Positions 1-64,000 of a DNA stretch of 64,000 nt are shown in pieces. The notes beneath the pieces are model-generated. The model did not search any database, was not told where the DNA came from, and was given only the letters and a program-made list of their open reading frames with translations. How positions within the stretch are numbered: the first letter of the stretch is position 1; each line of letters opens with the position of its first letter. Location: positions 3,620,001-3,684,000 of the forward strand of contig NZ_CP051428.1 in NCBI RefSeq assembly GCF_012676905.1, in the 5' to 3' direction. The position numbers were made by a program, and so were the translations under genes. Origin of the DNA: Paenibacillus albicereus. GTDB taxonomy: Bacteria > Bacillota > Bacilli > Paenibacillales > Paenibacillaceae.

Positions 1-1
1 C

Positions 2-1699
2 AGGCTGTCGGTCATGGACCCGGAAAACGGCGCCCAGCCGATGATCCGCAGCCAGGACGGCCAGAAATTCGTCATCGTCTACAACGGCGAGCTGTACAAC
101 GCGCCGGAGCTGAAGCGCGAGCTGGAAAGCCGCGGCCGCAGCTTCACGACGACCTGCGATACGGAAGTGCTGCTGACCTCCTATATGGAGTGGGGCCCGG
201 CTGCCGTCGAGAAATTCAACGGCATCTTTGCCTTCGCCATCTGGGACGATCAGGAGCAGAAGCTGTTCCTCGCGCGCGACCGCGTCGGCGTCAAGCCGCT
301 GTTCGTCAGCCATGCGGGCGGACAGTTCGTCTTCGGCTCGGAGCCGAAGGCGCTGCTCGCCCATCCCGCCGTCTCGTCCGACGTGGGCGCCCAAGGCATC
401 GCCGAGCTGTTCATCGTCGGCCCCGCGCGCACGCCGGGCGTCGGCGTGTACAAGGACTTGACCGAGCTGCTGCCCGGCAAGTGCATGACCGTCGATCGCG
501 GCGGCGCGCGCGTGCACACGTACTGGGAGCTGCAAAGCCGGGAGCATGAGCATGGCGTCGAGGAGACAGCCGCCCATGTCCGCGAGCTGCTGCGCGACAC
601 CGTCGAGCGCCAGCTCGCCTCCGACGTGCCGATCGGCACGCTGCTCTCGGGCGGCCTCGACTCCAGCGCGCTGACGGCGCTGGCCGTCGACTTCTACCGT
701 CGCGGCGGCGCCGGGGCGTTCGATACGTTCTCCGTCGATTACGTCGACAACGACAAGCACTTCAAGTCGCATGCGTTCCAGCCGAACGCGGACGCGCCGT
801 GGATCGAGAAGATGGTGAGCCATCTGGGCACGACGCACCACGACATCAAATTCGATACGCCCGAGCTTGTCGACGCGCTCGACGACGCGCTGACGGCGCG
901 CGACCTGCCCGGCATGGCCGATGTCGACGCTTCGCTGCTGCTGTTCTGCCGGGAGATCAAGAAAGGCGTCACCGTCGCGATCTCGGGCGAGGCGGCCGAC
1001 GAGGTGTTCGGCGGCTATCCGTGGTTCCACCGCGAGGAGTCGCTGAACGCGGGCACGTTCCCGTGGGCGCTCGCCTCCCCTATGCGGGCGGAGCTGCTGT
1101 CGCCGGAGATGCAGGAGTGGACGCGGCCGCTCGAGTACATCGGCGACCGCTACAGCGAGGCCGTCGCCGCCGTGCCTCATCTGAGCGGGGAGAACGAGCT
1201 GCAGCGCAAGATGCGGACGATGAGCTACCTCAACATCACCCGCTTCATGCCGACGCTGCTCGACCGCAAGGACCGGATGAGCATGGCGGCCGGGCTCGAG
1301 GTGCGCGTGCCTTTTTGCGACCATCGGCTGATCGAGTACGTGTTCAACATCCCGTGGGCGGTCAAGACCGCGGGCGACCGCGAGAAGGGCATCCTGCGCC
1401 AGTCGCTGCGCGGCGCGCTGCCGGACGACGTGCTGTTCCGCAAGAAGAGCCCGTACCCGAAGACGCATAATCCGAACTACCTGAACGCCGTCCGCTCCAA
1501 GCTGCTGGAGGTGCTGGACGATCCGTCCTCGCCGATCCTGCCGCTCATCAACGCCGCCAAGGTGCGGGAGATCGCCGAGTCCGACGCCGCCAGCTCCAAC
1601 ATCCCGTGGTTCGGCCAGCTGATGAGCGGCCCGCAGCTGTTCGCCTATCTGTACCAGGTCAACCGCTGGCTGAAGCAATACGGCGTGCGCGTCAACTGA
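2..1699 (+). CDS. asnB: Asparagine synthetase (glutamine-hydrolysing), 5'-truncated
   Basis: Makes asparagine from aspartate, glutamine and ATP in the cytosol. The N-terminal glutamine amidotransferase half is seen from RLSVMDPENGAQPM onward, with YNGELYN, TCDTEVLL, FNGIFAFAIWD and RDRVGVKPL typical of class II amidotransferases. The synthetase half has the ATP pyrophosphatase loop LLSGGLDSSAL and the later SGEAADEVFGGYPWF and EVRVPFCDHRLIEY blocks. The frame is open to the first base, and the first ATG (14) lies inside the conserved domain, so the true start and the catalytic Cys lie upstream of the window. The 565 residues here plus about 45 missing ones fit a protein of about 610 aa. The long insert after SVDYVDND resembles the AsnB/AsnO type of Bacillus more than AsnH. 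It ends at a strong hairpin shared with rdgB. Confidence 0.93.
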   Translation, partial: RLSVMDPENGAQPMIRSQDGQKFVIVYNGELYNAPELKRELESRGRSFTTTCDTEVLLTSYMEWGPAAVEKFNGIFAFAIWDDQEQKLFLARDRVGVKPLFVSHAGGQFVFGSEPKALLAHPAVSSDVGAQGIAELFIVGPARTPGVGVYKDLTELLPGKCMTVDRGGARVHTYWELQSREHEHGVEETAAHVRELLRDTVERQLASDVPIGTLLSGGLDSSALTALAVDFYRRGGAGAFDTFSVDYVDNDKHFKSHAFQPNADAPWIEKMVSHLGTTHHDIKFDTPELVDALDDALTARDLPGMADVDASLLLFCREIKKGVTVAISGEAADEVFGGYPWFHREESLNAGTFPWALASPMRAELLSPEMQEWTRPLEYIGDRYSEAVAAVPHLSGENELQRKMRTMSYLNITRFMPTLLDRKDRMSMAAGLEVRVPFCDHRLIEYVFNIPWAVKTAGDREKGILRQSLRGALPDDVLFRKKSPYPKTHNPNYLNAVRSKLLEVLDDPSSPILPLINAAKVREIAESDAASSNIPWFGQLMSGPQLFAYLYQVNRWLKQYGVRVN

Positions 1700-1740
1700 C
1701 GCCCGTCCGCCCTCATCCCTCCGGGAAGGCGAACGAAGAA

Positions 1741-1783
1741 GGGGGCTTCGCCCAAGGCCGTCTCGACCTTGGGCGAAGCCCCC
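1741..1783. terminator. Bidirectional terminator between asnB and rdgB
   Basis: A perfect 17-bp inverted repeat (1741-1757 with 1767-1783) around a 9-nt loop lies between two convergent genes. The minus strand continues into a T/C-rich stretch (TTCTTCGTTC), so it is best suited to ending rdgB. The plus side lacks a clean T run. Confidence 0.7.
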
Positions 1784-1818
1784 TGTGCCTGTTCCGCCAG
1801 CGGACGGGCCGGCTGACG

Positions 1819-2472
1819 CTAGAAGCGCTGGCCGGAGCTTGCCAGCTCGGCAAGCAGGCGCCGCAGCGCCTCTCCGCGATGGCTGACGCGCTGCTTCTCC
1901 TCGATGCTCAGCTCGGCGGCGGAGCGGCCAAGCTCCGGCAGCCAGAGCAGCGGATCGTAGCCGAAGCCGCCGCTGCCGCGCGGACCGTCCAGCACGAAGC
2001 CCTCCATCGTCCCTTCGCTCTCGATGAAGCTGTCCTGCTCGGGCACGTAGAGCGCCAGCGCGCAGACGAAGCGGCCCGCGCTGAGCAGCCGGCCGCCGTC
2101 CGGCGGCGCGGCGGCCCGGCCGGAAGCGTCCGCCCCGGCCGCATCCAGCTCGCGCAGCAGCTTGGCGTTGTTGAGCGCGTCCGTCGCCCCCGGCCCGGAA
2201 TAGCGGGCGGAATAGACGCCCGGAGCGCCGCCGAGCGCGTCGACGCATAGGCCGGAATCGTCGGCAAGCACCGGAGCGCCGAGCAGGCGGCCGATCGTGC
2301 CGGCCTTGATGCGGGCGTTGGCGGCGAACGTGTCGCCGTCCTCGACCGGCTCGGGCAGCTCCGGGTAATCCTTCAGGCTGCGCACCTCGAGGCCGAGCCC
2401 GGCGAAGGCATGCGCGAATTCCTTGACCTTGCCGGCGTTGCCCGTCGCGACGACGATATAGCCCCCGCTCAT
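1819..2472 (-). CDS. rdgB: XTP/dITP diphosphatase (RdgB/HAM1 family)
   Basis: Hydrolyses non-canonical purine nucleoside triphosphates (ITP, dITP, XTP) to monophosphates, cleaning the nucleotide pool. Family motifs are clear: [11 protein letters not shown] at the N terminus (substrate loop), [44 protein letters not shown] and [11 protein letters not shown] at the C terminus. At 217 aa it is about 20 residues longer than usual because of a Gly/Ala/Pro-rich stretch (about residues 117-136) before FVCALALY. Its ATG overlaps the rph stop by 4 bp (ATGA), indicating translational coupling. The order gerM-rph-rdgB matches Bacillus subtilis gerM-rph-ysnA. Confidence 0.93.
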
Positions 2473-3215
2473 GCCCGCGCCGTCCCGATGCGCGCGCCTG
2501 CGGCTCCGAGCGCCATCTGCTGGATGTCGATCAGCTCCAGGATTCCCTGCTCGCCGAGCGACAGCAGGCGGTTCAGCTCCTCGCGCGAGAACGGCTCCTC
2601 CTCGCCCGTGCCTTGCAGCTCGACGAACGCGCCGCCCCCCGTCATGACGAGGTTCATGTCCACCTTGGCACGGGAATCCTCTTCATAGTGCAGGTCGAGG
2701 CGAGGCTCGCCGTCGATGATGCCGACGCTCGTCGAGGCGAGGAAGTCCGTGATGGGGTACACGGCGAAAGGCGACCGGGCATCGATCTTGGCGACGGCCA
2801 GCGCCAGCGCCACGAAGCTGCCGGTAATCGACGTCGTGCGCGTCCCCCCGTCCGCCTGCAGCACGTCGCAGTCGAGCGTAATCGTGCGCTCGCCCAGCGC
2901 CTGCAGGTTGACGACCGAGCGCAGCGCGCGCCCGATCAGCCGCTGGATCTCCATCGTGCGGCCGTTCACCTTGCCCCGCTGCGATTCGCGCTGGCTGCGC
3001 GTATGGGTCGCGCGCGGCAGCATCGAATATTCCGCCGTCACCCAGCCTTTGCCCTGTCCTTTCATGAAAGGCGGAACCCGCTCCTCCACCGAGGCGGTGC
3101 ACAGCACCTTCGTGTCTCCGGCCTCGATCAGCACCGAGCCCTCCGCATATTTGTTCACGCCGACCGCTATCGCTACCGGCCGCAGCCGGCCCGGCTCCCG
3201 TCCATCCGATCTCAT
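2469..3215 (-). CDS. rph: Ribonuclease PH
   Basis: Phosphorolytic 3'-5' exoribonuclease that trims tRNA 3' ends. The start is set at 3215 because MRSDGRE is the conserved N terminus of the family and GGAGGAG lies 10-11 nt upstream; an ATG 36 nt further out adds a tail unlike the family. Motifs include [58 protein letters not shown] and DLNLVMT-like [18 protein letters not shown]. The resulting 248 aa is the normal length. It is the middle gene of gerM-rph-rdgB and overlaps rdgB by 4 bp. Confidence 0.94.
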
Positions 3216-3340
3216 CCTGACTGAACTCCTCCTTCGTTTCCATCCGTGCAATAGCCCCCATTGTAGCAGACGTGCAAGCGAAAATCATCCTGCCCGTCCG
3301 CCGCGTCCGCCGCGCCTCGGCTCGAGCCGGACGCGAAAAA

Positions 3341-3378
3341 GCCCGTTCCGCGCCGGCCTGAGCCGGACGGGAACGAGC
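3341..3378 (-). terminator. Weak hairpin between gerM and rph
   Basis: An imperfect stem (6 bp outer, 5 bp inner, a 3x3 internal loop; core 3344-3375) lies just after the gerM stop on the minus strand and is followed there by CTTTTTCGCG. It could terminate or partly attenuate transcription before rph, which starts 173 bp after gerM ends. Confidence 0.45.
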
Positions 3379-3388
3379 TCTGGAAAAC

Positions 3389-4474
3389 CTAGGACTTGAA
3401 GGCGTTCAGCTGCTCCGGCCGGCTGACCGGCTCCGTGTACGACGTGTTGAGCTCATCCTTGAAGTCGGAGGCGCCGTTCAGCTTGATCTGGACCTGGTCG
3501 ATGCCGGCGTTGTCGGTCAGCGACAGCACGACCGCGCGCATCATCTCGGCCGGGGCGACGTCGCCTTTCTTGTACGCCTCGTCCTTCAGGTCGAGCGTGA
3601 TCGTCTCCTTGTTCTGCGTGATCTTGTCGACGCTCACGTCCTGCAGCCACACCGGCAGCAGTCCGCTCTCCTCCAGCGGGCCTTCGGCGAGCTGATCGAG
3701 CGCTGCCGTCAGCTTGTCGGCCGTGCGCGGAACGAGGCGCGTGACCGGCACGAAGTAGGGATCGCCGAGCTCGGTCTTGCTGGAGAAATAAAGCGTCACC
3801 GGCGTGGACAAGCTGTAGTCGACGCTGCTGTCGGCCTCCAGGTTGATGCCGATGGCGCGGGTGAGCGCCCGGTCGAGCGGATACTGGCCGATCGGCATTT
3901 CCTGCAGGCGCTCGCCCTCTTCCCACAGCTCCACGCCCTGAATGCCGTCCAGCCCCGTCAGCGTATAGGTAATCGCCTCGAGCATCCGGCGCTCGTCCTG
4001 CTCGTTGTAGTCGCTGAACTGCTTGGAGAACTCCACCGAGGCAAGCTTCGTCTTCTCGTTGACCTGAACGTTCAGCACTTGGGTCCCTTGAGGGAGCACG
4101 CCGCTGAAGCCTTGCGGCAGCAGCTTCGCGTATGCGCCTCCGTCCACGAGCAGCTCGAGCGCCTGCGCCTCGGCCGTCAGCTTGCTGTCGAGCTTGGCCT
4201 GGATCGTGACCGGGGCGAGGTAGCCCTCCTCGTCCTTGAGATAGACCGTCAGGCCGGAGGCCTCGCCCTGCGCCGACACCTCGGCCGAACCCGTCGCCGC
4301 CGCGGACGTCTGGCCGTCCGCTCCGGTGATGGCCGAGCCGGTCTCGCCTTGCGGCGGATCGACCGCCTTGCTTTCCGACGGCGTGAACCAGCCGCAGCCG
4401 GCCGCCATGACCGGCAGCGTCAGGACTCCCGCCAACGCCGCCTTGCGAATCCATCTGTAGCGCTGCTGTTCCAT
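3389..4474 (-). CDS. gerM: GerM-type sporulation/germination lipoprotein
   Basis: Predicted lipoprotein needed for spore development and germination in Bacillus. Residues 1-27 form a lipoprotein signal with positive RYRWIRK, a hydrophobic core and the lipobox MAAGC. Two GerMN domains follow, about residues 75-200 and 225-350. They share the pattern LDSKLTAEAQALELLV / RTADKLTAALDQLAEG, then LLPQGFSGVLPQGTQV and LLPVWLQDVSVDKI. Length (361 aa) matches the B. subtilis protein. Upstream of rph and rdgB as in Bacillus (racE is not in the window). A sigma-E-like -10 (CATACAAA, plus-strand 4546-4553) lies about 72 bp upstream. Confidence 0.9.
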   Translation of the reverse strand: MEQQRYRWIRKAALAGVLTLPVMAAGCGWFTPSESKAVDPPQGETGSAITGADGQTSAAATGSAEVSAQGEASGLTVYLKDEEGYLAPVTIQAKLDSKLTAEAQALELLVDGGAYAKLLPQGFSGVLPQGTQVLNVQVNEKTKLASVEFSKQFSDYNEQDERRMLEAITYTLTGLDGIQGVELWEEGERLQEMPIGQYPLDRALTRAIGINLEADSSVDYSLSTPVTLYFSSKTELGDPYFVPVTRLVPRTADKLTAALDQLAEGPLEESGLLPVWLQDVSVDKITQNKETITLDLKDEAYKKGDVAPAEMMRAVVLSLTDNAGIDQVQIKLNGASDFKDELNTSYTEPVSRPEQLNAFKS

Positions 4475-4545
4475 GTTCCTGTATCCTCCCTTGGTTACCG
4501 GCCGCGTTTGCGCCGCCTGGTGGTACTAGCCCGTTTGTAGTACTA

Positions 4546-4553
4546 TTTGTATG
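4546..4553 (-). promoter_or_regulatory. Candidate sigma-E -10 element for gerM
   Basis: On the minus strand the octamer is CATACAAA, 7 of 8 against the sigma-E -10 consensus CATACAnT, about 72 bp before the gerM ATG. The -35 position is only a poor match (TCTAAAA). It lies in an AT-richer stretch shared with the divergent pgpA-type gene. Confidence 0.35.
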
Positions 4554-4612
4554 GGTTGTACCATCTTTTTAGACCAAGCTTGTTCCCAAAACCGTCCAAG
4601 GGGGATTCCATC

Positions 4613-5167
4613 ATGTCCAATCCCGGCACTTATGCCCTCAACAGCAAGGCGGTCGCCGAGGCCACCGCCGACTGGCTCGCCAAGCGAGGCGTGACGAAAG
4701 CCGAAATCGCCGAGCTGACCTTCTTCCTGCAGAAGGATTATTATCCGGACCTGTCTCTGGCGGAATGCGAGGAGAATATCGAGGCGGTCCTCTCCAAAAG
4801 GGAAGTCCAGAACGCGATCCTGACCGGCATCCAGCTCGACCTGCTCGCCGAGGAGGGACGGCTGCTGCCGCCGCTTCAGGACATGATCCGCAACGACGAG
4901 GGGCTCTACGGCTGCGACGAAATTCTGGCGCTGTCCATCGTGAACGTGTACGGCAGCATCGGACTGACGAACTTCGGCTATATCGACAAGCTCAAGCCGG
5001 GCATCCTCGTCCGCCTCAACGATAAGCACGACGGGCAGATCCACACATTCCTCGACGACATCGTCGGCGCGATCGCCGCCGCCGCCGCAAGCCGCATCGC
5101 CCACCGCAAGCAAGCCGAGCGCGAGGAAGCGCGCGGCGAGCGCCAGGAGGACGTGCCGCTGCCTTAG
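4613..5167 (+). CDS. PgpA/YutG-family phosphatidylglycerophosphatase A-like protein (copy 1)
   Basis: Likely removes phosphate from phosphatidylglycerophosphate in phospholipid synthesis, as PgpA does, although Bacillus YutG-type members have little hydrophobic character. Family features include a helical N-terminal part (WLAKRGVTKAEIAELTFFLQ) and the conserved core LLPPLQDMIRNDEGLYGCDE, then VYGSIGLTNFGYIDKLKPG and IHTFLDDIVGAIAAA. The charged C-terminal tail (about 20 residues, RKQAEREEARGERQ) is extra relative to its paralogue at 37136-37636, with which it shares most of the core. The start at 4613 has AAGGGGGA 6-8 nt upstream; a longer in-frame start at 4547 has no ribosome site. The exact substrate is inferred. 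Confidence 0.8.
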   Translation: MSNPGTYALNSKAVAEATADWLAKRGVTKAEIAELTFFLQKDYYPDLSLAECEENIEAVLSKREVQNAILTGIQLDLLAEEGRLLPPLQDMIRNDEGLYGCDEILALSIVNVYGSIGLTNFGYIDKLKPGILVRLNDKHDGQIHTFLDDIVGAIAAAAASRIAHRKQAEREEARGERQEDVPLP

Positions 5168-5213
5168 CGCAGGGACGCAGCCTCTGCGGCAAGCCTTTCG
5201 ACGCGAAAAACAA

Positions 5214-5252
5214 AACGGGACGAATCGGAGCCGGCCTCCGTTTCGTCCCGTT
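5214..5252. terminator. Bidirectional terminator between pgpA copy 1 and cupin gene
   Basis: An 11-bp plus 5-bp stem (left arm 5214-5230, right arm 5236-5252) with one opposed T:T and a 5-nt loop separates convergent genes. The minus strand continues GTTTTTCG, a good U tract for the cupin gene. Confidence 0.75.
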
Positions 5253-5298
5253 CGCTTCTTCCGCCAAATCCGCTTCTGATGCCTCTTTAGGCTATCCT

Positions 5299-5655
5299 TT
5301 AGAAAGAGGCGAGCTCCTCCATCTCCACGACAAGCTGCTCGCCCTCGGCGACGATGACGGTCATGCCCGTCCGAGTGCCGGACTCATGCGCCTCGCCGGC
5401 CTCCCAATAGGCGGCCTGGCCGGCTTTGACCGCGATGCGCTGCCCGTCCCCGCCGCTTACCCAGCCTTCCCCGTCGATCAATAGGAACAGCTGGCTCGTC
5501 CGAGCCTCATGGCGGCCGACGGTGCCGCCCGCCTCGATCCGCATGCTGCTGAGCTGAATCCGGCCCTCATGGCGGGTGATGCCGGAAAACATGACGCCTT
5601 CGCTTGAGAACGCGTCGATAGGAACCTCTCGTCCCGGCAGCTGGTATATTTTCAT
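5299..5655 (-). CDS. Small cupin-domain protein
   Basis: A 118-aa single-domain cupin of unknown substrate. The two cupin motifs are recognisable: GGTVGRHEARTSQLFLLIDGEGWV (motif 1, with the usual metal-binding His/Glu pattern only partly kept) and GQAAYWEAGEAHESGT (motif 2, His 90). The start at 5655 is chosen for GGGAGGTGG 7 nt upstream. It is the last gene of a minus-strand run methyltransferase - MBL hydrolase - cupin, separated from the MBL gene by 61 bp. Such cupins are often attached to small-molecule or stress operons; nothing here fixes the ligand. Confidence 0.75.
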   Translation of the reverse strand: MKIYQLPGREVPIDAFSSEGVMFSGITRHEGRIQLSSMRIEAGGTVGRHEARTSQLFLLIDGEGWVSGGDGQRIAVKAGQAAYWEAGEAHESGTRTGMTVIVAEGEQLVVEMEELASF

Positions 5656-5716
5656 CCGCTCGCCACCTCCCCTTTCCGCCCTATGCCCTGCCTGGAATGA
5701 ACCTTCGATCGCCGCT

Positions 5717-6748
5717 TCAATGTCCGCCGCCCGCCCCGATGCTGCCGCGATAGCGGATGGATCCGTCCGCTCCGCAGCGCGCCACGGCGCGGCCATCCCG
5801 CTCCAGATAGGCCAGATGAGCCAGCGTCTCGCTGAGCGCGAAGCGCATGTTGTGGATGTTGCGGCGCAAGTGGGCGCCGAACTCCAGCTCGCACAGCTCG
5901 AAGGCGCTCGCTTCTCCGAGGCTCTCCAGCAGCCCGAGCAGATGCCCGAGCCGGCGCGCATGATGGTCCGCGATCTCGCGCGCCCTCGCTCCGGCATCCG
6001 CGAAAATCTCGCGATGGCCCGGGTATACCCGCTCGGTCGGAAGCTTCTCCAGCTCGGCGAGGCTCCGCAAGTAGGAGCGCAGCGGATCGGCATCGACGCC
6101 GTCGCCCGGCAGCAGGCTGATGTTGGGCGTGATGCGCGGCAGCACCTGATCGCCCGCGATCAGCTCGCGCCGGGCGGGCTCGTACAGGCAGACCGCGCCG
6201 GGTGCGTGGCCGGGCGCGTCGATCAGCGTCCAGCTGCGTCCCCCGAGCCGGATGCTCTCGCCCGTCCGCAGGTAAGACGGCTCCGGCTGCGGCTCGACCC
6301 GGTCCCGGAACGAATCCAGATGCGGACCGATGAGCGCGAGCAGCTCCTCCGGCATGCCGTGGCTGCGGAACCAAGCCTCCAGCTCGCGCGGGAAGACGCT
6401 GTCCCGCCCCCACATGCGGACCGCATACCGATGCGCCTCCTCGGTCATCCAGACAGGACAGCCCTGCTCCCGCTGCATCCATCCCGACAGCCCGTAGTGG
6501 TCCGGATGCTGATGGGTAAGCAGCACGCGCCGCACGTCGCCCCGTCCGATTCCTTGCTCCTCCAGCAGATCCAGCCATAGGTCCCGCGCTTCCTCCGTGT
6601 TGAGGCCGGGGTCGATGACCGTCCAGCCGCCGTCCGGCTCCGGAATCAGGTAGCTGTTGACGAAGCGCAGCGAGTAGGGCAGCGGCACGGGCACCCGCAG
6701 CCAGCCGCCTGCGAGGGACTCCGCCTGCAGCGGATTGCGCCCGTCCAT
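5717..6748 (-). CDS. MBL-fold metallohydrolase (glyoxalase II-like)
   Basis: A 343-aa metallo-beta-lactamase-fold hydrolase, probably a two-metal enzyme acting on a thioester, lactone or similar ester. The metal motif is LLTHQHPDHYGLSG (HxHxDH), with later ligands in DAPGHAPGAVCLYEP (His), LIAGDQVLP (Asp) and VYPGHREIF (His). The C-terminal 100 residues form a helical extension typical of this longer subfamily. The start at 6748 gives a 3-bp overlap with the methyltransferase stop and has GGAGG 5 nt upstream inside that gene; the longer frame to 6871 has no support. The cognate substrate is not evident. Confidence 0.85.
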   Translation of the reverse strand: MDGRNPLQAESLAGGWLRVPVPLPYSLRFVNSYLIPEPDGGWTVIDPGLNTEEARDLWLDLLEEQGIGRGDVRRVLLTHQHPDHYGLSGWMQREQGCPVWMTEEAHRYAVRMWGRDSVFPRELEAWFRSHGMPEELLALIGPHLDSFRDRVEPQPEPSYLRTGESIRLGGRSWTLIDAPGHAPGAVCLYEPARRELIAGDQVLPRITPNISLLPGDGVDADPLRSYLRSLAELEKLPTERVYPGHREIFADAGARAREIADHHARRLGHLLGLLESLGEASAFELCELEFGAHLRRNIHNMRFALSETLAHLAYLERDGRAVARCGADGSIRYRGSIGAGGGH

Positions 6749-7491
6749 CAAGGCCTCCGGCCGAACAGGACGAGGCGCCTGGACCGCTCCGGCTCGTACG
6801 GCTCGCCTTCGTAGCCCCCGTTGACCGTCTCCAGCGCGAGGCCCGCTTCCGCCAGCGCCGAACGGAACCACGGCTCGCCGAGCAGGCGCACGCTTTCCGT
6901 ATAGCGGCGCGCCTCTCCGCCGTCGGCATCCGTCAGCTCGATCTTTTTGACGACGCGCCCGTGCTCGATGAACCGGTTCTCGACGATGACGGTCCCGGTC
7001 TCCTCGTCCACCCGGCTCGACTCCGGCAAGAGCGAGCGCCGCACCTGCTCCGCATTGAGGAAGTCGATCACGAAGCGGCCGCCGGGCTTGAGAATCCGCC
7101 GAAGCTCCCGCAGCACCTGCAGATGCTCGCGATCCTCCTCGAAATAGCCGAACGAGGTGAACAGATTGACCGCCGCGTCGAACGCCGCGTCCGCGAACGG
7201 CATGCGGCGCATGTCCCCCTCGTACCAGCGCACGGCCTCGCTGCCGGGCTGCGAACGGGCTTCCTGCAGCAGCGCCGACGACAGGTCAAGGCCGCTCACC
7301 TCGTAGCCGAGCCGGCTGAGCGCCAGCGAATGGCGGCCCATGCCGCAGCCGATGTCGGCGATCCGCGCTCCCGCCGCCAGCCCCAGCCGCGCCGCCAGCC
7401 GTCCGACCTCATGCTCCGCCTGCTCCCAGTCGCGATGCCGGTAGACGATCTTGTAATCCTCGCCAAAACTGCGAACGAACCATTCGGACAA
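6748..7491 (-). CDS. Class I SAM-dependent methyltransferase
   Basis: Transfers a methyl group from S-adenosylmethionine to an unknown small molecule. The Rossmann-fold motifs are standard: motif I ARIADIGCGMGRHSLALS, acidic end of beta 2 VSGLDLS, EGDMRRMPFADAAFD (motif II/III region) and LRELRRILKPGGRFVIDFL. The C-terminal domain (TGTVIVENRFIEHGRVVKK, then LGEPWFRSALAEAGL) fits the Methyltransf_25/11 group. No ATG is available. A TTG at 7491 has AAGGAG 9 nt upstream and starts LSEWFVRSFGEDY; the alternative TTG at 7512 adds 7 residues and has weaker spacing. Overlaps the MBL hydrolase stop-to-start, so the two are probably co-translated. Confidence 0.8.
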   Translation of the reverse strand: MSEWFVRSFGEDYKIVYRHRDWEQAEHEVGRLAARLGLAAGARIADIGCGMGRHSLALSRLGYEVSGLDLSSALLQEARSQPGSEAVRWYEGDMRRMPFADAAFDAAVNLFTSFGYFEEDREHLQVLRELRRILKPGGRFVIDFLNAEQVRRSLLPESSRVDEETGTVIVENRFIEHGRVVKKIELTDADGGEARRYTESVRLLGEPWFRSALAEAGLALETVNGGYEGEPYEPERSRRLVLFGRRP

Positions 7492-7582
7492 GCCAGTCCA
7501 CTCCTTCTCCAAGGGCTTGCTTTCCGCCCCTTCTCTCTCATCCTGTTATTGTACTCCAACGACGGCCGTCCCGGCAAAGCAG

Positions 7583-7612
7583 GCATAGACTTCCCCTTCG
7601 AGCGGCATACTA
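7583..7612 (+). promoter_or_regulatory. Sigma-G promoter of the gerA-type operon
   Basis: GCATA (7583-7587), an 18-nt spacer and CATACTA (7606-7612) match the published forespore sigma-G consensus GHATR-N18-CATNHTA at every position. The -10 lies 28 nt before the gerAA ATG, so the leader would be about 20 nt. Confidence 0.75.
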
Positions 7613-7640
7613 CGCCTGATCTGGAAAGGAGAGGAAAGAG

Positions 7641-8972
7641 ATGCTGCAGGCGATTCGCGAGCGGTTCGCGAGCGCGACGGACATCAAGACCCATCGGGTT
7701 ACGAACAGCCGCTTCATCGTCGAGGTCGCCTATATCGCCACGCTCGTCGATGAAAGCAAGGTAAGCGAGATGGTTCTCGTGCCTTTCGCCAAGGAAGAGG
7801 TTCCCTTCGACGATCTGCTGCGCCGCAATCCCAATTTCCAGCTGCTCGACGATCCGGCCCGCTGGACCGATTCGCTGCTGCGCGGCTTCGTGCTCGTCAA
7901 GCTGAACTCCGTCATCTATAAAATGGACGCGGCACGCATCATCCGCAACTCCACCCCGGAGACGACGGTCGAGAGCACGATCGAAGGGCCGCAGATCGCG
8001 CTCAGCGAGGACCTGATGGATTCGATCAACATGATCCGCGGCCGCTATGCCAGTCCCGACCTGCTGGAGGAAGAGTTCACGGTCGGCGCGCTGTCCAAGA
8101 CGCGAGTCGTCATGATCTACGACCAGATCCGCGTCGATCCCGCCGTGCTGGAGATCGCGCGGCTGAAGCTGCGCAGCATCCAGACCGACGTGCTCAGCGC
8201 GTCCGGCCAGTTGGCCAAGTTCATGAACGACAACCGGAAGCGGCTGTTCCCGGTCGAGATGATTACCGAGCGCATCGACCGGCTGTCCGTCGGGCTCAGC
8301 AAGGGCAAGATCGTCGTCCTGATGCAGGGAAGCATGTTCGCCCTGCTGCTGCCGATCGTCTTTACCGACCTGATGAGCGCCACCGAGGATCACTACGAAT
8401 CGTTCTGGACGTCCCTCCTGCTGCTGTCGCTGCGCTTCATCGCGCTGCTCATGACAACGACGCTTCCGGCTCTCTACATCGCGGTCATCTCCTACAATCC
8501 GGAGCTGTTCCGGGTGCAGCTGGCCTTCTCGATCGCCGGCAGCCGCGCTTCCGTGCCTTATCCGTCCTTCATCGAGGTGTTCATCATGCTGTTCATGATC
8601 GAGATGCTCGTCGAAGCGAGCGTGCGGCTGCCCAAGTACATCGGCTCCACGGCGACGACCGTCGGCGGCCTCATCCTCGGCCAAGCCGCCCAGCAAGCCG
8701 GGCTGGTCAGCAGCATCATGATTATCGTCACCTCCGTGATGGCGATCTCGAACTTCGTCATACCGATCTATTCGCTGTCGCTGTCGGTGCGCTTCATCAA
8801 GTACCCGCTCATCGCCCTCGCCATCTTCTTCGGCCTTCCGGGCGTGGCGGGCGGCGTCTTTGCCGGACTGATCTACCTGTGCAGCCAGCGCAGCTTCGGC
8901 AAGCCCTATTTCCGTCTGCGGCTTCCGGTCGACTGGAGGCATGCGGACATCGGAGAGGTGAAAGCGAAGTGA
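7641..8972 (+). CDS. Spore germination receptor A subunit (GerA/GerBA family)
   Basis: Membrane subunit of a nutrient germinant receptor in the spore inner membrane. It has the soluble N-terminal region (about 1-220) with MIYDQIRVDPAVLEIARLKL and then the membrane part with about five segments between residues 225 and 425, including VVLMQGSMFALLLPIVFTD, ALLMTTTLPALYIAVISYN and IGSTATTVGGLILGQAA, the last a family signature. At 443 aa it is slightly shorter than B. subtilis GerAA (about 480), mostly at the N terminus. The ribosome site AAGGAGAGG lies upstream of ATG 7641. It is first in an A-B-C operon and overlaps gerAB by 4 bp. The germinant is not predictable. Confidence 0.93.
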   Translation: MLQAIRERFASATDIKTHRVTNSRFIVEVAYIATLVDESKVSEMVLVPFAKEEVPFDDLLRRNPNFQLLDDPARWTDSLLRGFVLVKLNSVIYKMDAARIIRNSTPETTVESTIEGPQIALSEDLMDSINMIRGRYASPDLLEEEFTVGALSKTRVVMIYDQIRVDPAVLEIARLKLRSIQTDVLSASGQLAKFMNDNRKRLFPVEMITERIDRLSVGLSKGKIVVLMQGSMFALLLPIVFTDLMSATEDHYESFWTSLLLLSLRFIALLMTTTLPALYIAVISYNPELFRVQLAFSIAGSRASVPYPSFIEVFIMLFMIEMLVEASVRLPKYIGSTATTVGGLILGQAAQQAGLVSSIMIIVTSVMAISNFVIPIYSLSLSVRFIKYPLIALAIFFGLPGVAGGVFAGLIYLCSQRSFGKPYFRLRLPVDWRHADIGEVKAK

Positions 8973-10096
8973 ACCGCTATTTCTACTACAGCTTCATCAT
9001 GGTGGCGATGCTCAATTTGATGCTGTTCGTCCCGTCGGTGCTGCTTCAAGAGCGCATGACGGGAGCCGTATCCTCGCTGCTCGTCGCGATCCTCCTCGGC
9101 ACGCTGACCGCCTATGCGGCCACGAGCGCGCTCGCCCGCTTTCCCGGACTCGGCGTGCCGGAGATCCTGCGCCTCTACCTGCCGGAGTGGATCGTGAAGC
9201 CGCTGCTCGCGCTGTTCGCCTGCGGCTTCTTCTTCGCGTCCAGCCTCGCTCTCGTCGGCTATACGCTGCTGCTGAACCGCGTGCTGACGCCTGATCTGCC
9301 CGCCTGGAACCTGCTGCTCGTGCTCGGCGTCATCTGCATCTACGGCTCGACCCGCTCCTCCATGACGCTGCTGTTCCTGATGGAGATGACGATGGTGCTG
9401 GCGCTCCCGGTCATCCTGTTCATCCTGTTCAAAGGCATCCGCAGCCCCGACGTCGCCTGGAACGCCATCTACACGGTCGCGCAGTACGTCACGGTCCGTC
9501 CGACGCTGACGAGCGTCGCCGCAGGCACGTTCATCTTCACCGGCTACATCAACCTGGCGATCTTCAACCGCCTCCATCCGCCGAACTTCCGGCTGAAGGG
9601 ACGCTGGCTCATTCCGATTCTCGGCAGCGGCATCCTGCTGACGACGTTTTTCCTTCCGATCGGCTACCACGGCACGATGGCCGTCGACCGCTACATGTAC
9701 GTCTGGACGCAGACCGCCGATTCGATGACGATGAGCTTCGGCTTTATCGAGCGCGTGCTGTTCCTGTTCCTGCTCGTCTATCTGGCGCTGACGCTGCTCT
9801 ATACGAGCATCGGCTGGCATCAGTCGATCGAGCTTCTGAGGAGCATGCGCAAAGACATCAAGATTGAGGTCGACCACACGAAGACGCCGAAGTCATCGTG
9901 GTGGATCAGCATCGCTTTTTTCGGCCTCAGCGTCGTCAGCATGTTCTATACGGACGAAAAGCTGACGATCGAAGTGGCCGAACTATGGCTCACGATACGC
10001 ATGTTCGTCGAGCAGGGGACTGCGCTGCTGCTGCTCGCGCTGAGCTTCAAGCGGCCGCGCGACGCCGTCCGGGAGGCCGCCCATGAATCGGCCTGA
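8969..10096 (+). CDS. Spore germination receptor B subunit (GerAB, APC-like transporter fold)
   Basis: A 375-aa integral membrane protein with about ten transmembrane segments, homologous to amino-acid/polyamine transporters and thought to bind the germinant. Hydrophobic helices begin at NRYFYYSFIMVAML and continue to LLLLALSFKRP. Family-type stretches include TRSSMTLLFLMEMTMVLALPVILF and LTSVAAGTFIFTGYINL. Translation starts at a GTG (8969) that overlaps the gerAA stop as GTGA, with GGAGAGGTG upstream; there is no closer ATG that keeps the first helix. It overlaps gerAC by 14 bp. Confidence 0.92.
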   Translation: MNRYFYYSFIMVAMLNLMLFVPSVLLQERMTGAVSSLLVAILLGTLTAYAATSALARFPGLGVPEILRLYLPEWIVKPLLALFACGFFFASSLALVGYTLLLNRVLTPDLPAWNLLLVLGVICIYGSTRSSMTLLFLMEMTMVLALPVILFILFKGIRSPDVAWNAIYTVAQYVTVRPTLTSVAAGTFIFTGYINLAIFNRLHPPNFRLKGRWLIPILGSGILLTTFFLPIGYHGTMAVDRYMYVWTQTADSMTMSFGFIERVLFLFLLVYLALTLLYTSIGWHQSIELLRSMRKDIKIEVDHTKTPKSSWWISIAFFGLSVVSMFYTDEKLTIEVAELWLTIRMFVEQGTALLLLALSFKRPRDAVREAAHESA

Positions 10097-11216
10097 CGCC
10101 AGGCGCCGTGCGCCGCTCGCCGCCTGGCGCCGGCTGGCCGCGCTGCTGCTCGCCTCCGCCCTGCTGCTGCAGGCGGGCGGCTGCGGCTTCATCGACATCG
10201 ACAAGCGATTCTTCGTCGTCGCGCTCGCCGTCGACAAGTCCGGCAACGACAAAAAGCCGTACCGCATCACGATCCGGCTGTCGATCCCGAACTCCAAGAC
10301 CGAGCCCGGCATGGAAAAGTCCCAGATCGAGACGATCGACGCCAAGGAAATATCCGAAGGGCTGCGCATCCTCAAATCCCGCGTCGACAAGGAGATCGAC
10401 CTCGGACACTGCAAAGTGCTGCTCCTCGGCAAGTCGGTGGCGCGAGAGGACATCACCGACGCGGTCGAATGGATGATGCGGCGGCGCGACATCCAGTCCT
10501 CGGCGTTCGTCGCCGTCGGCCAGCCGGACGGCCGCAGCATCCTGGAGAAGATGCCGCTTTCCGAGCGTTATTCCGGCAATACGCTGTTCCTCACGTTCGG
10601 AGGGGACGCGACCAAGTCCTCGTTCATCCGGCCGATCAAGCTGTTCGATCTGTTCCGCCGCATCAACGAGCGTGGCATGGACCCGTACCTGCCGGTCGTC
10701 CAGCTGACCGAAAACGGCTACGAGGTCGACCGGCTCGCCCTGCTGGACAAGTCCCGCATCCGGACCGTGCTCAATTCCGAAGAGACGCAGCTGTTCAACC
10801 AGCTCGACCAGCAGTTCATCAATTCCACGATCGAGACGACCTACGAAGGACGCACCGTCATGCTGGCCGTCATGGATCTGACCGTGCGCGAGAAGATCGT
10901 GCGGACCGGAGCCGGCCAAGGCCGGCTCGATATGAGCATCCATGCCGGCGGAACGCTCGAGGAAGGGCCGAACGACATCCTGCATCGCCATTCCGCCGTC
11001 GTGGAAACGGGCTTCGAGCGGGACCTGGCGAAAAGGACGGAAGCCCTGCTCCGAAAAATCCAGCGCAGCGGCGTCGATCCGCTGCAGTTCGGCCTTCGCT
11101 TCCGGGCGACCCACATGAGCAAGAAGGCGTTCGAGGAATGGCAGGAGATGTACCCGACGCTGAGCTTCCGCATCCGGACGGACGTGAACATCCAGGGAGC
11201 CGGACGGATTAAATAA
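10083..11216 (+). CDS. Spore germination receptor C subunit lipoprotein (Ger(x)C family)
   Basis: A 377-aa lipoprotein subunit of the germinant receptor. An Arg-rich start (DARRRAPLAAWRR) is followed by a hydrophobic core and the lipobox LQAGGC, so the mature protein begins at about Cys 34. The rest is the Ger(x)C pattern: VVALAVDKS near the N terminus, FVAVGQPDGRSILEKMP, FIRPIKLFDLFRRINERG, GYEVDRLALLDKSR and the C-terminal RKIQRSGVDPLQFGLRFR then MYPTLSFRIRTDVNIQGAGR. The start lies inside the end of gerAB (14-bp overlap), which implies coupled translation and fixed stoichiometry. Confidence 0.93.
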   Translation: MNRPDARRRAPLAAWRRLAALLLASALLLQAGGCGFIDIDKRFFVVALAVDKSGNDKKPYRITIRLSIPNSKTEPGMEKSQIETIDAKEISEGLRILKSRVDKEIDLGHCKVLLLGKSVAREDITDAVEWMMRRRDIQSSAFVAVGQPDGRSILEKMPLSERYSGNTLFLTFGGDATKSSFIRPIKLFDLFRRINERGMDPYLPVVQLTENGYEVDRLALLDKSRIRTVLNSEETQLFNQLDQQFINSTIETTYEGRTVMLAVMDLTVREKIVRTGAGQGRLDMSIHAGGTLEEGPNDILHRHSAVVETGFERDLAKRTEALLRKIQRSGVDPLQFGLRFRATHMSKKAFEEWQEMYPTLSFRIRTDVNIQGAGRIK

Positions 11217-11219
11217 TAC

Positions 11220-11249
11220 AAGCCTGTCCGCCTACAGGCGGACAGGCTT
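11220..11249 (-). terminator. Terminator overlapping the end of the IPP isomerase gene
   Basis: A perfect 13-bp inverted repeat (11220-11232 with 11237-11249) with a 4-nt loop. The fni stop codon lies in the loop and stem, and the minus strand continues TGTATTATTTAA. It also follows the convergent gerAC gene by 3 nt. Confidence 0.65.
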
Positions 11250-12302
11250 CAGCTTGTCTCCGTGCGCCAGCTCGCGCAGCGTGCCCGAGCCGGAGGCGAA
11301 CATCGCCGTCCGCAGCTCGAACTCGACCCGCTCCATGCGGGCGGCGATATTCCGCGCGGCATCGCTCCCGGACGCCGCGTCCGGGAGCAGCAGGCGGCCG
11401 AAGCCGGCCAGATCGGCGCCCAGCGCGATCGCCTTGGCCGCATCGACGCCGCTGCGCAGCCCGCCGGAGGCGATCAGCGTCGCCTGCGGCAGCCGCAGGC
11501 GGATCGCCGGCACGCATTCGGCCGTCGGGAAGCCCCAGTCGGCGAAGGCATCCGCGGCATCCGCATGCAGGCGGCTCCGGGCGCGATGCTTCTCGACCTG
11601 GCTCCACGACGTTCCGCCGGCCCCGGCGCAATCGATGAACGCCGCGCCGGCATCGGCCAGCCTTTCGGCCGTCGCGGCCGAGAGGCCCCAGCCGACTTCC
11701 TTGATGCCGACCGGAACGCCGCTCCTCCGGCATACTTGCTCGATCAGCCGGAGCAGCCCCCGGAAGTTCGTGTCCCCCTCCGGCTGGAACACCTCCTGCA
11801 GCGCGTTGAGATGCAGCACGAGCGCATCCGCCTCGGCCATCTCCACCAGCCGCCGGCACGCATCGGCGTCAAGCCCGTAGTTGAACTGGACCGCGCCGAC
11901 GTTGGCGATGATCGGCACGTCCGGAGCCTCGCGGCGGATCTGGAACGAGGCGGCAAGCTCCGGCTTCTCCCACGCCGCCCTCATCGACCCGAGGCCGATC
12001 GCCCAGCCCCGCGCCTGGGCCGCTTCCGCCAAGCCGCGGTTGATGCGGCCCGCTTCGTCCGTTCCTCCCGTCATCGAGCTGACGAGCAAGGGCGCTTTGA
12101 GCTTCCGGCCGAACCAGCTGGCGGACAGGTCCACCTCCTTCCAGTCCAGCTCCGGCAGCGCCTCGTGCTCGAAGCGGTAGCGGTCGAAGCCCGCCCCGCC
12201 GGAAGCCCGGCTCTCTACCTGCTCCTCCAGGCAGATCCGGATATGCTCGGCCTTGCGCGATTCCGTCTCTTCCGCGCCGGGCCGGCGGGACTGTTCCGTC
12301 AT
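11232..12302 (-). CDS. fni: Isopentenyl-diphosphate delta-isomerase, type 2 (FMN-dependent)
   Basis: Interconverts isopentenyl and dimethylallyl diphosphate with reduced FMN, feeding isoprenoid synthesis. Family blocks are SRKAEHIRICLEEQV at the N terminus, APLLVSSMTGGTDEA, WAIGLGSMRAAWE, ANVGAVQFNYGLDA, VLHLNALQEVFQPEGDTNF (the conserved acidic/His active-site stretch), VGIKEVGWGLS, DCAGAGGTSWSQVEKHR and IASGGLRSGVDAAKAIALGAD (FMN phosphate site). The 356 aa fits the family (about 350). The start at 12302 has purine-rich GGAAGGATGGGG upstream; a longer frame to 12371 is unlike the family. Monocistronic, convergent with gerAC and divergent from nagB. Confidence 0.94.
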   Translation of the reverse strand: MTEQSRRPGAEETESRKAEHIRICLEEQVESRASGGAGFDRYRFEHEALPELDWKEVDLSASWFGRKLKAPLLVSSMTGGTDEAGRINRGLAEAAQARGWAIGLGSMRAAWEKPELAASFQIRREAPDVPIIANVGAVQFNYGLDADACRRLVEMAEADALVLHLNALQEVFQPEGDTNFRGLLRLIEQVCRRSGVPVGIKEVGWGLSAATAERLADAGAAFIDCAGAGGTSWSQVEKHRARSRLHADAADAFADWGFPTAECVPAIRLRLPQATLIASGGLRSGVDAAKAIALGADLAGFGRLLLPDAASGSDAARNIAARMERVEFELRTAMFASGSGTLRELAHGDKLKPVRL

Positions 12303-12462
12303 GGCATTTCCCCATCCTTCCTTCTGCAGCCCGCGGCTTCGTGCCGGACCGGGCTTTCGTGTCCCCATCATACCTGTTCGGGCGGGGCAGGGGCAAATGC
12401 CGCAGCGTCCGGCAACAGGATGATTGCATCTATCATATTTATGTACATTTCGATCATTTTCA

Positions 12463-12491
12463 TTGTCATGGAGCTAGAAAGCGCGTAAACT
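12463..12491 (+). promoter_or_regulatory. Sigma-A-type promoter for nagBA
   Basis: TTGTCA (12463-12468), a 17-nt spacer and TAAACT (12486-12491) lie 42 nt before the nagB ATG. The surrounding 12420-12480 stretch is markedly AT-richer than its neighbours and could also hold a NagR-type operator, but no clear dyad is visible. Confidence 0.5.
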
Positions 12492-12532
12492 AAAGGTAAC
12501 GAAAAAGGAAGCCAATCGAGGAGGAAGCGGAT

Positions 12533-13300
12533 ATGGACATTCGAATCTTTGAGGACAATCAGGAGCTCGACCAAGCGGCCGCCCGACTGATCGCCGACCT
12601 GGCGAAAGCCAAGCCGGATGCCGTGCTGGGGCTCGCTACCGGCTCGACTCCGGTCGGAATCTACCGCAGCCTGATCGAGACGGCCGCGGCGGAGCGCGTC
12701 AGCTTCAAGCGGATCACGACGTACAATCTGGATGAATACGTGGGCTTGACGCCCGACAACGAGCAAAGCTACGCTTACTACATGAACCAGCATCTGTTCT
12801 CCAAAATCGACATTCCGCTGAACCAGACGTTCCTGCCGGACGGCATGGCGGACGATCTGGACGCGTTCTGCGCGAAGTACGACCGCATGCTCGAAAGCGC
12901 GCGCGTCGACCTGCAGCTGCTCGGCCTCGGCCATAACGGCCACATCGGCTTCAACGAGCCGGACCGCGAGCTCACCGCGGGCACCCATGTCGTCACGCTC
13001 GACGAAGCGACCCGCGAAGCGAATGCCCGCTTCTTCGCCTCGCTCGACGAGGTGCCGAAGCAAGCGGTCACGATGGGCGTCGGCTCCATCCTCAAGGCGG
13101 CGCGCATTCTGCTCGTCGTCCGCGGCGCCGACAAGGCGGAGGTCGTGAAGCGCGCGCTGTCCGGTCCGGTCACGACGGACTGCCCGGCCTCGCTGCTGCA
13201 GCTTCACGCTGACGTCACGGTACTGCTCGACAAGGAGGCAGCAAGCCTGCTGGCACCAGGAGGGAACCAAGGATGCAGCCCTTTCGCATCAGCAATGTAA
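12533..13300 (+). CDS. nagB: Glucosamine-6-phosphate deaminase
   Basis: Converts glucosamine 6-phosphate to fructose 6-phosphate and ammonia, the last step of N-acetylglucosamine use. Family motifs: LGLATGSTPVGIYRSLI (phosphate loop), TTYNLDEYVGL (catalytic Asp), HLFSKIDIPLNQTFLPDG, LLGLGHNGHIGFNEP (Asn/His catalytic region), TMGVGSILKAARILLVVRG and LSGPVTTDCPASLLQLH. At 255 aa it is a little longer than the 242-aa B. subtilis protein because the C terminus runs 28 bp into nagA. The site GAGGAGG lies upstream of ATG 12533. Confidence 0.95.
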   Translation: MDIRIFEDNQELDQAAARLIADLAKAKPDAVLGLATGSTPVGIYRSLIETAAAERVSFKRITTYNLDEYVGLTPDNEQSYAYYMNQHLFSKIDIPLNQTFLPDGMADDLDAFCAKYDRMLESARVDLQLLGLGHNGHIGFNEPDRELTAGTHVVTLDEATREANARFFASLDEVPKQAVTMGVGSILKAARILLVVRGADKAEVVKRALSGPVTTDCPASLLQLHADVTVLLDKEAASLLAPGGNQGCSPFASAM

Positions 13301-14445
13301 CGATCGCCGTCGACGGAGCCGCCGTACATGGCTCCGTCACGGTCCGGGACGGCCGGATCGTCTCGGTCGAGCCCGGCGCGGGCACTGCAGCCGCTTCCGG
13401 CGAGGCCGTGATCGACGGCCGCGGCGGCTGGCTGCTGCCCGGCTTCATCGATCTTCACGTGCATGGAGGCTACGGCGCCGATTTCATGGACGCCGGCCAC
13501 GAGGCCTATGACACGATCACCCGATTCCATTCCCGGCACGGCACGACGACGATGCTGGCGACGACGATGACCGAATCGCGCGAGCGCATCCGCGCGGCGC
13601 TGGATGCCGCCGACGAATACGTCAGCGCGCCGATGCCGTACGCCCGTCTGGCCGGCGTGCATCTCGAAGGGCCGTTCGTCAGCCCGGACTGGATGGGCGC
13701 GCAGAATCCCGCCTATCGCGTCGATCCGAAGCTGGACTGGCTGCAGGAGTGGCATGACGCCTACCCGTCGCTCATCAAGCAGATGACGCTTGCGCCGGAG
13801 CGCGAGGGCGCGCTCGAGATGATCGCCTGGCTGGCCGAGCGCGGCATCGTCGCCTCCGCCGGACATACGGACGCACGCTTCGCCGACATGCAGGCGGCGG
13901 CGGACGCCGGGCTGCGCGGCATGACGCATACGTTCAATGCCTGCCGCGGCCTGCATCACCGCGAGCCCGGAGCGGTCGGCGCGGCGCTGACCGACGACCG
14001 CATCCATGCCGAGCTCATCGCCGACGGCCATCACGTGCATGACGCGGCGATGCGGCTGCTCGCCCGCGCCAAGCCGCCGGGCAAGCTTACCCTCATCACC
14101 GACGCGATGTCGGCGGCCGGCCTCGAGGACGGAACGTATGAGCTCGGCGGCCTGCCCGTCACGATGAAGGACGGCGTCTGCCGGCTCGTCGAAGGCGGCA
14201 ACCTGGCCGGCAGCACGCTGACGATGGAGGCCGCGCTGAAGCGCTTCGTCGAGGCGACCGGCTGGACCGTGCCGCAGGCCAGCGTGCTCGCGAGCGCCAA
14301 CCCGGCCTACCTGCTCGGACTTTCCGAGCAGACCGGCAGCATCGCCGCCGGCAAGTGGGCCGATCTCGTGCTGCTGACCGAGCAGCTCGAGGTCGTCGGC
14401 ACCTGGGTGAGCGGACGGCGCGTCTATGAGGCGCAGCAGGTCTGA
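13273..14445 (+). CDS. nagA: N-acetylglucosamine-6-phosphate deacetylase
   Basis: Removes acetate from N-acetylglucosamine 6-phosphate to supply NagB. Amidohydrolase features: GFIDLHVHGGYGADFMD (metal His pair), GTTTMLATTMTES, HLEGPFVSPDWMGAQNP (metal Glu), ASAGHTDARFADM (His), MTHTFNACRGLHHREPG (His) and LITDAMSAAGL (catalytic Asp). Length 390 aa is typical. The start at 13273 is supported by AGGAGGGAA about 8 nt upstream, inside the nagB coding end. Order nagB-nagA is the reverse of the usual Bacillus nagA-nagB. Ends before a strong bidirectional terminator. Confidence 0.95.
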   Translation: MQPFRISNVTIAVDGAAVHGSVTVRDGRIVSVEPGAGTAAASGEAVIDGRGGWLLPGFIDLHVHGGYGADFMDAGHEAYDTITRFHSRHGTTTMLATTMTESRERIRAALDAADEYVSAPMPYARLAGVHLEGPFVSPDWMGAQNPAYRVDPKLDWLQEWHDAYPSLIKQMTLAPEREGALEMIAWLAERGIVASAGHTDARFADMQAAADAGLRGMTHTFNACRGLHHREPGAVGAALTDDRIHAELIADGHHVHDAAMRLLARAKPPGKLTLITDAMSAAGLEDGTYELGGLPVTMKDGVCRLVEGGNLAGSTLTMEAALKRFVEATGWTVPQASVLASANPAYLLGLSEQTGSIAAGKWADLVLLTEQLEVVGTWVSGRRVYEAQQV

Positions 14446-14516
14446 ACCTCGGGTTCCGCGCAAGACGCGCCAAGCGCCGTTTCCCGAGCTTGCTCGCCGC
14501 CGCGCCCGACTAATTC

Positions 14517-14560
14517 AAAAAAGCGTCCCGCCCGTTGAACAACGGGCGGGACGCTTTTTT
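14517..14560. terminator. Bidirectional terminator between nagA and the DeoR regulator gene
   Basis: A perfect stem (14517-14536 with 14541-14560) of about 16 bp plus flanking A/T pairs and a 4-nt loop. A-rich on the left and T-rich on the right, so it works in both directions for the convergent genes. Confidence 0.88.
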
Positions 14561-14718
14561 TGGGGGCATCGATGCGGAAGCATCGCTCCGATGCGGCGGC
14601 TGATGCCATCGGCTTGAACGAGGAGAAGCGGCGGAATCCGCCTAACGGGAGCCGGATTCCATTTACGAGGTTCGCGGTCCGGATATTCGGCTCGAAAGCG
14701 GTTTCCGTCGAGCGGCCC

Positions 14719-15522
14719 TCAGGCCTCCGCCTCCTCCTCTTCCTCGTCGCCGGCCAGATAGACCGTCACGCCGCAGCGGCGGGCATAGTCGGAGAGCGCC
14801 CCTTCGAGCGGCCGGTCGGTGATGACCGCGTCCAGATCCTTGAGCTGGGCGATCGAGAACAGCGACGTCCGACCGACCTTGCTCTGGTCGAACACCGCAT
14901 ACGTGATCTGCGAGCGGCTGATGAGCGCCTTGGCGATCTGCGCCTCCTGCTCGGAATAGGTCGTGATGCCGCCGTTCTCGGAGATGCCGTCGACGCCGAT
15001 GAACATCTTGCCGATGTTCAGATGGGACACCATGCCCTCGCCGAGCGGCCCGCACAGCTCGAAGCTGTTGTGCCGCATCATGCCGCCGGTGACGACGACC
15101 TGGATGTCGCTGCCCGCCAGCTCCATGGCGATGTTGACCGCATTGGTCACGACCGTGATGCCTCGGCGCATCTTGATGAGCTTGGCGATCAGATAGTTCG
15201 TCGTGCCGCCGGACAGGCCGACGACGTCGCCCTCCACGATATGGCGGGCCGCCTCCGCGGCGATATGCTCCTTCTCCAGCAGCGAGATGCCCTGGCGCTC
15301 GGCGAACGAGCTGTCGCGCACGGGATTCATCCCGTCGTACATCGCTCCGCCGATCGTCCGCACGAGCGGACCGGTCCGCTCCAGCAGCTCCAGGTCGCGC
15401 CGCGCCGTCGCCTCCGAGCAGCCGAACCGCTCGACGATGTCGGAGATCGTAATCCTTCCCTGCTGCTTGAGCACGGTCAGGATGCCTTCGCGCCTTCGTT
15501 CACCTTTGTTCATCTCCGTCAT
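14719..15522 (-). CDS. DeoR/GlpR-family transcriptional repressor
   Basis: Sugar-phosphate-responsive DNA-binding regulator. The N-terminal winged helix is GERRREGILTVLKQQGRITISD with recognition helix CSEATARRDLELLE; the C-terminal DeoRC sensor domain has VGLSGGTTNYLIAKLI, VVTNAVNIAMEL, VVVTGGMMRHNS, GKMFIGVDGISENGG and TYAVFDQSKVGRTS. The tail is a short run of Glu/Ala (GDEEEEEAEA). The start at 15522 has GGTGGAG 10 nt upstream. It lies 4 bp after the PfkB-type sugar kinase, so the natural guess is that it controls that operon. Confidence 0.9.
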   Translation of the reverse strand: MTEMNKGERRREGILTVLKQQGRITISDIVERFGCSEATARRDLELLERTGPLVRTIGGAMYDGMNPVRDSSFAERQGISLLEKEHIAAEAARHIVEGDVVGLSGGTTNYLIAKLIKMRRGITVVTNAVNIAMELAGSDIQVVVTGGMMRHNSFELCGPLGEGMVSHLNIGKMFIGVDGISENGGITTYSEQEAQIAKALISRSQITYAVFDQSKVGRTSLFSIAQLKDLDAVITDRPLEGALSDYARRCGVTVYLAGDEEEEEAEA

Positions 15523-15526
15523 CGCT

Positions 15527-16480
15527 TCAACGCTCCACCCATACGGTATTGTTCAGCCGCTGCTCGGCAGAGGCCCAGTCCGGCAGCGCTTCCCAGTCGC
15601 CGCGCCCCTGCACGGCCAGCGAGCCGCAGATGCTGCCCAGGCGCACCGCTTCCGCCGGCGCCATGCCTTTGAGGACTCCTGCGAGGAAGCCGGCGCAGAA
15701 GCCGTCCCCCGCGCCGACGGTGTCGACGACCTTTTCGGCCGGGTAGAACGGTATGAACGCGCTCCGTCCGCCCTCCAGCAGCAAGGTGCCGTCGCCCTTG
15801 CTCTTGATGACCGCGACCGAGCCGAGCGCATAGACGCGCTTCAGGATGGCCGCCTCGTCGTCCGTGTCGTACAGCAGCCTCAGCTCGTCCCAGCCCGGCA
15901 GGAAATAGTCCGCCAGCTCGGCCGCCGGCAGCAGCGCCCGCCGCGCCTCCTCGATGCTCCACAGCTTGAGGCGCAGATTCGGATCGAAGCTGACCTTGAC
16001 TCCGGCCTCGCGGGCGATCCGCATCGCCTCCAGCACCGTCTCGCGGGCGCTGTCCGACAGCGCCATCGTGATGCCGGTCACATGCAGCAGCTTGGCACCG
16101 CGGATGTAGTCCGCATCCAGCCGCTCCGGCGTCATCCGGCTCGCCGCCGAGCCCCGGCGGTGATAGTGGACCGCCAGACGCCCCGCCACTTCCTCGCGGA
16201 ACATGAGCCCCGTCGGCGCCTCCGCGCTCAGCTGCGCGCGCGACACGTCGACGCCTTCTCCTCGCAGCGCTTTCAAGATGCGGCGCCCGAGCGGATCGGC
16301 TCCGAGCGCTCCGCACCAGCCGGCCGAGCCGCCGAGACGGGCGATGCCGATGGCCAGATTGCTCTCCGCTCCGCCGAAGGCGGATTGCAGCGAGTCCGCA
16401 TGCTCCAGGGCGCGGTTCTCCTGCGGCATGAACAGAGCCATGCTTTCGCCGAAGGTGATGAGATCCGGTGAAACCGTCAT
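15527..16480 (-). CDS. PfkB-family sugar kinase (2-keto-3-deoxygluconate kinase-like)
   Basis: ATP-dependent ribokinase-fold kinase, most like KdgK, which phosphorylates 2-dehydro-3-deoxygluconate. The N-terminal ITFGESMALFMP and GGAESNLAIGIARLGG, the sugar lid GLMFRE, DPNLRLKLW and the C-terminal ATP/anion motif DTVGAGDGFCAGFLAG with its catalytic Asp are all present. Length 317 aa is normal. GGAGAGGGG lies upstream of ATG 16480. Directly upstream of a DeoR-family regulator (4-bp gap). No aldolase or transporter of the pathway is next to it, so substrate is a family-level inference; fructokinase activity is the alternative. Confidence 0.82.
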   Translation of the reverse strand: MTVSPDLITFGESMALFMPQENRALEHADSLQSAFGGAESNLAIGIARLGGSAGWCGALGADPLGRRILKALRGEGVDVSRAQLSAEAPTGLMFREEVAGRLAVHYHRRGSAASRMTPERLDADYIRGAKLLHVTGITMALSDSARETVLEAMRIAREAGVKVSFDPNLRLKLWSIEEARRALLPAAELADYFLPGWDELRLLYDTDDEAAILKRVYALGSVAVIKSKGDGTLLLEGGRSAFIPFYPAEKVVDTVGAGDGFCAGFLAGVLKGMAPAEAVRLGSICGSLAVQGRGDWEALPDWASAEQRLNNTVWVER

Positions 16481-16624
16481 GTGCTGCTTCCCCTCTCCTG
16501 ATGGATCGCATTAACGTAATAAAGCCCTTGCTTCGTCCTCCAGGCCGGAGGAAGCGTCCGCCGCGAAGCGGCTTGCGGCATCCTCGCGGCCTGGCGGCGA
16601 AGAAAGGCGTTGAATCGGCTGCTC

Positions 16625-17050
16625 CTATTCGTACATCCGATTGACCATGAAGTACATGATCACGACGTAGAGGATGAGCAGGATGAAGCTGAACGTGCGG
16701 ACCTTGGCGATGCTCGCGGTCGCGCTTTGGCCCGCCTGGATCTGGCTGACGATGCCTTTGAGCGGCTTGGTCTGGATGCCGCCCAGCGCCGCGATGGCGA
16801 GGAACAGCACGATCGAGAGGACCATCCAGGCGACGGTATAGTCCGCCTTGGAGATCAGGTAGCCTCCCGTCAGGAACTGCAGGATCAGGAAGTACTGCGC
16901 GATCTTGTTGCCCGTCACGAGTCCTTCGGCGAGTCCCTGCTGTCCGGCACCGGCCAGACGGGAAGCGCGGCCGACGAGGAACGGCAGGATCAGGTAGAAG
17001 CCGAGTCCGCCCGCGCCGAGCACGTGCAGGAATACCATAACTTGAGTCAT
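16625..17050 (-). CDS. Small four-helix membrane protein of unknown function
   Basis: A 141-aa protein with four predicted transmembrane helices: TQVMVFLHVLGAGGLGFYLILPFL, about residues 47-65 (YFLILQFLTGGYLIS), 72-92 (WMVLSIVLFLAIAALGG) and 117-137 (FSFILLILYVVIMYFMV). His 9 in the first helix and a loop KPLKGIVSQIQAG are the only polar landmarks. Two ATGs overlap at the start; the second (17050) is preferred because AGGAGG sits 7 nt away. It lies alone, upstream of the kinase genes by 145 bp. I do not recognise the family with confidence; it resembles conserved membrane proteins of unknown function in Paenibacillus. Confidence 0.7.
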   Translation of the reverse strand: MTQVMVFLHVLGAGGLGFYLILPFLVGRASRLAGAGQQGLAEGLVTGNKIAQYFLILQFLTGGYLISKADYTVAWMVLSIVLFLAIAALGGIQTKPLKGIVSQIQAGQSATASIAKVRTFSFILLILYVVIMYFMVNRMYE

Positions 17051-17237
17051 CATTCATCCTCCTAGGCTTGTCTACGACCAGTATACTAGATGCAATCGGC
17101 TCTGACAAAAGGAAACGCTCGATTTGCTCCCGTTTCCCGCCGCTGCCGTCCCATTTTCGCCTTATATGGGTTTTTTGCTTATCCGCTCGCATGCGTCCGC
17201 GTCCGCTTGAGCGTGAGCGGCGTCGCCGTCCCCGGCT

Positions 17238-19409
17238 TCAGCCGTTCTTCAGGCCGTGCTTGCGCAGCACGCCGTGGATGGCGAAATAATCGACCTCGGG
17301 CGGCAGGGCGTCCTTGAGCGGACGCAGCTTGTCCGCGCCGAGGCGGCCGGCCGCCTCCAGGATGAGCGGCTCCTGATCGGCGGGAATGATGCGGCTCCAG
17401 TCCAGCTCCAAGCCCTCGTCCGCGCAGCGCATGAGATGGCTTTCGGCCGTGACGCGGCTGATGCCGCGCTCCTGCGCGATCTCCTCGATCGTGCCGCCCG
17501 CCTCGAACATCTCGTACGTCGCCAGATGGCTGCCGCTCTCCCCCCGTCCGGAGACGGACGCCTCCGCCCGCGCCGGCGGGCGGTCGCCGCCAGCCGCCTC
17601 GAACAAATCCGGCTGGCGCCCCGCCTGCGCCTCCTCGCCCGCCGTGATCGCGAGCAGCGCGTCGCCGTACTTGTCGGCCTTGGCCGCGCCGATGCCCTTG
17701 ACCCGCAGCAGCTCGTCGCGGCTCGCCGGAGCGGCTGCCGCCAGCTCGCGCAGCGTCGCGTCGAAGAACAGCATGAACGGCGGCACGCCCTCGCGCGCGG
17801 CCGTTTCCTTACGCCACTGGCGCAGCGCCTCGAACAGCGGCGAAGCCTCCCCGGCCGCGGCGGCCGAAGCCGCGCGGCGGACCGACGTCGACTTGCGGCG
17901 CACGACCGTCTTGCTGCCCTCGAGCACCGGCAGCGCCTCCGCCGTCAGCGAGACGGTCGGATACTGGCCTTCGCTCAGGCGCAGATAGCCCTCCGCGACG
18001 AGCCAGTACAGCCAGTCGGAAATTTCCCGTTCCGGCCACTCCCGCAGCAGCCCATAGGTGGACAGGCGGTCGAGGCCGAACTGGATGATCTTCTTGTCGC
18101 GCGAGCCCTTCAGCACCTTGGCGGCCATCGCGACGCCGAAGCGCCCCTTCATCCGGCCGACACAGCTGAGCGCCTTCTGCGCCTCGCTCGTCATGTCCAG
18201 CCGCTCGCTCTTGTCGAGGCAGTTGCCGCATTTGCCGCAGGGCTCGACGCCCTTCTCGCCGAAGTAATCGACGATGAACTGCTGCAGGCAGCGCTCCGTG
18301 CGGCCGAAGTTCATCATCGCGTACAGCTTGGACAGCTGCACCGACTTGCGTCCGTCGTCGCCCTGGCCCTGCTCGATCAGGAAGCGCTGGATCTGCACGT
18401 CCTGCGGCTCGAACAGCAGCACGCACTCCGACTCCTCGCCGTCGCGGCCCGCGCGCCCGGCTTCCTGATAGTACGACTCGACGTCGCCCGGCATCTGCCA
18501 GTGCAGCACGAAGCGCACGTTCGGCTTGTCGATGCCCATGCCGAACGCATTGGTCGCGACCATGACGCGCGTCTCGTCGAAGCGGAACTTCTCCTGCGCC
18601 TCCGCGCGCTCCGCGTCGCCCAGGCCGCCGTGGTACTTGCCCGCCGGGATGCCCTGGCGCAGCAGCTCCTCGTGCACCGCTTCGGTCTCCTTGCGTGTCG
18701 CCGCGTAGATGATGCCCGACTGGTCCGGACGCTCCTGCAGGAAGCGCGTCAGGAAGCGCTTCTTGTCCGCGCCGGTGACGACGGAGAGCGACAGGTTCTC
18801 CCGCGCGAAGCCGCTGACGAACACGCTCGGCTCGCGCAGGCCGAGCATCGCCGTAATGTCATCGGCCACCTCCGGCGTCGCCGTCGCGGTGAACGCCGAG
18901 ACGAGCGGCCGGTCCTCCATGCGTCCGATCCAGCCGGCCAGCTGCCGGTAGCTCGGGCGGAAGTCATGGCCCCACTGCGAGACGCAGTGCGCCTCGTCGA
19001 TCGCGATCATCGGGATGCGCATGCGCTCGGAGAGCTCGCCGAACATCGAGCCGTCGAGCCGCTCGGGCGCGATGTAGAGCAGCTTGTACTCCCCGTTCAG
19101 CGCCGCGCGCAGCACGTCCCGGTATTCGCCCGCGCCGAGCGAGCTGTTGAGGTAGGCCGCCGGCACGCCGACCCGCCGCAGCGCGTCGACCTGGTCCTTC
19201 ATGAGCGAGATGAGCGGCGAGACGACGATCGTCGTTCCCGTCATCAGCATCGCCGGAATCTGATAACAGACGGACTTGCCCCCGCCTGTCGGCAGGATCG
19301 CCAGCGTGTCCCTTCCTCCCGTGATCGCTTCGATGATTCCTTCCTGCCCCTGGCGGAACGAATCGTATCCGTAGACGCGCTTCAACAGCTCGCGCGCTTC
19401 CTGCAGCAT
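17238..19409 (-). CDS. recQ: ATP-dependent DNA helicase RecQ
   Basis: 3'-5' DNA helicase for recombination and replication-fork repair. Order of domains: helicase motif 0/I (DSFRQGQEGI, LPTGGGKSVCYQIPA), SPLISLMKDQ, motif II DEAH in AIDEAHCVSQWGHDFRPSY, FTATATP, motif V/VI GMGIDKPNVRFV and QEAGRAGRDG; RQC zinc region with Cys in ERCLQQFIVDYFG and CGKCGNC; a winged helix; an HRDC domain (about residues 530-610); and a C-terminal helix-turn-helix (TYEMFEAGGTIEEIAQERG) like the HTH_40 domain. At 723 aa it is longer than B. subtilis RecQ (591 aa) because of the last domain. The start at 19409 has AAGGAG upstream. Confidence 0.95.
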   Translation of the reverse strand: MLQEARELLKRVYGYDSFRQGQEGIIEAITGGRDTLAILPTGGGKSVCYQIPAMLMTGTTIVVSPLISLMKDQVDALRRVGVPAAYLNSSLGAGEYRDVLRAALNGEYKLLYIAPERLDGSMFGELSERMRIPMIAIDEAHCVSQWGHDFRPSYRQLAGWIGRMEDRPLVSAFTATATPEVADDITAMLGLREPSVFVSGFARENLSLSVVTGADKKRFLTRFLQERPDQSGIIYAATRKETEAVHEELLRQGIPAGKYHGGLGDAERAEAQEKFRFDETRVMVATNAFGMGIDKPNVRFVLHWQMPGDVESYYQEAGRAGRDGEESECVLLFEPQDVQIQRFLIEQGQGDDGRKSVQLSKLYAMMNFGRTERCLQQFIVDYFGEKGVEPCGKCGNCLDKSERLDMTSEAQKALSCVGRMKGRFGVAMAAKVLKGSRDKKIIQFGLDRLSTYGLLREWPEREISDWLYWLVAEGYLRLSEGQYPTVSLTAEALPVLEGSKTVVRRKSTSVRRAASAAAAGEASPLFEALRQWRKETAAREGVPPFMLFFDATLRELAAAAPASRDELLRVKGIGAAKADKYGDALLAITAGEEAQAGRQPDLFEAAGGDRPPARAEASVSGRGESGSHLATYEMFEAGGTIEEIAQERGISRVTAESHLMRCADEGLELDWSRIIPADQEPLILEAAGRLGADKLRPLKDALPPEVDYFAIHGVLRKHGLKNG

Positions 19410-19616
19410 AGGCCTTCGACTCCTTTTCCTGTTTCCGTGGACGGCCGGGCTCCCCGCTCGGGCAGGGACCGATCCGGCGCTCATCCCTCTATTGTGACAG
19501 GTCGGGGAAAGGGTGTCTACCCGCTCGCCGCAGGCGCTTGCCTGCCGTACGAGGCCGGTTTGCCCTGCGGCTTTTTTTGACTGCCTGCGGCTTGTCCGCT
19601 GCCGCCGCTTGCCTGC

Positions 19617-20132
19617 CTAAGGCTTGCTCCCGGCGGCCGCCAGCTCGCCGTCGTCCTCACCGCGACCCCGGAGACCGTCCGGCGGCTGCGTCCCGCTCGC
19701 CTCCGCCTTGAGCCGGGTCAGCTCGCGGTACAGCTCCAGCAGCTCGGCCTCGCGTCCCCGAATCTCCTCCTCCACTGCGGCGAGCCGCGCCAGCAGACCG
19801 GGATCGGCCTGCTCCTGCCGGCCGCCGGAGGCGAGCAGCAGCCCGGCTCCGAACGTCGCCTCCACCCAGCGGTCGGCCGCCTCGCGGCCCTCGCCGCGGT
19901 ACAGCTCGACGTAGACGTCGAAGATCGCCAGCACGGTGCGGCGGCTGTTCCACCCGAGAATCTCCACGCTGTCGGCGGCCATCGTCACGGCACGGCTCAG
20001 CTGGAACTCGTTGAGCTTGCCGCGCATCGCCTCGACGCGCGCCACCTCGGCGGCGAACGCCGGGAACGCCGAGCGGAACAGCTCCGCCGATGCCAGGTAT
20101 TCTTCATGCGTAATCCAGGATTCCTCTTCCAT
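19617..20132 (-). CDS. Conserved hypothetical protein, 171 aa
   Basis: No recognised domain. The protein is soluble and mostly helical: ESWITHEEYLASAELFRSAFPAFAAE near the start, VTMAADSVEILGWNSRRTVLAIFDVYVELYRGEG in the middle, and a likely coiled coil (about 118-145, ARLAAVEEEIRGREAELLEL). The C-terminal tail is Gly/Ala/Asp-rich and probably disordered. The start at 20132 has AAGGGGG about 9 nt upstream; a longer frame to 20180 crosses the divergent promoter region. It is divergent from the AAA ATPase gene at 20228, 95 bp away. Confidence 0.65.
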   Translation of the reverse strand: MEEESWITHEEYLASAELFRSAFPAFAAEVARVEAMRGKLNEFQLSRAVTMAADSVEILGWNSRRTVLAIFDVYVELYRGEGREAADRWVEATFGAGLLLASGGRQEQADPGLLARLAAVEEEIRGREAELLELYRELTRLKAEASGTQPPDGLRGRGEDDGELAAAGSKP

Positions 20133-20227
20133 GTCCGCGTTCCCCCTTGCCTTCTCGATCATCGTGATTGAACCGTCCATCGAGTATACTGGGTGGAGGA
20201 AGCTCTTTCAAGGAAGGGGAGATTAGA

Positions 20228-20992
20228 ATGAGCCGAGGACCGGGGTATCTCAAAAGCGTCGAGCTGCTGCGCTCCGGCATCGCCGATCCGCAAGAATATC
20301 CATTCAGCCTGCCGGCGGTTCGCTCGTTGGAGCGGCTGCCGCTGCATCCCAAGGTGACCTATCTGATCGGCGAGAACGGCACCGGCAAGTCGACGCTGCT
20401 GGAGGCGATCGCCGTCGCCTGGGGCTTCAATCCCGAGGGCGGCACGATCAATTTCAACTTTTCCACCGCCGAGACCCATTCCGAGCTGCATCGCCACCTG
20501 CGGCTGGCGCGCGGCGTGCACAAGCCGCGGGACGGCTTTTTCTTCCGGGCGGAAAGCTATTACAATCTCGCCAGCGAGATCGAGCGGCTCGACCGCCCCG
20601 GCGGCGAGCGAGCTTCAGGCCCGCCGATCATCGACTCCTATGGCGGCAAGCCGCTGCACGAGCAGTCGCATGGCGAGTCGTTCTTCGCCACGTTCCTGCA
20701 CCGCTTCGGCGGGCGCGGCCTGTACATCCTCGACGAGCCGGAGGCAGCGCTGTCGCCGCTGCGCCAGCTGTCGGTGCTCTCGCGCATCCACCAGCTCGTG
20801 CAGAAGCACTCGCAGTTCATCATCGCCACCCATTCGCCGATCCTGATGGCCTACCCGGATGCGGACATCTACCTGCTCGGTCCGGACGGCGCCGAGCGGG
20901 TCGAGCTGGAGGAGACGCCCCATTGGTCGACCATGAAGCAGTTCGTCAATCACAAGCAAACGATGCTGGACGAGCTGCTCGCGGACGATTGA
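20228..20992 (+). CDS. AAA-family ATPase (predicted ATPase, ABC/SMC-like head)
   Basis: A 254-aa stand-alone ATPase of the ABC/SMC type without membrane segments. Walker A is LIGENGTGKSTLLEAIAVAW (about residues 47-66), a Q-loop-like region follows, and Walker B is LYILDEPEAALSPLRQL with the D-loop; the switch His is in IIATHSPILM. The signature region is HEQSHGESFFATFL. This architecture is that of the COG3910-type predicted ATPases of unknown role. Start 20228 has AAGGGGAG. A coding-like frame (21006-21164) follows within 14 nt. Confidence 0.85.
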   Translation: MSRGPGYLKSVELLRSGIADPQEYPFSLPAVRSLERLPLHPKVTYLIGENGTGKSTLLEAIAVAWGFNPEGGTINFNFSTAETHSELHRHLRLARGVHKPRDGFFFRAESYYNLASEIERLDRPGGERASGPPIIDSYGGKPLHEQSHGESFFATFLHRFGGRGLYILDEPEAALSPLRQLSVLSRIHQLVQKHSQFIIATHSPILMAYPDADIYLLGPDGAERVELEETPHWSTMKQFVNHKQTMLDELLADD

Positions 20993-21005
20993 TTGAGGAG
21001 ACGAA

Positions 21006-21164
21006 ATCGCGCTGGGCGGCTCGCTTCCTCTCTCCCCTGAAGACTATTTCCGGCGAGCCGGCCGCCTGTTCGCAGCGCTCGGCGATGATGAGGGGAAGCT
21101 TGCCGAAGCGGCAGCCCGGCTGCAGGAGCACATCGAGGAGACGGATGCGCTGACGCGGGGCTGA
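21006..21164 (+). other. Coding-like frame of 52 codons without ATG/GTG/TTG start
   Basis: Downstream of the ATPase, the frame read from ATC at 21006 gives I-ALGGSLPLSPEDYFRRAG... ending HIEETDALTRG, an amphipathic, charge-balanced sequence with the local codon bias (G or C in most third positions). TTGAGGAG lies 6 nt upstream of the ATC, an excellent ribosome site. An in-frame TGA at 20994 closes it upstream and no conventional start exists before residue 7. It may be a small protein using AUC, a gene whose start was mutated, or a sequencing error; it could also be chance. Confidence 0.35.
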
Positions 21165-21242
21165 GCTTGGCCATGCCGGGAAGGTAGCCTTTAAGCACCT
21201 GATGAGTGTCCTGCTCAAAATGAATCTGAATGCCGTCTTAAT

Positions 21243-21806
21243 CTAAGGCGCGAGCGGTGCTCCAAGCGGCCCGGCTGCGACCCGGTTGGCCAACGCCAGC
21301 GCCTCCTCCCGATTGCTCGCCGGAGCCGCGACCGTCACGACGCCATCGCGGTTTAATTCTGTTGAAGAAACAGTGCGGATAACGACGAGCTCCTTCACAT
21401 TCCCGGATGCATACACCATGCCTTCCACATGGAGGCCTGGAACGCTCTCGCCGATCGACTCCTGCTTCAACCATGAAAATGCCATGCCGCCGACTCCGTT
21501 GCTCAGATAGAAAAAGGGTGTCGCATCCTCCGGCACTTCGGGATAGGACTCGCCCACGATGACGAGCTTGCCGTTCATCGTGCCCGCTCCGTTCCAGAAA
21601 CCGGCGAGCGTACGCCGGAACGTTCCCTCCAGCCGCAGAGTCAAGGCCCGGCCGGGACGGTCCGGCTGTCCGGACGTGAATTCATAGCCTTGGAACGTAC
21701 GGTCGATGCGATGCGGAGCGAACCACCAGATCAGGCTGCCGACAAGCAGCAGGACAACGGCCGCGATGCCGCCCCGCACCCAGCGGCTCAAGCTTGAAGC
21801 TTCCAT
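21243..21806 (-). CDS. Membrane-anchored hypothetical protein, 187 aa
   Basis: One N-terminal transmembrane helix (about residues 10-30, WVRGGIAAVVLLLVGSLIWWF) followed by an extracellular domain of mostly beta character with no motif I recognise. Visible stretches are RTFQGYEFTSGQPDRPGRAL, LRLEGTFRRTLAGFW and VEGMVYASGNVKELVVIRTVSS. Start at 21806 has AAGGGGG 9 nt upstream, and a consensus TATAAT lies further up (plus-strand 21829-21834). Convergent with the ATPase gene; upstream of it lies the mdh terminator. Confidence 0.68.
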   Translation of the reverse strand: MEASSLSRWVRGGIAAVVLLLVGSLIWWFAPHRIDRTFQGYEFTSGQPDRPGRALTLRLEGTFRRTLAGFWNGAGTMNGKLVIVGESYPEVPEDATPFFYLSNGVGGMAFSWLKQESIGESVPGLHVEGMVYASGNVKELVVIRTVSSTELNRDGVVTVAAPASNREEALALANRVAAGPLGAPLAP

Positions 21807-21838
21807 AAGCGCGCCCCCTTTTATTTCCATTATACCCG

Positions 21839-21874
21839 AACAGCCCCGAATCCGTCTTTGGATTCGGGGCTGTT
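21839..21874 (-). terminator. Terminator after mdh
   Basis: A perfect 15-bp stem (21839-21853 with 21860-21874) and 6-nt loop lies 130 bp downstream of the mdh stop on the minus strand. It immediately precedes the TATAAT of the next gene. There is no strong U tract, so efficiency is uncertain. Confidence 0.55.
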
Positions 21875-22003
21875 CGCATATCTGAGCAGCTGAGCCTAGC
21901 TGCTTGCAAAAGGCGGCGGCCTAGTCCTACGCGAGTCGGTCCGCTGTGCTGCCCGCTTGAGATGCTGCTCCCAAGCTTGCGGCTTTGCCGCGATCCGTCT
22001 CCC

Positions 22004-22954
22004 TCAGCCTTGCGGCGCCGCGACCAGCTTGACGACCGCGCGCACCGACTCGGCCGAGCGGTCCAGCGCCGCCTGCTCCTGCGGCGTCAGCTCCAGCTCG
22101 AACACCTTCTCGATGCCGTCGCCGCCGAGAATCGCGGGCACGCCGAGGAACAGATCGTCGTAGCCGTATTCGCCTTGCAGCAGCGCGATGACCGGCAGGA
22201 CGCGCTTCTTGTCCTTCAGGATCGCCTCGGCCATCTGCACGAGCGACGCCGCCGGCGCGTAGTAGGCGCTGCCGTTGCCGAGCAGGCCGACGATCTCGCC
22301 GCCGCCGACGCGCGTACGCTGCACGATCGCCTCGATGCGGTCCGCCGGGATGAGGGTCTCGATCGGGATGCCGCCGACGTTGGAATACCGCACGAGCGGC
22401 ACCATGTCGTCGCCGTGGCCGCCGAGCACGAAGCCGCGCACGTCCTCGACCGACACGTTCAGCTCCTGCGCGATGAACGTGCAGTAGCGGGCCGTGTCGA
22501 GCACGCCGGACTGGCCGATGACGCGGTTCTTCGGGAAGCCGAGCGTCTGGTAGGCGACATAGGTCATGGCGTCGACCGGGTTGGACAGCAGGATGACATA
22601 GGCGTCCGGGCTTGTCGTCTTGACGCTCTCGCAGACGGAGCGGACGATGCCGGCATTGACGGCGACGAGATCGTCGCGGCTCATGCCTGGCTTGCGCGCG
22701 ATGCCCGCCGTGATGATGACGATGTCCGAGCCTTGCGTATCCGCATAATCCGACGTGCCCGTGATGCGGGCGTCGAAGCCCTGCACCGGCGAAGCCTCCA
22801 GCATGTCGAGCGCCTTGCCCTTCGTCGGGTTCTCCAACTGCGGGATGTCGACCAGCACGACGTCTCCGAGTTCCTTTTGGGCGAGCATGAGCGCCGTCGT
22901 CGCTCCCGTGAAGCCTGCTCCTACGACCGTAATCTTCTTGCGTGCGATTGCCAT
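22004..22954 (-). CDS. mdh: Malate dehydrogenase
   Basis: NAD-dependent oxidation of malate to oxaloacetate, last step of the TCA cycle. The Rossmann loop [17 protein letters not shown], the acidic NAD selector VLVDIPQ, substrate loop [16 protein letters not shown] (two Arg), [14 protein letters not shown] and the catalytic His in [16 protein letters not shown] are all present; ending [10 protein letters not shown]. Length 316 aa fits the LDH-like bacterial MDH of Bacillus (312). The start at 22954 has GGGAGG. Last gene of citZ-icd-mdh, 154 bp after icd. Confidence 0.96.
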
Positions 22955-23080
22955 ATGGATTCCTCCCGGTTGATGGAAATGTGCAGCATCGGATTCGAAC
23001 ATCTGGATCAGCAACGGCCCCAAGCTGTCCGGCATCGCGTTGGGCCGGCTCCGCTGCGGAAGACGCGGATGAAGAACAGA

Positions 23081-23104
23081 AGAGCCCGCCGGAGCGGACT
23101 CTTA
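23081..23104 (-). terminator. Weak hairpin between icd and mdh
   Basis: A 10-bp stem with one mismatch (23081-23090 with 23095-23104) four bases after the icd stop; no U tract follows. It may stabilise the icd 3' end rather than terminate. Confidence 0.35.
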
Positions 23105-23108
23105 GGAT

Positions 23109-24404
<1,296 letters not shown>

Positions 24405-24495
24405 TGGGGATGATTCCTCCTCTTGGTATGAAGATGATGCGGGTCCCTGCGCCGCCGAGCGGCTGGGACGGGACAGGCTGCGCGCGCAGCCGAAT

Positions 24496-24518
24496 CCCCC
24501 CGGACGGATGCCGGGGGG
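24496..24518 (-). terminator. Short GC hairpin after citZ
   Basis: Eight perfect G:C pairs (24496-24503 with 24511-24518) and a 7-nt loop, 14 bp after the citZ stop. No U tract follows; more likely an mRNA-stabilising element inside citZ-icd-mdh than a full terminator. Confidence 0.3.
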
Positions 24519-24531
24519 AGGAGATCGGCGC

Positions 24532-25644
24532 TTAGCGCTGCTCGATCGGAATGAACTTGGCGCTCGTAGGACCCGTATACTCCGCGCGCGGGCGGATCAG
24601 ACGGTTATTATCGTACTGCTCCAGGATATGCGCTGTCCAGCCCGACAGGCGGCTGATGGCGAAGATCGGGGTGAACAGGTCGCGCTTGATGCCGAGCGTC
24701 GTGTAGACGGAAGCGGAGTAGAAGTCGACGTTCGGCTTCAGTCCTTTTTGTCCCGTCACGATCTCTTCGATCTGCACGCTCATGCGGTACAGGTCGAGGT
24801 TGCCCTTCAGCTTGCCGAGCTCCTCGGACATCTTCTGCAGATGCTTGGCGCGCGGATCGCCGTTTTTGTAGACGCGGTGGCCGAAGCCCATGATCTTTTC
24901 TTTATTGGCGAGCTTCTCGTTGATGACGGATTCGACACGGTCGGGCGATCCGATCTCTTCGAGCATGACCATGACGGCCTCGTTGGCGCCGCCGTGCAGC
25001 GGGCCCTTGAGCGCGCCGATCGCGGAGACGACGCCGGAGTAGATGTCCGACAGCGTCGCGACGGTGACGCGGCCGGCGAACGTGGAGGCGTTGAGCTCAT
25101 GGTCGGCATGCAGCACGAGCGCCTGGTCGAGGGCTTTGACCGCTACATCGTCCGGAGTCTCGCCGGTAAGCATGTAGAGGAAGTTCGCCGCGACGGACAG
25201 GCCGGCCTTGGGAGCGATCGGCTCCTGGCCGCTGCGGATGCGGTCGAAAGCGGCGATGACCGTCGGCAGCTGCGCCTGCAGGCGGATCGCCTTGTCCACG
25301 TTGGCTTCGCGGCTCATGTCCTGCGCCGCCGGATCGTACAGCGCCAGGGCGGAGACGGCGGTGCGGAGCGCCGCCATCGAGTTGGCGTCCTGCGGGTACA
25401 GGCGGATCGCGTCGATCACCTCGGCCGGGATCGCAGCGGAAGCGCTCAGCTTGGCCTTCAGCTCCTCGAGCTCGGATGCCGTAGGGAGCTTGCCGTACCA
25501 GAGCAGGTAGGCGACTTCTTCGAACGTAGCGCCTTCGGCCAGCTCGTCGATGTTGATGCCGCGATAGGTCAGCACTCCGTCGATGATGGAGCTGATGGAC
25601 GAGGTCGTGGCGACGATGCCTTCGAGACCTTTGGTAGCTGTCAT
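24532..25644 (-). CDS. citZ: Citrate synthase
   Basis: Condenses oxaloacetate and acetyl-CoA. The conserved elements are [25 protein letters not shown] near the start, catalytic His in [13 protein letters not shown] and [27 protein letters not shown], catalytic Asp in [11 protein letters not shown], and the C-terminal [15 protein letters not shown]. Length 370 aa matches CitZ of Bacillus. AAAGGAGAGAG lies upstream of ATG 25644. First gene of citZ-icd-mdh; the 344-bp region upstream holds dyads that look like CcpC sites. Confidence 0.96.
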
Positions 25645-25673
25645 TGAACTCTCTCCTTTGTCTTCGGCGCGCG

Positions 25674-25702
25674 ATAGGAAGCGGCCGGTAATGGACTGTC
25701 AA
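25674..25702 (-). promoter_or_regulatory. Possible citZ promoter
   Basis: On the minus strand a perfect TTGACA (plus 25697-25702), a 17-nt spacer and TCCTAT (25674-25679, only 3 of 6) lie 30 nt before the citZ ATG. Further up, 25751-25769 is a 9-bp perfect palindrome around one base that could be a hairpin or operator. Confidence 0.35.
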
Positions 25703-25819
25703 CATCAGGCCGCGGAAAAAGGCTTGCACCGCCTTTGACAGCGCATTCACGCCTGCGGGTCCCGCAGGCAGGAACAGCGGATGTCAAGGATGGGCAAATC
25801 GGCGACCGCAGCAATCCTT

Positions 25820-25877
25820 TTTATCATAAAGTATTTTCATAATGAATCCAACCGATTGAAGATAAAAATGCTTTATC
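25820..25877. promoter_or_regulatory. Cluster of ATAA/TTAT dyads between citZ and ppx (CcpC-like)
   Basis: In an AT-rich island three dyads occur within 58 bp: TTTATCATAAA (25820-25830), TTCATAATGAA (25836-25846) and GATAAAAATGCTTTATC (25861-25877). The last contains ATAA-N7-TTAT, the dyad described for the citrate-responsive repressor CcpC, which controls citZ and citB in Bacillus. Assignment rests on that match and on position. Confidence 0.45.
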
Positions 25878-25905
25878 GCCTTCATAGATTTTAGTTGTCG
25901 GCCGT

Positions 25906-25935
25906 TTGAAGGTTCGCGGTCCGGGATGGTAAACT
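25906..25935 (+). promoter_or_regulatory. Extended -10 promoter for ppx
   Basis: TTGAAG (25906-25911), 18-nt spacer and TAAACT (25930-25935) preceded by TGG, giving an extended -10. It lies 53 nt before the ppx ATG. Confidence 0.4.
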
Positions 25936-25988
25936 GGTGAAATCACGTTTTCGCCAAGCCCTACTCCGAGGAAAGGGGAACGCCCTCC

Positions 25989-27539
25989 ATGAACGATCAA
26001 CGCATCGGCATCATCGACATCGGCTCCAACTCCATCCGCCTCGTCGTCTACGAGGCGACGGCTGGCGGCGCTCAGCGCGTCATCGACGGCAGCAAGCGGC
26101 CGGCGAGGCTCAGCCAGAGGATCACCGCCGACGGCCGCATCGACGAGGAGACGATCGTCGAGCTCGCCGAGACGCTGAGCCACTTCCGCATGCTCTGCGC
26201 GCATCACCGCACGAGCGCCGTGCGGGCGGTCGCGACGGCCGCGCTGCGCAATGCCGTCAACGGCGCCGAGGTGCTGGCCCGGCTGAGCGCCGAGTCCGGT
26301 CTCGACATCGAGCTGCTGCCCGGCGAGGAGGAGGCCGGCTACGGCTTCCTCGGCATGGTCAATACGATGGACGTGCGCGACGGCTTCCTCATCGACATCG
26401 GCGGAGGCAGCACGGAGATTTCCTTGTTCAAGGAGCGCACGCTCGTGCAGAGCGTCAGCTTCCCGTTCGGCTGCGTCAGCCTCGCCCGCAGCTATGCCGA
26501 CCGCGGCATGCTCGGCGACGACGGCCTGCGCCGGCTGGAGGAGATGGCGCTGCGGGCGGCCGAGGAGCAGCCATGGCTGCGCTGGTCGCCGGGCCTGCCG
26601 CTCGTCGGCGTCGGCGGCACGATCCGCGCGCTCGCCAAGGTCCATCAGGCGGTCCGCCATTATCCTTTCCCGCAGACCCACAACTATGCCATTCCGGCCG
26701 AGGACGCCGACCGCCTGTTCGACACGCTGCGGGCGATGCCCCTGGACAAGCGACGCAAGGTTCCGGGCCTCTCCAAGGACCGCGTCGACCTGATCGTGCC
26801 CGGCCTCGCCGTGCTATGCCTGTTCCAGCGGCTGACCGGCGCATCGGAATACCGCGTCTGCGCCGCCGGGCTGCGCGATGGCCTGTTCTTCTCCGTGCAG
26901 TCGCCGGAGCGGCCGCGGCTCGACGACGTGCTGGACTACAGCGTGCGCAACACGTATGCCCTCTATCCCGAGGCGCCGCTTCCGCACGTCAACCAGGTGA
27001 ACCGGCTCTCGCTGCAGCTGCTCGGGACGCTCCGCGGCTCCGCCTCCGGCCGTCCGCTGGAGCGTCTGGGCGATCGGGCGGACAAGCTGCTCGACGCCGC
27101 CTCCCTGCTGTACCGGATCGGAGCGTCGATCGATCACGCCGCCTACCCGAAGCATACGTTCTACCTGCTGACCAACTGCAGCCTGAACGGCATGTCGCAT
27201 CGCGAGAACGTGCTGACCGCCGCGATCGCGGCGTTCCGCAGCCGCAGCCGCTGCAAGTCGCAGCTCGAGCCGTATGCCGCGCTGCTGGAACCCGGAGACG
27301 TCGAGGCGGCCGCGCTGCTGGGCAGCCTGCTGCAGCTCGCCGCCGCGCTCGACCGCAGCGAGACGCAGCCGATCAGCCGGCTCGAGGCGGAAGCGGCGCC
27401 AGCGTTTGAGGAAGGCCGCCTGCTGCTGATCGCCGTGCGGCCTTCCGGCTCGCTCGGACTGGAGCGGCAGGAGGTCGAGGAAGCCGGGCGCGAGTTCGCC
27501 AAGCTCTGGGGACTCCGCCCCGAGCTGTCCGTGCGCTGA
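25989..27539 (+). CDS. ppx: Exopolyphosphatase / Ppx-GppA phosphatase family
   Basis: Likely degrades inorganic polyphosphate from the ends (or cleaves pppGpp). ASKHA-fold motifs: GIIDIGSNSIRLVVYE (first phosphate loop), VATAALRNAVN, LPGEEEAGYGFLGMVN, DIGGGSTEISLF (second loop), and GVGGTIRALAKVHQ. The C-terminal 200 residues form the HD-like helical domain found in longer family members (516 aa here, close to E. coli Ppx at 513). AGGAAAGGGG precedes ATG 25989. Converges on ppk across a shared terminator, so synthesis and breakdown of polyphosphate are linked in place but separately promoted. Confidence 0.9.
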   Translation: MNDQRIGIIDIGSNSIRLVVYEATAGGAQRVIDGSKRPARLSQRITADGRIDEETIVELAETLSHFRMLCAHHRTSAVRAVATAALRNAVNGAEVLARLSAESGLDIELLPGEEEAGYGFLGMVNTMDVRDGFLIDIGGGSTEISLFKERTLVQSVSFPFGCVSLARSYADRGMLGDDGLRRLEEMALRAAEEQPWLRWSPGLPLVGVGGTIRALAKVHQAVRHYPFPQTHNYAIPAEDADRLFDTLRAMPLDKRRKVPGLSKDRVDLIVPGLAVLCLFQRLTGASEYRVCAAGLRDGLFFSVQSPERPRLDDVLDYSVRNTYALYPEAPLPHVNQVNRLSLQLLGTLRGSASGRPLERLGDRADKLLDAASLLYRIGASIDHAAYPKHTFYLLTNCSLNGMSHRENVLTAAIAAFRSRSRCKSQLEPYAALLEPGDVEAAALLGSLLQLAAALDRSETQPISRLEAEAAPAFEEGRLLLIAVRPSGSLGLERQEVEEAGREFAKLWGLRPELSVR

Positions 27540-27574
27540 TCCGCTGATCCGCTGCCTTTGCCAATACAGCGCCC

Positions 27575-27635
27575 AAAGGGGCTGTCCTCCGTATCAAGGT
27601 CCGATTCGTCGGCCCATACGGGGACAGCCCCTTTT
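27575..27635. terminator. Long hairpin between ppx and ppk
   Basis: A 13-bp stem plus a further 6 bp after a one-base bulge (left 27575-27594, right 27616-27635) with a 21-nt loop, ending in TTTT on the plus strand. It separates convergent ppx and ppk. Confidence 0.8.
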
Positions 27636-27638
27636 CCG

Positions 27639-29726
27639 CTACGCTTGCTCGAGGTGCGGCAGCGCTTTTTTCCAGCTGGAGATCCGCTCCGCCTGGAACT
27701 GGCTGCGCAGCGGGTCCTCGCCTTCGGCGGGCCGCATGCGCTCGTAGCCGCCGCTCGCCTGCAGCTCCCGCGCCTTGACGTTGTCCGCCAGCTGCAGGCG
27801 CAGCAGCGCGATCAGGCTGTCGCGCAGGCTGGGATCGAACACCGGGCACATCAGCTCGATGCGCCGCGTCAGGTTGCGCGTCATCCAGTCCGCGCTCGAC
27901 AGGTACACTTCCTCCTCGCCGGCGTTGCGCAGGTACAGCAGGCGCGAATGCTCCAGGAAGCGGTCGACGATGCTGACGACGCGGATGTTCTCGCTGAGGC
28001 CCGGCACGCCGGGACGCAGGCAGCAGACGCCGCGCACGATGAGCTCGATGCGCACGCCGGAGCGCGACGCCTCGTACAGCTTGTCGATCATCTCCTGGTT
28101 GGAGAGCGAGTTCATCTTGGCGGCGATGTAGCCGCCCCGTCCCTCCTCGGCATGCCGCCGCTCGCGGTCGATCAGCCGGAACAGCTGCTCCGTCAGCCCG
28201 CTCGGCGCGACGCTGAACGCCTGCCATTCGTACGGCGACGAGTAGCCGGTCACCTCGTTGAACAGCGCGGACGCGTCCGCGCCGATGATCGGATGCGACG
28301 TGAACAGGCCGATGTCGGTATACGCCTTGGCCGTGCTGTCGTTGTAGTTGCCGGTGCCGACATGGACGTAGCGCCGCAGCTGGTCGGCCTCCCGCCGCAC
28401 GACGAGCAGGATCTTGGCATGCGTCTTGAGGCCGACCAGGCCGTAGACGACGTGGCAGCCCGCCTTCTCCAGCTGGCGCGCCCAGGCGATGTTGCGCTCT
28501 TCGTCGAAGCGCGCCTTGAGCTCGACGACGACCGTCACCTGCTTGCCCGCCTCCGCCGCCGCGGCGAGCGCCTGCACGAGCTCGCTCTGGCCGCTGACGC
28601 GGTAGAGCGTCATCTTTATCGCCAGCACCTGCGGATCGTCCGCCGCCTGCTGGACGAACTCGGCCAGCGGCTCGAACGACTCGTACGGATGATGCAGCAG
28701 CACGTCGCGCTCGCGGATCGTATCGAAGATGAGCTCATGCTCCTCGAGCTCCCTCGGGTAGACCGGCTCGAGCTTCGGGTAGCGGAGGCTTTCCTTGCCT
28801 CCGATCGAGCCGGCGAAGCGCATCAGGAAGCTGAGGTCGAGCGGTCCGCCGATGCGCACGACATGATCGCCGATCTCCAGCTCCTCCTGCAGCAGGTCGA
28901 GGGCGTGCGGATGGAAGCCATCCGCGATCTCGAGCCGCACCGGCATGCCCCACCGCCTGCGCCGAAGCTCCTTCTCGATCTCCTCCAGCAGATCCTCGGC
29001 GCCCTCCTCGTTGAGCGTCAGGTCGGCGTTGCGGGTGAGGCGGAACGGGTGCACGGCTTCCAAGATGTAGCCGCTGAACAGCGTATGGATGAACGTACGG
29101 ATGAGGTCCTCGAGCAGCACGAACTCGAGCTTCTTGCTGTTGCCGCGCACCGGCAGCGCCACGCAGCGCGGCAGGATCGACGGCACCTGCACGATCGCGA
29201 AGTACGGCTCGGCCTCCAGCTCCTCGTCCGGATCGCGCAGCAGCACGGCCAGATACAGTTCCTTCGTATGCAGGAGCGGAAAAGGACGGCTCTGGTCGAC
29301 TGCCATCGGCGTCAGGACAGGAAAGACGATCGTCCGGAAATACTGCTCGACCGCCGCGGCCTGCGAGGCGTTCAAGTCGTCCATTTCGCGGATATGTATG
29401 CCTTCTCGGGCCAGCCCTCTCATGACTTCCCGATAGGTCCGGTACTGCTCGGAGACCATCTGTCCGGTCCGCTTGATGAGCCTCTTCCACAGCCCTTGCG
29501 GCGTATAGCCGGTAAAATCGATCTTCGTGTAGCCCGCCTTGAGCTGGTCCTGGATGCCCGCCATGCGGACGCTCATGAATTCATCCATGTTGCTGGACAC
29601 GATGGACAGGAATTTCGCGCGCTCGAGCAGCGGCGTCGTCGGATCCTGCGCCTCTTCCAGCACCCTGCGGTTGAACTCGATCCAGCTCAGGTCGCGGTTC
29701 ACATAGGGGGACATTGCTTTACTCAT
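27639..29726 (-). CDS. ppk: Polyphosphate kinase 1
   Basis: Reversible transfer of the ATP gamma-phosphate to polyphosphate. All PPK1 regions are visible: N-terminal YVNRDLSWIEFNRRVLEEA, LERAKFLSIVSSNMDEF, the middle domain LTPMAVDQSRPFPLL, DVLLHHPYESFEPL, then the catalytic PLD-like half with GLKTHAKILLVVRRE (autophosphorylated His and following Lys) and YVHVGTGNYND, and C-terminal IVDRFLEHSRLLY and SSADWMTRNL. Length 695 aa is standard. AAGGAGG lies 10 nt before ATG 29726. Upstream of it (29727-29856) no clear promoter could be assigned. Confidence 0.96.
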   Translation of the reverse strand: MSKAMSPYVNRDLSWIEFNRRVLEEAQDPTTPLLERAKFLSIVSSNMDEFMSVRMAGIQDQLKAGYTKIDFTGYTPQGLWKRLIKRTGQMVSEQYRTYREVMRGLAREGIHIREMDDLNASQAAAVEQYFRTIVFPVLTPMAVDQSRPFPLLHTKELYLAVLLRDPDEELEAEPYFAIVQVPSILPRCVALPVRGNSKKLEFVLLEDLIRTFIHTLFSGYILEAVHPFRLTRNADLTLNEEGAEDLLEEIEKELRRRRWGMPVRLEIADGFHPHALDLLQEELEIGDHVVRIGGPLDLSFLMRFAGSIGGKESLRYPKLEPVYPRELEEHELIFDTIRERDVLLHHPYESFEPLAEFVQQAADDPQVLAIKMTLYRVSGQSELVQALAAAAEAGKQVTVVVELKARFDEERNIAWARQLEKAGCHVVYGLVGLKTHAKILLVVRREADQLRRYVHVGTGNYNDSTAKAYTDIGLFTSHPIIGADASALFNEVTGYSSPYEWQAFSVAPSGLTEQLFRLIDRERRHAEEGRGGYIAAKMNSLSNQEMIDKLYEASRSGVRIELIVRGVCCLRPGVPGLSENIRVVSIVDRFLEHSRLLYLRNAGEEEVYLSSADWMTRNLTRRIELMCPVFDPSLRDSLIALLRLQLADNVKARELQASGGYERMRPAEGEDPLRSQFQAERISSWKKALPHLEQA

Positions 29727-29856
29727 CGATGAAGGGCCTCCTTGTCGTTGTCCCTATTATGCAGCGCAACTGTTACTCCTATATTAAGATGCGGTAAAGG
29801 CCAGGTAAATGCCGACTCGGGCGAGAGAAGCCGCCCGCTCTCGGCCGGGGCCTCTA

Positions 29857-30303
29857 TCAGCGGCGGCCGATGAAGATGAATCGGCCGCCGCCCGGGCCGC
29901 CGAAGCCGCCTCCGCCTCCGCGCCGCAGCAGCTTCTCCAGGAGCCGGTACAGCCGCATGCGGTAAAAGCTGCGGGTGACGGGCAGGACGAGCGTCAGGCC
30001 GACCAGGTCGCCGATCGCGCCGGGAAAGATCAGCAGCAGGCTGCCCGCCATCAGGCAAAGGCCGTTCAGCAGCGCATGCCCCGGCGGCTCGCCGAGCTCC
30101 ATCTTGCGCCGCATCTCCGCCCAGGCCTTGCGTCCGTGCGTGCGCATCAGCACGGCGCCGAGCACCGCCGTTCCGGCCAGCAGCAGGAACACGCCGCCGA
30201 CGCCGATCCGGCTGCCGAGCCAGGCCATCGCGACGACCTCCAGCAGCACGTAGGCCGCTCCTCCGAGCAGCATCTTCTGCACCGTTCCGAAGCCTCGGTT
30301 CAT
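29857..30303 (-). CDS. FxsA-family membrane protein
   Basis: A 148-aa FxsA-type protein; E. coli FxsA affects phage T7 exclusion by F, and the general role is unknown. It has three or four hydrophobic helices: VLLEVVAMAWLGS, GVGGVFLLLAGTAVLGAVLM, LLNGLCLMAGSLLLIFPGAIGD (family signature GxLLIxPGxxxD-like) and VGLTLVLPVTRS, then a basic and Gly-rich tail (KLLRRGGGGGFGGPGGGRF). Start 30303 overlaps the thioesterase stop by 4 bp and has AGGAGG. FxsA next to pyk/citZ is also seen in Bacillus. Confidence 0.88.
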   Translation of the reverse strand: MNRGFGTVQKMLLGGAAYVLLEVVAMAWLGSRIGVGGVFLLLAGTAVLGAVLMRTHGRKAWAEMRRKMELGEPPGHALLNGLCLMAGSLLLIFPGAIGDLVGLTLVLPVTRSFYRMRLYRLLEKLLRRGGGGGFGGPGGGRFIFIGRR

Positions 30304-30824
30304 GCGCGCTCCTCCTTTCCGCCCGGCGCCATGCGCCGGATCAGCTCGTACAGCTCCGGCAGCCGCCGGTCGAGGCGCGCCGGACGGAAGCCGCGGTCCA
30401 CCCACACATGGCGGGTGCCGCCCCCGGCAAGCAGCTCTCCCGGCAGCCCTTCGCCGTCCTCCCGGGCCGCGCGGACCGTCCCCTCGCCGAGCGCGGGCAG
30501 CGCCGCTTCCGCCGAGGCCGACGCCAGGCGGCGGATCTGATAGCGGAATCCGACGCGCATCGGCGTGAAGCTCTCGACCCGCGTGCAGACGACGATCGCG
30601 TCGTCATAGCGGGCCGGCTGGCGGAACTGGCTGTCCAGATCCGTCAGCGGGAGCATGAGCCCTTCCTGCTCGATCCGGCCATAAGCATATCCCTTGGAGC
30701 GGATCAGCTCCGTGCGCCCGATCTCGAACCAAGTCAAATAATTCGCATGATACACGACGCCCATCGCGTCCGTCTCCTGATATCTCACCCGCAGCGGGTA
30801 AAGCATCCATTCCGCCTGCTCCAT
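30300..30824 (-). CDS. Acyl-CoA thioesterase, 4HBT/YbgC hot-dog family
   Basis: Likely hydrolyses short acyl-CoA. The hot-dog signature RYQETDAMGVVYHANYLTWFEIGRTELI has the catalytic Asp, and PLTDLDSQFRQPARYDDAI and VGFRYQIRRL follow. The usual family length is about 140 aa; this one has about 30 extra C-terminal residues (VDRGFRPARLDRRLPELYELIRRM), as in longer 4HBT members. Promoter TTGCAA-17-GATAAT lies 42-70 bp upstream. Co-transcribed with fxsA (4-bp overlap). Confidence 0.85.
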   Translation of the reverse strand: MEQAEWMLYPLRVRYQETDAMGVVYHANYLTWFEIGRTELIRSKGYAYGRIEQEGLMLPLTDLDSQFRQPARYDDAIVVCTRVESFTPMRVGFRYQIRRLASASAEAALPALGEGTVRAAREDGEGLPGELLAGGGTRHVWVDRGFRPARLDRRLPELYELIRRMAPGGKEERA

Positions 30825-30865
30825 AAGCCTTGATTGCCCCTTCCTGCCTCTATCCTTGTCCCTTT

Positions 30866-30894
30866 ATTATCGGCTCAAATCAGGCAACTTGCAA
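30866..30894 (-). promoter_or_regulatory. Sigma-A-type promoter for the thioesterase-fxsA operon
   Basis: On the minus strand TTGCAA (plus 30889-30894), 17-nt spacer, GATAAT (30866-30871). The -10 ends 41 nt before the ATG at 30824. Confidence 0.5.
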
Positions 30895-30979
30895 AAAAGC
30901 GCGCCGCTCCCCCTATTGTTCCTCCTTCCGCCCTTTGTTAGCATGAAGCTATATCTCAGCGAAGCGCAGGTGAATGTGC

Positions 30980-31363
30980 ATGGAGGCGCAAGAGCCCAAA
31001 GTATTCCGGACAGCCGTGGAGGCTGCTCTCGAAGCGATCGGCGGAAAATGGAAGCCCGTCATCCTGTTCCACCTGACGTTCGGCACGAAGAGAAACGGCC
31101 AGCTGCTCCGGCTCATCCCCGACATCACCCAGAAGGTGCTGACGCAGCAGCTGCGGGAGCTGCAGCAATCCGGCATCATCGTCCGGATCGCGTACGACGA
31201 GATTCCGCCAAGGGTGGAATACGAGCTGACTCCGTTCGGCCTGACGCTGAAGCCGCTGCTTCACTCGATGTGCCGGTGGGGCGAGTCCTACATCCGGGAA
31301 GCCTATGGAGCGAACGCGGTCGTCGTGCATGGCCCGGACAGCGGCGGCCTGGCGGAAGGATGA
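30980..31363 (+). CDS. HxlR-family transcriptional regulator
   Basis: A 127-aa winged-helix regulator. The HxlR core is AIGGKWKPVILFHLTFGTKRNGQLL with the recognition region DITQKVLTQQLRELQQSGII, and the C-terminal wing VEYELTPFGLTLKPLLHSMCRWGE. The ATG at 30980 is preferred because AGGTG sits 7 nt upstream; an ATG two codons earlier is too close. Convergent with a PRISE-type reductase, a gene class often placed next to such regulators, but no shared promoter region exists here. Confidence 0.88.
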   Translation: MEAQEPKVFRTAVEAALEAIGGKWKPVILFHLTFGTKRNGQLLRLIPDITQKVLTQQLRELQQSGIIVRIAYDEIPPRVEYELTPFGLTLKPLLHSMCRWGESYIREAYGANAVVVHGPDSGGLAEG

Positions 31364-31374
31364 TTCGACGCGAA

Positions 31375-31401
31375 AAGCCCGTGCCTTGAAGGCGCGGGCT
31401 T
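31375..31401 (-). terminator. Hairpin between HxlR gene and reductase
   Basis: A 13-bp arm pair with one G:T (31375-31387 with 31389-31401), closing on a very small loop that must open to about 5 nt. The minus strand runs on TTTTCGCG, suiting the reductase gene. Confidence 0.55.
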
Positions 31402-31430
31402 CGTCCGCTTGCCGGTTACGCGGACTTCGT

Positions 31431-32495
31431 TCAGGGGATGATGCGGCGGAGCCGGAGCTGCTCGAAAATCTGCTCGAACATCGATTCCGTATCGACGAAG
31501 TCATGGAAGCCGAGCCGTCTCGCCTTGGACCCGTCCGACAGGAAGTCATAGTCCCAGGAGAAGACGAAGTCGCCGAACGGCCAGGAAGAGACTTCGCGAT
31601 AGGCATGGGGCTCCAAGCCATGCTTCTCGACGATCCGGTTCCAGACCGGCTCCTTGTCCGCCATCTCGGCTTCCAGCGACATCGGCTGCGAGGAGGGCGG
31701 CGCGGCTTCCATCCCGAAGAAGGAAGCGATGCGCGGCCACATCTCGTTCCAGCGGAACAGATCGCCGTTCGTGATGTTGAACGCCTGATTGGCGGCCCGC
31801 TCCTCGGTCGCCGCCCAGACGGTCGCCCGGGCGAGCAGTCCCGCATCGGTCATCTCCAGCAGCGTGCCGTAGGCGCCCGGCTTGCCCGGGAAGCGCAGCG
31901 GCAGGCCGAGCTCCTTGCTGATCGAGGCATACACCGCGATGACCATCGCCAGATTCATCGGATTGCCCAGAGCGAAGCCCGTCACGACGGACGGCCGCAG
32001 CGCCGACCACGTCCAGGTCTTGCCCCGCTGCTTCTCTTCCAGAAGCTGCTGCTGCGCCATGTTGAACTCATCCGCCAAAGGCCGGGCATCGCTTTCCTTC
32101 GCTGGCGTCTTGAACGGTCCCAGGTGGGCTCCATACACCTTGTAGCCCTGCATGAGGCTGACATGCCGCAGTCCCGGAGAGCCGGCCTCCACGGCCTCGA
32201 CAACATGGCGGAGCATCGCGACGTTGGGCTCCACCAGCTCCGCCCACGTCGGCCGGTCCTGGTAGGCGGCATAGAACACATGCGTCACTTGGGACAGCGA
32301 GCCCAGCTTGGCCCGCGTATCGGCGGCATCGAGCAGGTCCGCAGAGACGTAGCGGATCCGCTTCGACGGCGCCATCGCGCGCCGCGCCACCCCGATCACG
32401 TCCCATTCCGGCATGGCGGCGAGATGCTCCGCCAGATTCCTTCCGATAACCCCTGCCGCTCCTACGACCAGCGCGACTTTGCGCGTATTCTCCAT
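31431..32495 (-). CDS. PRISE-type atypical SDR / NAD(P)H-dependent enal or steroid 5beta-reductase-like
   Basis: An extended short-chain dehydrogenase resembling the progesterone 5beta-reductase/iridoid synthase-like group, which reduces activated C=C bonds. Visible: nucleotide loop VVGAAGVIGRNLAEHL, HVFYAAYQDRPTWAELVEPNVAML, active-site-like QGYKVYGAHLGPFKTPAKE (Lys and Tyr), TWSALRPSVVTGFALGNPMN and FNITNGDLFRWNEMWPRIA. The usual SDR YxxxK is absent, as in PRISE enzymes. Length 354 aa is typical. A palindrome at 32578-32595 lies 83-100 bp upstream. Confidence 0.8.
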   Translation of the reverse strand: MENTRKVALVVGAAGVIGRNLAEHLAAMPEWDVIGVARRAMAPSKRIRYVSADLLDAADTRAKLGSLSQVTHVFYAAYQDRPTWAELVEPNVAMLRHVVEAVEAGSPGLRHVSLMQGYKVYGAHLGPFKTPAKESDARPLADEFNMAQQQLLEEKQRGKTWTWSALRPSVVTGFALGNPMNLAMVIAVYASISKELGLPLRFPGKPGAYGTLLEMTDAGLLARATVWAATEERAANQAFNITNGDLFRWNEMWPRIASFFGMEAAPPSSQPMSLEAEMADKEPVWNRIVEKHGLEPHAYREVSSWPFGDFVFSWDYDFLSDGSKARRLGFHDFVDTESMFEQIFEQLRLRRIIP

Positions 32496-32577
32496 CTTTC
32501 CTCAGCTCCTTTGTTTCGCCTACGTTCATTATGGAGCGCGAGGAGAATCGGCGTAAGTCCGCACTTCCAGGTCACCG

Positions 32578-32595
32578 AGGCACCTGCAGGTGCCT
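32578..32595. promoter_or_regulatory. 18-bp perfect palindrome between pyk and the reductase gene
   Basis: AGGCACCTG / CAGGTGCCT, fully symmetric, 83-100 bp upstream of the reductase ATG and followed on the plus strand by a run of seven T (32602-32608). It may be an operator for the reductase (for example of the HxlR protein) or a hairpin. Confidence 0.4.
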
Positions 32596-32619
32596 GCCCT
32601 CTTTTTTTCGCGCGCGAAA

Positions 32620-32655
32620 AAGGCCGATCCTCTCCGGCGGGAGAGGATCGGCCTT
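32620..32655 (-). terminator. pyk terminator
   Basis: A perfect 16-bp stem (32620-32635 with 32640-32655), 4-nt loop, then TTTTT on the minus strand, 45 bp after the pyk stop. A self-complementary CTTTTTCGCG/CGCGAAAAAG follows. Confidence 0.88.
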
Positions 32656-32699
32656 GAAGGCTGGCTTGGCGGACCGAGCCGAAGGACCGGCTCAACTTC

Positions 32700-34454
32700 T
32701 TACAGGACTTTGCTTTGACCGGTATAGATGACGCCCATCTCGCCGTAGACGGTCACTTCCATGTCGTCATGCAGCAGCTCGAACGCGTTGTCGATGCCGA
32801 TGACCGCCGGGATGCCCAGGTTCAGGCCGACGACGGCCGCATGGCTCGTGATGCCGCCCGATACGGTGATGATCGCCGATGCTTTCTGAATGGCCGGCAT
32901 GTAGTCCTTGTCGGTCGATACCGTGACGAGGATAGAGCCTTCCTTGGTCTTGGCGATCGCTTCCTCCGGCGTGCGGGCGACGACGATCTTGCCCGTAGCG
33001 GTCTGGCTGCCGATGCCTTGGCCCTTGGCGACGAGTTCGCCGATGTGATGCACCTTGATGAGGTTCGTCGTGCCCGCGCGGCCTACCGGCACGCCGGCCG
33101 TAATGACGATCGTGTCGCCGAGCGCGACGAGGCCCGTGCCGAGCGCGCCTTCGACGGCGAAGTTGAACATCTCATCGGTCGTATCGGCGGCGATGCCCTT
33201 CGTTGGGATGACGCCCCACGTCAGGTTCAGACGGCGCATGATGCGATCGTCGGTCGTCACGGCGATGATCGGAGCCTTCGGACGGTACTTGGACACCATG
33301 CGGGCGGTATAGCCGCTCTCCGTCGACGTCACGATCGCCTTGGCCTGCAGGTCGAGGGCGGAGTTCGCCACCGCCTGGCTGATCGCCTCGGTGACGGTCG
33401 TCTGCTGCGCGATCGCCGTCTTGGTCAGGATCTCGCGATAGTCCAGCGCGGACTCGGCGCGTTCGGCGATGCGGGACATCGTCAGCACGGACTCCGTCGG
33501 GTATTTGCCTGCGGCCGTCTCGCCGGACAGCATGATCGCGTCCGTGCCGTCGAGGATGGCGTTGGCCACGTCGCTCGCTTCGGCGCGGGTCGGACGCGGA
33601 TTGCGCTGCATGGAGTCGAGCATCTGCGTCGCCGTGATGACCGGCTTGCCGGCGAGGTTCGCTTTTTGGATCATCGATTTTTGCACGAGCGGCACTTCCT
33701 CGGCCGGAATCTCGACGCCGAGGTCGCCCCGCGCGACCATCAGGCCATCGGACACCTCAAGGATCTCGTCGAGGTTGTCGACGCCCTGCTGGTTCTCGAT
33801 CTTGGAGATGATCTGGATGTGGCCGGCATTGTGGCGCTCCAGCAGCTCGCGGATTTCCAGCACGTCGGACGCCTTGCGCACGAAGGAGGCGGCGATGAAG
33901 TCGACGCCCTGCTCGACGCCGAACACGATGTCGCCGGCGTCTTTTTCCGTGATGCCCGGCAGGGAGATGTGCACGCCCGGAACGTTGACGCCCTTCTTGC
34001 TCTTGATCGGGCCGCTGTTGACGATCTTGCAGTTGATCTCCGTGCCCTGGATGTCCACGACGGTCAGGCCGATCAGGCCGTCGTCGATGAGGACGGTCGA
34101 GCCGATCTTCAGGTCGGCCGGCAGGTTCTTGTACGTCACCGGAATGCGGTGGCGGTCGCCGAGGATCTCTTCGGTCGTCAGCGTGATGTAGTCGTCCTGC
34201 TGCAGCTCGATCGGCTCTTCCTTCAGCTTGCCGAGACGAATCTCAGGCCCTTTGGTGTCGAGCAGGATCGCGACGGTCTTGCCGAGCTCCGCGCATGCCT
34301 GGCGGATGTTCTTGATGCGGTTGCCGTGCTCTTCGAAGTCGCCGTGCGAGAAGTTCAGGCGGGCGACGTTCATGCCGGCCAGAATCAATTTCTTTGTATT
34401 TTCCAGCGATTCGCTGGACGGTCCGATCGTACATACAATTTTCGTTTTGCGCAT
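32700..34454 (-). CDS. pyk: Pyruvate kinase with C-terminal PEP-utilising domain
   Basis: Last step of glycolysis: phosphoenolpyruvate plus ADP to pyruvate. Blocks: [40 protein letters not shown], the catalytic Lys region [55 protein letters not shown] and [10 protein letters not shown]. The C-terminal 110 residues carry the extra PEP-utilising-like domain found in Bacillus enzymes ([21 protein letters not shown]). Length 584 aa matches B. subtilis Pyk (585). GGAGG lies about 12 nt before ATG 34454. The usual upstream neighbour pfkA is missing. Confidence 0.97.
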
Positions 34455-34528
34455 GGGTCATGATTCCTCCATCAGTTAGCTTGCTTGAACACTATCATTC
34501 ATTCTATCACAATTGGCTCCGGCATAGA

Positions 34529-34580
34529 CATGACTTTCCTCTCTTTACAAGACTTTCGCCCGGTAAAAAGCATGACTTTC
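34529..34580 (-). promoter_or_regulatory. Three direct GACTTTC repeats upstream of pyk
   Basis: Plus-strand GACTTTC occurs at 34532-34538, 34551-34557 and 34574-34580 (minus: GAAAGTC), spaced 19 and 23 bp, about two helix turns. The outer two are part of a 10-bp exact repeat CATGACTTTC. They lie 78-126 bp before the pyk ATG in an AT-richer leader. No known operator was matched. Confidence 0.35.
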
Positions 34581-34620
34581 GATTCAGAACGCATCCTGTT
34601 ATACCATGAAGCTCACGTGG

Positions 34621-34640
34621 GAAGCAAGGCAACTTGCTTC
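34621..34640. repeat. 8-bp perfect inverted repeat upstream of pyk
   Basis: GAAGCAAG-N4-CTTGCTTC. It lies between the accA terminator and the pyk leader; it may be a second hairpin for accA or an operator half of pyk. Confidence 0.35.
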
Positions 34641-34651
34641 GGAACGCGAAA

Positions 34652-34673
34652 AAGCGGCCGCTTGCGGCCGCTT
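34652..34673 (-). terminator. accA terminator
   Basis: Ten-base perfect arms (34652-34661 with 34664-34673), with TTTTTCGCG following on the minus strand, 20 bp after the accA stop. Confidence 0.75.
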
Positions 34674-34693
34674 CTTGCGAACCTGACTTTGGG

Positions 34694-35788
34694 TTAGTGC
34701 ACTCGGGCCGACTCCGCCGCGGCAGAGGCTTCCCCAGGAGCAGCCGTCTCCGCCGCGCCGCCGGCTTCGTCCGGCTGCCCGGAGGCCTCCGGCGCTTCCA
34801 GCGGACCGTCCGGCTGCTCCGCGCCGGCCTCCGCCGCAAAAGCGAAGCGGCCGACCTTGCGGAACTTCATGTAGCGGTCCTCGATGAGCTCCTCCGGAGA
34901 CATCGCGAGCAGCTCCTGCAGATGGCGCCACACCGCTTCCCGGATCGACTCCGCCTGCTGCGCGTAATCGCGATGGGCTCCGCCCTGCGGCTCCGGCACG
35001 ACCTCTTCGACGATGCCGAACGACAGCAGGTCCTTGGCGGTGATCTTCATCGCCTCGGCCGCCTGGTCCGCCTTGGAGGCGTCCTTCCAGAGAATGGACG
35101 CCGCGCCGTTCGGCGAGATGACGGAGTAGATGGCGTTCTCCAGCATGAGCACGCGGTTGCCGACGCCGAGCGCCAGGGCGCCGCCGCTGCCGCCTTCGCC
35201 GATGACGACGCAGACGACCGGCACGCCGAGCAGCGCCATCTCGCGCAGGTTGCGGGCGATCGCCTCGGACTGCCCGCGCTCCTCGGCGGTATTGCCGGGA
35301 TAGGCGCCCTTGGTGTCGATGAAGGTGATGATCGGACGGCGGAACTTGTCCGCCTGCTGCATGAGCCTCAGCGCCTTGCGGAAGCCCTCCGGATGGGGGC
35401 TGCCGAAGAAGCGGGCGATGTTGTCCTTGGTATCCTTGCCGCGCTGGTGGCCGATGACAGTGACCGGCATGCCGTTCAGCTTGGCGAGGCCGCCGACGAT
35501 CGCCAGATCGTCCGCGAACAGCCGGTCGCCGTGCAGCTCCAGGAAGTCGGTGAAGATCGCCTGGATGAAGTCGAGCGACGTCGGCCGCTGGTGATGGCGG
35601 GCCAGATGCATCTTCTCGGCTGCGCCGAGCTCATTGTAGAGCTCCTCCTCCAGCTGGCGGCAGCGCGCCTCCAGCCGGGCGATCTCGTCGCTGAAGTCGA
35701 TGCCCTTGCCTTGGCTCAGCCCCTTCAGCTCCTCGATCTTGCGCCTCAGGTCGCCAAGCGGCTTTTCGAAAGGCAGTTCACCCGCCAT
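34694..35788 (-). CDS. accA: Acetyl-CoA carboxylase carboxyltransferase subunit alpha
   Basis: With AccD forms the carboxyltransferase that makes malonyl-CoA for fatty acids. N-terminal [20 protein letters not shown], then [49 protein letters not shown], and the crotonase-fold core [43 protein letters not shown] and [12 protein letters not shown]. The last 45 residues (after [12 protein letters not shown]) are an Ala/Glu/Pro/Gly-rich tail beyond the family end, raising length to 364 aa from about 325. AAGGAGGAG precedes ATG 35788. It overlaps accD by 11 bp. Confidence 0.96.
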
Positions 35789-36668
35789 AACCCGTCTCCT
35801 CCTTCACGGCATGCATGTCGAGCAGACGCGTCAGCGTGGACTTCATGTCCTTGCGGTGCACGACGCGGTCGAGCTGGCCATGCTGCAGGTTGAATTCCGC
35901 GGTCTGGAAGTTGTCCGGCAGCTTCTGGCGGATCGTCTGCTCGATGACGATGCGGCCGGCGAAGCCGATGAGCGCTCCCGGCTCGGCCAGGTTGTAGTCG
36001 CCGAGCGAGGCGAAGCTCGCCGTCACGCCGCCCGTCGTCGGATCGGTCATGACGGAGATGTACAGGCCGCCCTCGCTCTGGAACTTGGCGAGCGCGGCGC
36101 TCGTCTTGGCCATCTGCATGAGGCTCAGGATGCTCTCCTGCATGCGCGCGCCGCCCGAGGTCGAGAAGATGAGCAGCGGCAGCTTGCGCAGCCGCGCCTG
36201 CTCGATCGCCCTCGTAATCTTTTCGCCGACGACGGAGCCCATGCTGCCGCTGAAGAAGTCGAAGCTCATGACGGCGACGACGACCGGGAATCCGCCGATC
36301 GCGCCCTCGCCCGTGACGACGGCGTCGTTCAGGCCCGAGTTCTTCTTCTGGGCTTCGAGCTTCGAGGCGTAGCCGGGGAATTCCAGCGGATCTTCGGAAA
36401 TCATGCCGTGGTCGAATTCAGACAAACGTCCGTCATCGAGCGTCATTCCGATGCGCTCCCAGGCGCTCAGGCGGAAATGATGCCCGCAGGACGGACATAC
36501 TTTGTGGTTCTTGTCCAACTCCTTGGAGAATTGGATCGCCGCGCATTTGGGACATTTGTTCATCAAGCCTTCGGGAATGTCCCGCTTCGGCCTCTCCTGC
36601 TTGTCCCCGCGTTCCCTTTCGGAAGGCACGGTGGCGTATTTTCGTTTATGGAACAGGTCCTTGAACAC
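35778..36668 (-). CDS. accD: Acetyl-CoA carboxylase carboxyltransferase subunit beta
   Basis: Zinc-containing beta subunit of carboxyltransferase. The zinc ribbon is [10 protein letters not shown] ... [12 protein letters not shown] (C-x2-C, C-x2-C). The core has [65 protein letters not shown] and [26 protein letters not shown]. There is no ATG: the GTG at 36668 ([13 protein letters not shown]) aligns with the family start and has GAGAGG 8 nt upstream; a GTG at 36677 is too close to it. 296 aa. Promoter is upstream of the small gene 36711-36899. Confidence 0.95.
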
Positions 36669-36710
36669 AAGTGACACCTCTCAAGACGCTAAGTATAGTC
36701 GGGCCGGCGA

Positions 36711-36899
36711 TCAGGAATGGAGAATGGACGTCAGCACTTCCTGGACTTCATCCAGTTCTCCGGACGGCACGAGGATCTCGTACTGCTGCTTGGACATGTT
36801 GATGGGTCTTGTCTGGACGAGGAACCCCTCTTCGGTAAGCCTTCGTTTGATGCTCTCCGCGATCTTCGCCGTCGGCGCGATGTAGATGACCGTCCACAT
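36711..36899 (-). CDS. Small conserved protein upstream of accD, 62 aa
   Basis: Function unknown. The sequence WTVIYIAPTAKIAESIKRRLTEEGFLVQTRPI followed by YEILVPSGELDEVQEVLTSIL reads as a beta-alpha-beta fold like the DUF2007 'putative signal transducing' proteins. Start at 36899 has a strong AGGAGGT 8 nt upstream; the longer in-frame ATG at 36950 does not. It is 42 bp before accD and shares its promoter, so co-expression with fatty-acid synthesis is likely. Confidence 0.72.
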   Translation of the reverse strand: MWTVIYIAPTAKIAESIKRRLTEEGFLVQTRPINMSKQQYEILVPSGELDEVQEVLTSILHS

Positions 36900-36945
36900 G
36901 AAAGGTACCTCCTGATATCCCGGAAACAGGTCACATGATCTCACA

Positions 36946-36975
36946 ATCATAGCATAGGAGAACTTTTGCTAGCAA
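36946..36975 (-). promoter_or_regulatory. Promoter for the small gene-accD-accA operon
   Basis: On the minus strand TTGCTA (plus 36970-36975), 18-nt spacer and TATGAT (36946-36951), with TGC before it (extended -10). The leader would be about 40 nt. No FapR-like operator was seen beside it. Confidence 0.55.
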
Positions 36976-37135
36976 GAAAGGCCTAGGCCATTCCGGGTCG
37001 AAAGCCCGCCCGGGAGCGCCGCCCGGCTGACGGCCTCGCGGAGGGAAGCGGAAGCGGCCGGCCTGTCCGCCGACGTGCCGGAAAGCTCGCTGCAGGAACG
37101 ATTCGCTCCCGCAGCCGCCGAATCCTGCACGCCTC

Positions 37136-37636
37136 TCAGGCTTTCGTGCCGTCCTCGCTATAGTCTGTCGCCCTCGGGTCCTGATGCGCGATCCGGGCCG
37201 ATGCCGCCGCAGCCAGTCCGGCTACGAGATCGTCGAGAAACACGTGGATCTCGCCCGTGGACTTGTCGTTGAGCCGGCTGATGATGCCGGGCTTCACCTT
37301 GTCCAGGTAGCCGAAGCTGGTCAAGCCGATCATGCCGTACACGTGCGTGATGCCCATCGCCAGCGTCTCGTCGACGCCGTACAGCGATTCGTCCTTCTCC
37401 ATGATGCGCTGCAGCGGAGCCGGCAGCAGCCGCTTCTCCGCCAGCTCGTCGAGCGCGATGCCCGTGCAGAGCACATATTGGACTTCGCGCTTGCCGAGCA
37501 CCGTGCGCACGCTGTCCACACATTCTTCTATCGTGAGGTCAGGGTTATAGGGAAGCTGCAAGGAATGGACGATTTCCGCGACATCCGCTACCGTGACTCC
37601 GCGCCTCTCCAGCCAGCGCTCCAATTCAACGTTCAT
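37136..37636 (-). CDS. PgpA/YutG-family phosphatidylglycerophosphatase A-like protein (copy 2)
   Basis: Paralogue of the gene at 4613-5167. Shared blocks are KREVQYVLCTGIALDELAEK, LLPAPLQRIMEKDESLYGVDE, THVYGMIGLTSFGYLDKVKPG and IHVFLDDLVAGLAAAASARIAH. At 166 aa it lacks the charged tail of copy 1 and matches B. subtilis YutG length. The start at 37636 is chosen because GGGAGG is 7 nt away; an ATG two codons up is too near. Single gene, 237 bp upstream of the small gene-accD-accA run. Confidence 0.82.
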   Translation of the reverse strand: MNVELERWLERRGVTVADVAEIVHSLQLPYNPDLTIEECVDSVRTVLGKREVQYVLCTGIALDELAEKRLLPAPLQRIMEKDESLYGVDETLAMGITHVYGMIGLTSFGYLDKVKPGIISRLNDKSTGEIHVFLDDLVAGLAAAASARIAHQDPRATDYSEDGTKA

Positions 37637-37938
37637 CCGCATTCCTCCCGCTTGGCCAAGGTGCCGGAGCTGTCCCTCCGGGGAACGGGACAGGCCCCGG
37701 CGCTTGCGCCGCAGCGCCGTCGCGCGGCGCAGGCAGCCTTAGAGGGACGCGGCCGATCCGCCCCCCTCGCGCCTGCCGACTCCGCCGCCCGAGGCGTTCC
37801 GGCTCGCAGCCTAGGGCTGCTGTGCTTCCTACTCTATGCTCCTGTCCCGCGAAATGTTCCGGAAAAATAGAGCCTGAAAGAGGCCGAGGCTGACCGGAAG
37901 CCGATCCGGACATGCTAAGGTCAAGGAGGATGATTGCC
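37637..37938. other. Intergenic region between pgpA copy 2 and MBL gene
   Basis: 302 bp between divergent genes. The first 200 bp are GC-rich and the part near 37840-37935 is more AT-rich, presumably the promoters. I see no supported ORF, dyad or consensus promoter. Confidence 0.4.
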
Positions 37939-38715
37939 ATGCCGCAACTGCCGGAAGATTTGACTTTGAAACGAACGCTGATCGCCAATATCGCGATGAT
38001 CGGCAAGCCGGGAAGCGGGGAATGGACGCTGGTCGACGCCGGCATCGCCGGCTTCGCGCGGGCGATCGCCGACGCCGCAGAGGAGCGCTTCGGCGCCGCC
38101 GCGCCGAAAGCAATCGTGCTTACGCATGCCCATTTCGACCATGTCGGCTCGCTGGAGAAGCTGCTTGAGCTATGGGACGTGCCCGTATACGCTCACGAGC
38201 AGGAGCTGCCTTATCTGCAGGGCGAGCGGAACTACCCTCCGCCCGACGCCGATGCGGGCGGAGGCTTGATGACGCTGCTCTCGCCGCTGTACCCGCGGGA
38301 AGCGCTGCAGCTCGGCGGCAAGGTGAAGCCGCTGCCGGAAGACGGGAGCGTCCCCGGCCTCCCTGAATGGAAATGGATCGGCACGCCTGGCCATACGCCG
38401 GGACATGTCTCGCTGTTCCGCGAGCGTGACCGCGCGCTGATCGCGGGCGACGCCTTCATCACCGTCAAGCAGGAATCCGCCTGGGCCGTGCTCGTGCAGG
38501 AGCAGGAAATTCACGGCCCGCCGATGTACTTTACGCCGGACTGGGCGACGGCCAAAGCATCCGTTCGACGCCTGGAGGCGCTTCGTCCCGAATTCGCGCT
38601 CGCCGGCCACGGCGCTCCGATGGACGGCGAGAGGCTGCGCGCCGGACTGGCCGAGCTGGCGGAGCGCTTCGACGAGATGGCCGTTCCGCCGGACCGGAGG
38701 CCGGCGCAGCGATAG
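37939..38715 (+). CDS. MBL-fold metallohydrolase (258 aa)
   Basis: Metal-dependent hydrolase of unknown substrate. Motifs: TLVDAGIAGFA, VLTHAHFDHVGSLEKLLE (HxHxDH), GTPGHTPGHVSLF (His), LIAGDAFI (Asp) and FALAGHGAPMDG (His). Near neighbours are glyoxalase II and quorum-quenching lactonases, but no substrate-specific motif is seen. An insert with NYPPPDADAGGGLMTLLSPLYP lies between the metal sites. ATG 37939 has AAGGAGG 9 nt upstream; an ATG three codons earlier overlaps that site. Convergent with dnaE. Confidence 0.85.
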   Translation: MPQLPEDLTLKRTLIANIAMIGKPGSGEWTLVDAGIAGFARAIADAAEERFGAAAPKAIVLTHAHFDHVGSLEKLLELWDVPVYAHEQELPYLQGERNYPPPDADAGGGLMTLLSPLYPREALQLGGKVKPLPEDGSVPGLPEWKWIGTPGHTPGHVSLFRERDRALIAGDAFITVKQESAWAVLVQEQEIHGPPMYFTPDWATAKASVRRLEALRPEFALAGHGAPMDGERLRAGLAELAERFDEMAVPPDRRPAQR

Positions 38716-38805
38716 AGGGAGCCGGAGCGAAGCGTAGGCTGCGCAAGGTTTTTCCGCGTGTAGCCCTCTGCTCCCATGGAAGCGCAGGACGCGCACGGAA
38801 ACAAT

Positions 38806-38839
38806 GAAAAAAACCGTCTTGGCCACGGCCAGGACGGTT
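38806..38839 (-). terminator. dnaE terminator
   Basis: A 13-bp stem with one G:T pair (38812-38824 with 38827-38839) followed on the minus strand by a run of T (A run at 38806-38813 on plus). It lies 55 bp after the dnaE stop. Confidence 0.7.
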
Positions 38840-38893
38840 GAAAAGGAAGAGGAGCTGGGCCGATGCGCGTCGACGACGGGCGCCAGGCTCCGG

Positions 38894-41800
38894 CTACTTC
38901 ACGACGGCGCAGCCTTGGCCGAGCAGCTGCTCGATGCGCTCGATCAGCTCCGGCGATGGCTTGACGCGGTAGCGCTCGCTCAGCGCCATCGTGCGGGACT
39001 CCCGCTCATAAAAGAGCACGGTGCCGAGCGGTCCCGCATGCTCCCCGATGAGCGCCTTGAGCCGCTCCAGGACGGCGGGAGTCTCCCGATCCGCCGTGAT
39101 CTTGAGATACAGCCGCTGCGCGGCGGCGGCAGAGCGCTCCGGCGCGGAAGCAGCCGGACGTCCCGAAGGAGCGCCTGCCGCCTGCGCTCCGACGGAGCGC
39201 CTCGCGGGCGGCGAAGCTCCGCCTGCAGCTGGCGGCGGCGTCCCGACGGGGCCGCCGGCTCGCGGGGCGGCCTCGCCGGCGCCTGCCGCCTGCGCTCCGA
39301 CGGAGCGCCTCGGCGGCGGCGAAGCTCCGCCTGCGGCTGGCGGCGGAGCCGCGCCCGGGGCTCTGCTCCCGGGCCCCGGCGCGCCGCTGCCGCCGCCGGA
39401 GCGCGAGCGGCGCCCGCGCGCCTGGCGGCGGAGCCGCTCGACCCCGGAGTGCAGCTCGGGGTCGGCCAGGGGGACGAGGTCATCGACGATCAGCTTGATG
39501 TCCTCGTCTCCCCGCTGCACGGAGGCCTGCAGCACGGCGAGGCCTCCGGCGGACACCTTGTCCGCGAGCTTTTCCCACGCGGACGGGAAGAACACCGCTT
39601 CGACGCGCGCGATGCGGTCCTCCACCTCGGCGAACGCCATCGGCTGGCCTTTGCGGGTCCGCAGCGTCTTCAGCGACACGATGCGGACGGCAAGCACGCC
39701 GGACGCGCCCTCCGCCGCTTCCTCCAGCTCGACAAGCCGGTCGAGGCCGAGCTCGGCCAGCTGCTCCTCCGCCGCATCCAGCGGATGGCCGGACAGATAA
39801 AGCCCGAGCAGCTCGCGCTCGAGCTCGAGCAGCTGGGTCTGCGAGTAAGGCTCGACCTGAGGCAGCTCGATGTCCCAGTTCTGCACCTCTTCAAAGCCGA
39901 ACAGCTCGATCTGCAGCTCCTCGCGCTCCTTGCGCCATTTTTGCGCCGCTTCGACGGATTCGTCCAGCGCGGCCAGCTGCTGCGCCCGATGGCCCGGCAG
40001 CGACTCCAGCGCCCCGGCGCCGATCAGGCTCTCCAGCACGCGCTTGTTGACGACGCGCAGGTCGACGCGCCGGCACAGATCGATGAGGCTGGCGAACGGC
40101 CGAACCGCCGCCTCGCGCCGGATCGACTCGATCGCCTGCGTGCCGACGTTCTTGATGCTGGCGAGGCCGAAGCGCACCGCCTGTCCCTCGGGGCTGAACG
40201 TGACCGAGCTGCGGTTCACGTCCGGCGGCAGCACCTCGATGCCCATCCGGCGGCACTCGTCGATGTACTCGCCGGTCTTGCGCTGGTTGCCGGTGACCGA
40301 GGCGAGCATCGACGCCATGAAGGCGACCGGATGATGCCGCTTGAGCCAAGCCGTCTGGAACGCGAGCACGCCGTAGGCGGCCGCGTGGGCCCTCGGGAAG
40401 CCGTAGTCGGCGAAGCGCAGGATCATGTCGTAGACCCGGTCCGCCTCTTCCTCCGCGTAGCCTTGGCCGAGCGAGCCCCGCACGAAGGCGGCGCGCTGCT
40501 CGTCGAGAATCTCCCGCTTCTTCTTGGACACGGCGCGCCGCAAGAGGTCCGCCTCGCCCAAGGTGAAGCCGGCCATCGAGGAGGCGATCTGCATGATCTG
40601 CTCCTGATAGACGATGATGCCGTACGTATCCTTGAGGATCGGCTCCAGCGACGGATGCGGGTATTCGACGCGCTCCGTGCCGTGCTTGCCCGCGATGAAG
40701 CGGGGGATGAACTCCATCGGACCCGGCCGGTAGAGCGCGAGCACGGACACGATGTCCTCGAAGCCGCTCGGCCGCAGCTCCCGCAGCACGCGCCTCATGC
40801 CCGCGGACTCCAGCTGGAAGATGCCGGTCGTGTCCCCTCGTCCGAGCATCTCGTACGTCGCCGAATCATCGTCCGGCACCTCGCGGAAGTCGACCGTGCC
40901 GCCGTCCGGACGGCGGATCCAATCGAGCGTCCGCTCCAGGATCGAGAGCGTGCGCAGGCCGAGGAAGTCCATCTTGAGCAGGCCGACGGCCTCGACGTTC
41001 TCCATCGAGTACTGCGTCAGCGCGGCCGCCTCCGAGCCGCCCTGCAGCGGCACGTAGTCCGTGAGCGGACGGCCCGAGATGACGACGCCGGCCGCATGGG
41101 TGGAAGCATGCCGGGGCATGCCCTCGACCTTGAGCGCGGTCGCGATCAGCTCGCGCGTCCCCTCCCGCTCGCTGTATTCCCGCAGCTGCGGCACCGAGGC
41201 GATCGCCGACTCCAGCGTCGTGCCCGGATGGCCGGGGATGAGCTTGGCGACGCGGTCGATGTCGCCCGGCGGCACGTCGAGCGCGCGCCCGACGTCGCGC
41301 ACGGCGGCCTTGGCCGCCAGCGTGCCGAACGTGATGATCTGCGCGACATGGTCGGAGCCGTACTTGCGGCTCACATAGGCGATCACCTCGTCGCGGCGCT
41401 CGTCGTTGAAGTCGATGTCGATATCCGGCATGCTGATGCGCTCCGGATTGAGGAAGCGCTCGAACAGCAGCCGGTGCTTGAGCGGATCGACGTCGGTGAT
41501 GCGAAGGCAGTAGGCGACGAGGCTGCCTGCCGACGAGCCGCGGCCCGGTCCCGTGCGGATGCCCTGCTCATGCGCGTAGCGGATGAAGTCCCAGACGATG
41601 AGGAAGTAGTCGCTGAAGCCCATCCGCTCGATGACGCCGAGCTCGTAGCGCAGCCGCTCCTCCGCCTCTCGCAGCGTCGCTCCCGCGTCTCGCCAGGCAG
41701 CGCCATGCCCGCCATGCCCGCCATGCCCGTCCGCCGCTGCCGGCCGTCCGCTCTCCTCCAGGCTGCCGTACCGCTCCCTCATGCCGGCCTGGCAGAGCCG

Positions 41801-42706
41801 CTCCAGGTATTGAGCGGCGCTCAGCCCGTCCGGCAGCGGACGGTACTCCGGCAGCGCGTGCACGCCGAGCTCCAGCTCCAGCCGGCAGCTGTCGGCGATG
41901 CGGACCGTATTGAGCAGCGCCTCGGGCAGATGCGGGAACAGCCGCTCCATCTCCTCGGCGCTCTTCAAGTACATCCCGTCCCCGTGCATGTGCAGGCGGT
42001 CGGGATCGTTCACGCTCTTGCCGGTGCCGATGCAGATGAGCACGTCCTGCACGGCCGCGTCCTCCTGCCGCAGGTAGTGCACGTCGTTCGTCGCCGCCAG
42101 CGGGATGCCGGTCTCCTCGGAGAGGGCGATCATGCCCGCGATGACTTTTTTCTGCTCGGCCATGCCGTGGTCCTGGATCTCCAGATAGAAGCGGTCGCCG
42201 AACGACTCCCGGTACCGCAGCGCGGCTCGCCTCGCCTCCTCCGGACGGTCGTGCAGCAGATGCTGCGACACTTCGCCGGCCAGACAGGCGCTCAGGCAGA
42301 CGAGTCCCTCCGCGTGCTCCCGCAAGACGTCGTGGTCGATGCGCGGCTTGTAGTGGAAGCCCTCGAGATGGGCGATGCTGCTCAGCTTCATCAAGTTGCG
42401 GTAGCCGGCCATGTTCTGCGCGAGCAGGATCAGATGGTAGATCGGGTTGTCCTTGCGGGTCCCCTTGTCCGTCCGCGAGCCGCCCGCCAGATACATCTCG
42501 CAGCCGATGATCGGCTTGATGCCCTGCTTGACGCACTCCTTGTAAAAGGGCACCGCCCCGTACATGACGCCGTGGTCGGTCAGCGCCAGCGAGCCCATCC
42601 CGAGCTCCGCGGCCCTAGCCGTCAGATCGCGGATTCGCGCCGCTCCGTCCAGCAAGCTGTATTCGCTGTGCACATGCAAGTGCACGAATCGTCCGCCCGC
42701 GCTCAT
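38894..42706 (-). CDS. dnaE: DNA polymerase III subunit alpha
   Basis: Replicative (lagging-strand/error-prone in Bacillus) polymerase. N-terminal PHP domain FVHLHVHSEYSLLDGA ... ALTDHGVMYGAVPFYKEC (about 1-290); polymerase core with GPGRGSSAGSLVAYCL and the catalytic acidic motif PDIDIDFNDERRDEVIAYV (about 415-445); HATHAAGVV-like RHASTHAAGVVISG; FPRAHAAAYGVLAFQTAWLK; HhH and OB-fold region near ELLGLYLSGHPLD. Between about 1089 and 1192 is a Pro/Gly/Ala-rich insert with a duplicated block, so the protein is 1,270 aa against about 1,115 in B. subtilis. AAGGAGGGGG precedes ATG 42706. Confidence 0.96.
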   Translation of the reverse strand: MSAGGRFVHLHVHSEYSLLDGAARIRDLTARAAELGMGSLALTDHGVMYGAVPFYKECVKQGIKPIIGCEMYLAGGSRTDKGTRKDNPIYHLILLAQNMAGYRNLMKLSSIAHLEGFHYKPRIDHDVLREHAEGLVCLSACLAGEVSQHLLHDRPEEARRAALRYRESFGDRFYLEIQDHGMAEQKKVIAGMIALSEETGIPLAATNDVHYLRQEDAAVQDVLICIGTGKSVNDPDRLHMHGDGMYLKSAEEMERLFPHLPEALLNTVRIADSCRLELELGVHALPEYRPLPDGLSAAQYLERLCQAGMRERYGSLEESGRPAAADGHGGHGGHGAAWRDAGATLREAEERLRYELGVIERMGFSDYFLIVWDFIRYAHEQGIRTGPGRGSSAGSLVAYCLRITDVDPLKHRLLFERFLNPERISMPDIDIDFNDERRDEVIAYVSRKYGSDHVAQIITFGTLAAKAAVRDVGRALDVPPGDIDRVAKLIPGHPGTTLESAIASVPQLREYSEREGTRELIATALKVEGMPRHASTHAAGVVISGRPLTDYVPLQGGSEAAALTQYSMENVEAVGLLKMDFLGLRTLSILERTLDWIRRPDGGTVDFREVPDDDSATYEMLGRGDTTGIFQLESAGMRRVLRELRPSGFEDIVSVLALYRPGPMEFIPRFIAGKHGTERVEYPHPSLEPILKDTYGIIVYQEQIMQIASSMAGFTLGEADLLRRAVSKKKREILDEQRAAFVRGSLGQGYAEEEADRVYDMILRFADYGFPRAHAAAYGVLAFQTAWLKRHHPVAFMASMLASVTGNQRKTGEYIDECRRMGIEVLPPDVNRSSVTFSPEGQAVRFGLASIKNVGTQAIESIRREAAVRPFASLIDLCRRVDLRVVNKRVLESLIGAGALESLPGHRAQQLAALDESVEAAQKWRKEREELQIELFGFEEVQNWDIELPQVEPYSQTQLLELERELLGLYLSGHPLDAAEEQLAELGLDRLVELEEAAEGASGVLAVRIVSLKTLRTRKGQPMAFAEVEDRIARVEAVFFPSAWEKLADKVSAGGLAVLQASVQRGDEDIKLIVDDLVPLADPELHSGVERLRRQARGRRSRSGGGSGAPGPGSRAPGAAPPPAAGGASPPPRRSVGAQAAGAGEAAPRAGGPVGTPPPAAGGASPPARRSVGAQAAGAPSGRPAASAPERSAAAAQRLYLKITADRETPAVLERLKALIGEHAGPLGTVLFYERESRTMALSERYRVKPSPELIERIEQLLGQGCAVVK
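39171..39348. repeat. Direct repeat (about 70 bp, 108-bp period) inside dnaE
   Basis: The segments 39171-39240 and 39279-39348 match over about 70 bp with a few substitutions. The offset, 108 bp, is 36 codons, so the frame is kept. It encodes two copies of a PPPAAGGASPPxRRSVGAQAAGA-like block in the low-complexity linker of DnaE. Confidence 0.85.
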
Positions 42707-42815
42707 CGCGCCCCCTCCTTCCGACGCCGCCCCGGCGCGCTTCGCCGGCTGGCGCCCATGGCTCCAGCTCCGACGCCGCCCTGGGGCACATCTGTTCGCT
42801 CTTTCGTTCTATCTT

Positions 42816-42845
42816 ATCATAAAAGAGCGCCGCAGTCCCATACAA
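42816..42845 (-). promoter_or_regulatory. Sigma-A-like promoter for dnaE
   Basis: On the minus strand TTGTAT (plus 42840-42845), 18-nt spacer, TATGAT (42816-42821). Its -35 lies on the same bases as the sigma-E-like -10 of ytrH. Confidence 0.45.
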
Positions 42846-42846
42846 T
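42817..42846 (+). promoter_or_regulatory. Sigma-E-like promoter for ytrH-ytrI
   Basis: TCATAAA (42817-42823) and CATACAAT (42839-42846) resemble the mother-cell sigma-E elements KMATATT and CATACAnT, with a 15-nt gap. ytrH/ytrI are sigma-E dependent in B. subtilis. The ATG lies 50 nt further on. Confidence 0.55.
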
Positions 42847-42851
42847 GGGAC
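42835..42851. promoter_or_regulatory. 17-bp perfect palindrome in the dnaE-ytrH promoter region
   Basis: GTCCCAT-ACA-ATGGGAC covers both the ytrH -10 and the dnaE -35. It could be an operator or form a hairpin in the 5' end of either transcript. Confidence 0.5.
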
Positions 42852-42895
42852 AAGGGAAGCGATTCCCATCACTCCCCAGCGGAAAGGTGAGGCGA

Positions 42896-43231
42896 ATGCG
42901 TCGCATGAACCTGATCCTGAGCAAGGCCCTGATCGACTGCTTCATCGCCTTCGGCGTCGTCGTCGGAGGCGCGTTGCTTGCCGGCATCGGCTCGGTGCTG
43001 GCGTTCTCCCCTCCCAGCGCGATGATGCTCGATACGGCGGACCGGCTGAAAATATGGGCGCTCGTCGCGGCCGTCGGTGGCACGATCGACCCGCTTCGTG
43101 TCATTGAAAGCAACATGATGGACGGCCAGCTGTCGCCTGTCGCCCAGCAGCTGCTGTTCATCCTGTGTGCCTTCATCGGCGCCCATGCCGGCACGGAGCT
43201 CATCCGCCTCATCTGCCGGGGATCGGGGTGA
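42896..43231 (+). CDS. ytrH: YtrH-family sporulation membrane protein
   Basis: Mother-cell sporulation protein; in Bacillus the ytrH-ytrI operon is sigma-E controlled. The 111-aa protein has three predicted helices: SKALIDCFIAFGVVVGGALLAGIGSVLA, WALVAAVGGTIDPLRVI and LLFILCAFIGAHAGTELIRL; the loop FSPPSAMMLDTADRLKI is family typical. Start 42896 has AAAGGTGAGG close by; a second ATG three codons on is possible. It is followed 9 bp later by ytrI. A very long plus-strand frame runs through it from opposite dnaE but only this end is a gene. Confidence 0.85.
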   Translation: MRRMNLILSKALIDCFIAFGVVVGGALLAGIGSVLAFSPPSAMMLDTADRLKIWALVAAVGGTIDPLRVIESNMMDGQLSPVAQQLLFILCAFIGAHAGTELIRLICRGSG

Positions 43232-43240
43232 GCCCGGGCG

Positions 43241-43762
43241 ATGCGGATCCCTCCCTTCGAGCGCTTCATGCGCTTCACGCAAGGCGTCGGCCTCGTGCTC
43301 GCCGGCATGGTCATCGGAGCGGCCGTCTACCATTCGCTGTTCCAAGCCCAGTTCGACCGGGCGGCCAACCAGATCGGCCGGCTGGAGGATCAGCTCAACG
43401 AGCGCGACAGCGACCTGAGCAAGCTGAACCAGTTCAAGGAGCTGCATTCCGTCATCAAGACGGTGCAGATCCGCTTCGAGGACGGAGGCGACGCGGACAG
43501 TCTCGACGAGCCGACGAAATCGCGGCTCAAGGCGCTGCTTCACAAGGACCTGCTCGTCCTCGAAGGACGCAGCGTCTATGAGATCGACCGCGAGTCGCGG
43601 CTCGCGCGCGAGCTGCTGGCGGGCAAGGTGTACCGGGACAAGGACAAGAGCTTCACGCTGGAGATCAAGACGGCGCTCGTCGTCGACAACAAGCTCCAGG
43701 TATGGGCCAGCATCCGCCGCCGCGGGCCGGAGCTCAGCAGCAGCGGCCAGCCGCAGGGCTGA
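43241..43762 (+). CDS. ytrI: YtrI-family sporulation membrane protein
   Basis: A 173-aa single-span protein with FTQGVGLVLAGMVIGAAVYHSLF as the membrane helix (about 12-34), then a coiled-coil region (QFDRAANQIGRLEDQLNERD) and a soluble C-terminal domain with VIKTVQIRFEDG and LLAGKVYRDKDKSFTLEIKT. Matches YtrI in length and order, directly after ytrH. GGGGTGAG precedes ATG 43241. Likely expressed with ytrH in the mother cell. Confidence 0.82.
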   Translation: MRIPPFERFMRFTQGVGLVLAGMVIGAAVYHSLFQAQFDRAANQIGRLEDQLNERDSDLSKLNQFKELHSVIKTVQIRFEDGGDADSLDEPTKSRLKALLHKDLLVLEGRSVYEIDRESRLARELLAGKVYRDKDKSFTLEIKTALVVDNKLQVWASIRRRGPELSSSGQPQG

Positions 43763-43899
43763 CGCCTGGACGGGCCGCCTCGCCGCCGCCTTCCGCCAGC
43801 GCTCTTGACCCGCCGCGCCGGCTCCCGCAGCCCCCTCGGCCGACAGGCATGGCGCTAGGCGCGAGACTGCGTTTCGGTTTCGCCGCGCGGAAGCTTTTG

Positions 43900-43908
43900 T
43901 GATACAAT
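43900..43908 (+). promoter_or_regulatory. Extended -10 promoter element for ytpI
   Basis: TGA-TACAAT (43900-43908) is an extended -10; no good -35 at 17-18 nt. It lies about 100 bp before the ytpI ATG. Confidence 0.35.
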
Positions 43909-44006
43909 GGCGCAAGGCGAAATGGCTATGGCCGTCCTCTGGCGGCGATGCAAGTTTCGTTCCAAACCCCGGGCTGCCGCCCGTCCAAAGGAGAAATCTC
44001 GGCTCT

Positions 44007-44336
44007 ATGAACGACTCCGTCGCCTGGCTGCAATGGGTGCTCATTGCAGGCATCGTCCTCAGCTGCACGCTGTCGGTGCTGAACAGCTTCCGCTCGCGCC
44101 GCTCCAAGGACGCGAACCTCAAGATCCTGTACGCCGCGCAGATGAACATCAGCATGGGCTGCATGCTCATCCTGATCGCCCTCATCCAGATGTTCCTGTA
44201 CGAGGGGTCCACGATCCGCGTCATCGTCGGCGCCGTGTTCATGCTGCTCGGCCTGTTCAACATCTTCGCCGGGCTGCGCAACCGCAGCATCATCCGCGGC
44301 GTCATCGCCCGCGCCGCTCAAGGCAAGTCCCGCTGA
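44007..44336 (+). CDS. ytpI: YtpI-family membrane protein
   Basis: A 109-aa protein with three helices: WLQWVLIAGIVLSCTLSVLN, NISMGCMLILIALIQMFLY and VIVGAVFMLLGLFNIFAGLR, and the basic loop RSRRSKDANLK typical of YtpI (about 100 aa in B. subtilis). Function unknown. The start at 44007 has AAAGGAG upstream at a long spacing (13 nt); the frame is open further up but without support. In Bacillus ytpI sits by ytoI and ytrI; here nrnA is absent on one side and a 6.8-kb accessory block on the other. Confidence 0.85.
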   Translation: MNDSVAWLQWVLIAGIVLSCTLSVLNSFRSRRSKDANLKILYAAQMNISMGCMLILIALIQMFLYEGSTIRVIVGAVFMLLGLFNIFAGLRNRSIIRGVIARAAQGKSR

Positions 44337-44342
44337 CCTTCC

Positions 44343-44388
44343 AAGCGCCCCCGCTTCCGGCCTTCCCGGCCGAGCGGGGGCGCTTTTT
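44343..44388 (+). terminator. Terminator after ytpI
   Basis: A perfect 13-bp stem (44343-44355 with 44373-44385) with inner pairing and a T run (44384-44388), 7 bp after the ytpI stop. Confidence 0.88.
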
Positions 44389-44551
44389 CCAATCGCTTTT
44401 CAAGCGCTTTTTCCCCCTCCCGATTTTTGATATTCGCCCTCCAATCGTCCTCCGGATAGCCTGAAAGAGTCATGTCTCTTTTGCTGCTTGGCTCTATACT
44501 GATCCAGTCAACGCGGAATTCATGACATTGAGCCAGGGGGAATCGCCACAA

Positions 44552-45952
44552 ATGAGCACGAAGCTTGAAAACGCAGCGCCGGAGACGAAGGCTCGGCAAA
44601 GAGGCCTGCTGCCGGCGCTCTATCAAAGCGTATGGAGGTGGCACTTTTACGCAGGTGTTATTTTCGCGCCGTTCCTGATCCTCCTCGCCGTCAGCGGAGG
44701 AGCCTATCTGTTCAAGCCGCAGATCGAAGGCCAGCTGTACAAGGACCTGCTGACGGTCCGGGAAGTGGGCCAGGCCTGGATGTCTCCGGAAGCCTTGACG
44801 GCGGCCGTCCGCAAGGAGAACCCGAATCTCGCCATCCAGTCGCTGACGCTCCCGGACGACGCCCGGTCGACGGTCAAGATGAGCGTCGTCCAGGACGGGG
44901 TGCCGACTACGCTCTACGCGGACCCGTATACCGGCAAGATCGCCGGGACGATGGATTCGGACAAAACCGTTTCGGCCGTCTTCAAAAAGCTTCACAGCCA
45001 GCTGCTGCTGCCCGGAACGCTGCCCAACCGCATCGTCGAGCTGGCCGCCTGCTGGGGACTCGTGCTGACCGTCACCGGCCTGTACTTGTGGTGGCCGCGC
45101 GGACGCTTCAGCGTCTGGGGCACGCTGCTGCCTCGTCTCGGCAAGCCCGGCAACCGGCTGTTCTGGCGGGACCTTCATGCCGTGCCGGCGTTCTGGCTGT
45201 CGCTGCTCATTCTCGCCCTGATCCTGACGGGCCTGCCTTGGTCCGGCGTGCTCGGCGGCCAGATCGACAAGATCGCCAACGCTACGAACACGAACAACCC
45301 GCCCTACGCTTATTCGTTCATGGGAGCGCCGGAGCCGGTCACGCGCGCCAAGGACATCGCCGAGGACATCCCGTGGGCGGCGGAAAGCCTGCCCGTGCCG
45401 GCCTCCGCGCCCGGCGGCTACGTGCCGATCACGATCGATGAAGCGGCCGGCATCGCCGAGCGCCAGCAGGTGACGAGGCCGTATACGATTACGATGCCCC
45501 AAGGAGAAACGGGCGTCTACACGATCTCTACGGCAGACGCCAAGCCGTGGAACTCGGCGACGCTGCACGTCGATCCCTACAGCGGCGCCGTCCTGACCGA
45601 CGTCCGCTACGAGCAGTACGGCGCCATGGCCAAGCTCATTTCGATCGGCATCGCTTTCCACGAGGGCAAGCTGTTCGGACTGGCCAACCAGCTGCTCGGC
45701 CTGCTCGCCTGCCTCGGGCTGGTCCTGATCTCCGCCGGCTCGTACGTCATGTGGCGCAAGCGCGCTCCGGCCGGCAAGCTGGGGGCTCCGAACAAGCCCA
45801 AGGAGAAAAAAGCCGCCATCGGCGTCCTCCTCATCATGGCCGTGCTTGGCGTGCTCATGCCGCTTGTCGGATTGTCGCTGCTGGTCGTGCTGGCGCTGGA
45901 CGGCCTCGTTATCCGCCGCGTGCCGGCGCTGCGCCGCTGGTTCGCGGCCTGA
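44552..45952 (+). CDS. PepSY-associated membrane protein (PiuB-like)
   Basis: A 466-aa membrane protein of the PepSY-TM family, related to iron-regulated membrane proteins. N-terminal SVWRWHFYAGVIFAPFLILLAVSGGAYLF is the family hallmark (Trp-x-His helix). Further helices are at LAACWGLVLTVTGLYLWWP, AFWLSLLILALILTGLPW, LLGLLACLGLVLISAG and two near the C terminus. PepSY-like segments are TLYADPYTGKIAG and LHVDPYSGAVLTDVRY, each followed by a His in a helix (FKKLHSQLLL, IGIAFHEGKLFG). The start at 44552 has AGGGGGA. Operon with a YtkA/FixH lipoprotein (16-bp gap). Redox or metal handling is inferred, not shown. Confidence 0.86.
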   Translation: MSTKLENAAPETKARQRGLLPALYQSVWRWHFYAGVIFAPFLILLAVSGGAYLFKPQIEGQLYKDLLTVREVGQAWMSPEALTAAVRKENPNLAIQSLTLPDDARSTVKMSVVQDGVPTTLYADPYTGKIAGTMDSDKTVSAVFKKLHSQLLLPGTLPNRIVELAACWGLVLTVTGLYLWWPRGRFSVWGTLLPRLGKPGNRLFWRDLHAVPAFWLSLLILALILTGLPWSGVLGGQIDKIANATNTNNPPYAYSFMGAPEPVTRAKDIAEDIPWAAESLPVPASAPGGYVPITIDEAAGIAERQQVTRPYTITMPQGETGVYTISTADAKPWNSATLHVDPYSGAVLTDVRYEQYGAMAKLISIGIAFHEGKLFGLANQLLGLLACLGLVLISAGSYVMWRKRAPAGKLGAPNKPKEKKAAIGVLLIMAVLGVLMPLVGLSLLVVLALDGLVIRRVPALRRWFAA

Positions 45953-45968
45953 AGGGAGGAACTCGCAG

Positions 45969-46454
45969 ATGAAACGCAATCGGATCGCTCTTGCCGCCGG
46001 CACGCTGCTGGCCGGCGCATCGCTGCTGCTCGCCGGCTGTCAGGCGGACACCTCCGGCCTGGACGACAAGGGCTTCAAGCCTCACCTGACCGTCGACCTC
46101 CAGCTGCCGAAGCAGCTGGAGCCGGGCCAGGAAGGCCGCTTTTCCATCGTTGTGAAAAAAGGCGGAGAGCCTTACGACGGCTTCTACCAGGCGCGCTTCC
46201 AGCTGTGGCCTGAGGACGGCTCGTCGCCTCCGGTAACCGTCCAGGCGGAGAAAGCCGCGCCCGGAACGTACGCCGTGACCCGGCCGCTCGGCGCGGAAGG
46301 CGTGTACCGAATCAAGTTCAACGGCATCTCGGCTGAGTACGAGATCATGCCGTCCAAGCGCTTCGCCATCGGCGCCCATGCCGTCGAGACGCTGGCCGAG
46401 ATGGAAAAGGCCGGGGCCGCTCCGGCCCTGCCTTCCCCGGGGCCCCATCACTGA
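45969..46454 (+). CDS. YtkA/FixH-type lipoprotein
   Basis: A 161-aa lipoprotein: KRNRIALAAGTLLAGASLLLAGC gives the lipobox LAGC, mature from about Cys 23. The following beta-sandwich domain (LQLPKQLEPGQEGRFSIVV, GEPYDGFYQARFQLW, APGTYAVTRPLGAEGVYRIKF) resembles YtkA-like/FixH domains. The C-terminal tail is Ala/Pro-rich and ends in His-His. GGGAGGA lies upstream of ATG 45969. Last gene of the two-gene operon; the terminator is 46476-46515. It faces the nosDLYF-tlpA operon. Confidence 0.83.
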   Translation: MKRNRIALAAGTLLAGASLLLAGCQADTSGLDDKGFKPHLTVDLQLPKQLEPGQEGRFSIVVKKGGEPYDGFYQARFQLWPEDGSSPPVTVQAEKAAPGTYAVTRPLGAEGVYRIKFNGISAEYEIMPSKRFAIGAHAVETLAEMEKAGAAPALPSPGPHH

Positions 46455-46475
46455 GCGGCAGATGGGCCGTCCAAC

Positions 46476-46515
46476 GCCTGCCTGATTGCCCTCGGCAGCC
46501 GGGCAGGCTTTTTTT
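46476..46515 (+). terminator. Terminator after the YtkA/FixH gene
   Basis: A 7-bp outer stem (46476-46482 with 46502-46508) with an inner GC pairing, followed by seven T. Confidence 0.7.
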
Positions 46516-46556
46516 ATCCGCCTGCATCATCCCTCCGAGCCTACAGAGAGATCAAC

Positions 46557-46625
46557 AAAAAAACGTCCTGTTCCATTGTCCCTGTCCCGCATGTACGGGA
46601 AGGGCAATGAATCAGGACGTTTTTC
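46557..46625 (-). terminator. Terminator of the nosDLYF-tlpA operon
   Basis: A long imperfect hairpin whose outer 12 bp (AAAACGTCCTG-type arms) are perfect and whose inner part pairs about 20 more, followed on the minus strand by a run of seven T. It lies about 145 bp after the tlpA-like stop; between them 46626-46769 is AT-richer than the genes and has no supported ORF. Confidence 0.75.
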
Positions 46626-46769
46626 GTCACGGTTATTCTTCTATTGAAAGGCTCTACCGTTTCAGGAGTGCTCCGGCAACAAGGAAAATCAAAGGCACTC
46701 TCGGCTCCCACGGCGTCAATGGGACCACCTGCGGCGACTTCACCGAGACTACATCCAGCCCCCTCGTCT

Positions 46770-47423
46770 CTACGCAGCCGCAGCCAGCGCAGCCAGCACC
46801 TCGTCCGCGCTCGCATACTCGCCCTGGACGATGCGCTCGATCCGGCCGTCCGGCCCGATGACGAACGAGGCCGGCAGCGCCCGCACGCGGAACGCGCCCG
46901 CCGCCTCGCCCGCGGCGTCGGAGGCGAGCGGCATCGCGATGCCTGCCGCCTCGGCGAACTCCGTCATCGTCGCGCGGCTGTCGCCGACGTTGATGACGAG
47001 CAGCGCCCCGCTGCCGTCCGGCAGCTTCGCCAGCCGGGCCGCAGCCTCGTCGAGGCGCGGCAGCTCGCGCTTGCAGGGCTCGCACCAGCTCGCCCAAAAA
47101 TGCACGAGCACCGGCTCGCCCTGATAATCGGCGAGCCGCAGCCGCGTCCCGGTGCCCGCCAGCGCCGCCTCGACCTGCGGCGCCGGCTCGCCGACCGCGA
47201 TCCGGCCGTCGGCCGCTTGGGGAGCGCCGCCGAGCAGCAGCCAGCAGGCGGTCGCGACCGCTCCCGCCGCGAGGAGCAAGCTCAGCCAAGTTCCCGGCCG
47301 ACGGAGCCGACGGCCGATCCCGCCGGACCTTCCGATCGCTTCAGTCTGAGCGGTCCGGTCGTCGCCAGCCCCTTCAGACCTGGGCCCGGCTTCCCGGCGG
47401 CTGTCCTCCGGCGATGGGCTCAC
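46770..47423 (-). CDS. TlpA/ResA-like thiol-disulfide oxidoreductase, membrane-anchored
   Basis: An extracytoplasmic thioredoxin-fold protein. A Ser/Arg-rich start is followed by one anchor helix (TWLSLLLAAGAVATACWLLLG, about 45-65). The thioredoxin domain has VGEPAPQVEAALAG, LADYQGEPVLVHFWASWCEPCKREL (CxxC = CEPC), VINVGDSRATMTEFAEAAGI, and the cis-Pro loop VRALPASFVIGPDGRI. The start is a GTG at 47423 that overlaps the nosF stop (GTGA) and has GGGGGAGG upstream; no ATG exists before the domain. 217 aa. Last gene of the nos-type operon, probably reducing the Cys pairs of NosL or another apo-protein. Confidence 0.85.
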   Translation of the reverse strand: MSPSPEDSRREAGPRSEGAGDDRTAQTEAIGRSGGIGRRLRRPGTWLSLLLAAGAVATACWLLLGGAPQAADGRIAVGEPAPQVEAALAGTGTRLRLADYQGEPVLVHFWASWCEPCKRELPRLDEAAARLAKLPDGSGALLVINVGDSRATMTEFAEAAGIAMPLASDAAGEAAGAFRVRALPASFVIGPDGRIERIVQGEYASADEVLAALAAAA

Positions 47424-48184
47424 GTCCTCCCCCGTCCCGCCGGGTCCTGCGCTGCGCCGGAACCGCGGCTGTCGGTGAAGGCCGCGTGCAGCCCGCCGAC
47501 GCCGTACTGCTCCAGCAGCTCGGCGACCGTGCCTTGACGGACGGCCTCGCCGCCGCGCAGGAAGACGACCTCGTCCGCGCTCGCTTCGGCGACAGGCAGC
47601 TGATGCGTGGAGTACAGCACCGAGTGGCCCTCCGAGCGGAGCTTGCGCACGAGCTCGACGAACGAGTCCATCCAGTACGGATCGAGCCCGTTCGTCGGCT
47701 CGTCGAGCACGAGCAGCGGCGGCTTCGCCAGCATCGCCTGGGCGAACAGGAGCCGCTGCCGCATGCCTTTGGAGAAGGCCGTCACCTTGCGGTCGCGCAC
47801 GTCCGCCAGCCCGACCTCCTCCAGCGCCTCTTCGGTGCGGCGCTTGGACAGCCCCCGCAGCGATGCCCAGAATCGCAGCGTCTCCCAAGCGGTCAGGCCG
47901 CGGGAAAACGTATAGTCGTCCGGCATGTAGCCGAGCTTGTCCGCATAGGCGCGCCGATCGTGCTGCCAGCGCAGCCCGTCCACCTCCACATGGCCGGACG
48001 TCGGCTGCAGCAGCCCCATGACGAGGCGCAGCAGCGTGCTCTTGCCCGCGCCGTTGCCGCCGCACAGCGCCAGCACGCGGCCCGGTCCGAGCTCCAGCGA
48101 GATGTTCTGCAGGAGCGTCTGGCCCTTGATCGTCTTGCCGACCTGCTCGATCCGCAGCAGCGGCTTCGCTGCATCATCAGCCAT
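47420..48184 (-). CDS. nosF: ABC transporter ATP-binding protein, NosF-type
   Basis: ATPase of a NosFY-type ABC complex that powers copper delivery. Walker A LCGGNGAGKSTLLRLVMG, Q-loop near MPDDYTFSRGLTAWE, signature SKGMRQRLLFAQAML (SKGMRQR for SGGQQ), Walker B LLVLDEPTNGLDPYW and switch STHQLPVAE. NosF-specific order is by context: nosY follows upstream with 8-bp overlap, then nosL and nosD. Length 254 aa. The C-terminal 30 residues are unrelated and Ser/Gly-rich. Confidence 0.85.
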   Translation of the reverse strand: MADDAAKPLLRIEQVGKTIKGQTLLQNISLELGPGRVLALCGGNGAGKSTLLRLVMGLLQPTSGHVEVDGLRWQHDRRAYADKLGYMPDDYTFSRGLTAWETLRFWASLRGLSKRRTEEALEEVGLADVRDRKVTAFSKGMRQRLLFAQAMLAKPPLLVLDEPTNGLDPYWMDSFVELVRKLRSEGHSVLYSTHQLPVAEASADEVVFLRGGEAVRQGTVAELLEQYGVGGLHAAFTDSRGSGAAQDPAGRGRT

Positions 48185-48995
48185 GTCGCCGCCCCCTTTC
48201 CCAAGCCCAGACCGCGATGCCGCCCGCTCCGGCGATCCAAGCGACGCAGATGCCGGCGAAGACCAGCGGTCCCCAGCCGCCTGACATCACCTCGACCCAG
48301 CTGTAGTAGTCCGGCCCGAGAATCGAGCCGCCGCCGAGCCGGATGACGACGAACAGCCGCACGAGCTCCGCCGGATTGAACAGCGTCAGCGCGGTCAGCG
48401 CCGGCTTGATCCATAGGTACGGCATGTAGCCGAGCGTCGCGATGAGCAGCGTCGGCCACCCGATGACGGTGAAGAACCAGAAGGCGACCGCATACGTCAG
48501 CGCTTGCCAGCGGTTCGCCGCCACGGTGCCGATCAGCAGCGCGGCGGCCAGGTACAGGAGGACGAGCAGCAGCGAGAAGGTCAGGAACAACAGCAGCGTC
48601 CGCAGGTCGAAGCCGCCGCCCGCAAGCGCTCCCGCGACGCCGCTCGCGCCGAAGGCGAACGCGACGATCGAGCCGAGCACGAGCGTCAGCCCGGCATATT
48701 TGCCGGCGATGAAGCTGGAGGTGCGCAGCGGATAGACGGCGAGCAGCTGCCAGCTGCCCTCCTCCTTCTCCGCTGTGAGCGAGAAGCTGCCGATGAGCAG
48801 CGTCATGAGCGGCAGCAGGTACAGGATGAGGCTGAGCATCGAGCCCGTCGTGCTCGTGTAGCCGCCGCCGGGGCTTTGCGCCCCGATCAGCAGCAGCAGC
48901 AGCGAAAAGACGGTGAACAGCACGAGGAACGAGTAGGACCAAGGGTTGCGGAAGCCGAGCTTGATCTCCCTCCGGGCGACATGGGCCGCATTCAT
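48177..48995 (-). CDS. nosY: ABC transporter permease, NosY-type
   Basis: Membrane partner of NosF; a 272-aa protein with six predicted helices: WSYSFLVLFTVFSLLLLLIG near the start, then LSLILYLLPLMTLLIGSFSLT, LVLGSIVAFAFGASG, LLFLTFSLLLVLLYLAAALLIG, AVAFWFFTVIGWPTLLIA and a C-terminal WGPLVFAGICVAWIAGAGG. EKEEGSWQLLAVYPLRTSSFIAGK is the conserved ABC-2 cytoplasmic loop. Ends overlapping nosF by 8 bp and starts 3 bp after nosL. Confidence 0.83.
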   Translation of the reverse strand: MNAAHVARREIKLGFRNPWSYSFLVLFTVFSLLLLLIGAQSPGGGYTSTTGSMLSLILYLLPLMTLLIGSFSLTAEKEEGSWQLLAVYPLRTSSFIAGKYAGLTLVLGSIVAFAFGASGVAGALAGGGFDLRTLLLFLTFSLLLVLLYLAAALLIGTVAANRWQALTYAVAFWFFTVIGWPTLLIATLGYMPYLWIKPALTALTLFNPAELVRLFVVIRLGGGSILGPDYYSWVEVMSGGWGPLVFAGICVAWIAGAGGIAVWAWERGRRHG

Positions 48996-48998
48996 GGC

Positions 48999-49646
48999 TT
49001 AGTGGGCGGAGTCCGCATTAGATGCGTTCTCGCTCATGTCCATGCCGTCGCCTTGGCCCGCGTTGTCGCTCATGTCCATGCCGTCGCCATGGCCCGCGTT
49101 GTCGCTCATGTCCATGCCGCCGTCTTGGCTCTCGCCCGCGTCGCCTTCGTGGGAATGCGCATCGCCCATCATCATGTCCTTGTTCTGCTCCCAGCTGTGG
49201 CTGCCGAGCTCGGCCGCCGTCAGCAGCTGCCCCTTGCCCTGCTCCTGGGCGAACGCCTCGGCCGCGGCCTTGTCCTTGAAGCTGACGACCCCGTAAGCCA
49301 TCGGCGTCTTGAAGTCCTTGTCGTAGACATAGTAAGCGTCGCCGTAAGCGATCCACTCCTTGTCGTTGTAGTCGCGGACGTACTCGCCGCCGATTTTCGA
49401 GCTGGCGTTTTTCGCTTTCCAATCGTTCATGCAGCCGATGTCGTCGAACTTGAACGTCTTGCCCTCGGTCGTCGTCAGCTGCACGGCGAAGGCGTCGTCC
49501 TGGACGGTCATGTTGCAGATCGCGCACTTGTCGACGGACTCGTCGATCGGCACCGGCCCGTATTCCTTGGTGCCGCAAGCCGCCAGCACCAGCATCGTCA
49601 GGAGCGCGGCCAACGGCAGCAGCCCCCTCAGGTATCGTTTGCTCAT
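48999..49646 (-). CDS. nosL: NosL-family copper lipoprotein with C-terminal Met/Asp repeats
   Basis: Copper-binding lipoprotein that in denitrifiers hands copper to nitrous oxide reductase maturation. Signal with lipobox LVLAAC; the NosL site is DKCAICNMTVQDD (C-x2-C-N-M), then FKFDDIGCMNDW, YVRDYNDKEWIAYGDAYYVYD and GVVSFKDKAAAEAFAQEQGKG as in the family. After about residue 157 a non-family tail holds MMMGDAHSHEGD and three 12-residue repeats GMDMSDNAGxGD, likely an extra copper-binding segment. 215 aa against about 170-180 usual. Overlaps nosD by 4 bp (ATGA). Confidence 0.88.
   Translation of the reverse strand: MSKRYLRGLLPLAALLTMLVLAACGTKEYGPVPIDESVDKCAICNMTVQDDAFAVQLTTTEGKTFKFDDIGCMNDWKAKNASSKIGGEYVRDYNDKEWIAYGDAYYVYDKDFKTPMAYGVVSFKDKAAAEAFAQEQGKGQLLTAAELGSHSWEQNKDMMMGDAHSHEGDAGESQDGGMDMSDNAGHGDGMDMSDNAGQGDGMDMSENASNADSAH
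49030..49137. repeat. 36-bp tandem repeat in nosL
   Basis: Two near-identical 36-bp units (49030-49065, 49066-49101; one substitution) and a diverged third (49102-49137). They encode the 12-residue GMDMSDNAGxGD repeat. Confidence 0.9.
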
Positions 49647-50986
49647 TTTTTTCTAACCCCCACTCGTATAATGGTCGTCGCAGCCAGCAGCAGCACGGCT
49701 CCGGCCGCCGCAGTCGCCCCTGGCGAGCCCGTCTCGGACGCCGCGGAGCCCGCGATGGCCGGCGGCTCCATGAGCGGAGCCCGGTCGCGGGTCCAGCCCG
49801 CGGCGTCGGCGGCCATGAGGCTTTCGAGAAACTTCATGCCCGGCGACTGGAAAAACAGCTGGAACGCCGGCGTTTCCTTCGTCAGCCGCTGGAAGAACGG
49901 GTTCATCGGATAGGCCAGATCGCTCTTGCCGTCTCCGCTCGGGTCCAAGCCCTGGAACGCATCCCAATAGTTGCCCTCGATCCGGTTGCCCGCGCTGCGG
50001 TCGGCCATCGTCTCGATGACGTTGGAGACGAAGCGGTTGCCGGCCAGCTCGTTGTCCGCCGAATCGAGCAGCTGGATGCCGACGAAGTTGTAGGAAACGT
50101 CGTTGCCCGTCCACGAGTTGTTCGCGGAGCGCTCGATGTAGAGGCCGACGCGGTTGCCGACGAGCTCGTTGCCGGTCACCCGCATGTCCTCGACCTCATA
50201 GAACAGCATGCCCTGCGAGTTGACGCTGCCCTGCTGGAGCTTGAAGGCGTTGCCCGCGATCGTCCCGCCGCGCGAGACCATCGCCATGATGCCGGTGACG
50301 TTGCGGGAGCCGCGGTTGCCCTCCACGTCGGTGTTCTTGGCATACATCAGATGCACGCCGTAGCGGGAAAAGTCCACCACATTGCCCCGGATGGCCGTGT
50401 CGTTGCTGCCCTCCAGGTAGATGCCGTCGAACATGCTGCTGACGCGGTTGTTCTCGATCGTGTTGCCGTGCGACCGGTACAGGTCGATGCCGTTGCGCCG
50501 CTCCGAGGCGCGCGCGGAGCGGCCGAGCAGCTCCGGCGTCGCCTCGACCGCGTTGCCGCGGATGACCGTGCCGTCGGATTCCTGCAGCTGGATGCCGATC
50601 GTCCTCGTCACGATGCGCAGCTCCTCCACCCGGGCGCCGTCGCCTTCGACGAGCACCGCCGCCGCCTCGCCACCGCTGTCCTTGACGATCGACAGCCCGC
50701 TGAGCGAGACGGAGTCCGCGGCAACGGCGACCGCGGGCTTGTCCGGCGCGGCGCTGCGGAGCGTGACGCCCTTGCCTTTGACCGCAAGCGGCTTGTCGAT
50801 GACGAGCTCCTCGTCATACGTGCCGGGCGGCAGCTCCACCTCGCTTCCCGGCGAAGCCTCGTCGAGCAGCTTCTGCAGCGTCCCGGCCTGGGCGGCCTGG
50901 GCGGCCGGAACCGGTCCTGACGCCGCCGCTCCGCCGAGCGCGAGGACGGCGGCCAGCGCCAGGCGATACGCCATGTTTCCGATCAT
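49643..50986 (-). CDS. nosD: NosD-family periplasmic/extracytoplasmic beta-helix protein
   Basis: Carbohydrate-binding-like parallel beta-helix protein that with NosFY forms the copper-transfer ABC complex. Signal peptide (AYRLALAAVLALGGAAASG), then CASH-type repeats: LQKLLDEASPGSEVELPPGTY, NGIDLYRSHGNTIENNRVSSM, GIYLEGSNDTAIRGNVVD, FSRYGVHLMYAKNTDVEGN, GLYIERSANNSWTGNDVSYN and GIQLLDSADNELAGNRF. The family end YWDAFQGLDPSGDGKSDLAYPMNPFFQRL is clear. A C-terminal helix (AAAGAVLLLAATTIIRV) anchors it, as often in Gram-positives. AAGGAGGAG precedes ATG 50986. 447 aa, first gene of the operon. Confidence 0.9.
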   Translation of the reverse strand: MIGNMAYRLALAAVLALGGAAASGPVPAAQAAQAGTLQKLLDEASPGSEVELPPGTYDEELVIDKPLAVKGKGVTLRSAAPDKPAVAVAADSVSLSGLSIVKDSGGEAAAVLVEGDGARVEELRIVTRTIGIQLQESDGTVIRGNAVEATPELLGRSARASERRNGIDLYRSHGNTIENNRVSSMFDGIYLEGSNDTAIRGNVVDFSRYGVHLMYAKNTDVEGNRGSRNVTGIMAMVSRGGTIAGNAFKLQQGSVNSQGMLFYEVEDMRVTGNELVGNRVGLYIERSANNSWTGNDVSYNFVGIQLLDSADNELAGNRFVSNVIETMADRSAGNRIEGNYWDAFQGLDPSGDGKSDLAYPMNPFFQRLTKETPAFQLFFQSPGMKFLESLMAADAAGWTRDRAPLMEPPAIAGSAASETGSPGATAAAGAVLLLAATTIIRVGVRKK

Positions 50987-51005
50987 CCTCTCCTCCTTTT
51001 CCGTC

Positions 51006-51021
51006 GGAGCGCTTCCGCTCC
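51006..51021 (-). repeat. Hairpin in the nosD leader
   Basis: GGAGCG-N4-CGCTCC, 6 perfect pairs, about 12 bp before the nosD ribosome site. It could act on nosD translation or be incidental. No clear nosD promoter, FNR box or CsoR-type dyad was found in 50987-51135. Confidence 0.35.
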
Positions 51022-51135
51022 AAGCTGCGCCTCATTCCAGCATAATCATCCGCGGACGGCGCGGCATGACCCGATGGAGCTATCGCCTGTGAAGAATTCC
51101 CGAACGATAGACGCCGCTGCGCCGGCCATCCGGCT

Positions 51136-52482
51136 CTAGCCGTCCATCAGCTGCATCGACAGGATCGCCTTGGCGGCGACGCCCCCGGCATCCGACAGCT
51201 GGATCTCGAGCTTGGCGTTCTTGCGGCTCAGCTCCAGCACGGCCGGCTCCAGCACGAGTTCGGCGTCGATCGCGACCGGACGGAAAAAGTAGGTCGTCAC
51301 GCTTTCGACCATATGGTCGCCTCGCCCGCTCTCCCGCACCATGCGCCGCGCCGCTTGCAGCATGAGCGTGGAGAGCACGCCTTCGGAAACGGTGCCCGGC
51401 ATGCCGGACATCTGGGCGGCGGCGACGCCGGCGTAGCGGAAGCCCTTGGCTGCGCCGCTCGGCTTGAAGCCGGCCAGGATGAGCTCGTCGAACGTCTCGC
51501 CGGAGTCGCCCTGGCGGCCGGTGATGCGCATCGCCTCCTGCACCTCCTGCCGCGTGATGACGCCGAGCAGCCGCCGATGCCGGTCGACGACCGGCAGCAG
51601 GTCGATGCCCTCGGCCGCCATCGTATGCGCGGCCGACGTCACCGTGATGTTGGGCGCGGCGGTGATCGGATGCCGGGTCATGAGCCGCTCCACCAGCGCG
51701 TCCGGCTCGGAGCCGGCGGCGTCCTTGGCGGTCATCATGCCGCTGACGCGCCCGCGCTCGTCGAGCACGGGGAAGCGGAAGCTCCCGGTCAGCCCGGCCA
51801 GCCGGTGGAAATCGGCCGCCGTATCGCCATGCTTCAGCACGTCGGCAGGACGGGCGAAGCTCATGATGTCTTCGATGAGGACGATCTTCTGCTTGATGAG
51901 GCGGTCATACATGGCGCGGTTGATCATCGAGGCGACGGTGAACGTATCATGGCGCGAGACAATGATCGGCAGCCCCCGCTCGTCCGCGAGCCGCTTGACC
52001 TCGGCGCTCGTATCGAAGCCGCCGGTGATGAGCACGCCCGCCCCCTGCTCGAGCGCGAGCCGGTGCGCCTCCTCGCGGTTGCCGACGATGAGCAGGCTGT
52101 CTTCATTAATATAGCGGAGCATCGCGTCGAGCTCCATCGCGCCGATGACGAACTTGTGCAGCGTCCGCTGCAAGCCGCCGGAGCCGCCGAGCAGCTGGCC
52201 CTCGACGATGTCGGCGACGTCGCCGAACGTCAGCCCTTCCAGCGAGCCGCGCCGGGAGCGGTGCACGCGGACGGTGCCGATTCTTTTTTTGGTCGCGACG
52301 ATGCCGAGCTCCTCGGCCTCCTTGATCGCCTTGTACGCGGTGCCTTCGCTGACGTCCAGCTCGCGGGCGATGCCGCGCACGGAGATGCGCGTGCCCGGCT
52401 CCAGCGCCTCGATGTGCCGGATCAGCTGCTCGTGCTTGGTCATCGTCTCGAGCGATGACGGGGGGTGGGTATCGGGTGGCAT
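51136..52482 (-). CDS. ytoI: YtoI-like protein: HTH, DRTGG, CBS pair and hot-dog domain
   Basis: A 448-aa multidomain regulator-like protein. Order: winged helix (GTRISVRGIARELDVSEGTAYKAIKEAEE, about 30-60), DRTGG-like domain (FVIGAMELDAMLRYI ... GVLITGGFDTSAEVKRLADERGLPIIV), two CBS motifs (FRFPVLDERGRVSGMMTAKDAAG and LMTRHPITAAPNITVTS ... DLLPVVDRHRRLLGVITRQEVQEA) and a C-terminal thioesterase-like hot-dog domain (YFFRPVAIDAELVLEP). This is the architecture of B. subtilis YtoI (about 439 aa). GGAAGGA supports ATG 52482; family alignment would suggest MTKHEQ at 52443. Ligand unknown, likely nucleotide. Confidence 0.87.
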   Translation of the reverse strand: MPPDTHPPSSLETMTKHEQLIRHIEALEPGTRISVRGIARELDVSEGTAYKAIKEAEELGIVATKKRIGTVRVHRSRRGSLEGLTFGDVADIVEGQLLGGSGGLQRTLHKFVIGAMELDAMLRYINEDSLLIVGNREEAHRLALEQGAGVLITGGFDTSAEVKRLADERGLPIIVSRHDTFTVASMINRAMYDRLIKQKIVLIEDIMSFARPADVLKHGDTAADFHRLAGLTGSFRFPVLDERGRVSGMMTAKDAAGSEPDALVERLMTRHPITAAPNITVTSAAHTMAAEGIDLLPVVDRHRRLLGVITRQEVQEAMRITGRQGDSGETFDELILAGFKPSGAAKGFRYAGVAAAQMSGMPGTVSEGVLSTLMLQAARRMVRESGRGDHMVESVTTYFFRPVAIDAELVLEPAVLELSRKNAKLEIQLSDAGGVAAKAILSMQLMDG

Positions 52483-52532
52483 GAGGAGTCCTTCCGCCTT
52501 TCCTTTCGCTGATGCTTCTTCTTGTACCCTTG

Positions 52533-52561
52533 ATTATAGCGAATTGAGCCGGCGCTGTCTT
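52533..52561 (-). promoter_or_regulatory. Sigma-A-type promoter for ytoI
   Basis: On the minus strand AAGACA (plus 52556-52561), 17-nt spacer and a perfect TATAAT (52533-52538), 50 nt before the ATG. Confidence 0.5.
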
Positions 52562-52640
52562 TTTTGCCGCTTCAGACGGGAGAACGAAGCTGCGGCGTTG
52601 AACTTAGGTAAGACAGCCACCAGATTGAACCCGAAAGGAG

Positions 52641-53726
52641 ATGCTCCCGATTCCAATCCGTCACCGCTCACTGCGAAAACCGCTGCTGCTGCTCACCGCC
52701 GGCATGATTTTCTTATGGACTCTGGCGCTCGCCCGCAGCGAGCTGTACGAGCGCCATGCTCCGATCCTCTCGACCGGGATGGCGCTCGATCTGATGCTTG
52801 TCATTCCTCTGCTGCTCCTGCTGGCTGCTGATCCACCCCGGCGATGGCTTCAGCGGAAGCATTTGACGACTGCTTCCCTGTCGGTGCTGGCCGGGTATTT
52901 GGCTTGCCGCTTGATCTTCGACCCGGTCCAGCAGCAGCGCATTGAATGGATCGGCTTCATCCTGCTTCCGCTTGAGCTGCTGCTTCTTGCTGCGCAAGCG
53001 GGTTGGCTCTTCTCCTGCCTCGTCCAGGCGCGGCGCGCGGCGCGGGAGCTCCGCCGCACCGAATCCGCGCTCGAAGCCATCCAGCAGGAGACGAGCCGCA
53101 AGCTCGGCCATGGACCGGTCGGCGCCTTCGCCGCCCACGAGCTGAGCGTCCTTTACCTGGCCTTCCTTTCCGGCAAAGACAAGCCCTCCATGGCAGACCA
53201 GCGAGAATCGGGGCTCTTTTCCGTCCACCGGCATTCCGGCCGCCTCGCTCTGACGATCACGCTCGGCTCGCTACTGATCGCGGAAGGCGCCGCGCTCCAC
53301 GTGCTCCTCCACTCCTTTTCACCGCTCGTCGCCTGGGCCGCCTCCGCAAGCAACCTCTATTTGCTGCTTCTGCTGCTGGCAGACTGGAAAGCGATGCGCC
53401 TCTGTCCCATTCAGATTTCGGACGACGAGCTTCACCTGCGCTGCGGTCTCCAGCTCAGCTGCAAGCTGGCTCCAGGGGATATTCGAACGGTCGAGCGAGT
53501 CCGCTTCATCGAGGACGATCCGGCGGCAAAAAAGTCGATCTTCTCGCCGCCCGGCGGCAACGTCAACGTGCTTATCCGATTCGCCCGTCCGATGCCAGCT
53601 TCAGGCTGGTTCGGCCGACCGTTCAATTACGAGCTCGCTTACTTGCACGTCGATGAGCCTGATTCCTTTATAGAGGCCTGTCGCCCGTTTCTCGCGCCGC
53701 CTGACAAAACGCCGACAAGCTTCTGA
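52641..53726 (+). CDS. Hypothetical membrane protein, 361 aa
   Basis: Not recognised. Predicted helices at about 14-32, 45-63 (GMALDLMLVIPLLLLLA), 74-92, 103-125, then a cytoplasmic-type linker (ARRAARELRRTESALEAIQQE), two more helices (LALTITLGSLLIAEGAALHVLLH, LYLLLLLLADW) and a C-terminal soluble PH-like region (ISDDELHLRCGLQLSCKLAPGDIRTVERV ... GNVNVLIRFA) that resembles bacterial PH domains. The ribosome site AAAGGAG abuts ATG 52641 with no spacer, so translation may begin a few codons later or be weak. Divergent from ytoI. Confidence 0.65.
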   Translation: MLPIPIRHRSLRKPLLLLTAGMIFLWTLALARSELYERHAPILSTGMALDLMLVIPLLLLLAADPPRRWLQRKHLTTASLSVLAGYLACRLIFDPVQQQRIEWIGFILLPLELLLLAAQAGWLFSCLVQARRAARELRRTESALEAIQQETSRKLGHGPVGAFAAHELSVLYLAFLSGKDKPSMADQRESGLFSVHRHSGRLALTITLGSLLIAEGAALHVLLHSFSPLVAWAASASNLYLLLLLLADWKAMRLCPIQISDDELHLRCGLQLSCKLAPGDIRTVERVRFIEDDPAAKKSIFSPPGGNVNVLIRFARPMPASGWFGRPFNYELAYLHVDEPDSFIEACRPFLAPPDKTPTSF

Positions 53727-53779
53727 GGGTAAACGGGCCTTAACGGCGTTTGACTTCAATCGCTCTTGCGCGCAGGAGC

Positions 53780-53825
53780 AAAAAAGCCTGGCCCCCCGCT
53801 TTTGGCGAGGGGCCAGGCTTTTTTT
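53780..53825. terminator. Bidirectional terminator between 52641-53726 and yjfB
   Basis: A 12-bp perfect stem (53784-53795 with 53809-53820), 13-nt loop, A run before and T run after. Confidence 0.9.
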
Positions 53826-53917
53826 GAACGGCCTGTCCCGTACATCCGGCTTGCTGCCGGCACCGGTTCGGAATCGGACCGTTCCATAACAGCGGACAGC
53901 CGGCGCCAGACCCGAGC

Positions 53918-54103
53918 CTAGACCTTGATGTCCAGGGAGCCCCCGAGCGTCGGATGCGGCGCCTGGCGGATCATCTCCGCCAGCTGCTGCCCCTGCTGCT
54001 CGAACATGTCCTTGGAGATGTTCATGACGCCGGTGCCGACCGCGAGCGCCAGCGCGTGCTGGGTCATCGCGGCCGAAGCGGCCAATCCTTGCGACACGCT
54101 CAT
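53918..54103 (-). CDS. yjfB: YjfB-family small protein
   Basis: A 61-aa protein matching the YjfB family, found in Bacillus/Paenibacillus and labelled a putative motility protein without known role. Visible pattern: AASAAMTQHALALAVGTGVMNISKDMFEQQGQQLAEMI, amphipathic and Met/Ala/Gln-rich. AGAGGAGG lies about 11 nt before ATG 54103. Monocistronic. Confidence 0.8.
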   Translation of the reverse strand: MSVSQGLAASAAMTQHALALAVGTGVMNISKDMFEQQGQQLAEMIRQAPHPTLGGSLDIKV

Positions 54104-54219
54104 GGACCGTCAGCCTCCTCTCGTCCGCCTCAAAGGCGGACTATGGAACATATCGGCTGAACGATCGCTTTTCGACACCTCGTCCGGCATGCTCCGCGCC
54201 GCCAGAAGCGCGCGGAGAC

Positions 54220-54492
54220 TCAGCCCCGCCCGGCCGAGCGCCTTCGAGCCGTAGCCTGCTCGCGGCTGAACGCCTGCTGCCGGCGGATCGCCGCGACCCG
54301 TCGGCGCTCCCGCTCGCGGTCGCTCGCCAGCGCGCGCACATTGGCCGCGATGACGAGCAGCGCGAGCGCCGACCAGAAGACGCCGAACACGGTCGCGGCC
54401 GTCCAGCCGCCGCTCAGCTCCAAGCGCGGCAGCGCATAGGCCAGCATGCCGATCGCGGCCAGCAGATAGATGCCGTGCTTCCACTTTCTCAT
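54220..54492 (-). CDS. Small two-helix membrane protein, 90 aa
   Basis: Unrecognised. KWKHGIYLLAAIGMLAYALPRL and AATVFGVFWSALALLVIAANVRAL are two membrane helices, followed by a strongly basic tail (SDRERERRRVAAIRRQQAF), probably cytoplasmic. GGGGAGG lies 9 nt before ATG 54492; the frame is open upstream but without another supported start. Possibly co-transcribed with yjfB (116-bp gap). Confidence 0.62.
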   Translation of the reverse strand: MRKWKHGIYLLAAIGMLAYALPRLELSGGWTAATVFGVFWSALALLVIAANVRALASDRERERRRVAAIRRQQAFSREQATARRRSAGRG

Positions 54493-54667
54493 CGCCTTGT
54501 TCCTCCCCTTGGCTTGTCTCTTCCACTCTATGCGGGCGGAGGGCAGAACATGACGGGACGCTAGGTGCGGACGACGAGCCAGGACGACAAGCGAGAGCGG
54601 CGCCGGAGGAGCAGGGAGACGAAAGGGTCGGAGAAGCCGGGTACGGTGAAGCGGAGAAGACAAAAAA

Positions 54668-54704
54668 GGCGGCCCGCTCCCCCCGGGCAGGGAGATGGGC
54701 CGCC
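54668..54704 (-). terminator. Terminator after the YheA-type gene
   Basis: Stem of 8 bp (54668-54675 with 54697-54704) plus an inner 5 bp, with TTTTTTG after it on the minus strand, 25 bp past the stop. Confidence 0.78.
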
Positions 54705-54728
54705 GTGCTTCCGGTTCCGGTCATTGGA

Positions 54729-55073
54729 TTACTCGGAAGAGAGAAGCAGGGACTGCAGGGAACTGCCGATGATGCGGTTGACGTCCTCGACGACGACAGA
54801 GAGGCGCTTTTCCGCCTCGAAATACTTTTGCACGAGCGGATTGAGGCTCAGCACCTCGTAGAGGCGGCTCATGCCCTCCAGCTCTTCGGCCGACGGCTCC
54901 TCGCCGCTCATCATCCGCTGCTGGAGGTCGACCTGCTTCTTTTGAAAATCGAACAGCATCCGGCGGGCGTCGGGATCGGCGTCGGCGGCGGCGCGAGCGG
55001 CGCGCATCGTCTTCGCCTCGTGGCTGTCCTCCAGAGCTTTGGCCAATTCGTAAGCTTTGTCGTATACGTTCAT
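54729..55073 (-). CDS. yheA: YheA/UPF0342 family protein (YlbF-like fold)
   Basis: A 114-aa helical protein of the YlbF/YmcA/YheA group, which in Bacillus includes RNase Y-associated factors; YheA itself has no assigned role. Recognisable: NVYDKAYELAKALEDS at the start, DARRMLFDFQKKQVDLQQRMMSGEEPS and LNPLVQKYFEAEKRLSVVVEDVNRII. ATG 55073 has GAGGGAG; a second start 7 codons upstream has no site. 63 bp after the protease gene. Confidence 0.83.
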   Translation of the reverse strand: MNVYDKAYELAKALEDSHEAKTMRAARAAADADPDARRMLFDFQKKQVDLQQRMMSGEEPSAEELEGMSRLYEVLSLNPLVQKYFEAEKRLSVVVEDVNRIIGSSLQSLLLSSE

Positions 55074-55136
55074 GGCTTCATCTCCCTCGATCATCGCTTA
55101 GCCCATCATACCACCCGTCCGCCCTGCGAGGCAAAA

Positions 55137-55823
55137 TCAGCTCCCCGCCCGCAAGCCGTCCGGCAGCAGCGCGTGCAGATCGGACATGCCTGCCGCCAGA
55201 TGGATGCCGGCCATCGTGCGCAGCGAGCCGGAAATGATGCCGGCCAGCCGGCCTTGCTCGTCCAGCACGGGACCGCCCGACATGCCGCTTGCGATGGCGG
55301 CGTCGATCAGCACGCGGCTGCGGCCGCTCACGACCGCGTCGGGACTGCTCACGATGCCCTGCGTCACGATCGGGGTCTGCTTGAGCGGATAGCCGATCGC
55401 ATAGACGGAATCGCCATGCTCCAGCTTCTCCGCGCGTCGGGCGACGAACGGGTAGCCGCCTCCCGCCTTCGGTGCAGGCAGCTCCAGCACGGCGACATCG
55501 GTGCGCTCGTCGTAGCGGACGACCTTCACCGGCGAGACGGCTCTGCCGTCAGCCAGCACGGCCTCCAGCTTCGCCGCTCCTTTGACGACATGATAGGCGG
55601 TCGCGGCGTCCCCTCTCGCGGAGAGGAGCACGCCGGTTCCCGTCGCGGCGACCGTGCCGTCCGGCCCGAGAGCCCTCAGGTAGAATACGGCGCCCGAGGC
55701 GAGCCGGTAGCTGTCGTCGGCCGCCAGCGGCGCCTGCCGCTCCGCCTGCGTCGTGCCTGCCGCGTACGGTCCCGCCGCCAGCACGGCGGCGAGGACCAGA
55801 GCGGCGATCCATCCTTTTTTCAT
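55137..55823 (-). CDS. Secreted trypsin-like serine protease (S1C/HtrA-like, no PDZ)
   Basis: A 228-aa exported protease. Signal peptide KKGWIAALVLAAVLAAGPYAAG; catalytic His in ATAYHVVKGAAK, Asp in RTDVAVLELP and Ser in ASGMSGGPVLDEQG; YAIGYPLKQTPIVTQGIVSS precedes it. Unlike HtrA it ends before any PDZ domain (LHALLPDGLRAGS) and has no membrane anchor. ATG 55823 with AAGGA upstream. It lies 58 bp after the giant SLH protein, and may act at the cell surface. Confidence 0.85.
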   Translation of the reverse strand: MKKGWIAALVLAAVLAAGPYAAGTTQAERQAPLAADDSYRLASGAVFYLRALGPDGTVAATGTGVLLSARGDAATAYHVVKGAAKLEAVLADGRAVSPVKVVRYDERTDVAVLELPAPKAGGGYPFVARRAEKLEHGDSVYAIGYPLKQTPIVTQGIVSSPDAVVSGRSRVLIDAAIASGMSGGPVLDEQGRLAGIISGSLRTMAGIHLAAGMSDLHALLPDGLRAGS

Positions 55824-55881
55824 TGCATGGCCATCCTTTCCTTGCTTGAACATGGCGTCGCTCTCCCGAGGGGAGAACGTT

Positions 55882-58800
55882 CTAGTCGCGGGCGGCCGCC
55901 ATGACGGCGGCGTACGCCCAGTGGCTCGGCGGCAGGTCCGCGTAGCGCGGCTCCGCCGGCGATCCTTGGATCGTGCCGGCCATCCGGTTCAGCAGCGTGA
56001 CCGCCTGCGCCCGCGTGAGCGGGCTGTTCGGGCGGAAGCTGCCGTCCGGGAAGCCTTGGATGAGGCCGGCGTCCGACAGGGCCGCGATGAAGCCGGCCGC
56101 CCAGTGCTTGCGCGCATCCTTCTGCTTCGGCATGCCGTCGCCGTCGACGTCGAGCTTGAGCGCCCGCGCGGCGATGACGGCGAACTCCGCGCGCGTCAGG
56201 CCGCGATCGCCGCCGAACGTTCCGTCCGGATACCCGCCGACGATGCCGGCGGAGGCGAAGAAGGCGACGAGCGGCTCGCTGCGGCCCGACTTGTCCGGGA
56301 AGGCGTTGTAAAGCTCTCCCTCCTCGCGGTCAAGCAGCGGCGCGAGCGCCTCGATCAGCTCGTAGCGGCTCATCGCGGCGTCCGGCTTGAACGTGCCGTC
56401 GTCGTAGCCGGAAGCGTAGCGCACCGTCGGCGCATCCTTCCGCAGGCTGTACAGAGCGGCGCCGACGTCGAACGTGTACGTCACGACGCGCTTGTCGCCT
56501 TCGACGAGCACTTTTACCGTCATGGAGCGCTGGAGCACCAGCTCGCCGGTGAAGCGAGGGCTGGACTCCGTCGGGTCGCTGCCGTCGGTCGTATAGCGGA
56601 TCCACTTGCCCTCCGGAGCGGTCAGGCGCAGGATGCTGCCGCGCGGCGCGCGCACGGCGGAAGGCTGCTCGCCGCCTAGAGCGGGCTTGCCGATGTTCGA
56701 CGCGACCGCAGGAGGAGGTTCGGGCGTCGGGGACGGGCTCGGCATGGCCGGGAAGAAGAACCCTCCTCCGCCGGATGGGGACGGCGTCGGGGACGGGGAC
56801 GGCGGCGGCAGAAGCTTCCACTCGCCGCTCATCGCCGGGCTATGCTCCTTGCCGAGCACGACAGCGATCGCCTTCAGCGTCGTCGTCTGCTTGAGCCCGA
56901 TCGGCGACGAGTAGACGGCCGAGCGCTCGCTCGGCTCGCTGCCGTCGAGCGTGTAGCGGATCGTTGCTCCCGGTTCGGCGGACAGGACGATCTCGACCTG
57001 TTCCTTGAATTCCCGATCGCCCGACACGACGCGCGGTGCGGCGGCCGCTTCCGGCCAGCGCAGCTCCGGCGCGTTCAGGACGAGCGAGCGGGAGAAGCCG
57101 CCCAGCTCGGCCTTCAGCTCGGCGCTGCCGCCGGCCAGCATGCGGCCGGAGCCGTCCTGGAGCCGGACGAGCGAGGCATCGGCGCTCCACAGGAGGCCGT
57201 CCGCCCGGCTGAGGCCGAAGCCTGCCGTCAGGCGATTGATCGTATCGCCGTCCGCCGGCATGACGGCTGCGGCGGCGAGGCGGGCAAGCCCGCTGTCCGA
57301 AGGCGCCGGGTAGAACCCGGCCGCCGCGCGCCATACGCTGCCGGACAGGCCGGACGGAAGCGCGCCGGACGTCAGCGTGGCGCCGTCCAGTCCGCCCTCC
57401 GTGCGGATCGAGCCTGCGGCATCGTAGTAAGCGACGCCGCGCTTGACCATCGGCTTGGCGAACGAGGCTCCGGCGATGCTGCCGCCGTCCGCGAGCTGGC
57501 CGGCGATGCCGCCGAAGTAGCTGCGGGCCGGCACGAGCGCGCCGCCAATCGAGGCGACCGCTTCGCCGCCTGCTACGGCGCGCTCGATCGCGCCCGCGCT
57601 ATGGCCGGCGATGCCGCCCGCCCATGCGCGCTCCGCGCCGTCCGCCGTCGTCCGGCCGGACGCCAGCGTGTCGGCGATGCGGCCGTCGTTGCGGCCGGCG
57701 GCGCCGCCGGCTGCGGCTTCGGAGCCGCTTGCCGCGGCGTTCGCCGAGCTGTACGAGCGCTCGATGGCGCCGCCTTCGGCGTTGGTGCCGACGAGGCCGC
57801 CGGCGCTTGCTTCGCTCCGCGCGAGGCCGGCCGAGCCGGACTCGGCGATGAGCCCGCGGTTGACGCCCGCGATGAGGCCTGCGCTCGCGCGGCCGCTGAC
57901 GGTGCCGTCCGCGGCCGCGCCGCGGATCTCGCCGCCGGCTGCGTTGACAGCGGCGAGGAGGCCGGCATGGCGGCCGGCTTTCACGCTCGCGCCGGCAAGC
58001 TTGATGTCGGAGAGGAGGCCGCGGTTGACGAGCACGAGCGCCGCATCGCCGGAGCCGCCGTCGGCGCGAAGGCCGATCAGCCGGTGGCCGTCGCCGGCGA
58101 GCTCGCCGTCGAACTGCTGCAGCGGCGTCCACGCGAATGCCGACAAGTCGATGTCGGCCGCGAGGCGCAGCTTGTCGCCCGAGCCCAGCGGCGAAGCCGT
58201 CGCCGAGCGGTCGAACAGCTTGAAGTAGGCGGCGCCGGTGTCATTGCTCAGCCGGACGTATCCATCGAGCTGCGCGCGGCTGCCGATGGCGATCTCTTCG
58301 CCTGCGACAAGCCGCAGGATCGACGGATCGTACGTGGCCGACCAGCTGCCCGACGTCCGCGGATCGCGAGCCTCGACCGCCGAGGCCGAAGCAGCCGCGC
58401 CTGCGTTGCGGCCGACGGCGGCGCCGCTGCCGCTGTACGCGGACGAGGCGATGCGGCCGTCGCGGAAGTTGTAGCCGACCAGCGCGCCTTTGTACGTGTC
58501 CGTGCCCTTGGCGCTGACATTCAGCTCCATCGCGGACGCGTACGCCTGCTCAATCCGGCCGTCATTGTAGCCGGCGAAGCCGCCGGTGTACGAGCGGGTC
58601 GTGCCGGTCAGGCCGGTCGTGGAGACTCGTTCCTGAAGCGCATGGGAGCGGAGCGCGCTGCCGCTGCGCTCGACGGCGGCCGCGAAGCCGCCCGTGCGCG
58701 TATCCTGGCCCGTATTGGCTACCGGACCGGCCGCGTAGCTGTCCTCGACCGCGAAGCGGTTGATGGAGCCGGCGAAGCCGCCCGCGTAGGAGCCGCGCTT

Positions 58801-61800
58801 GCCGGCAGCCGTCACCGCGCCGTCCGCGTAGGCGTAGCGGATCGAGCCGCTGCCGGCGCCGTTCTCGCCGAGCTGGCCGGCGAAGCCGCCGGCATACAGC
58901 GTCGTGTCGATGTTGGCGTCCGTCACGTCGACCGGGGTCGACGCGGAGCTGCGGGTGACGGCCAGGCGATCGCCTTGGCCGATCGCGCCGCCGACGTAAG
59001 CCGCCGGCAGACTCTCACCGATCGTCTGCGCCGTGCCGACGGCGATGCGCGCTCCGTCCTCGGCTGCGGCGAAGCTGTAATGGATCTCGCCGTCCAGCGC
59101 CCGGCCGACGAGGCCGCCGACGCGGTAGACGCCGCTGCCGGAGGCGTCGATGCCTCCGAACGCCTCGGCATGAACGAGGATGCCGCTGCTGAAGCCGGCG
59201 ATGCCGCCTGCGTCCAGCTCGCCCGCCGAGCCGGCGGCGATGCCGGCGCGGCTCTTCGATTCATAGATGGAAGCGCCTTGCAGCGCGCCGACGAGGCCGC
59301 CCGCTTGCAGCGCGGACTTGCCGCCGGCGGCTGTCAGCGCCAGCTTGCCTTCATAGCTCGCTTGATACAGGCCGCGATAAAGCGGGTAGAAGCCGCCGAA
59401 GCGGAGCTCCGCGTCGCGGTCCGACGCGCTCAGCTCGCCGGCGATGCCGCCAGCGGCCAGCTTGCCGGCCGAACCTGCGTCCAGCGCGGCGGAGATCGGT
59501 CCGGACGCCTGCGCGTCCTGGATCGTCGTCTCCGCCGCGCGGCCGACGATGCCGCCGGCATAGACGGCTTCCCCGCGCGCGTCGAGCGACGCGAGGGCGG
59601 CGCGCACGCCATGCATCGCGACGGCGTCCGCGCGGCCGATCAAGCCGCCCACCGCCGGTTGGAGCGAGCCGGCCGGAGCGGTCACGGCCAGCCCTTGGAC
59701 CGCCGCGCCTTCCACGTCCCACTCGGCGATGCCTCGGCCCTCTTTCTCGCCGATCAGCCCGCCGACGGAGCCGCCGCCAGTTACGCCGAGAGCGGATGGA
59801 TCCGCATCGGCATGGAGGCCGCTCAAGCGGTTGCCGGCTTCCGAACGGCCGATCAGGCCGCCGGCCGCCGCATCGCCGGCAGCGGCGCGCACGCCGCTGC
59901 CTTCCCCGAAGGCGACCGCCAGCTCCGACGCCGCTCCGTCCGCATAGCGTCCGAACAGGCCGCCCGCGAACGAGCCGGCTCCGGAAGCCTCGACGACGAG
60001 CCGCTTCAAATCCGCCTTCAGCTCCGAGGAGCTGCCGCTCTGGCGTCCCGCCAGGCCGCCCGCCGAAGCGCCGTCGCCGCTCGCGGAGATGCGGCTCGCC
60101 GCTTCGCCCGAAGCGGCGAAGCTCCAGCTGCCGGCCGCGATCGCGGAGACATTCTCGCCGGCGATGCCGCCAGCCGCTCCGCCCGCCGCCGCGCTCTCGA
60201 TCCGGCCGCCGGCGAGCTCGGCCCGCAGGCCGTCCGCCTCGCCCTCGTTGCGGCCGACGATGCCGCCGGCGACGGCGCCCGAGACGGCCGCTCCCTCTGG
60301 CAGCTTGAGCCGGATGTCCGCGATGCGGCCGTAATTGAGGCCGGCCAGCGCGCCCGCATAGGCCGAGCCCCGGACTTCCTTCGGCTCCAGCGCAAGGCCG
60401 GTTGCCGAAGCTTTCGCGCCGATGACGCCGAACAGCCCTCCGTTCGGTACCTCGCCGCTGACGGCGTAGCCGTCGATCAGATGGCCGCCGCCGATCAGGT
60501 CGCCCTGGAACGCCAGCGTCTCGCTGACGCCGATCGGGCTCCACTGGGCGGACTGCACGTGGATCGGTCCTTTGATCTCGATCGTCCGGCCCTCGAAGCT
60601 GAACGGCTCGACGCCGACCAGCGTGCCGTTGACGATGCCTGCCAGTCCCGCCAGCTCGGCTTCCGTGCCGATCTGGAACAGCGTCGCGTCCTTGTCGCGC
60701 AAGTACCAGTTCAGGTTGGCGTTGACGCTGCCGCCCGTGCCGCCGTCCCCGCCGCCGCTGCTTGCCGCGCGGTTCGCTTCCGGATACTGGTATTGGGCTC
60801 CCAGAGAGCCGTATTTCCAGGCGCTTGCGAAATCCCAGCCCGACAGCGCCGGAAACTCGCTGCGGTCGGCAAGGGTCGACGACAGGATCGTGCTCAGCCG
60901 TCCGAGCACGCTCAGCCAGCGGTACTCGCCGTCCGCGAAGTCGGGCAGGTCCTTGTTCAGGTTGAGCTTCTCGTCCTTGATGTAGTAGCTCTTGTACAGC
61001 AGCTCCTTGCTCGTATTGTCGTAGCGGCCGGCGAAGCCGCCGGCCAGCGCCGTCCCGCTCGCCGTCACCTCGGCGGCGGAATAGCTCGTCGAGATGCGGC
61101 CGGAAGCGATTCGCCCGGCGAAGCCGCCGGCGTACGAGCCGCTGCCCGTCGCCGTTACGCTCTTGGCGCTGTAGGCATTCTTGACTGAGCCTCCCGCGAG
61201 CTCGCCAAGCAGGCCGCCGGCCTGCGCGTAAGCGCCGGAAGCCGTCACCTTGGAGGCGGCGTAGGACTGCTCGACCGTGCCGCTGCTGCGGCCGGACAGG
61301 CCGCCGAGGAACACCGGCTGGCTGGCCGTGCCGAAGGCTTTGCTCGTCAGATCAAGGTCCGTATAGGAAGAGAGGATGCTGCCGGCGTTGTCGCCGACGA
61401 GGCCTCCGGCCAGCGTTCCCTGGCCCTCGATCGTCAGATTGGCGTTCGTGTACGTGTAGTAGAGCGTGCCCGTCGCCGCGTTGCGGCCGACAAAGCCGCC
61501 GACGACGGCGTTCGCGCCTTTGGAGGAGACCGGCAGCTTGTCCGTCACGCTGACGTTGGCGATCAGGCTCGCGTTCTCCCCGACGAGGCCGCCGACCGTC
61601 ATGCCCGGCGCGAGCGCCTGCACGGAGCCGGACACGCGGCTGTTGGCGATGACGCCGGCCGAGCTGGCCGGTGCGGCCGCCGGATCGCTCGCGCGCGCCT
61701 CGATCCGCGCCGCCATGCCGCCGGCAAGGCTGCCGGCTGCGGAGGCGTTGACCTTCAGCTGCATGCCGGTGAATACGGTATCGACGATCGCCGCCGGCTC

Positions 61801-63999
61801 GCCGCCCTTGAGCGTACCAACGAGGCCGCCCGCCATCGTATCCGGACCGCTCAGCAGCAGGCTCGCGCCGCTGCCGACGAGGCCGCGCAGCGTCGTCTCG
61901 ACGCTGCTGCCGGCGATGCCGCCGACCTTCGCTTGCGAAGCGTCCGCCGAGGCGGTCAAGAGCAGGTTCTGCACGTTCACCCGCTGCAGGTCGCCCTCGA
62001 TCCGGCTGCTCTCCGCGCGGCCGGCCACGCCGCCGGCCTCGATGTCCGCGGCGCTCGCGGTTAACGCCACATAGTTCGGTGCTTCCGCGAGCGCCGCCGG
62101 ACGGATGAGATCGGCATGGACCGCGTAGCCGGCGATGCCGCCGATGCGCGCGCCCGCCGCCGTCGCCGCTGCCGTCGGCTGCTCTCCGCCTTCGAGCTTG
62201 GAGTCGGTCAGCGCGGCGCGGCTGTCTGCCGTGCCTTCCAGCCGTCCGACGAGTCCGCCCGCTTCCGCGCCGGTGCCGCCTGCGGCGAGCTCGACGCTCC
62301 GCGCCGAGGCCCCGAGGATCGAGCCGCTGCTGAGGCCTGCGGCTCCGCCGAGCCGCGCGTCCGCGCCGGTCGAGCGGATGACGACCGCCTCGGCCGCTCC
62401 GCCGCTCAGGCTGCCGGCGTTCTCGCCGGCGATGCCGCCGATGCGGGCCCGGGCTCCGGACGAGTCGACCTCGAAGCCGGACACGAGCAGGCTCGCCTGC
62501 GCCGTGCCGCCCTGCAGGCCGATGCCGCCGCCAAGCGCGGCGTCAGCAGCTTGAGCCTCCAGCGAGACCGCGCTCACGCGCACCGGCTGCGCGGACGTGC
62601 CGAGCACGGCCTTACCGTCGATCCGGCCCGCCGCGCCGCCGAACGCGACTCCCGTCATGCCGGCAGGCAAAGCGGCGGATACCCGGTCGACCCGGCTGCC
62701 GACCACCGTCAGCTCGCCGATGCCGCGTCCGATCAGGCCGCCGGCCGCGAAGTCGTCGCGTCCGCCCGCAGGCGAGGCGATCTCGGTCTCGAAACGGATG
62801 CTCGCCGAATCGGACGCAGACGGATCGCCGGCTCGGGAGTCGGAAATCATGCCCGAGGCGGAGCCGGCGATGCCGCCGGCCGCGCTGCCGGAGCGCTGCG
62901 CCCGCAGCGTCAGCCAAGCCGCCGATGAATTGGAAATCATGCCGTCGGAATGGCCGGCGATGCCGCCCAGCTCGCCTTCGGCGACGATCGCGAGCGGCTG
63001 CGCTGCGGTTCCGCCAGCTGCGGAGGCGCTGATCTCGGCTCCCGCCGCCAGATAGCCGGCGATGCCGCCGGCATAGACCGCGCTCTCGCCGTCGGTGCCG
63101 GCCGTCAGGCCGCTCTTGAACGACGCATGGCGGATCAGGCCGCCGCCGCTGTAGCCGACGATGCCGCCGGCGTATACGGCGCCCGTTCCGCGCGCCTCGA
63201 CGGCTGCCGTCGAGACATACGCAGCCGGCTTCTCGTCGGTCAGGCTGACGCCTTGCGCCGCATAGCCGAACAGGCCTCCAATGTAGACGTCCTTGCCCTC
63301 GGCGCGGATCGGAATCGCCTGCTCGAACCCTTTGGCCCAAGTGAGCGCAGGACCGACGAAGCCGGCGATCGTGCCGGAGTAAACACGCTCTCCGCCCGCA
63401 TGATGGATAGCGGCCGTCTGGCGCAGCGAGACGGATGCGTCCGGCAGGACGCCGCCGATCGAGCCCGCCAGCCCGCCGGCATAGCTCTCTTGCGCATCCG
63501 GCGCGGTCACGCGCACTTCCCCGCTGTTGGCCGTATCGGCCGAGAACGTCACGGACGAGCCGTACTGTCCGGCGAGGCCGCCCGCATGCGCGAGCCGGCC
63601 TCCCGTGACCGTGACGGCGCCGCCGTTGCGGATCGGCGTGCTCTCGCCCTGCATGTCGAGCGAACCGGCCGTCAGGCCGGTCAGGCCGCCGGCGTACAGC
63701 TCGCTCTGGGCGCCGCCGCTCGCGGAGACCGCCCCGTCATTGGCCGCCTTTTTGAGCGTCAAGCCGCCCTCCGACACATGTCCGACCAGTCCGCCGGCGT
63801 AGGTGGAGCCCGTCACGGTGACAGGCGCCTCGTTGAGCGCATTGGACACCTGACCCGAGCCCGAGCCGACGATGCCGCCCGCATAGGCGAAGCCGGAGCC
63901 GCTCTCGGCCTCGATCGCGATCTCGTTCTCGATGTCATAGACGATGCTGTAGCCGGTCATCTTGCCGACGGCCGAGCCGGCGTAGACGTTGCCCGCCAC
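55882..63999 (-). CDS. Giant GLUG-repeat surface protein with SLH domains, 5' end outside the window
   Basis: At least 2,705 residues; the frame is open at the right edge, so the N terminus, presumably a signal peptide, is missing. Most is a repetitive beta-solenoid of GLUG-type repeats (AGGLVG / AGGIAG followed by Gly, Ser, Ala-rich turns). It falls into three modules: up to about 1,080; from LNWYLRDKDATLFQIGTEAE (about 1,093); and from YDPSILRLVAGEE (about 1,890). Each new module restarts with a LAGLAG/ LDGYVRLSN block and a GHLIDGY/GHRLIGL line. Then come two chitobiase-C-terminal-like domains (IRYTLDGSEPSERSAVYSSPI, WIRYTTDGSDPTESSPRF), joined by a Pro/Ser/Thr linker, and three SLH domains (about 2,521-2,705: GYDDGTFKP, GYPDGTFGGDRGLTRAE, GFPDGSFRPNSPLTRAQ). 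It should be held to cell-wall polymers and act as an adhesin or surface enzyme scaffold. Confidence 0.92.
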   Translation of the reverse strand: MAGNVYAGSAVGKMTGYSIVYDIENEIAIEAESGSGFAYAGGIVGSGSGQVSNALNEAPVTVTGSTYAGGLVGHVSEGGLTLKKAANDGAVSASGGAQSELYAGGLTGLTAGSLDMQGESTPIRNGGAVTVTGGRLAHAGGLAGQYGSSVTFSADTANSGEVRVTAPDAQESYAGGLAGSIGGVLPDASVSLRQTAAIHHAGGERVYSGTIAGFVGPALTWAKGFEQAIPIRAEGKDVYIGGLFGYAAQGVSLTDEKPAAYVSTAAVEARGTGAVYAGGIVGYSGGGLIRHASFKSGLTAGTDGESAVYAGGIAGYLAAGAEISASAAGGTAAQPLAIVAEGELGGIAGHSDGMISNSSAAWLTLRAQRSGSAAGGIAGSASGMISDSRAGDPSASDSASIRFETEIASPAGGRDDFAAGGLIGRGIGELTVVGSRVDRVSAALPAGMTGVAFGGAAGRIDGKAVLGTSAQPVRVSAVSLEAQAADAALGGGIGLQGGTAQASLLVSGFEVDSSGARARIGGIAGENAGSLSGGAAEAVVIRSTGADARLGGAAGLSSGSILGASARSVELAAGGTGAEAGGLVGRLEGTADSRAALTDSKLEGGEQPTAAATAAGARIGGIAGYAVHADLIRPAALAEAPNYVALTASAADIEAGGVAGRAESSRIEGDLQRVNVQNLLLTASADASQAKVGGIAGSSVETTLRGLVGSGASLLLSGPDTMAGGLVGTLKGGEPAAIVDTVFTGMQLKVNASAAGSLAGGMAARIEARASDPAAAPASSAGVIANSRVSGSVQALAPGMTVGGLVGENASLIANVSVTDKLPVSSKGANAVVGGFVGRNAATGTLYYTYTNANLTIEGQGTLAGGLVGDNAGSILSSYTDLDLTSKAFGTASQPVFLGGLSGRSSGTVEQSYAASKVTASGAYAQAGGLLGELAGGSVKNAYSAKSVTATGSGSYAGGFAGRIASGRISTSYSAAEVTASGTALAGGFAGRYDNTSKELLYKSYYIKDEKLNLNKDLPDFADGEYRWLSVLGRLSTILSSTLADRSEFPALSGWDFASAWKYGSLGAQYQYPEANRAASSGGGDGGTGGSVNANLNWYLRDKDATLFQIGTEAELAGLAGIVNGTLVGVEPFSFEGRTIEIKGPIHVQSAQWSPIGVSETLAFQGDLIGGGHLIDGYAVSGEVPNGGLFGVIGAKASATGLALEPKEVRGSAYAGALAGLNYGRIADIRLKLPEGAAVSGAVAGGIVGRNEGEADGLRAELAGGRIESAAAGGAAGGIAGENVSAIAAGSWSFAASGEAASRISASGDGASAGGLAGRQSGSSSELKADLKRLVVEASGAGSFAGGLFGRYADGAASELAVAFGEGSGVRAAAGDAAAGGLIGRSEAGNRLSGLHADADPSALGVTGGGSVGGLIGEKEGRGIAEWDVEGAAVQGLAVTAPAGSLQPAVGGLIGRADAVAMHGVRAALASLDARGEAVYAGGIVGRAAETTIQDAQASGPISAALDAGSAGKLAAGGIAGELSASDRDAELRFGGFYPLYRGLYQASYEGKLALTAAGGKSALQAGGLVGALQGASIYESKSRAGIAAGSAGELDAGGIAGFSSGILVHAEAFGGIDASGSGVYRVGGLVGRALDGEIHYSFAAAEDGARIAVGTAQTIGESLPAAYVGGAIGQGDRLAVTRSSASTPVDVTDANIDTTLYAGGFAGQLGENGAGSGSIRYAYADGAVTAAGKRGSYAGGFAGSINRFAVEDSYAAGPVANTGQDTRTGGFAAAVERSGSALRSHALQERVSTTGLTGTTRSYTGGFAGYNDGRIEQAYASAMELNVSAKGTDTYKGALVGYNFRDGRIASSAYSGSGAAVGRNAGAAASASAVEARDPRTSGSWSATYDPSILRLVAGEEIAIGSRAQLDGYVRLSNDTGAAYFKLFDRSATASPLGSGDKLRLAADIDLSAFAWTPLQQFDGELAGDGHRLIGLRADGGSGDAALVLVNRGLLSDIKLAGASVKAGRHAGLLAAVNAAGGEIRGAAADGTVSGRASAGLIAGVNRGLIAESGSAGLARSEASAGGLVGTNAEGGAIERSYSSANAAASGSEAAAGGAAGRNDGRIADTLASGRTTADGAERAWAGGIAGHSAGAIERAVAGGEAVASIGGALVPARSYFGGIAGQLADGGSIAGASFAKPMVKRGVAYYDAAGSIRTEGGLDGATLTSGALPSGLSGSVWRAAAGFYPAPSDSGLARLAAAAVMPADGDTINRLTAGFGLSRADGLLWSADASLVRLQDGSGRMLAGGSAELKAELGGFSRSLVLNAPELRWPEAAAAPRVVSGDREFKEQVEIVLSAEPGATIRYTLDGSEPSERSAVYSSPIGLKQTTTLKAIAVVLGKEHSPAMSGEWKLLPPPSPSPTPSPSGGGGFFFPAMPSPSPTPEPPPAVASNIGKPALGGEQPSAVRAPRGSILRLTAPEGKWIRYTTDGSDPTESSPRFTGELVLQRSMTVKVLVEGDKRVVTYTFDVGAALYSLRKDAPTVRYASGYDDGTFKPDAAMSRYELIEALAPLLDREEGELYNAFPDKSGRSEPLVAFFASAGIVGGYPDGTFGGDRGLTRAEFAVIAARALKLDVDGDGMPKQKDARKHWAAGFIAALSDAGLIQGFPDGSFRPNSPLTRAQAVTLLNRMAGTIQGSPAEPRYADLPPSHWAYAAVMAAARD

Positions 64000-64000
64000 G

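Follow-up and report, generated by a model that had tools for sequence, protein, structure and literature searches.

A question was raised by an operon of Paenibacillus albicereus that encoded the copper-delivery partners of nitrous oxide reductase next to a thiol reductase, with no gene for the reductase itself: which protein receives the copper? The role assigned to NosDFY and NosL is the maturation of nitrous oxide reductase. In the window (the whole stretch of DNA that was analysed, 64,000 nucleotides of contig NZ_CP051428.1), the gene order was nosD-nosL-nosY-nosF-tlpA, all on the minus strand, spanning 46770-50986 (Table 1). The initial annotation had described five minus-strand genes with overlapping or 3-bp junctions, and this was borne out by coordinates and family matches. 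Namely, nosD and nosL overlapped by 4 bp, nosL and nosY were separated by a 3-bp gap, nosY and nosF overlapped by 8 bp, and tlpA started with a GTG at 47423, its 4-bp overlap with nosF covering the nosF stop. The ytkA gene was convergent with the operon. A promoter and terminator scan returned a single promoter-like site, on the plus strand, and none ahead of nosD.

Table 1. Genes of the nos operon and its neighbours (positions within the window)
Gene	Position	Strand	Matches and features
nosD	49643-50986	-	PF05048, TIGR04247, solved NosD 7o0y
nosL	48999-49646	-	PF05573, solved NosL 7osf; lipoprotein with LAAC lipobox, CxxCxM motif, Met/His-rich tail
nosY	48177-48995	-	PF12679 (ABC2_membrane_2), 65 bits; ABC-2 membrane subunit
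nosF	47420-48184	-	PF00005 (ABC_tran), 122 bits; ABC ATPase
tlpA	46770-47423	-	PF00578 (AhpC-TSA), 83 bits; membrane-anchored thiol reductase
ytkA (ctaK-like)	45969-46454	+	PF13115, 27 bits; lipoprotein
PepSY_TM membrane protein	44522-45952	+	PF03929, 222 bits

The NosD protein scored 115 bits against PF05048 (cut-off 23.6 bits), aligned along the full length of TIGR04247 with a score of 269 bits where the cut-off is 300, and matched the solved NosD 7o0y with E 6e-30. These matches marked it as a beta-helix protein of the copper family; its sequence showed a signal at the N-terminus and a hydrophobic stretch near the C-terminus, and residues H212, M214, M234 and M236 did not vary among the 79 relatives aligned. 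NosL was recognized by PF05573 (55.6 bits, cut-off 24) and by the solved NosL 7osf (E 7e-4), and its C24, C41, C44 and M46 were conserved in 99% of 78 relatives. Extra Met sites in the NosL tail had been taken as favouring a general copper-loading role, an argument that proved weak: the Met/His-rich tail occurred in 74 of 78 relatives in the family Paenibacillaceae, the solved NosL from a nosZ organism also aligned into a short Met/His tail, and the tail was missing in several nosZ-unlinked NosL clades. The chemistry of the tail was rejected as a diagnostic of the client. TlpA had the active site CEPC, with C114 and C117 present in 60 of 60 relatives, and scored below the cut-offs of ResA-like models.

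No NosZ above the TIGR04246 cut-off was found in any of 197 family genomes, and the same model was positive in 21 of 299 genomes of the class. The P. albicereus genome was one contig, 99.98% complete; TIGR04246 gave no match in it at E 1e-20 and two weak matches overall, among those listed a 154-aa cupredoxin (32 bits) that lacked the CuA motif. The nos_propeller model was silent as well, but it was also silent in all its control genomes and was replaced by the TIGR04246 search. Across the family, the weak matches that were read comprised cupredoxins, CuA-type proteins of short length and NirK-like proteins, the last recognized by shared coordinates, and this mixture led us to reject them as a census of CuA proteins. 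No CXXCH motif occurred in any coding-like ORF selected from the window. The absence of NosZ was confirmed, and neither escape considered at the outset found support: the genome search found no distant nosZ, and a single-contig genome left no assembly gap beside which one could lie.

NosD of this type was present in 81 of the 197 family genomes, a count that left out the fragmentary NosD of one genome (G001) and beta-helix matches weaker than E 6.1e-58. One relative with the operon, Paenibacillus pasadenensis DSM 19293, had a NosD 87% identical to that of P. albicereus. The gene set was not a chance grouping because NosL accompanied NosD in all 81 family loci, and NosY and NosF in 80. In the sample of the class, 74 of 94 NosD genomes had no NosZ. 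A tree of NosDYF, from which two loci without NosF or NosY (L237 and L243) were left out, placed the unlinked modules in a clade of their own; in a check tree built without five long-branch rows, nosZ-linked and unlinked modules of Bacilli were divided by one branch with support of 100/99. NosL was found at 27 of 27 unlinked loci read and at 2 of 19 nosZ-linked loci. Moreover, six nosZ genomes carried a second, unlinked NosD. The loci read came from 20 of the 21 NosZ genomes (G386 was left out), from 23 loci of the 59 NosD-bearing, nosZ-free genomes outside the family, and from four of the six second modules. Judged from these trees and gene contents, the module was a separate lineage and not a broken nos cluster or a product of nosZ loss. 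The core of the original proposal, that NosDFYL works here in the absence of nosZ and serves another cuproprotein, therefore held up.

The recurrent neighbours of the module gave an indication of the client. TlpA was near nosD in 64 of the 81 loci by HMM, directly behind nosF in 58 of these, and was linked to NosD in 63 by BLAST. Thus, the linkage of tlpA noted at the outset was real and widespread, but it was not fixed. A YtkA of the convergent type was found in 17 of the 81 loci by the strict count. The loose count of 43 included a cluster of upstream YtkA-like lipoproteins; of three compared with Pfam YtkA, two matched weakly (E 0.014 and E 0.035) and one did not match. Sco was near nosD in 12 loci and cytochrome c in 15, and none of the four (TlpA, convergent YtkA, Sco, cytochrome c) occurred at 20 comparison loci, which were cupredoxin-type rather than random neighbourhoods. 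The neighbour models were built from Paenibacillaceae and may miss distant forms. TlpA, YtkA (CtaK) and Sco are CuA-site assembly factors of cytochrome oxidase, and the ytkA beside the operon was the sole PF13115 match in the whole P. albicereus genome. Copper ATPase or DsbD_2 proteins also adjoined some NosD loci.

The initial annotation had listed cytochrome oxidases just as a point for checking; what was observed pointed to caa3 in particular, short of proof. The P. albicereus genome contained an intact ctaCDEFG-DUF420 operon about 2.6 Mb from the nos operon, with a CtaC that had both the CuA motif and a cytochrome c domain, in addition to Sco; the COX2 model had a second, weaker match in this genome beyond that among the matches listed. 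CuA-type CtaC was present in all 81 NosD-bearing family genomes, and none of the 23 family genomes without it had NosD; the threshold was chosen after two clear groups had appeared (E <=4e-12 versus >=1.4e-6 or none). These 23 genomes were confined to three genera and therefore represented few independent events. The module was missing in 93 of 174 family genomes with CtaC, including one of the same genus (G078). Outside the family, CuA-type COX2 was found in 57 of 59 NosD-bearing, nosZ-free genomes (one of the 57 with short ones only), and two (G244 and G284) had NosD and no clear CuA subunit.

We considered it a moderately secure reading that the operon encodes a NosDLYF-TlpA module that delivers copper where there is no nosZ, that this module is an ancient sister of the genes for nos maturation, and that its most likely client is the caa3 oxidase subunit CtaC. 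A stronger version was put forward more tentatively: NosDLYF with TlpA and YtkA may form a dedicated ATP-driven CuA loader for caa3, widespread in this family and also elsewhere in the Bacilli; the form that serves nitrous oxide reductase would then be a single branch of a more ancient system for copper delivery. NosL, as a membrane-anchored Cu(I) lipoprotein, would gather copper outside the membrane and dock on NosD; NosFY would then spend ATP on cycling NosD, so that copper is passed to the client. TlpA would maintain reduced thiols on NosL, on Sco or at the apo-CuA site. Mainly under copper scarcity, YtkA (CtaK) from next to the operon and Sco from a distant locus would take part in loading CtaC, subunit II of the caa3 cytochrome c oxidase. 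According to the available parts of published reports, TlpA reduces Sco and apo-subunit II, and CuA may be supplied by NosL when copper is limiting, whereas for nitrous oxide reductase at sufficient copper the loss of NosL affects CuZ and not CuA.

The module shares four protein families with the NosDFY-NosL maturation system of nitrous oxide reductase, including matches of NosD and NosL to the solved proteins and the retained CxxCxM motif and lipobox. However, it differs in lacking NosZ, in the additional tlpA and in the position of its NosDYF across a well-supported branch from the nosZ-linked modules of Bacilli. As far as the accessible account of B. subtilis goes, Sco and CtaK (YtkA), with CtaG and CtaM, assemble the CuA site of caa3; B. 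subtilis without ctaK or sco loses oxidase activity at low copper, and added copper brings it back. Sco, CtaG and a CtaM-type DUF420 protein were likewise present in P. albicereus, as was a single YtkA beside the nos operon, but NosDLYF and TlpA do not belong to the B. subtilis set as described there. If most NosD-bearing Bacilli employ these proteins for another enzyme, nosD and nosL would be poor markers of nitrous oxide reduction, and CuA loading outside the B. subtilis pattern would become testable. The module also offers a CuZ-free system for asking whether the task of NosDFY is copper transport or sulfur supply.

It was possible, though rather unlikely, that the module loads copper generally and that its client differs by lineage: some Bacilli might use it for NirK or a CuA nitric oxide reductase, others for ba3 or caa3 oxidase or for multicopper oxidases. 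Published descriptions of Bacillus azotoformans and Parageobacillus thermoglucosidasius already include clusters of nosD, nosL, nosY and nosF (or parts of them) without nosZ, for which the authors, in the part of the work available, suggest NirK. Those clusters differ from the present one in that TlpA and YtkA keep company with it and that NirK was not found in the P. albicereus genome, whose best match was a 558-aa frame of 83 bits, not of NirK size. NirK-like proteins were detected in 19 of 81 NosD-bearing versus 10 of 116 NosD-lacking family genomes; however, the NosD-bearing congeners G004, G023 and G047 had no match to the NirK model at all. The two genomes without a clear CuA subunit fitted such varied clients, as did one f16/g34 genome in which some 14 kb separated the module from a ba3-type CuA subunit; judged by coordinates, the spacing was similar in ten genomes of that genus. 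SodC was missing in all seven NosD-bearing genomes of the P. albicereus genus. Several single clients were rejected: NirK had no match above its cut-off in the 197 family genomes (29 NirK-like matches scored 194-217 bits), SodC was missing in P. albicereus and in 25 of 40 NosD-bearing genomes tested, and the CcoO subunit of cbb3 oxidase was found in none of the 197 (it was above cut-off in one control genome). The ba3 link was also set aside, being loose in the one genome followed, with unrelated-looking genes in between.

Copper handling not bound to one enzyme appeared improbable, whether as buffering or scavenging in the envelope or as help with CuB insertion or, through TlpA, with cytochrome c maturation. 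Two-component genes near nosD (LuxR-type regulators in 36 of 81 loci, HisKA_3 kinases in 21) would suit such a role, but they also occurred at 4 and 2 of the 20 comparison loci, respectively. The copper ATPase and DsbD_2 neighbours and the sub-threshold ResA-like scores of TlpA were consistent with it, yet NosD was missing from all 23 genomes whose COX2 seemed to be solely of the quinol-oxidase type, or absent, although these too should require CuB and the handling of copper. It was hardly credible that the operon is a remnant of a denitrification nos cluster after nosZ loss, or has its nosZ elsewhere in the genome, since only the gene names and families speak for it, against the lack of NosZ here and throughout the family, retention across 81 genomes, the separate clade, the second NosD of six nosZ genomes and the presence of a NosL that nosZ-linked clusters mostly lack.

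The PepSY_TM gene, which ended 16 bp upstream of ytkA, also had counterparts at other loci: in 18 of the 81, a PepSY_TM protein was encoded in the interval from -5 to +9 kb around nosD.

The window spans positions 3,620,001-3,684,000 of the 5.17-Mb, single-contig genome of Paenibacillus albicereus. The module occupied its minus strand in the order nosD, nosL, nosY, nosF and tlpA, with successive genes overlapping by 4 or 8 bp or, at one junction, separated by 3 bp. All five genes were supported by family models. NosD scored 269 bits to TIGR04247, under the curated cut-off of 300, and matched the solved NosD; NosL likewise matched the solved NosL. The NosD of P. pasadenensis DSM 19293 was 87% identical to that of the operon. 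On the plus strand, facing the operon, a PepSY_TM gene was followed 16 bp on by a gene for a YtkA-domain lipoprotein, the only PF13115 match of the genome. There was no CXXCH motif among the coding-like ORFs picked in the window. The initial annotation of nos genes with tlpA but no c-type cytochrome in the window was confirmed. The conserved residues of NosL (C24, C41, C44, M46 and M116), NosD (H212, M214, M234 and M236) and TlpA (C114 and C117) were compatible with copper handling.

It had been considered that a nosZ might lie elsewhere in the genome or in an assembly gap. As far as a single-contig assembly goes, TIGR04246 excluded this: our genome had no match above cut-off within a draw of 299 Bacilli genomes, 21 of which exceeded the cut-off, mostly at ~800-910 bits. 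Among 197 Paenibacillaceae genomes, 137 had weak matches and none passed the cut-off; the best reached 56 bits and was restricted to the cupredoxin end of the model. The P. albicereus genome also encoded a 154-aa cupredoxin having a copper motif with a single cysteine. Matches akin to it were present in the seven NosD-positive genomes of the genus, not in G078 (a genome of the genus with CtaC and without the module), and once in a NosD-negative genome of another genus.

The module is a separate, kept lineage rather than a nos cluster that had lost nosZ. NosD was found in 81 of the 197 family genomes (E 6.1e-58 or better), accompanied by NosL at all 81 loci and by NosY and NosF at 80 each. A TlpA-like gene was present at 63 (BLAST) or 64 (HMM) of them, and in 58 of the 64 it was directly behind nosF. 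At E 1e-30 or better, 94 of the 299 class genomes had NosD, 20 together with NosZ and 74 without. We fetched 20 of the 21 nosZ loci; 19 contained NosD-NosY-NosF, and NosL was missing from 17 of these (among L196-L215, the nosZ-linked clusters) and present in two, so their NosZ must mostly obtain copper another way. The available text of one report described the same lack of nosL in most nosZ clusters of spore-forming Bacillota, from few genomes (PMC11388526). NosL was present at all 27 loci read without linkage to nosZ. Joined NosD, NosY and NosF sequences from 22 of the 81 family loci, 25 class loci without nosZ linkage and 19 nosZ-linked loci were placed in trees, where the nosZ-linked rows formed one side of a single branch (SH-aLRT 99, 66 rows), which persisted after removal of five long-branch rows (100/99, 61 rows). 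Moreover, six nosZ genomes (G206, G208, G286, G344, G429 and G430) had a second NosD distant from nosZ, and the four such modules read (G206, G208, G286 and G430) were all complete D-L-Y-F sets. The retention at 81 loci, the split in the trees and these second modules together ruled out a nos cluster minus nosZ.

We scored the 81 loci over the interval from -5 to +9 kb relative to nosD and found a convergent-type YtkA at 17, a YtkA-like lipoprotein with weak or no Pfam support at 32, and one or the other at 43; PepSY occurred at 18, cytochrome c at 15, Sco at 12, LuxR-type regulators at 36 and HisKA_3 kinases at 21. Among 20 comparison loci from the same family, centred on cupredoxin-type genes, none had TlpA, YtkA, Sco, cytochrome c or PepSY, while regulators occurred at four and kinases at two. 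TlpA, a YtkA-like protein and Sco occurred at only two each of the 27 unlinked class loci and at none of the 19 nosZ-linked ones. Outside the family, locus L217 had the order Sco-YtkA-NosD-NosL-NosY-NosF-TlpA. A membrane-anchored protein of ~100 aa was encoded near nosD at ten of the 81 loci, and the two copies examined matched no Pfam family. Some NosD loci were adjoined by a copper-type P-ATPase (L126) or by DsbD_2 and FixH/YtkA-like proteins plus Sco; this arrangement resembles cbb3 assembly genes, though CcoO was found in none of the 197 family genomes.

Coordinates of the features discussed
Feature	Location	Strand
nosD-nosL-nosY-nosF-tlpA	window 46770-50986	minus
ytkA, convergent	window 45969-46454	plus
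YtpI-like gene	window 43899-44336	
DRTGG-CBS-hotdog regulator gene	window 51136-52482	
Repetitive open frame	window 55882-63999	
154-aa cupredoxin	genome 4,111,369-4,111,833 (L131:8370-8834)	
~100-aa membrane-anchored protein	L069:15000-15323	
~100-aa membrane-anchored protein	L055:4409-4705	
~100-aa membrane-anchored protein	L059:4062-4361	
~100-aa membrane-anchored protein	L074:8062-8433	
Copper-type P-ATPase	L126:5216-8596	
DsbD_2, FixH/YtkA-like, Sco	L087:3283-5122	
DsbD_2, FixH/YtkA-like, Sco	L104:3200-5066	

The candidate client was the caa3 oxidase. Our genome had an intact ctaC-ctaD-ctaE-ctaF-ctaG-DUF420 operon (ctaDEF named from sequence only), whose CtaC combined a CuA motif with a cytochrome c domain and was the stronger of two PF00116 matches (1e-17). 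The best COX2 matches of the 197 family genomes fell into 174 at 4e-12 or better, which we read as CuA type, and 22 at 1.4e-6 or worse, read as putative quinol-oxidase type; one genome had none. All 81 NosD-positive genomes were in the strong group, and the other 23 all lacked NosD (hypergeometric 1.9e-6, a value that overstates the case since the 23 were confined to three genera of 16, 6 and 1 genomes). Sco was present in 173 genomes; these 23 and a further genome of 75% completeness made up the 24 without it. Of the 59 NosD-positive, nosZ-free genomes outside the family, 56 matched COX2 at 1.6e-12 or better, and G200 had just short CuA-type matches (4e-10); among 21 NosD-negative genomes, 14 matches were strong, three weak and four absent. 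Against a caa3 client, 93 CtaC-positive family genomes, including G078, lacked the module, ctaC was ~2.6 Mb distant from the operon, and two NosD-positive genomes outside the family (G244 and G284) had no clear COX2 match or CuA subunit.

According to the accessible parts of the papers, CuA of the B. subtilis caa3 oxidase is assembled by CtaK (YtkA) and Sco, with copper rescuing the mutants (PMC13344008, PMC9145763), and TlpA is the reductant of Sco and of the CuA cysteines in apo-subunit II (PMC9145763). Loss of NosL left N2O reductase without either centre under copper limitation and affected CuZ alone when copper was sufficient, and its authors suggested that NosL may additionally supply CuA (PMC6530538, in the part available). 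From these findings we infer a handover in which NosL and NosD, powered by NosFY, would pass copper to CtaC, YtkA and Sco would take part, and TlpA would maintain thiols in the reduced state. Structural work on NosDFY reportedly describes an ATP-gated relay. A nosD/nosL module linked to cytochrome oxidase was not found in the openly licensed literature searched, partly available and including that on Paenibacillus.

The copper client may vary by lineage. G244 and G284 would be compatible with this, and for the nosZ-free nos clusters already in print from B. azotoformans (PMC3475470) and Parageobacillus (PMC13068155) the available text proposed NirK. Copper enzymes other than the CtaC-type oxidase were a poorer fit here. 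NirK-like proteins were found in 19 of 81 NosD-positive vs 10 of 116 NosD-negative genomes, and were missing from ours and from three NosD-positive genomes of the genus; our best match to the NirK model was a frame of 558 aa that probably encodes a multicopper oxidase. SodC was present in 15 of 40 NosD-positive genomes examined and in none of the seven NosD-positive ones from the genus, and cbb3 was found in 0/197 family genomes.

The operon and ytkA pair were flanked by a YtpI-like gene and a SpxR/YtoI-like regulator gene, with an apparent dnaE and other housekeeping genes alongside. A very long repetitive frame of at least 2705 aa reached the window edge, and its end, judged by eye, resembled S-layer-homology repeats.
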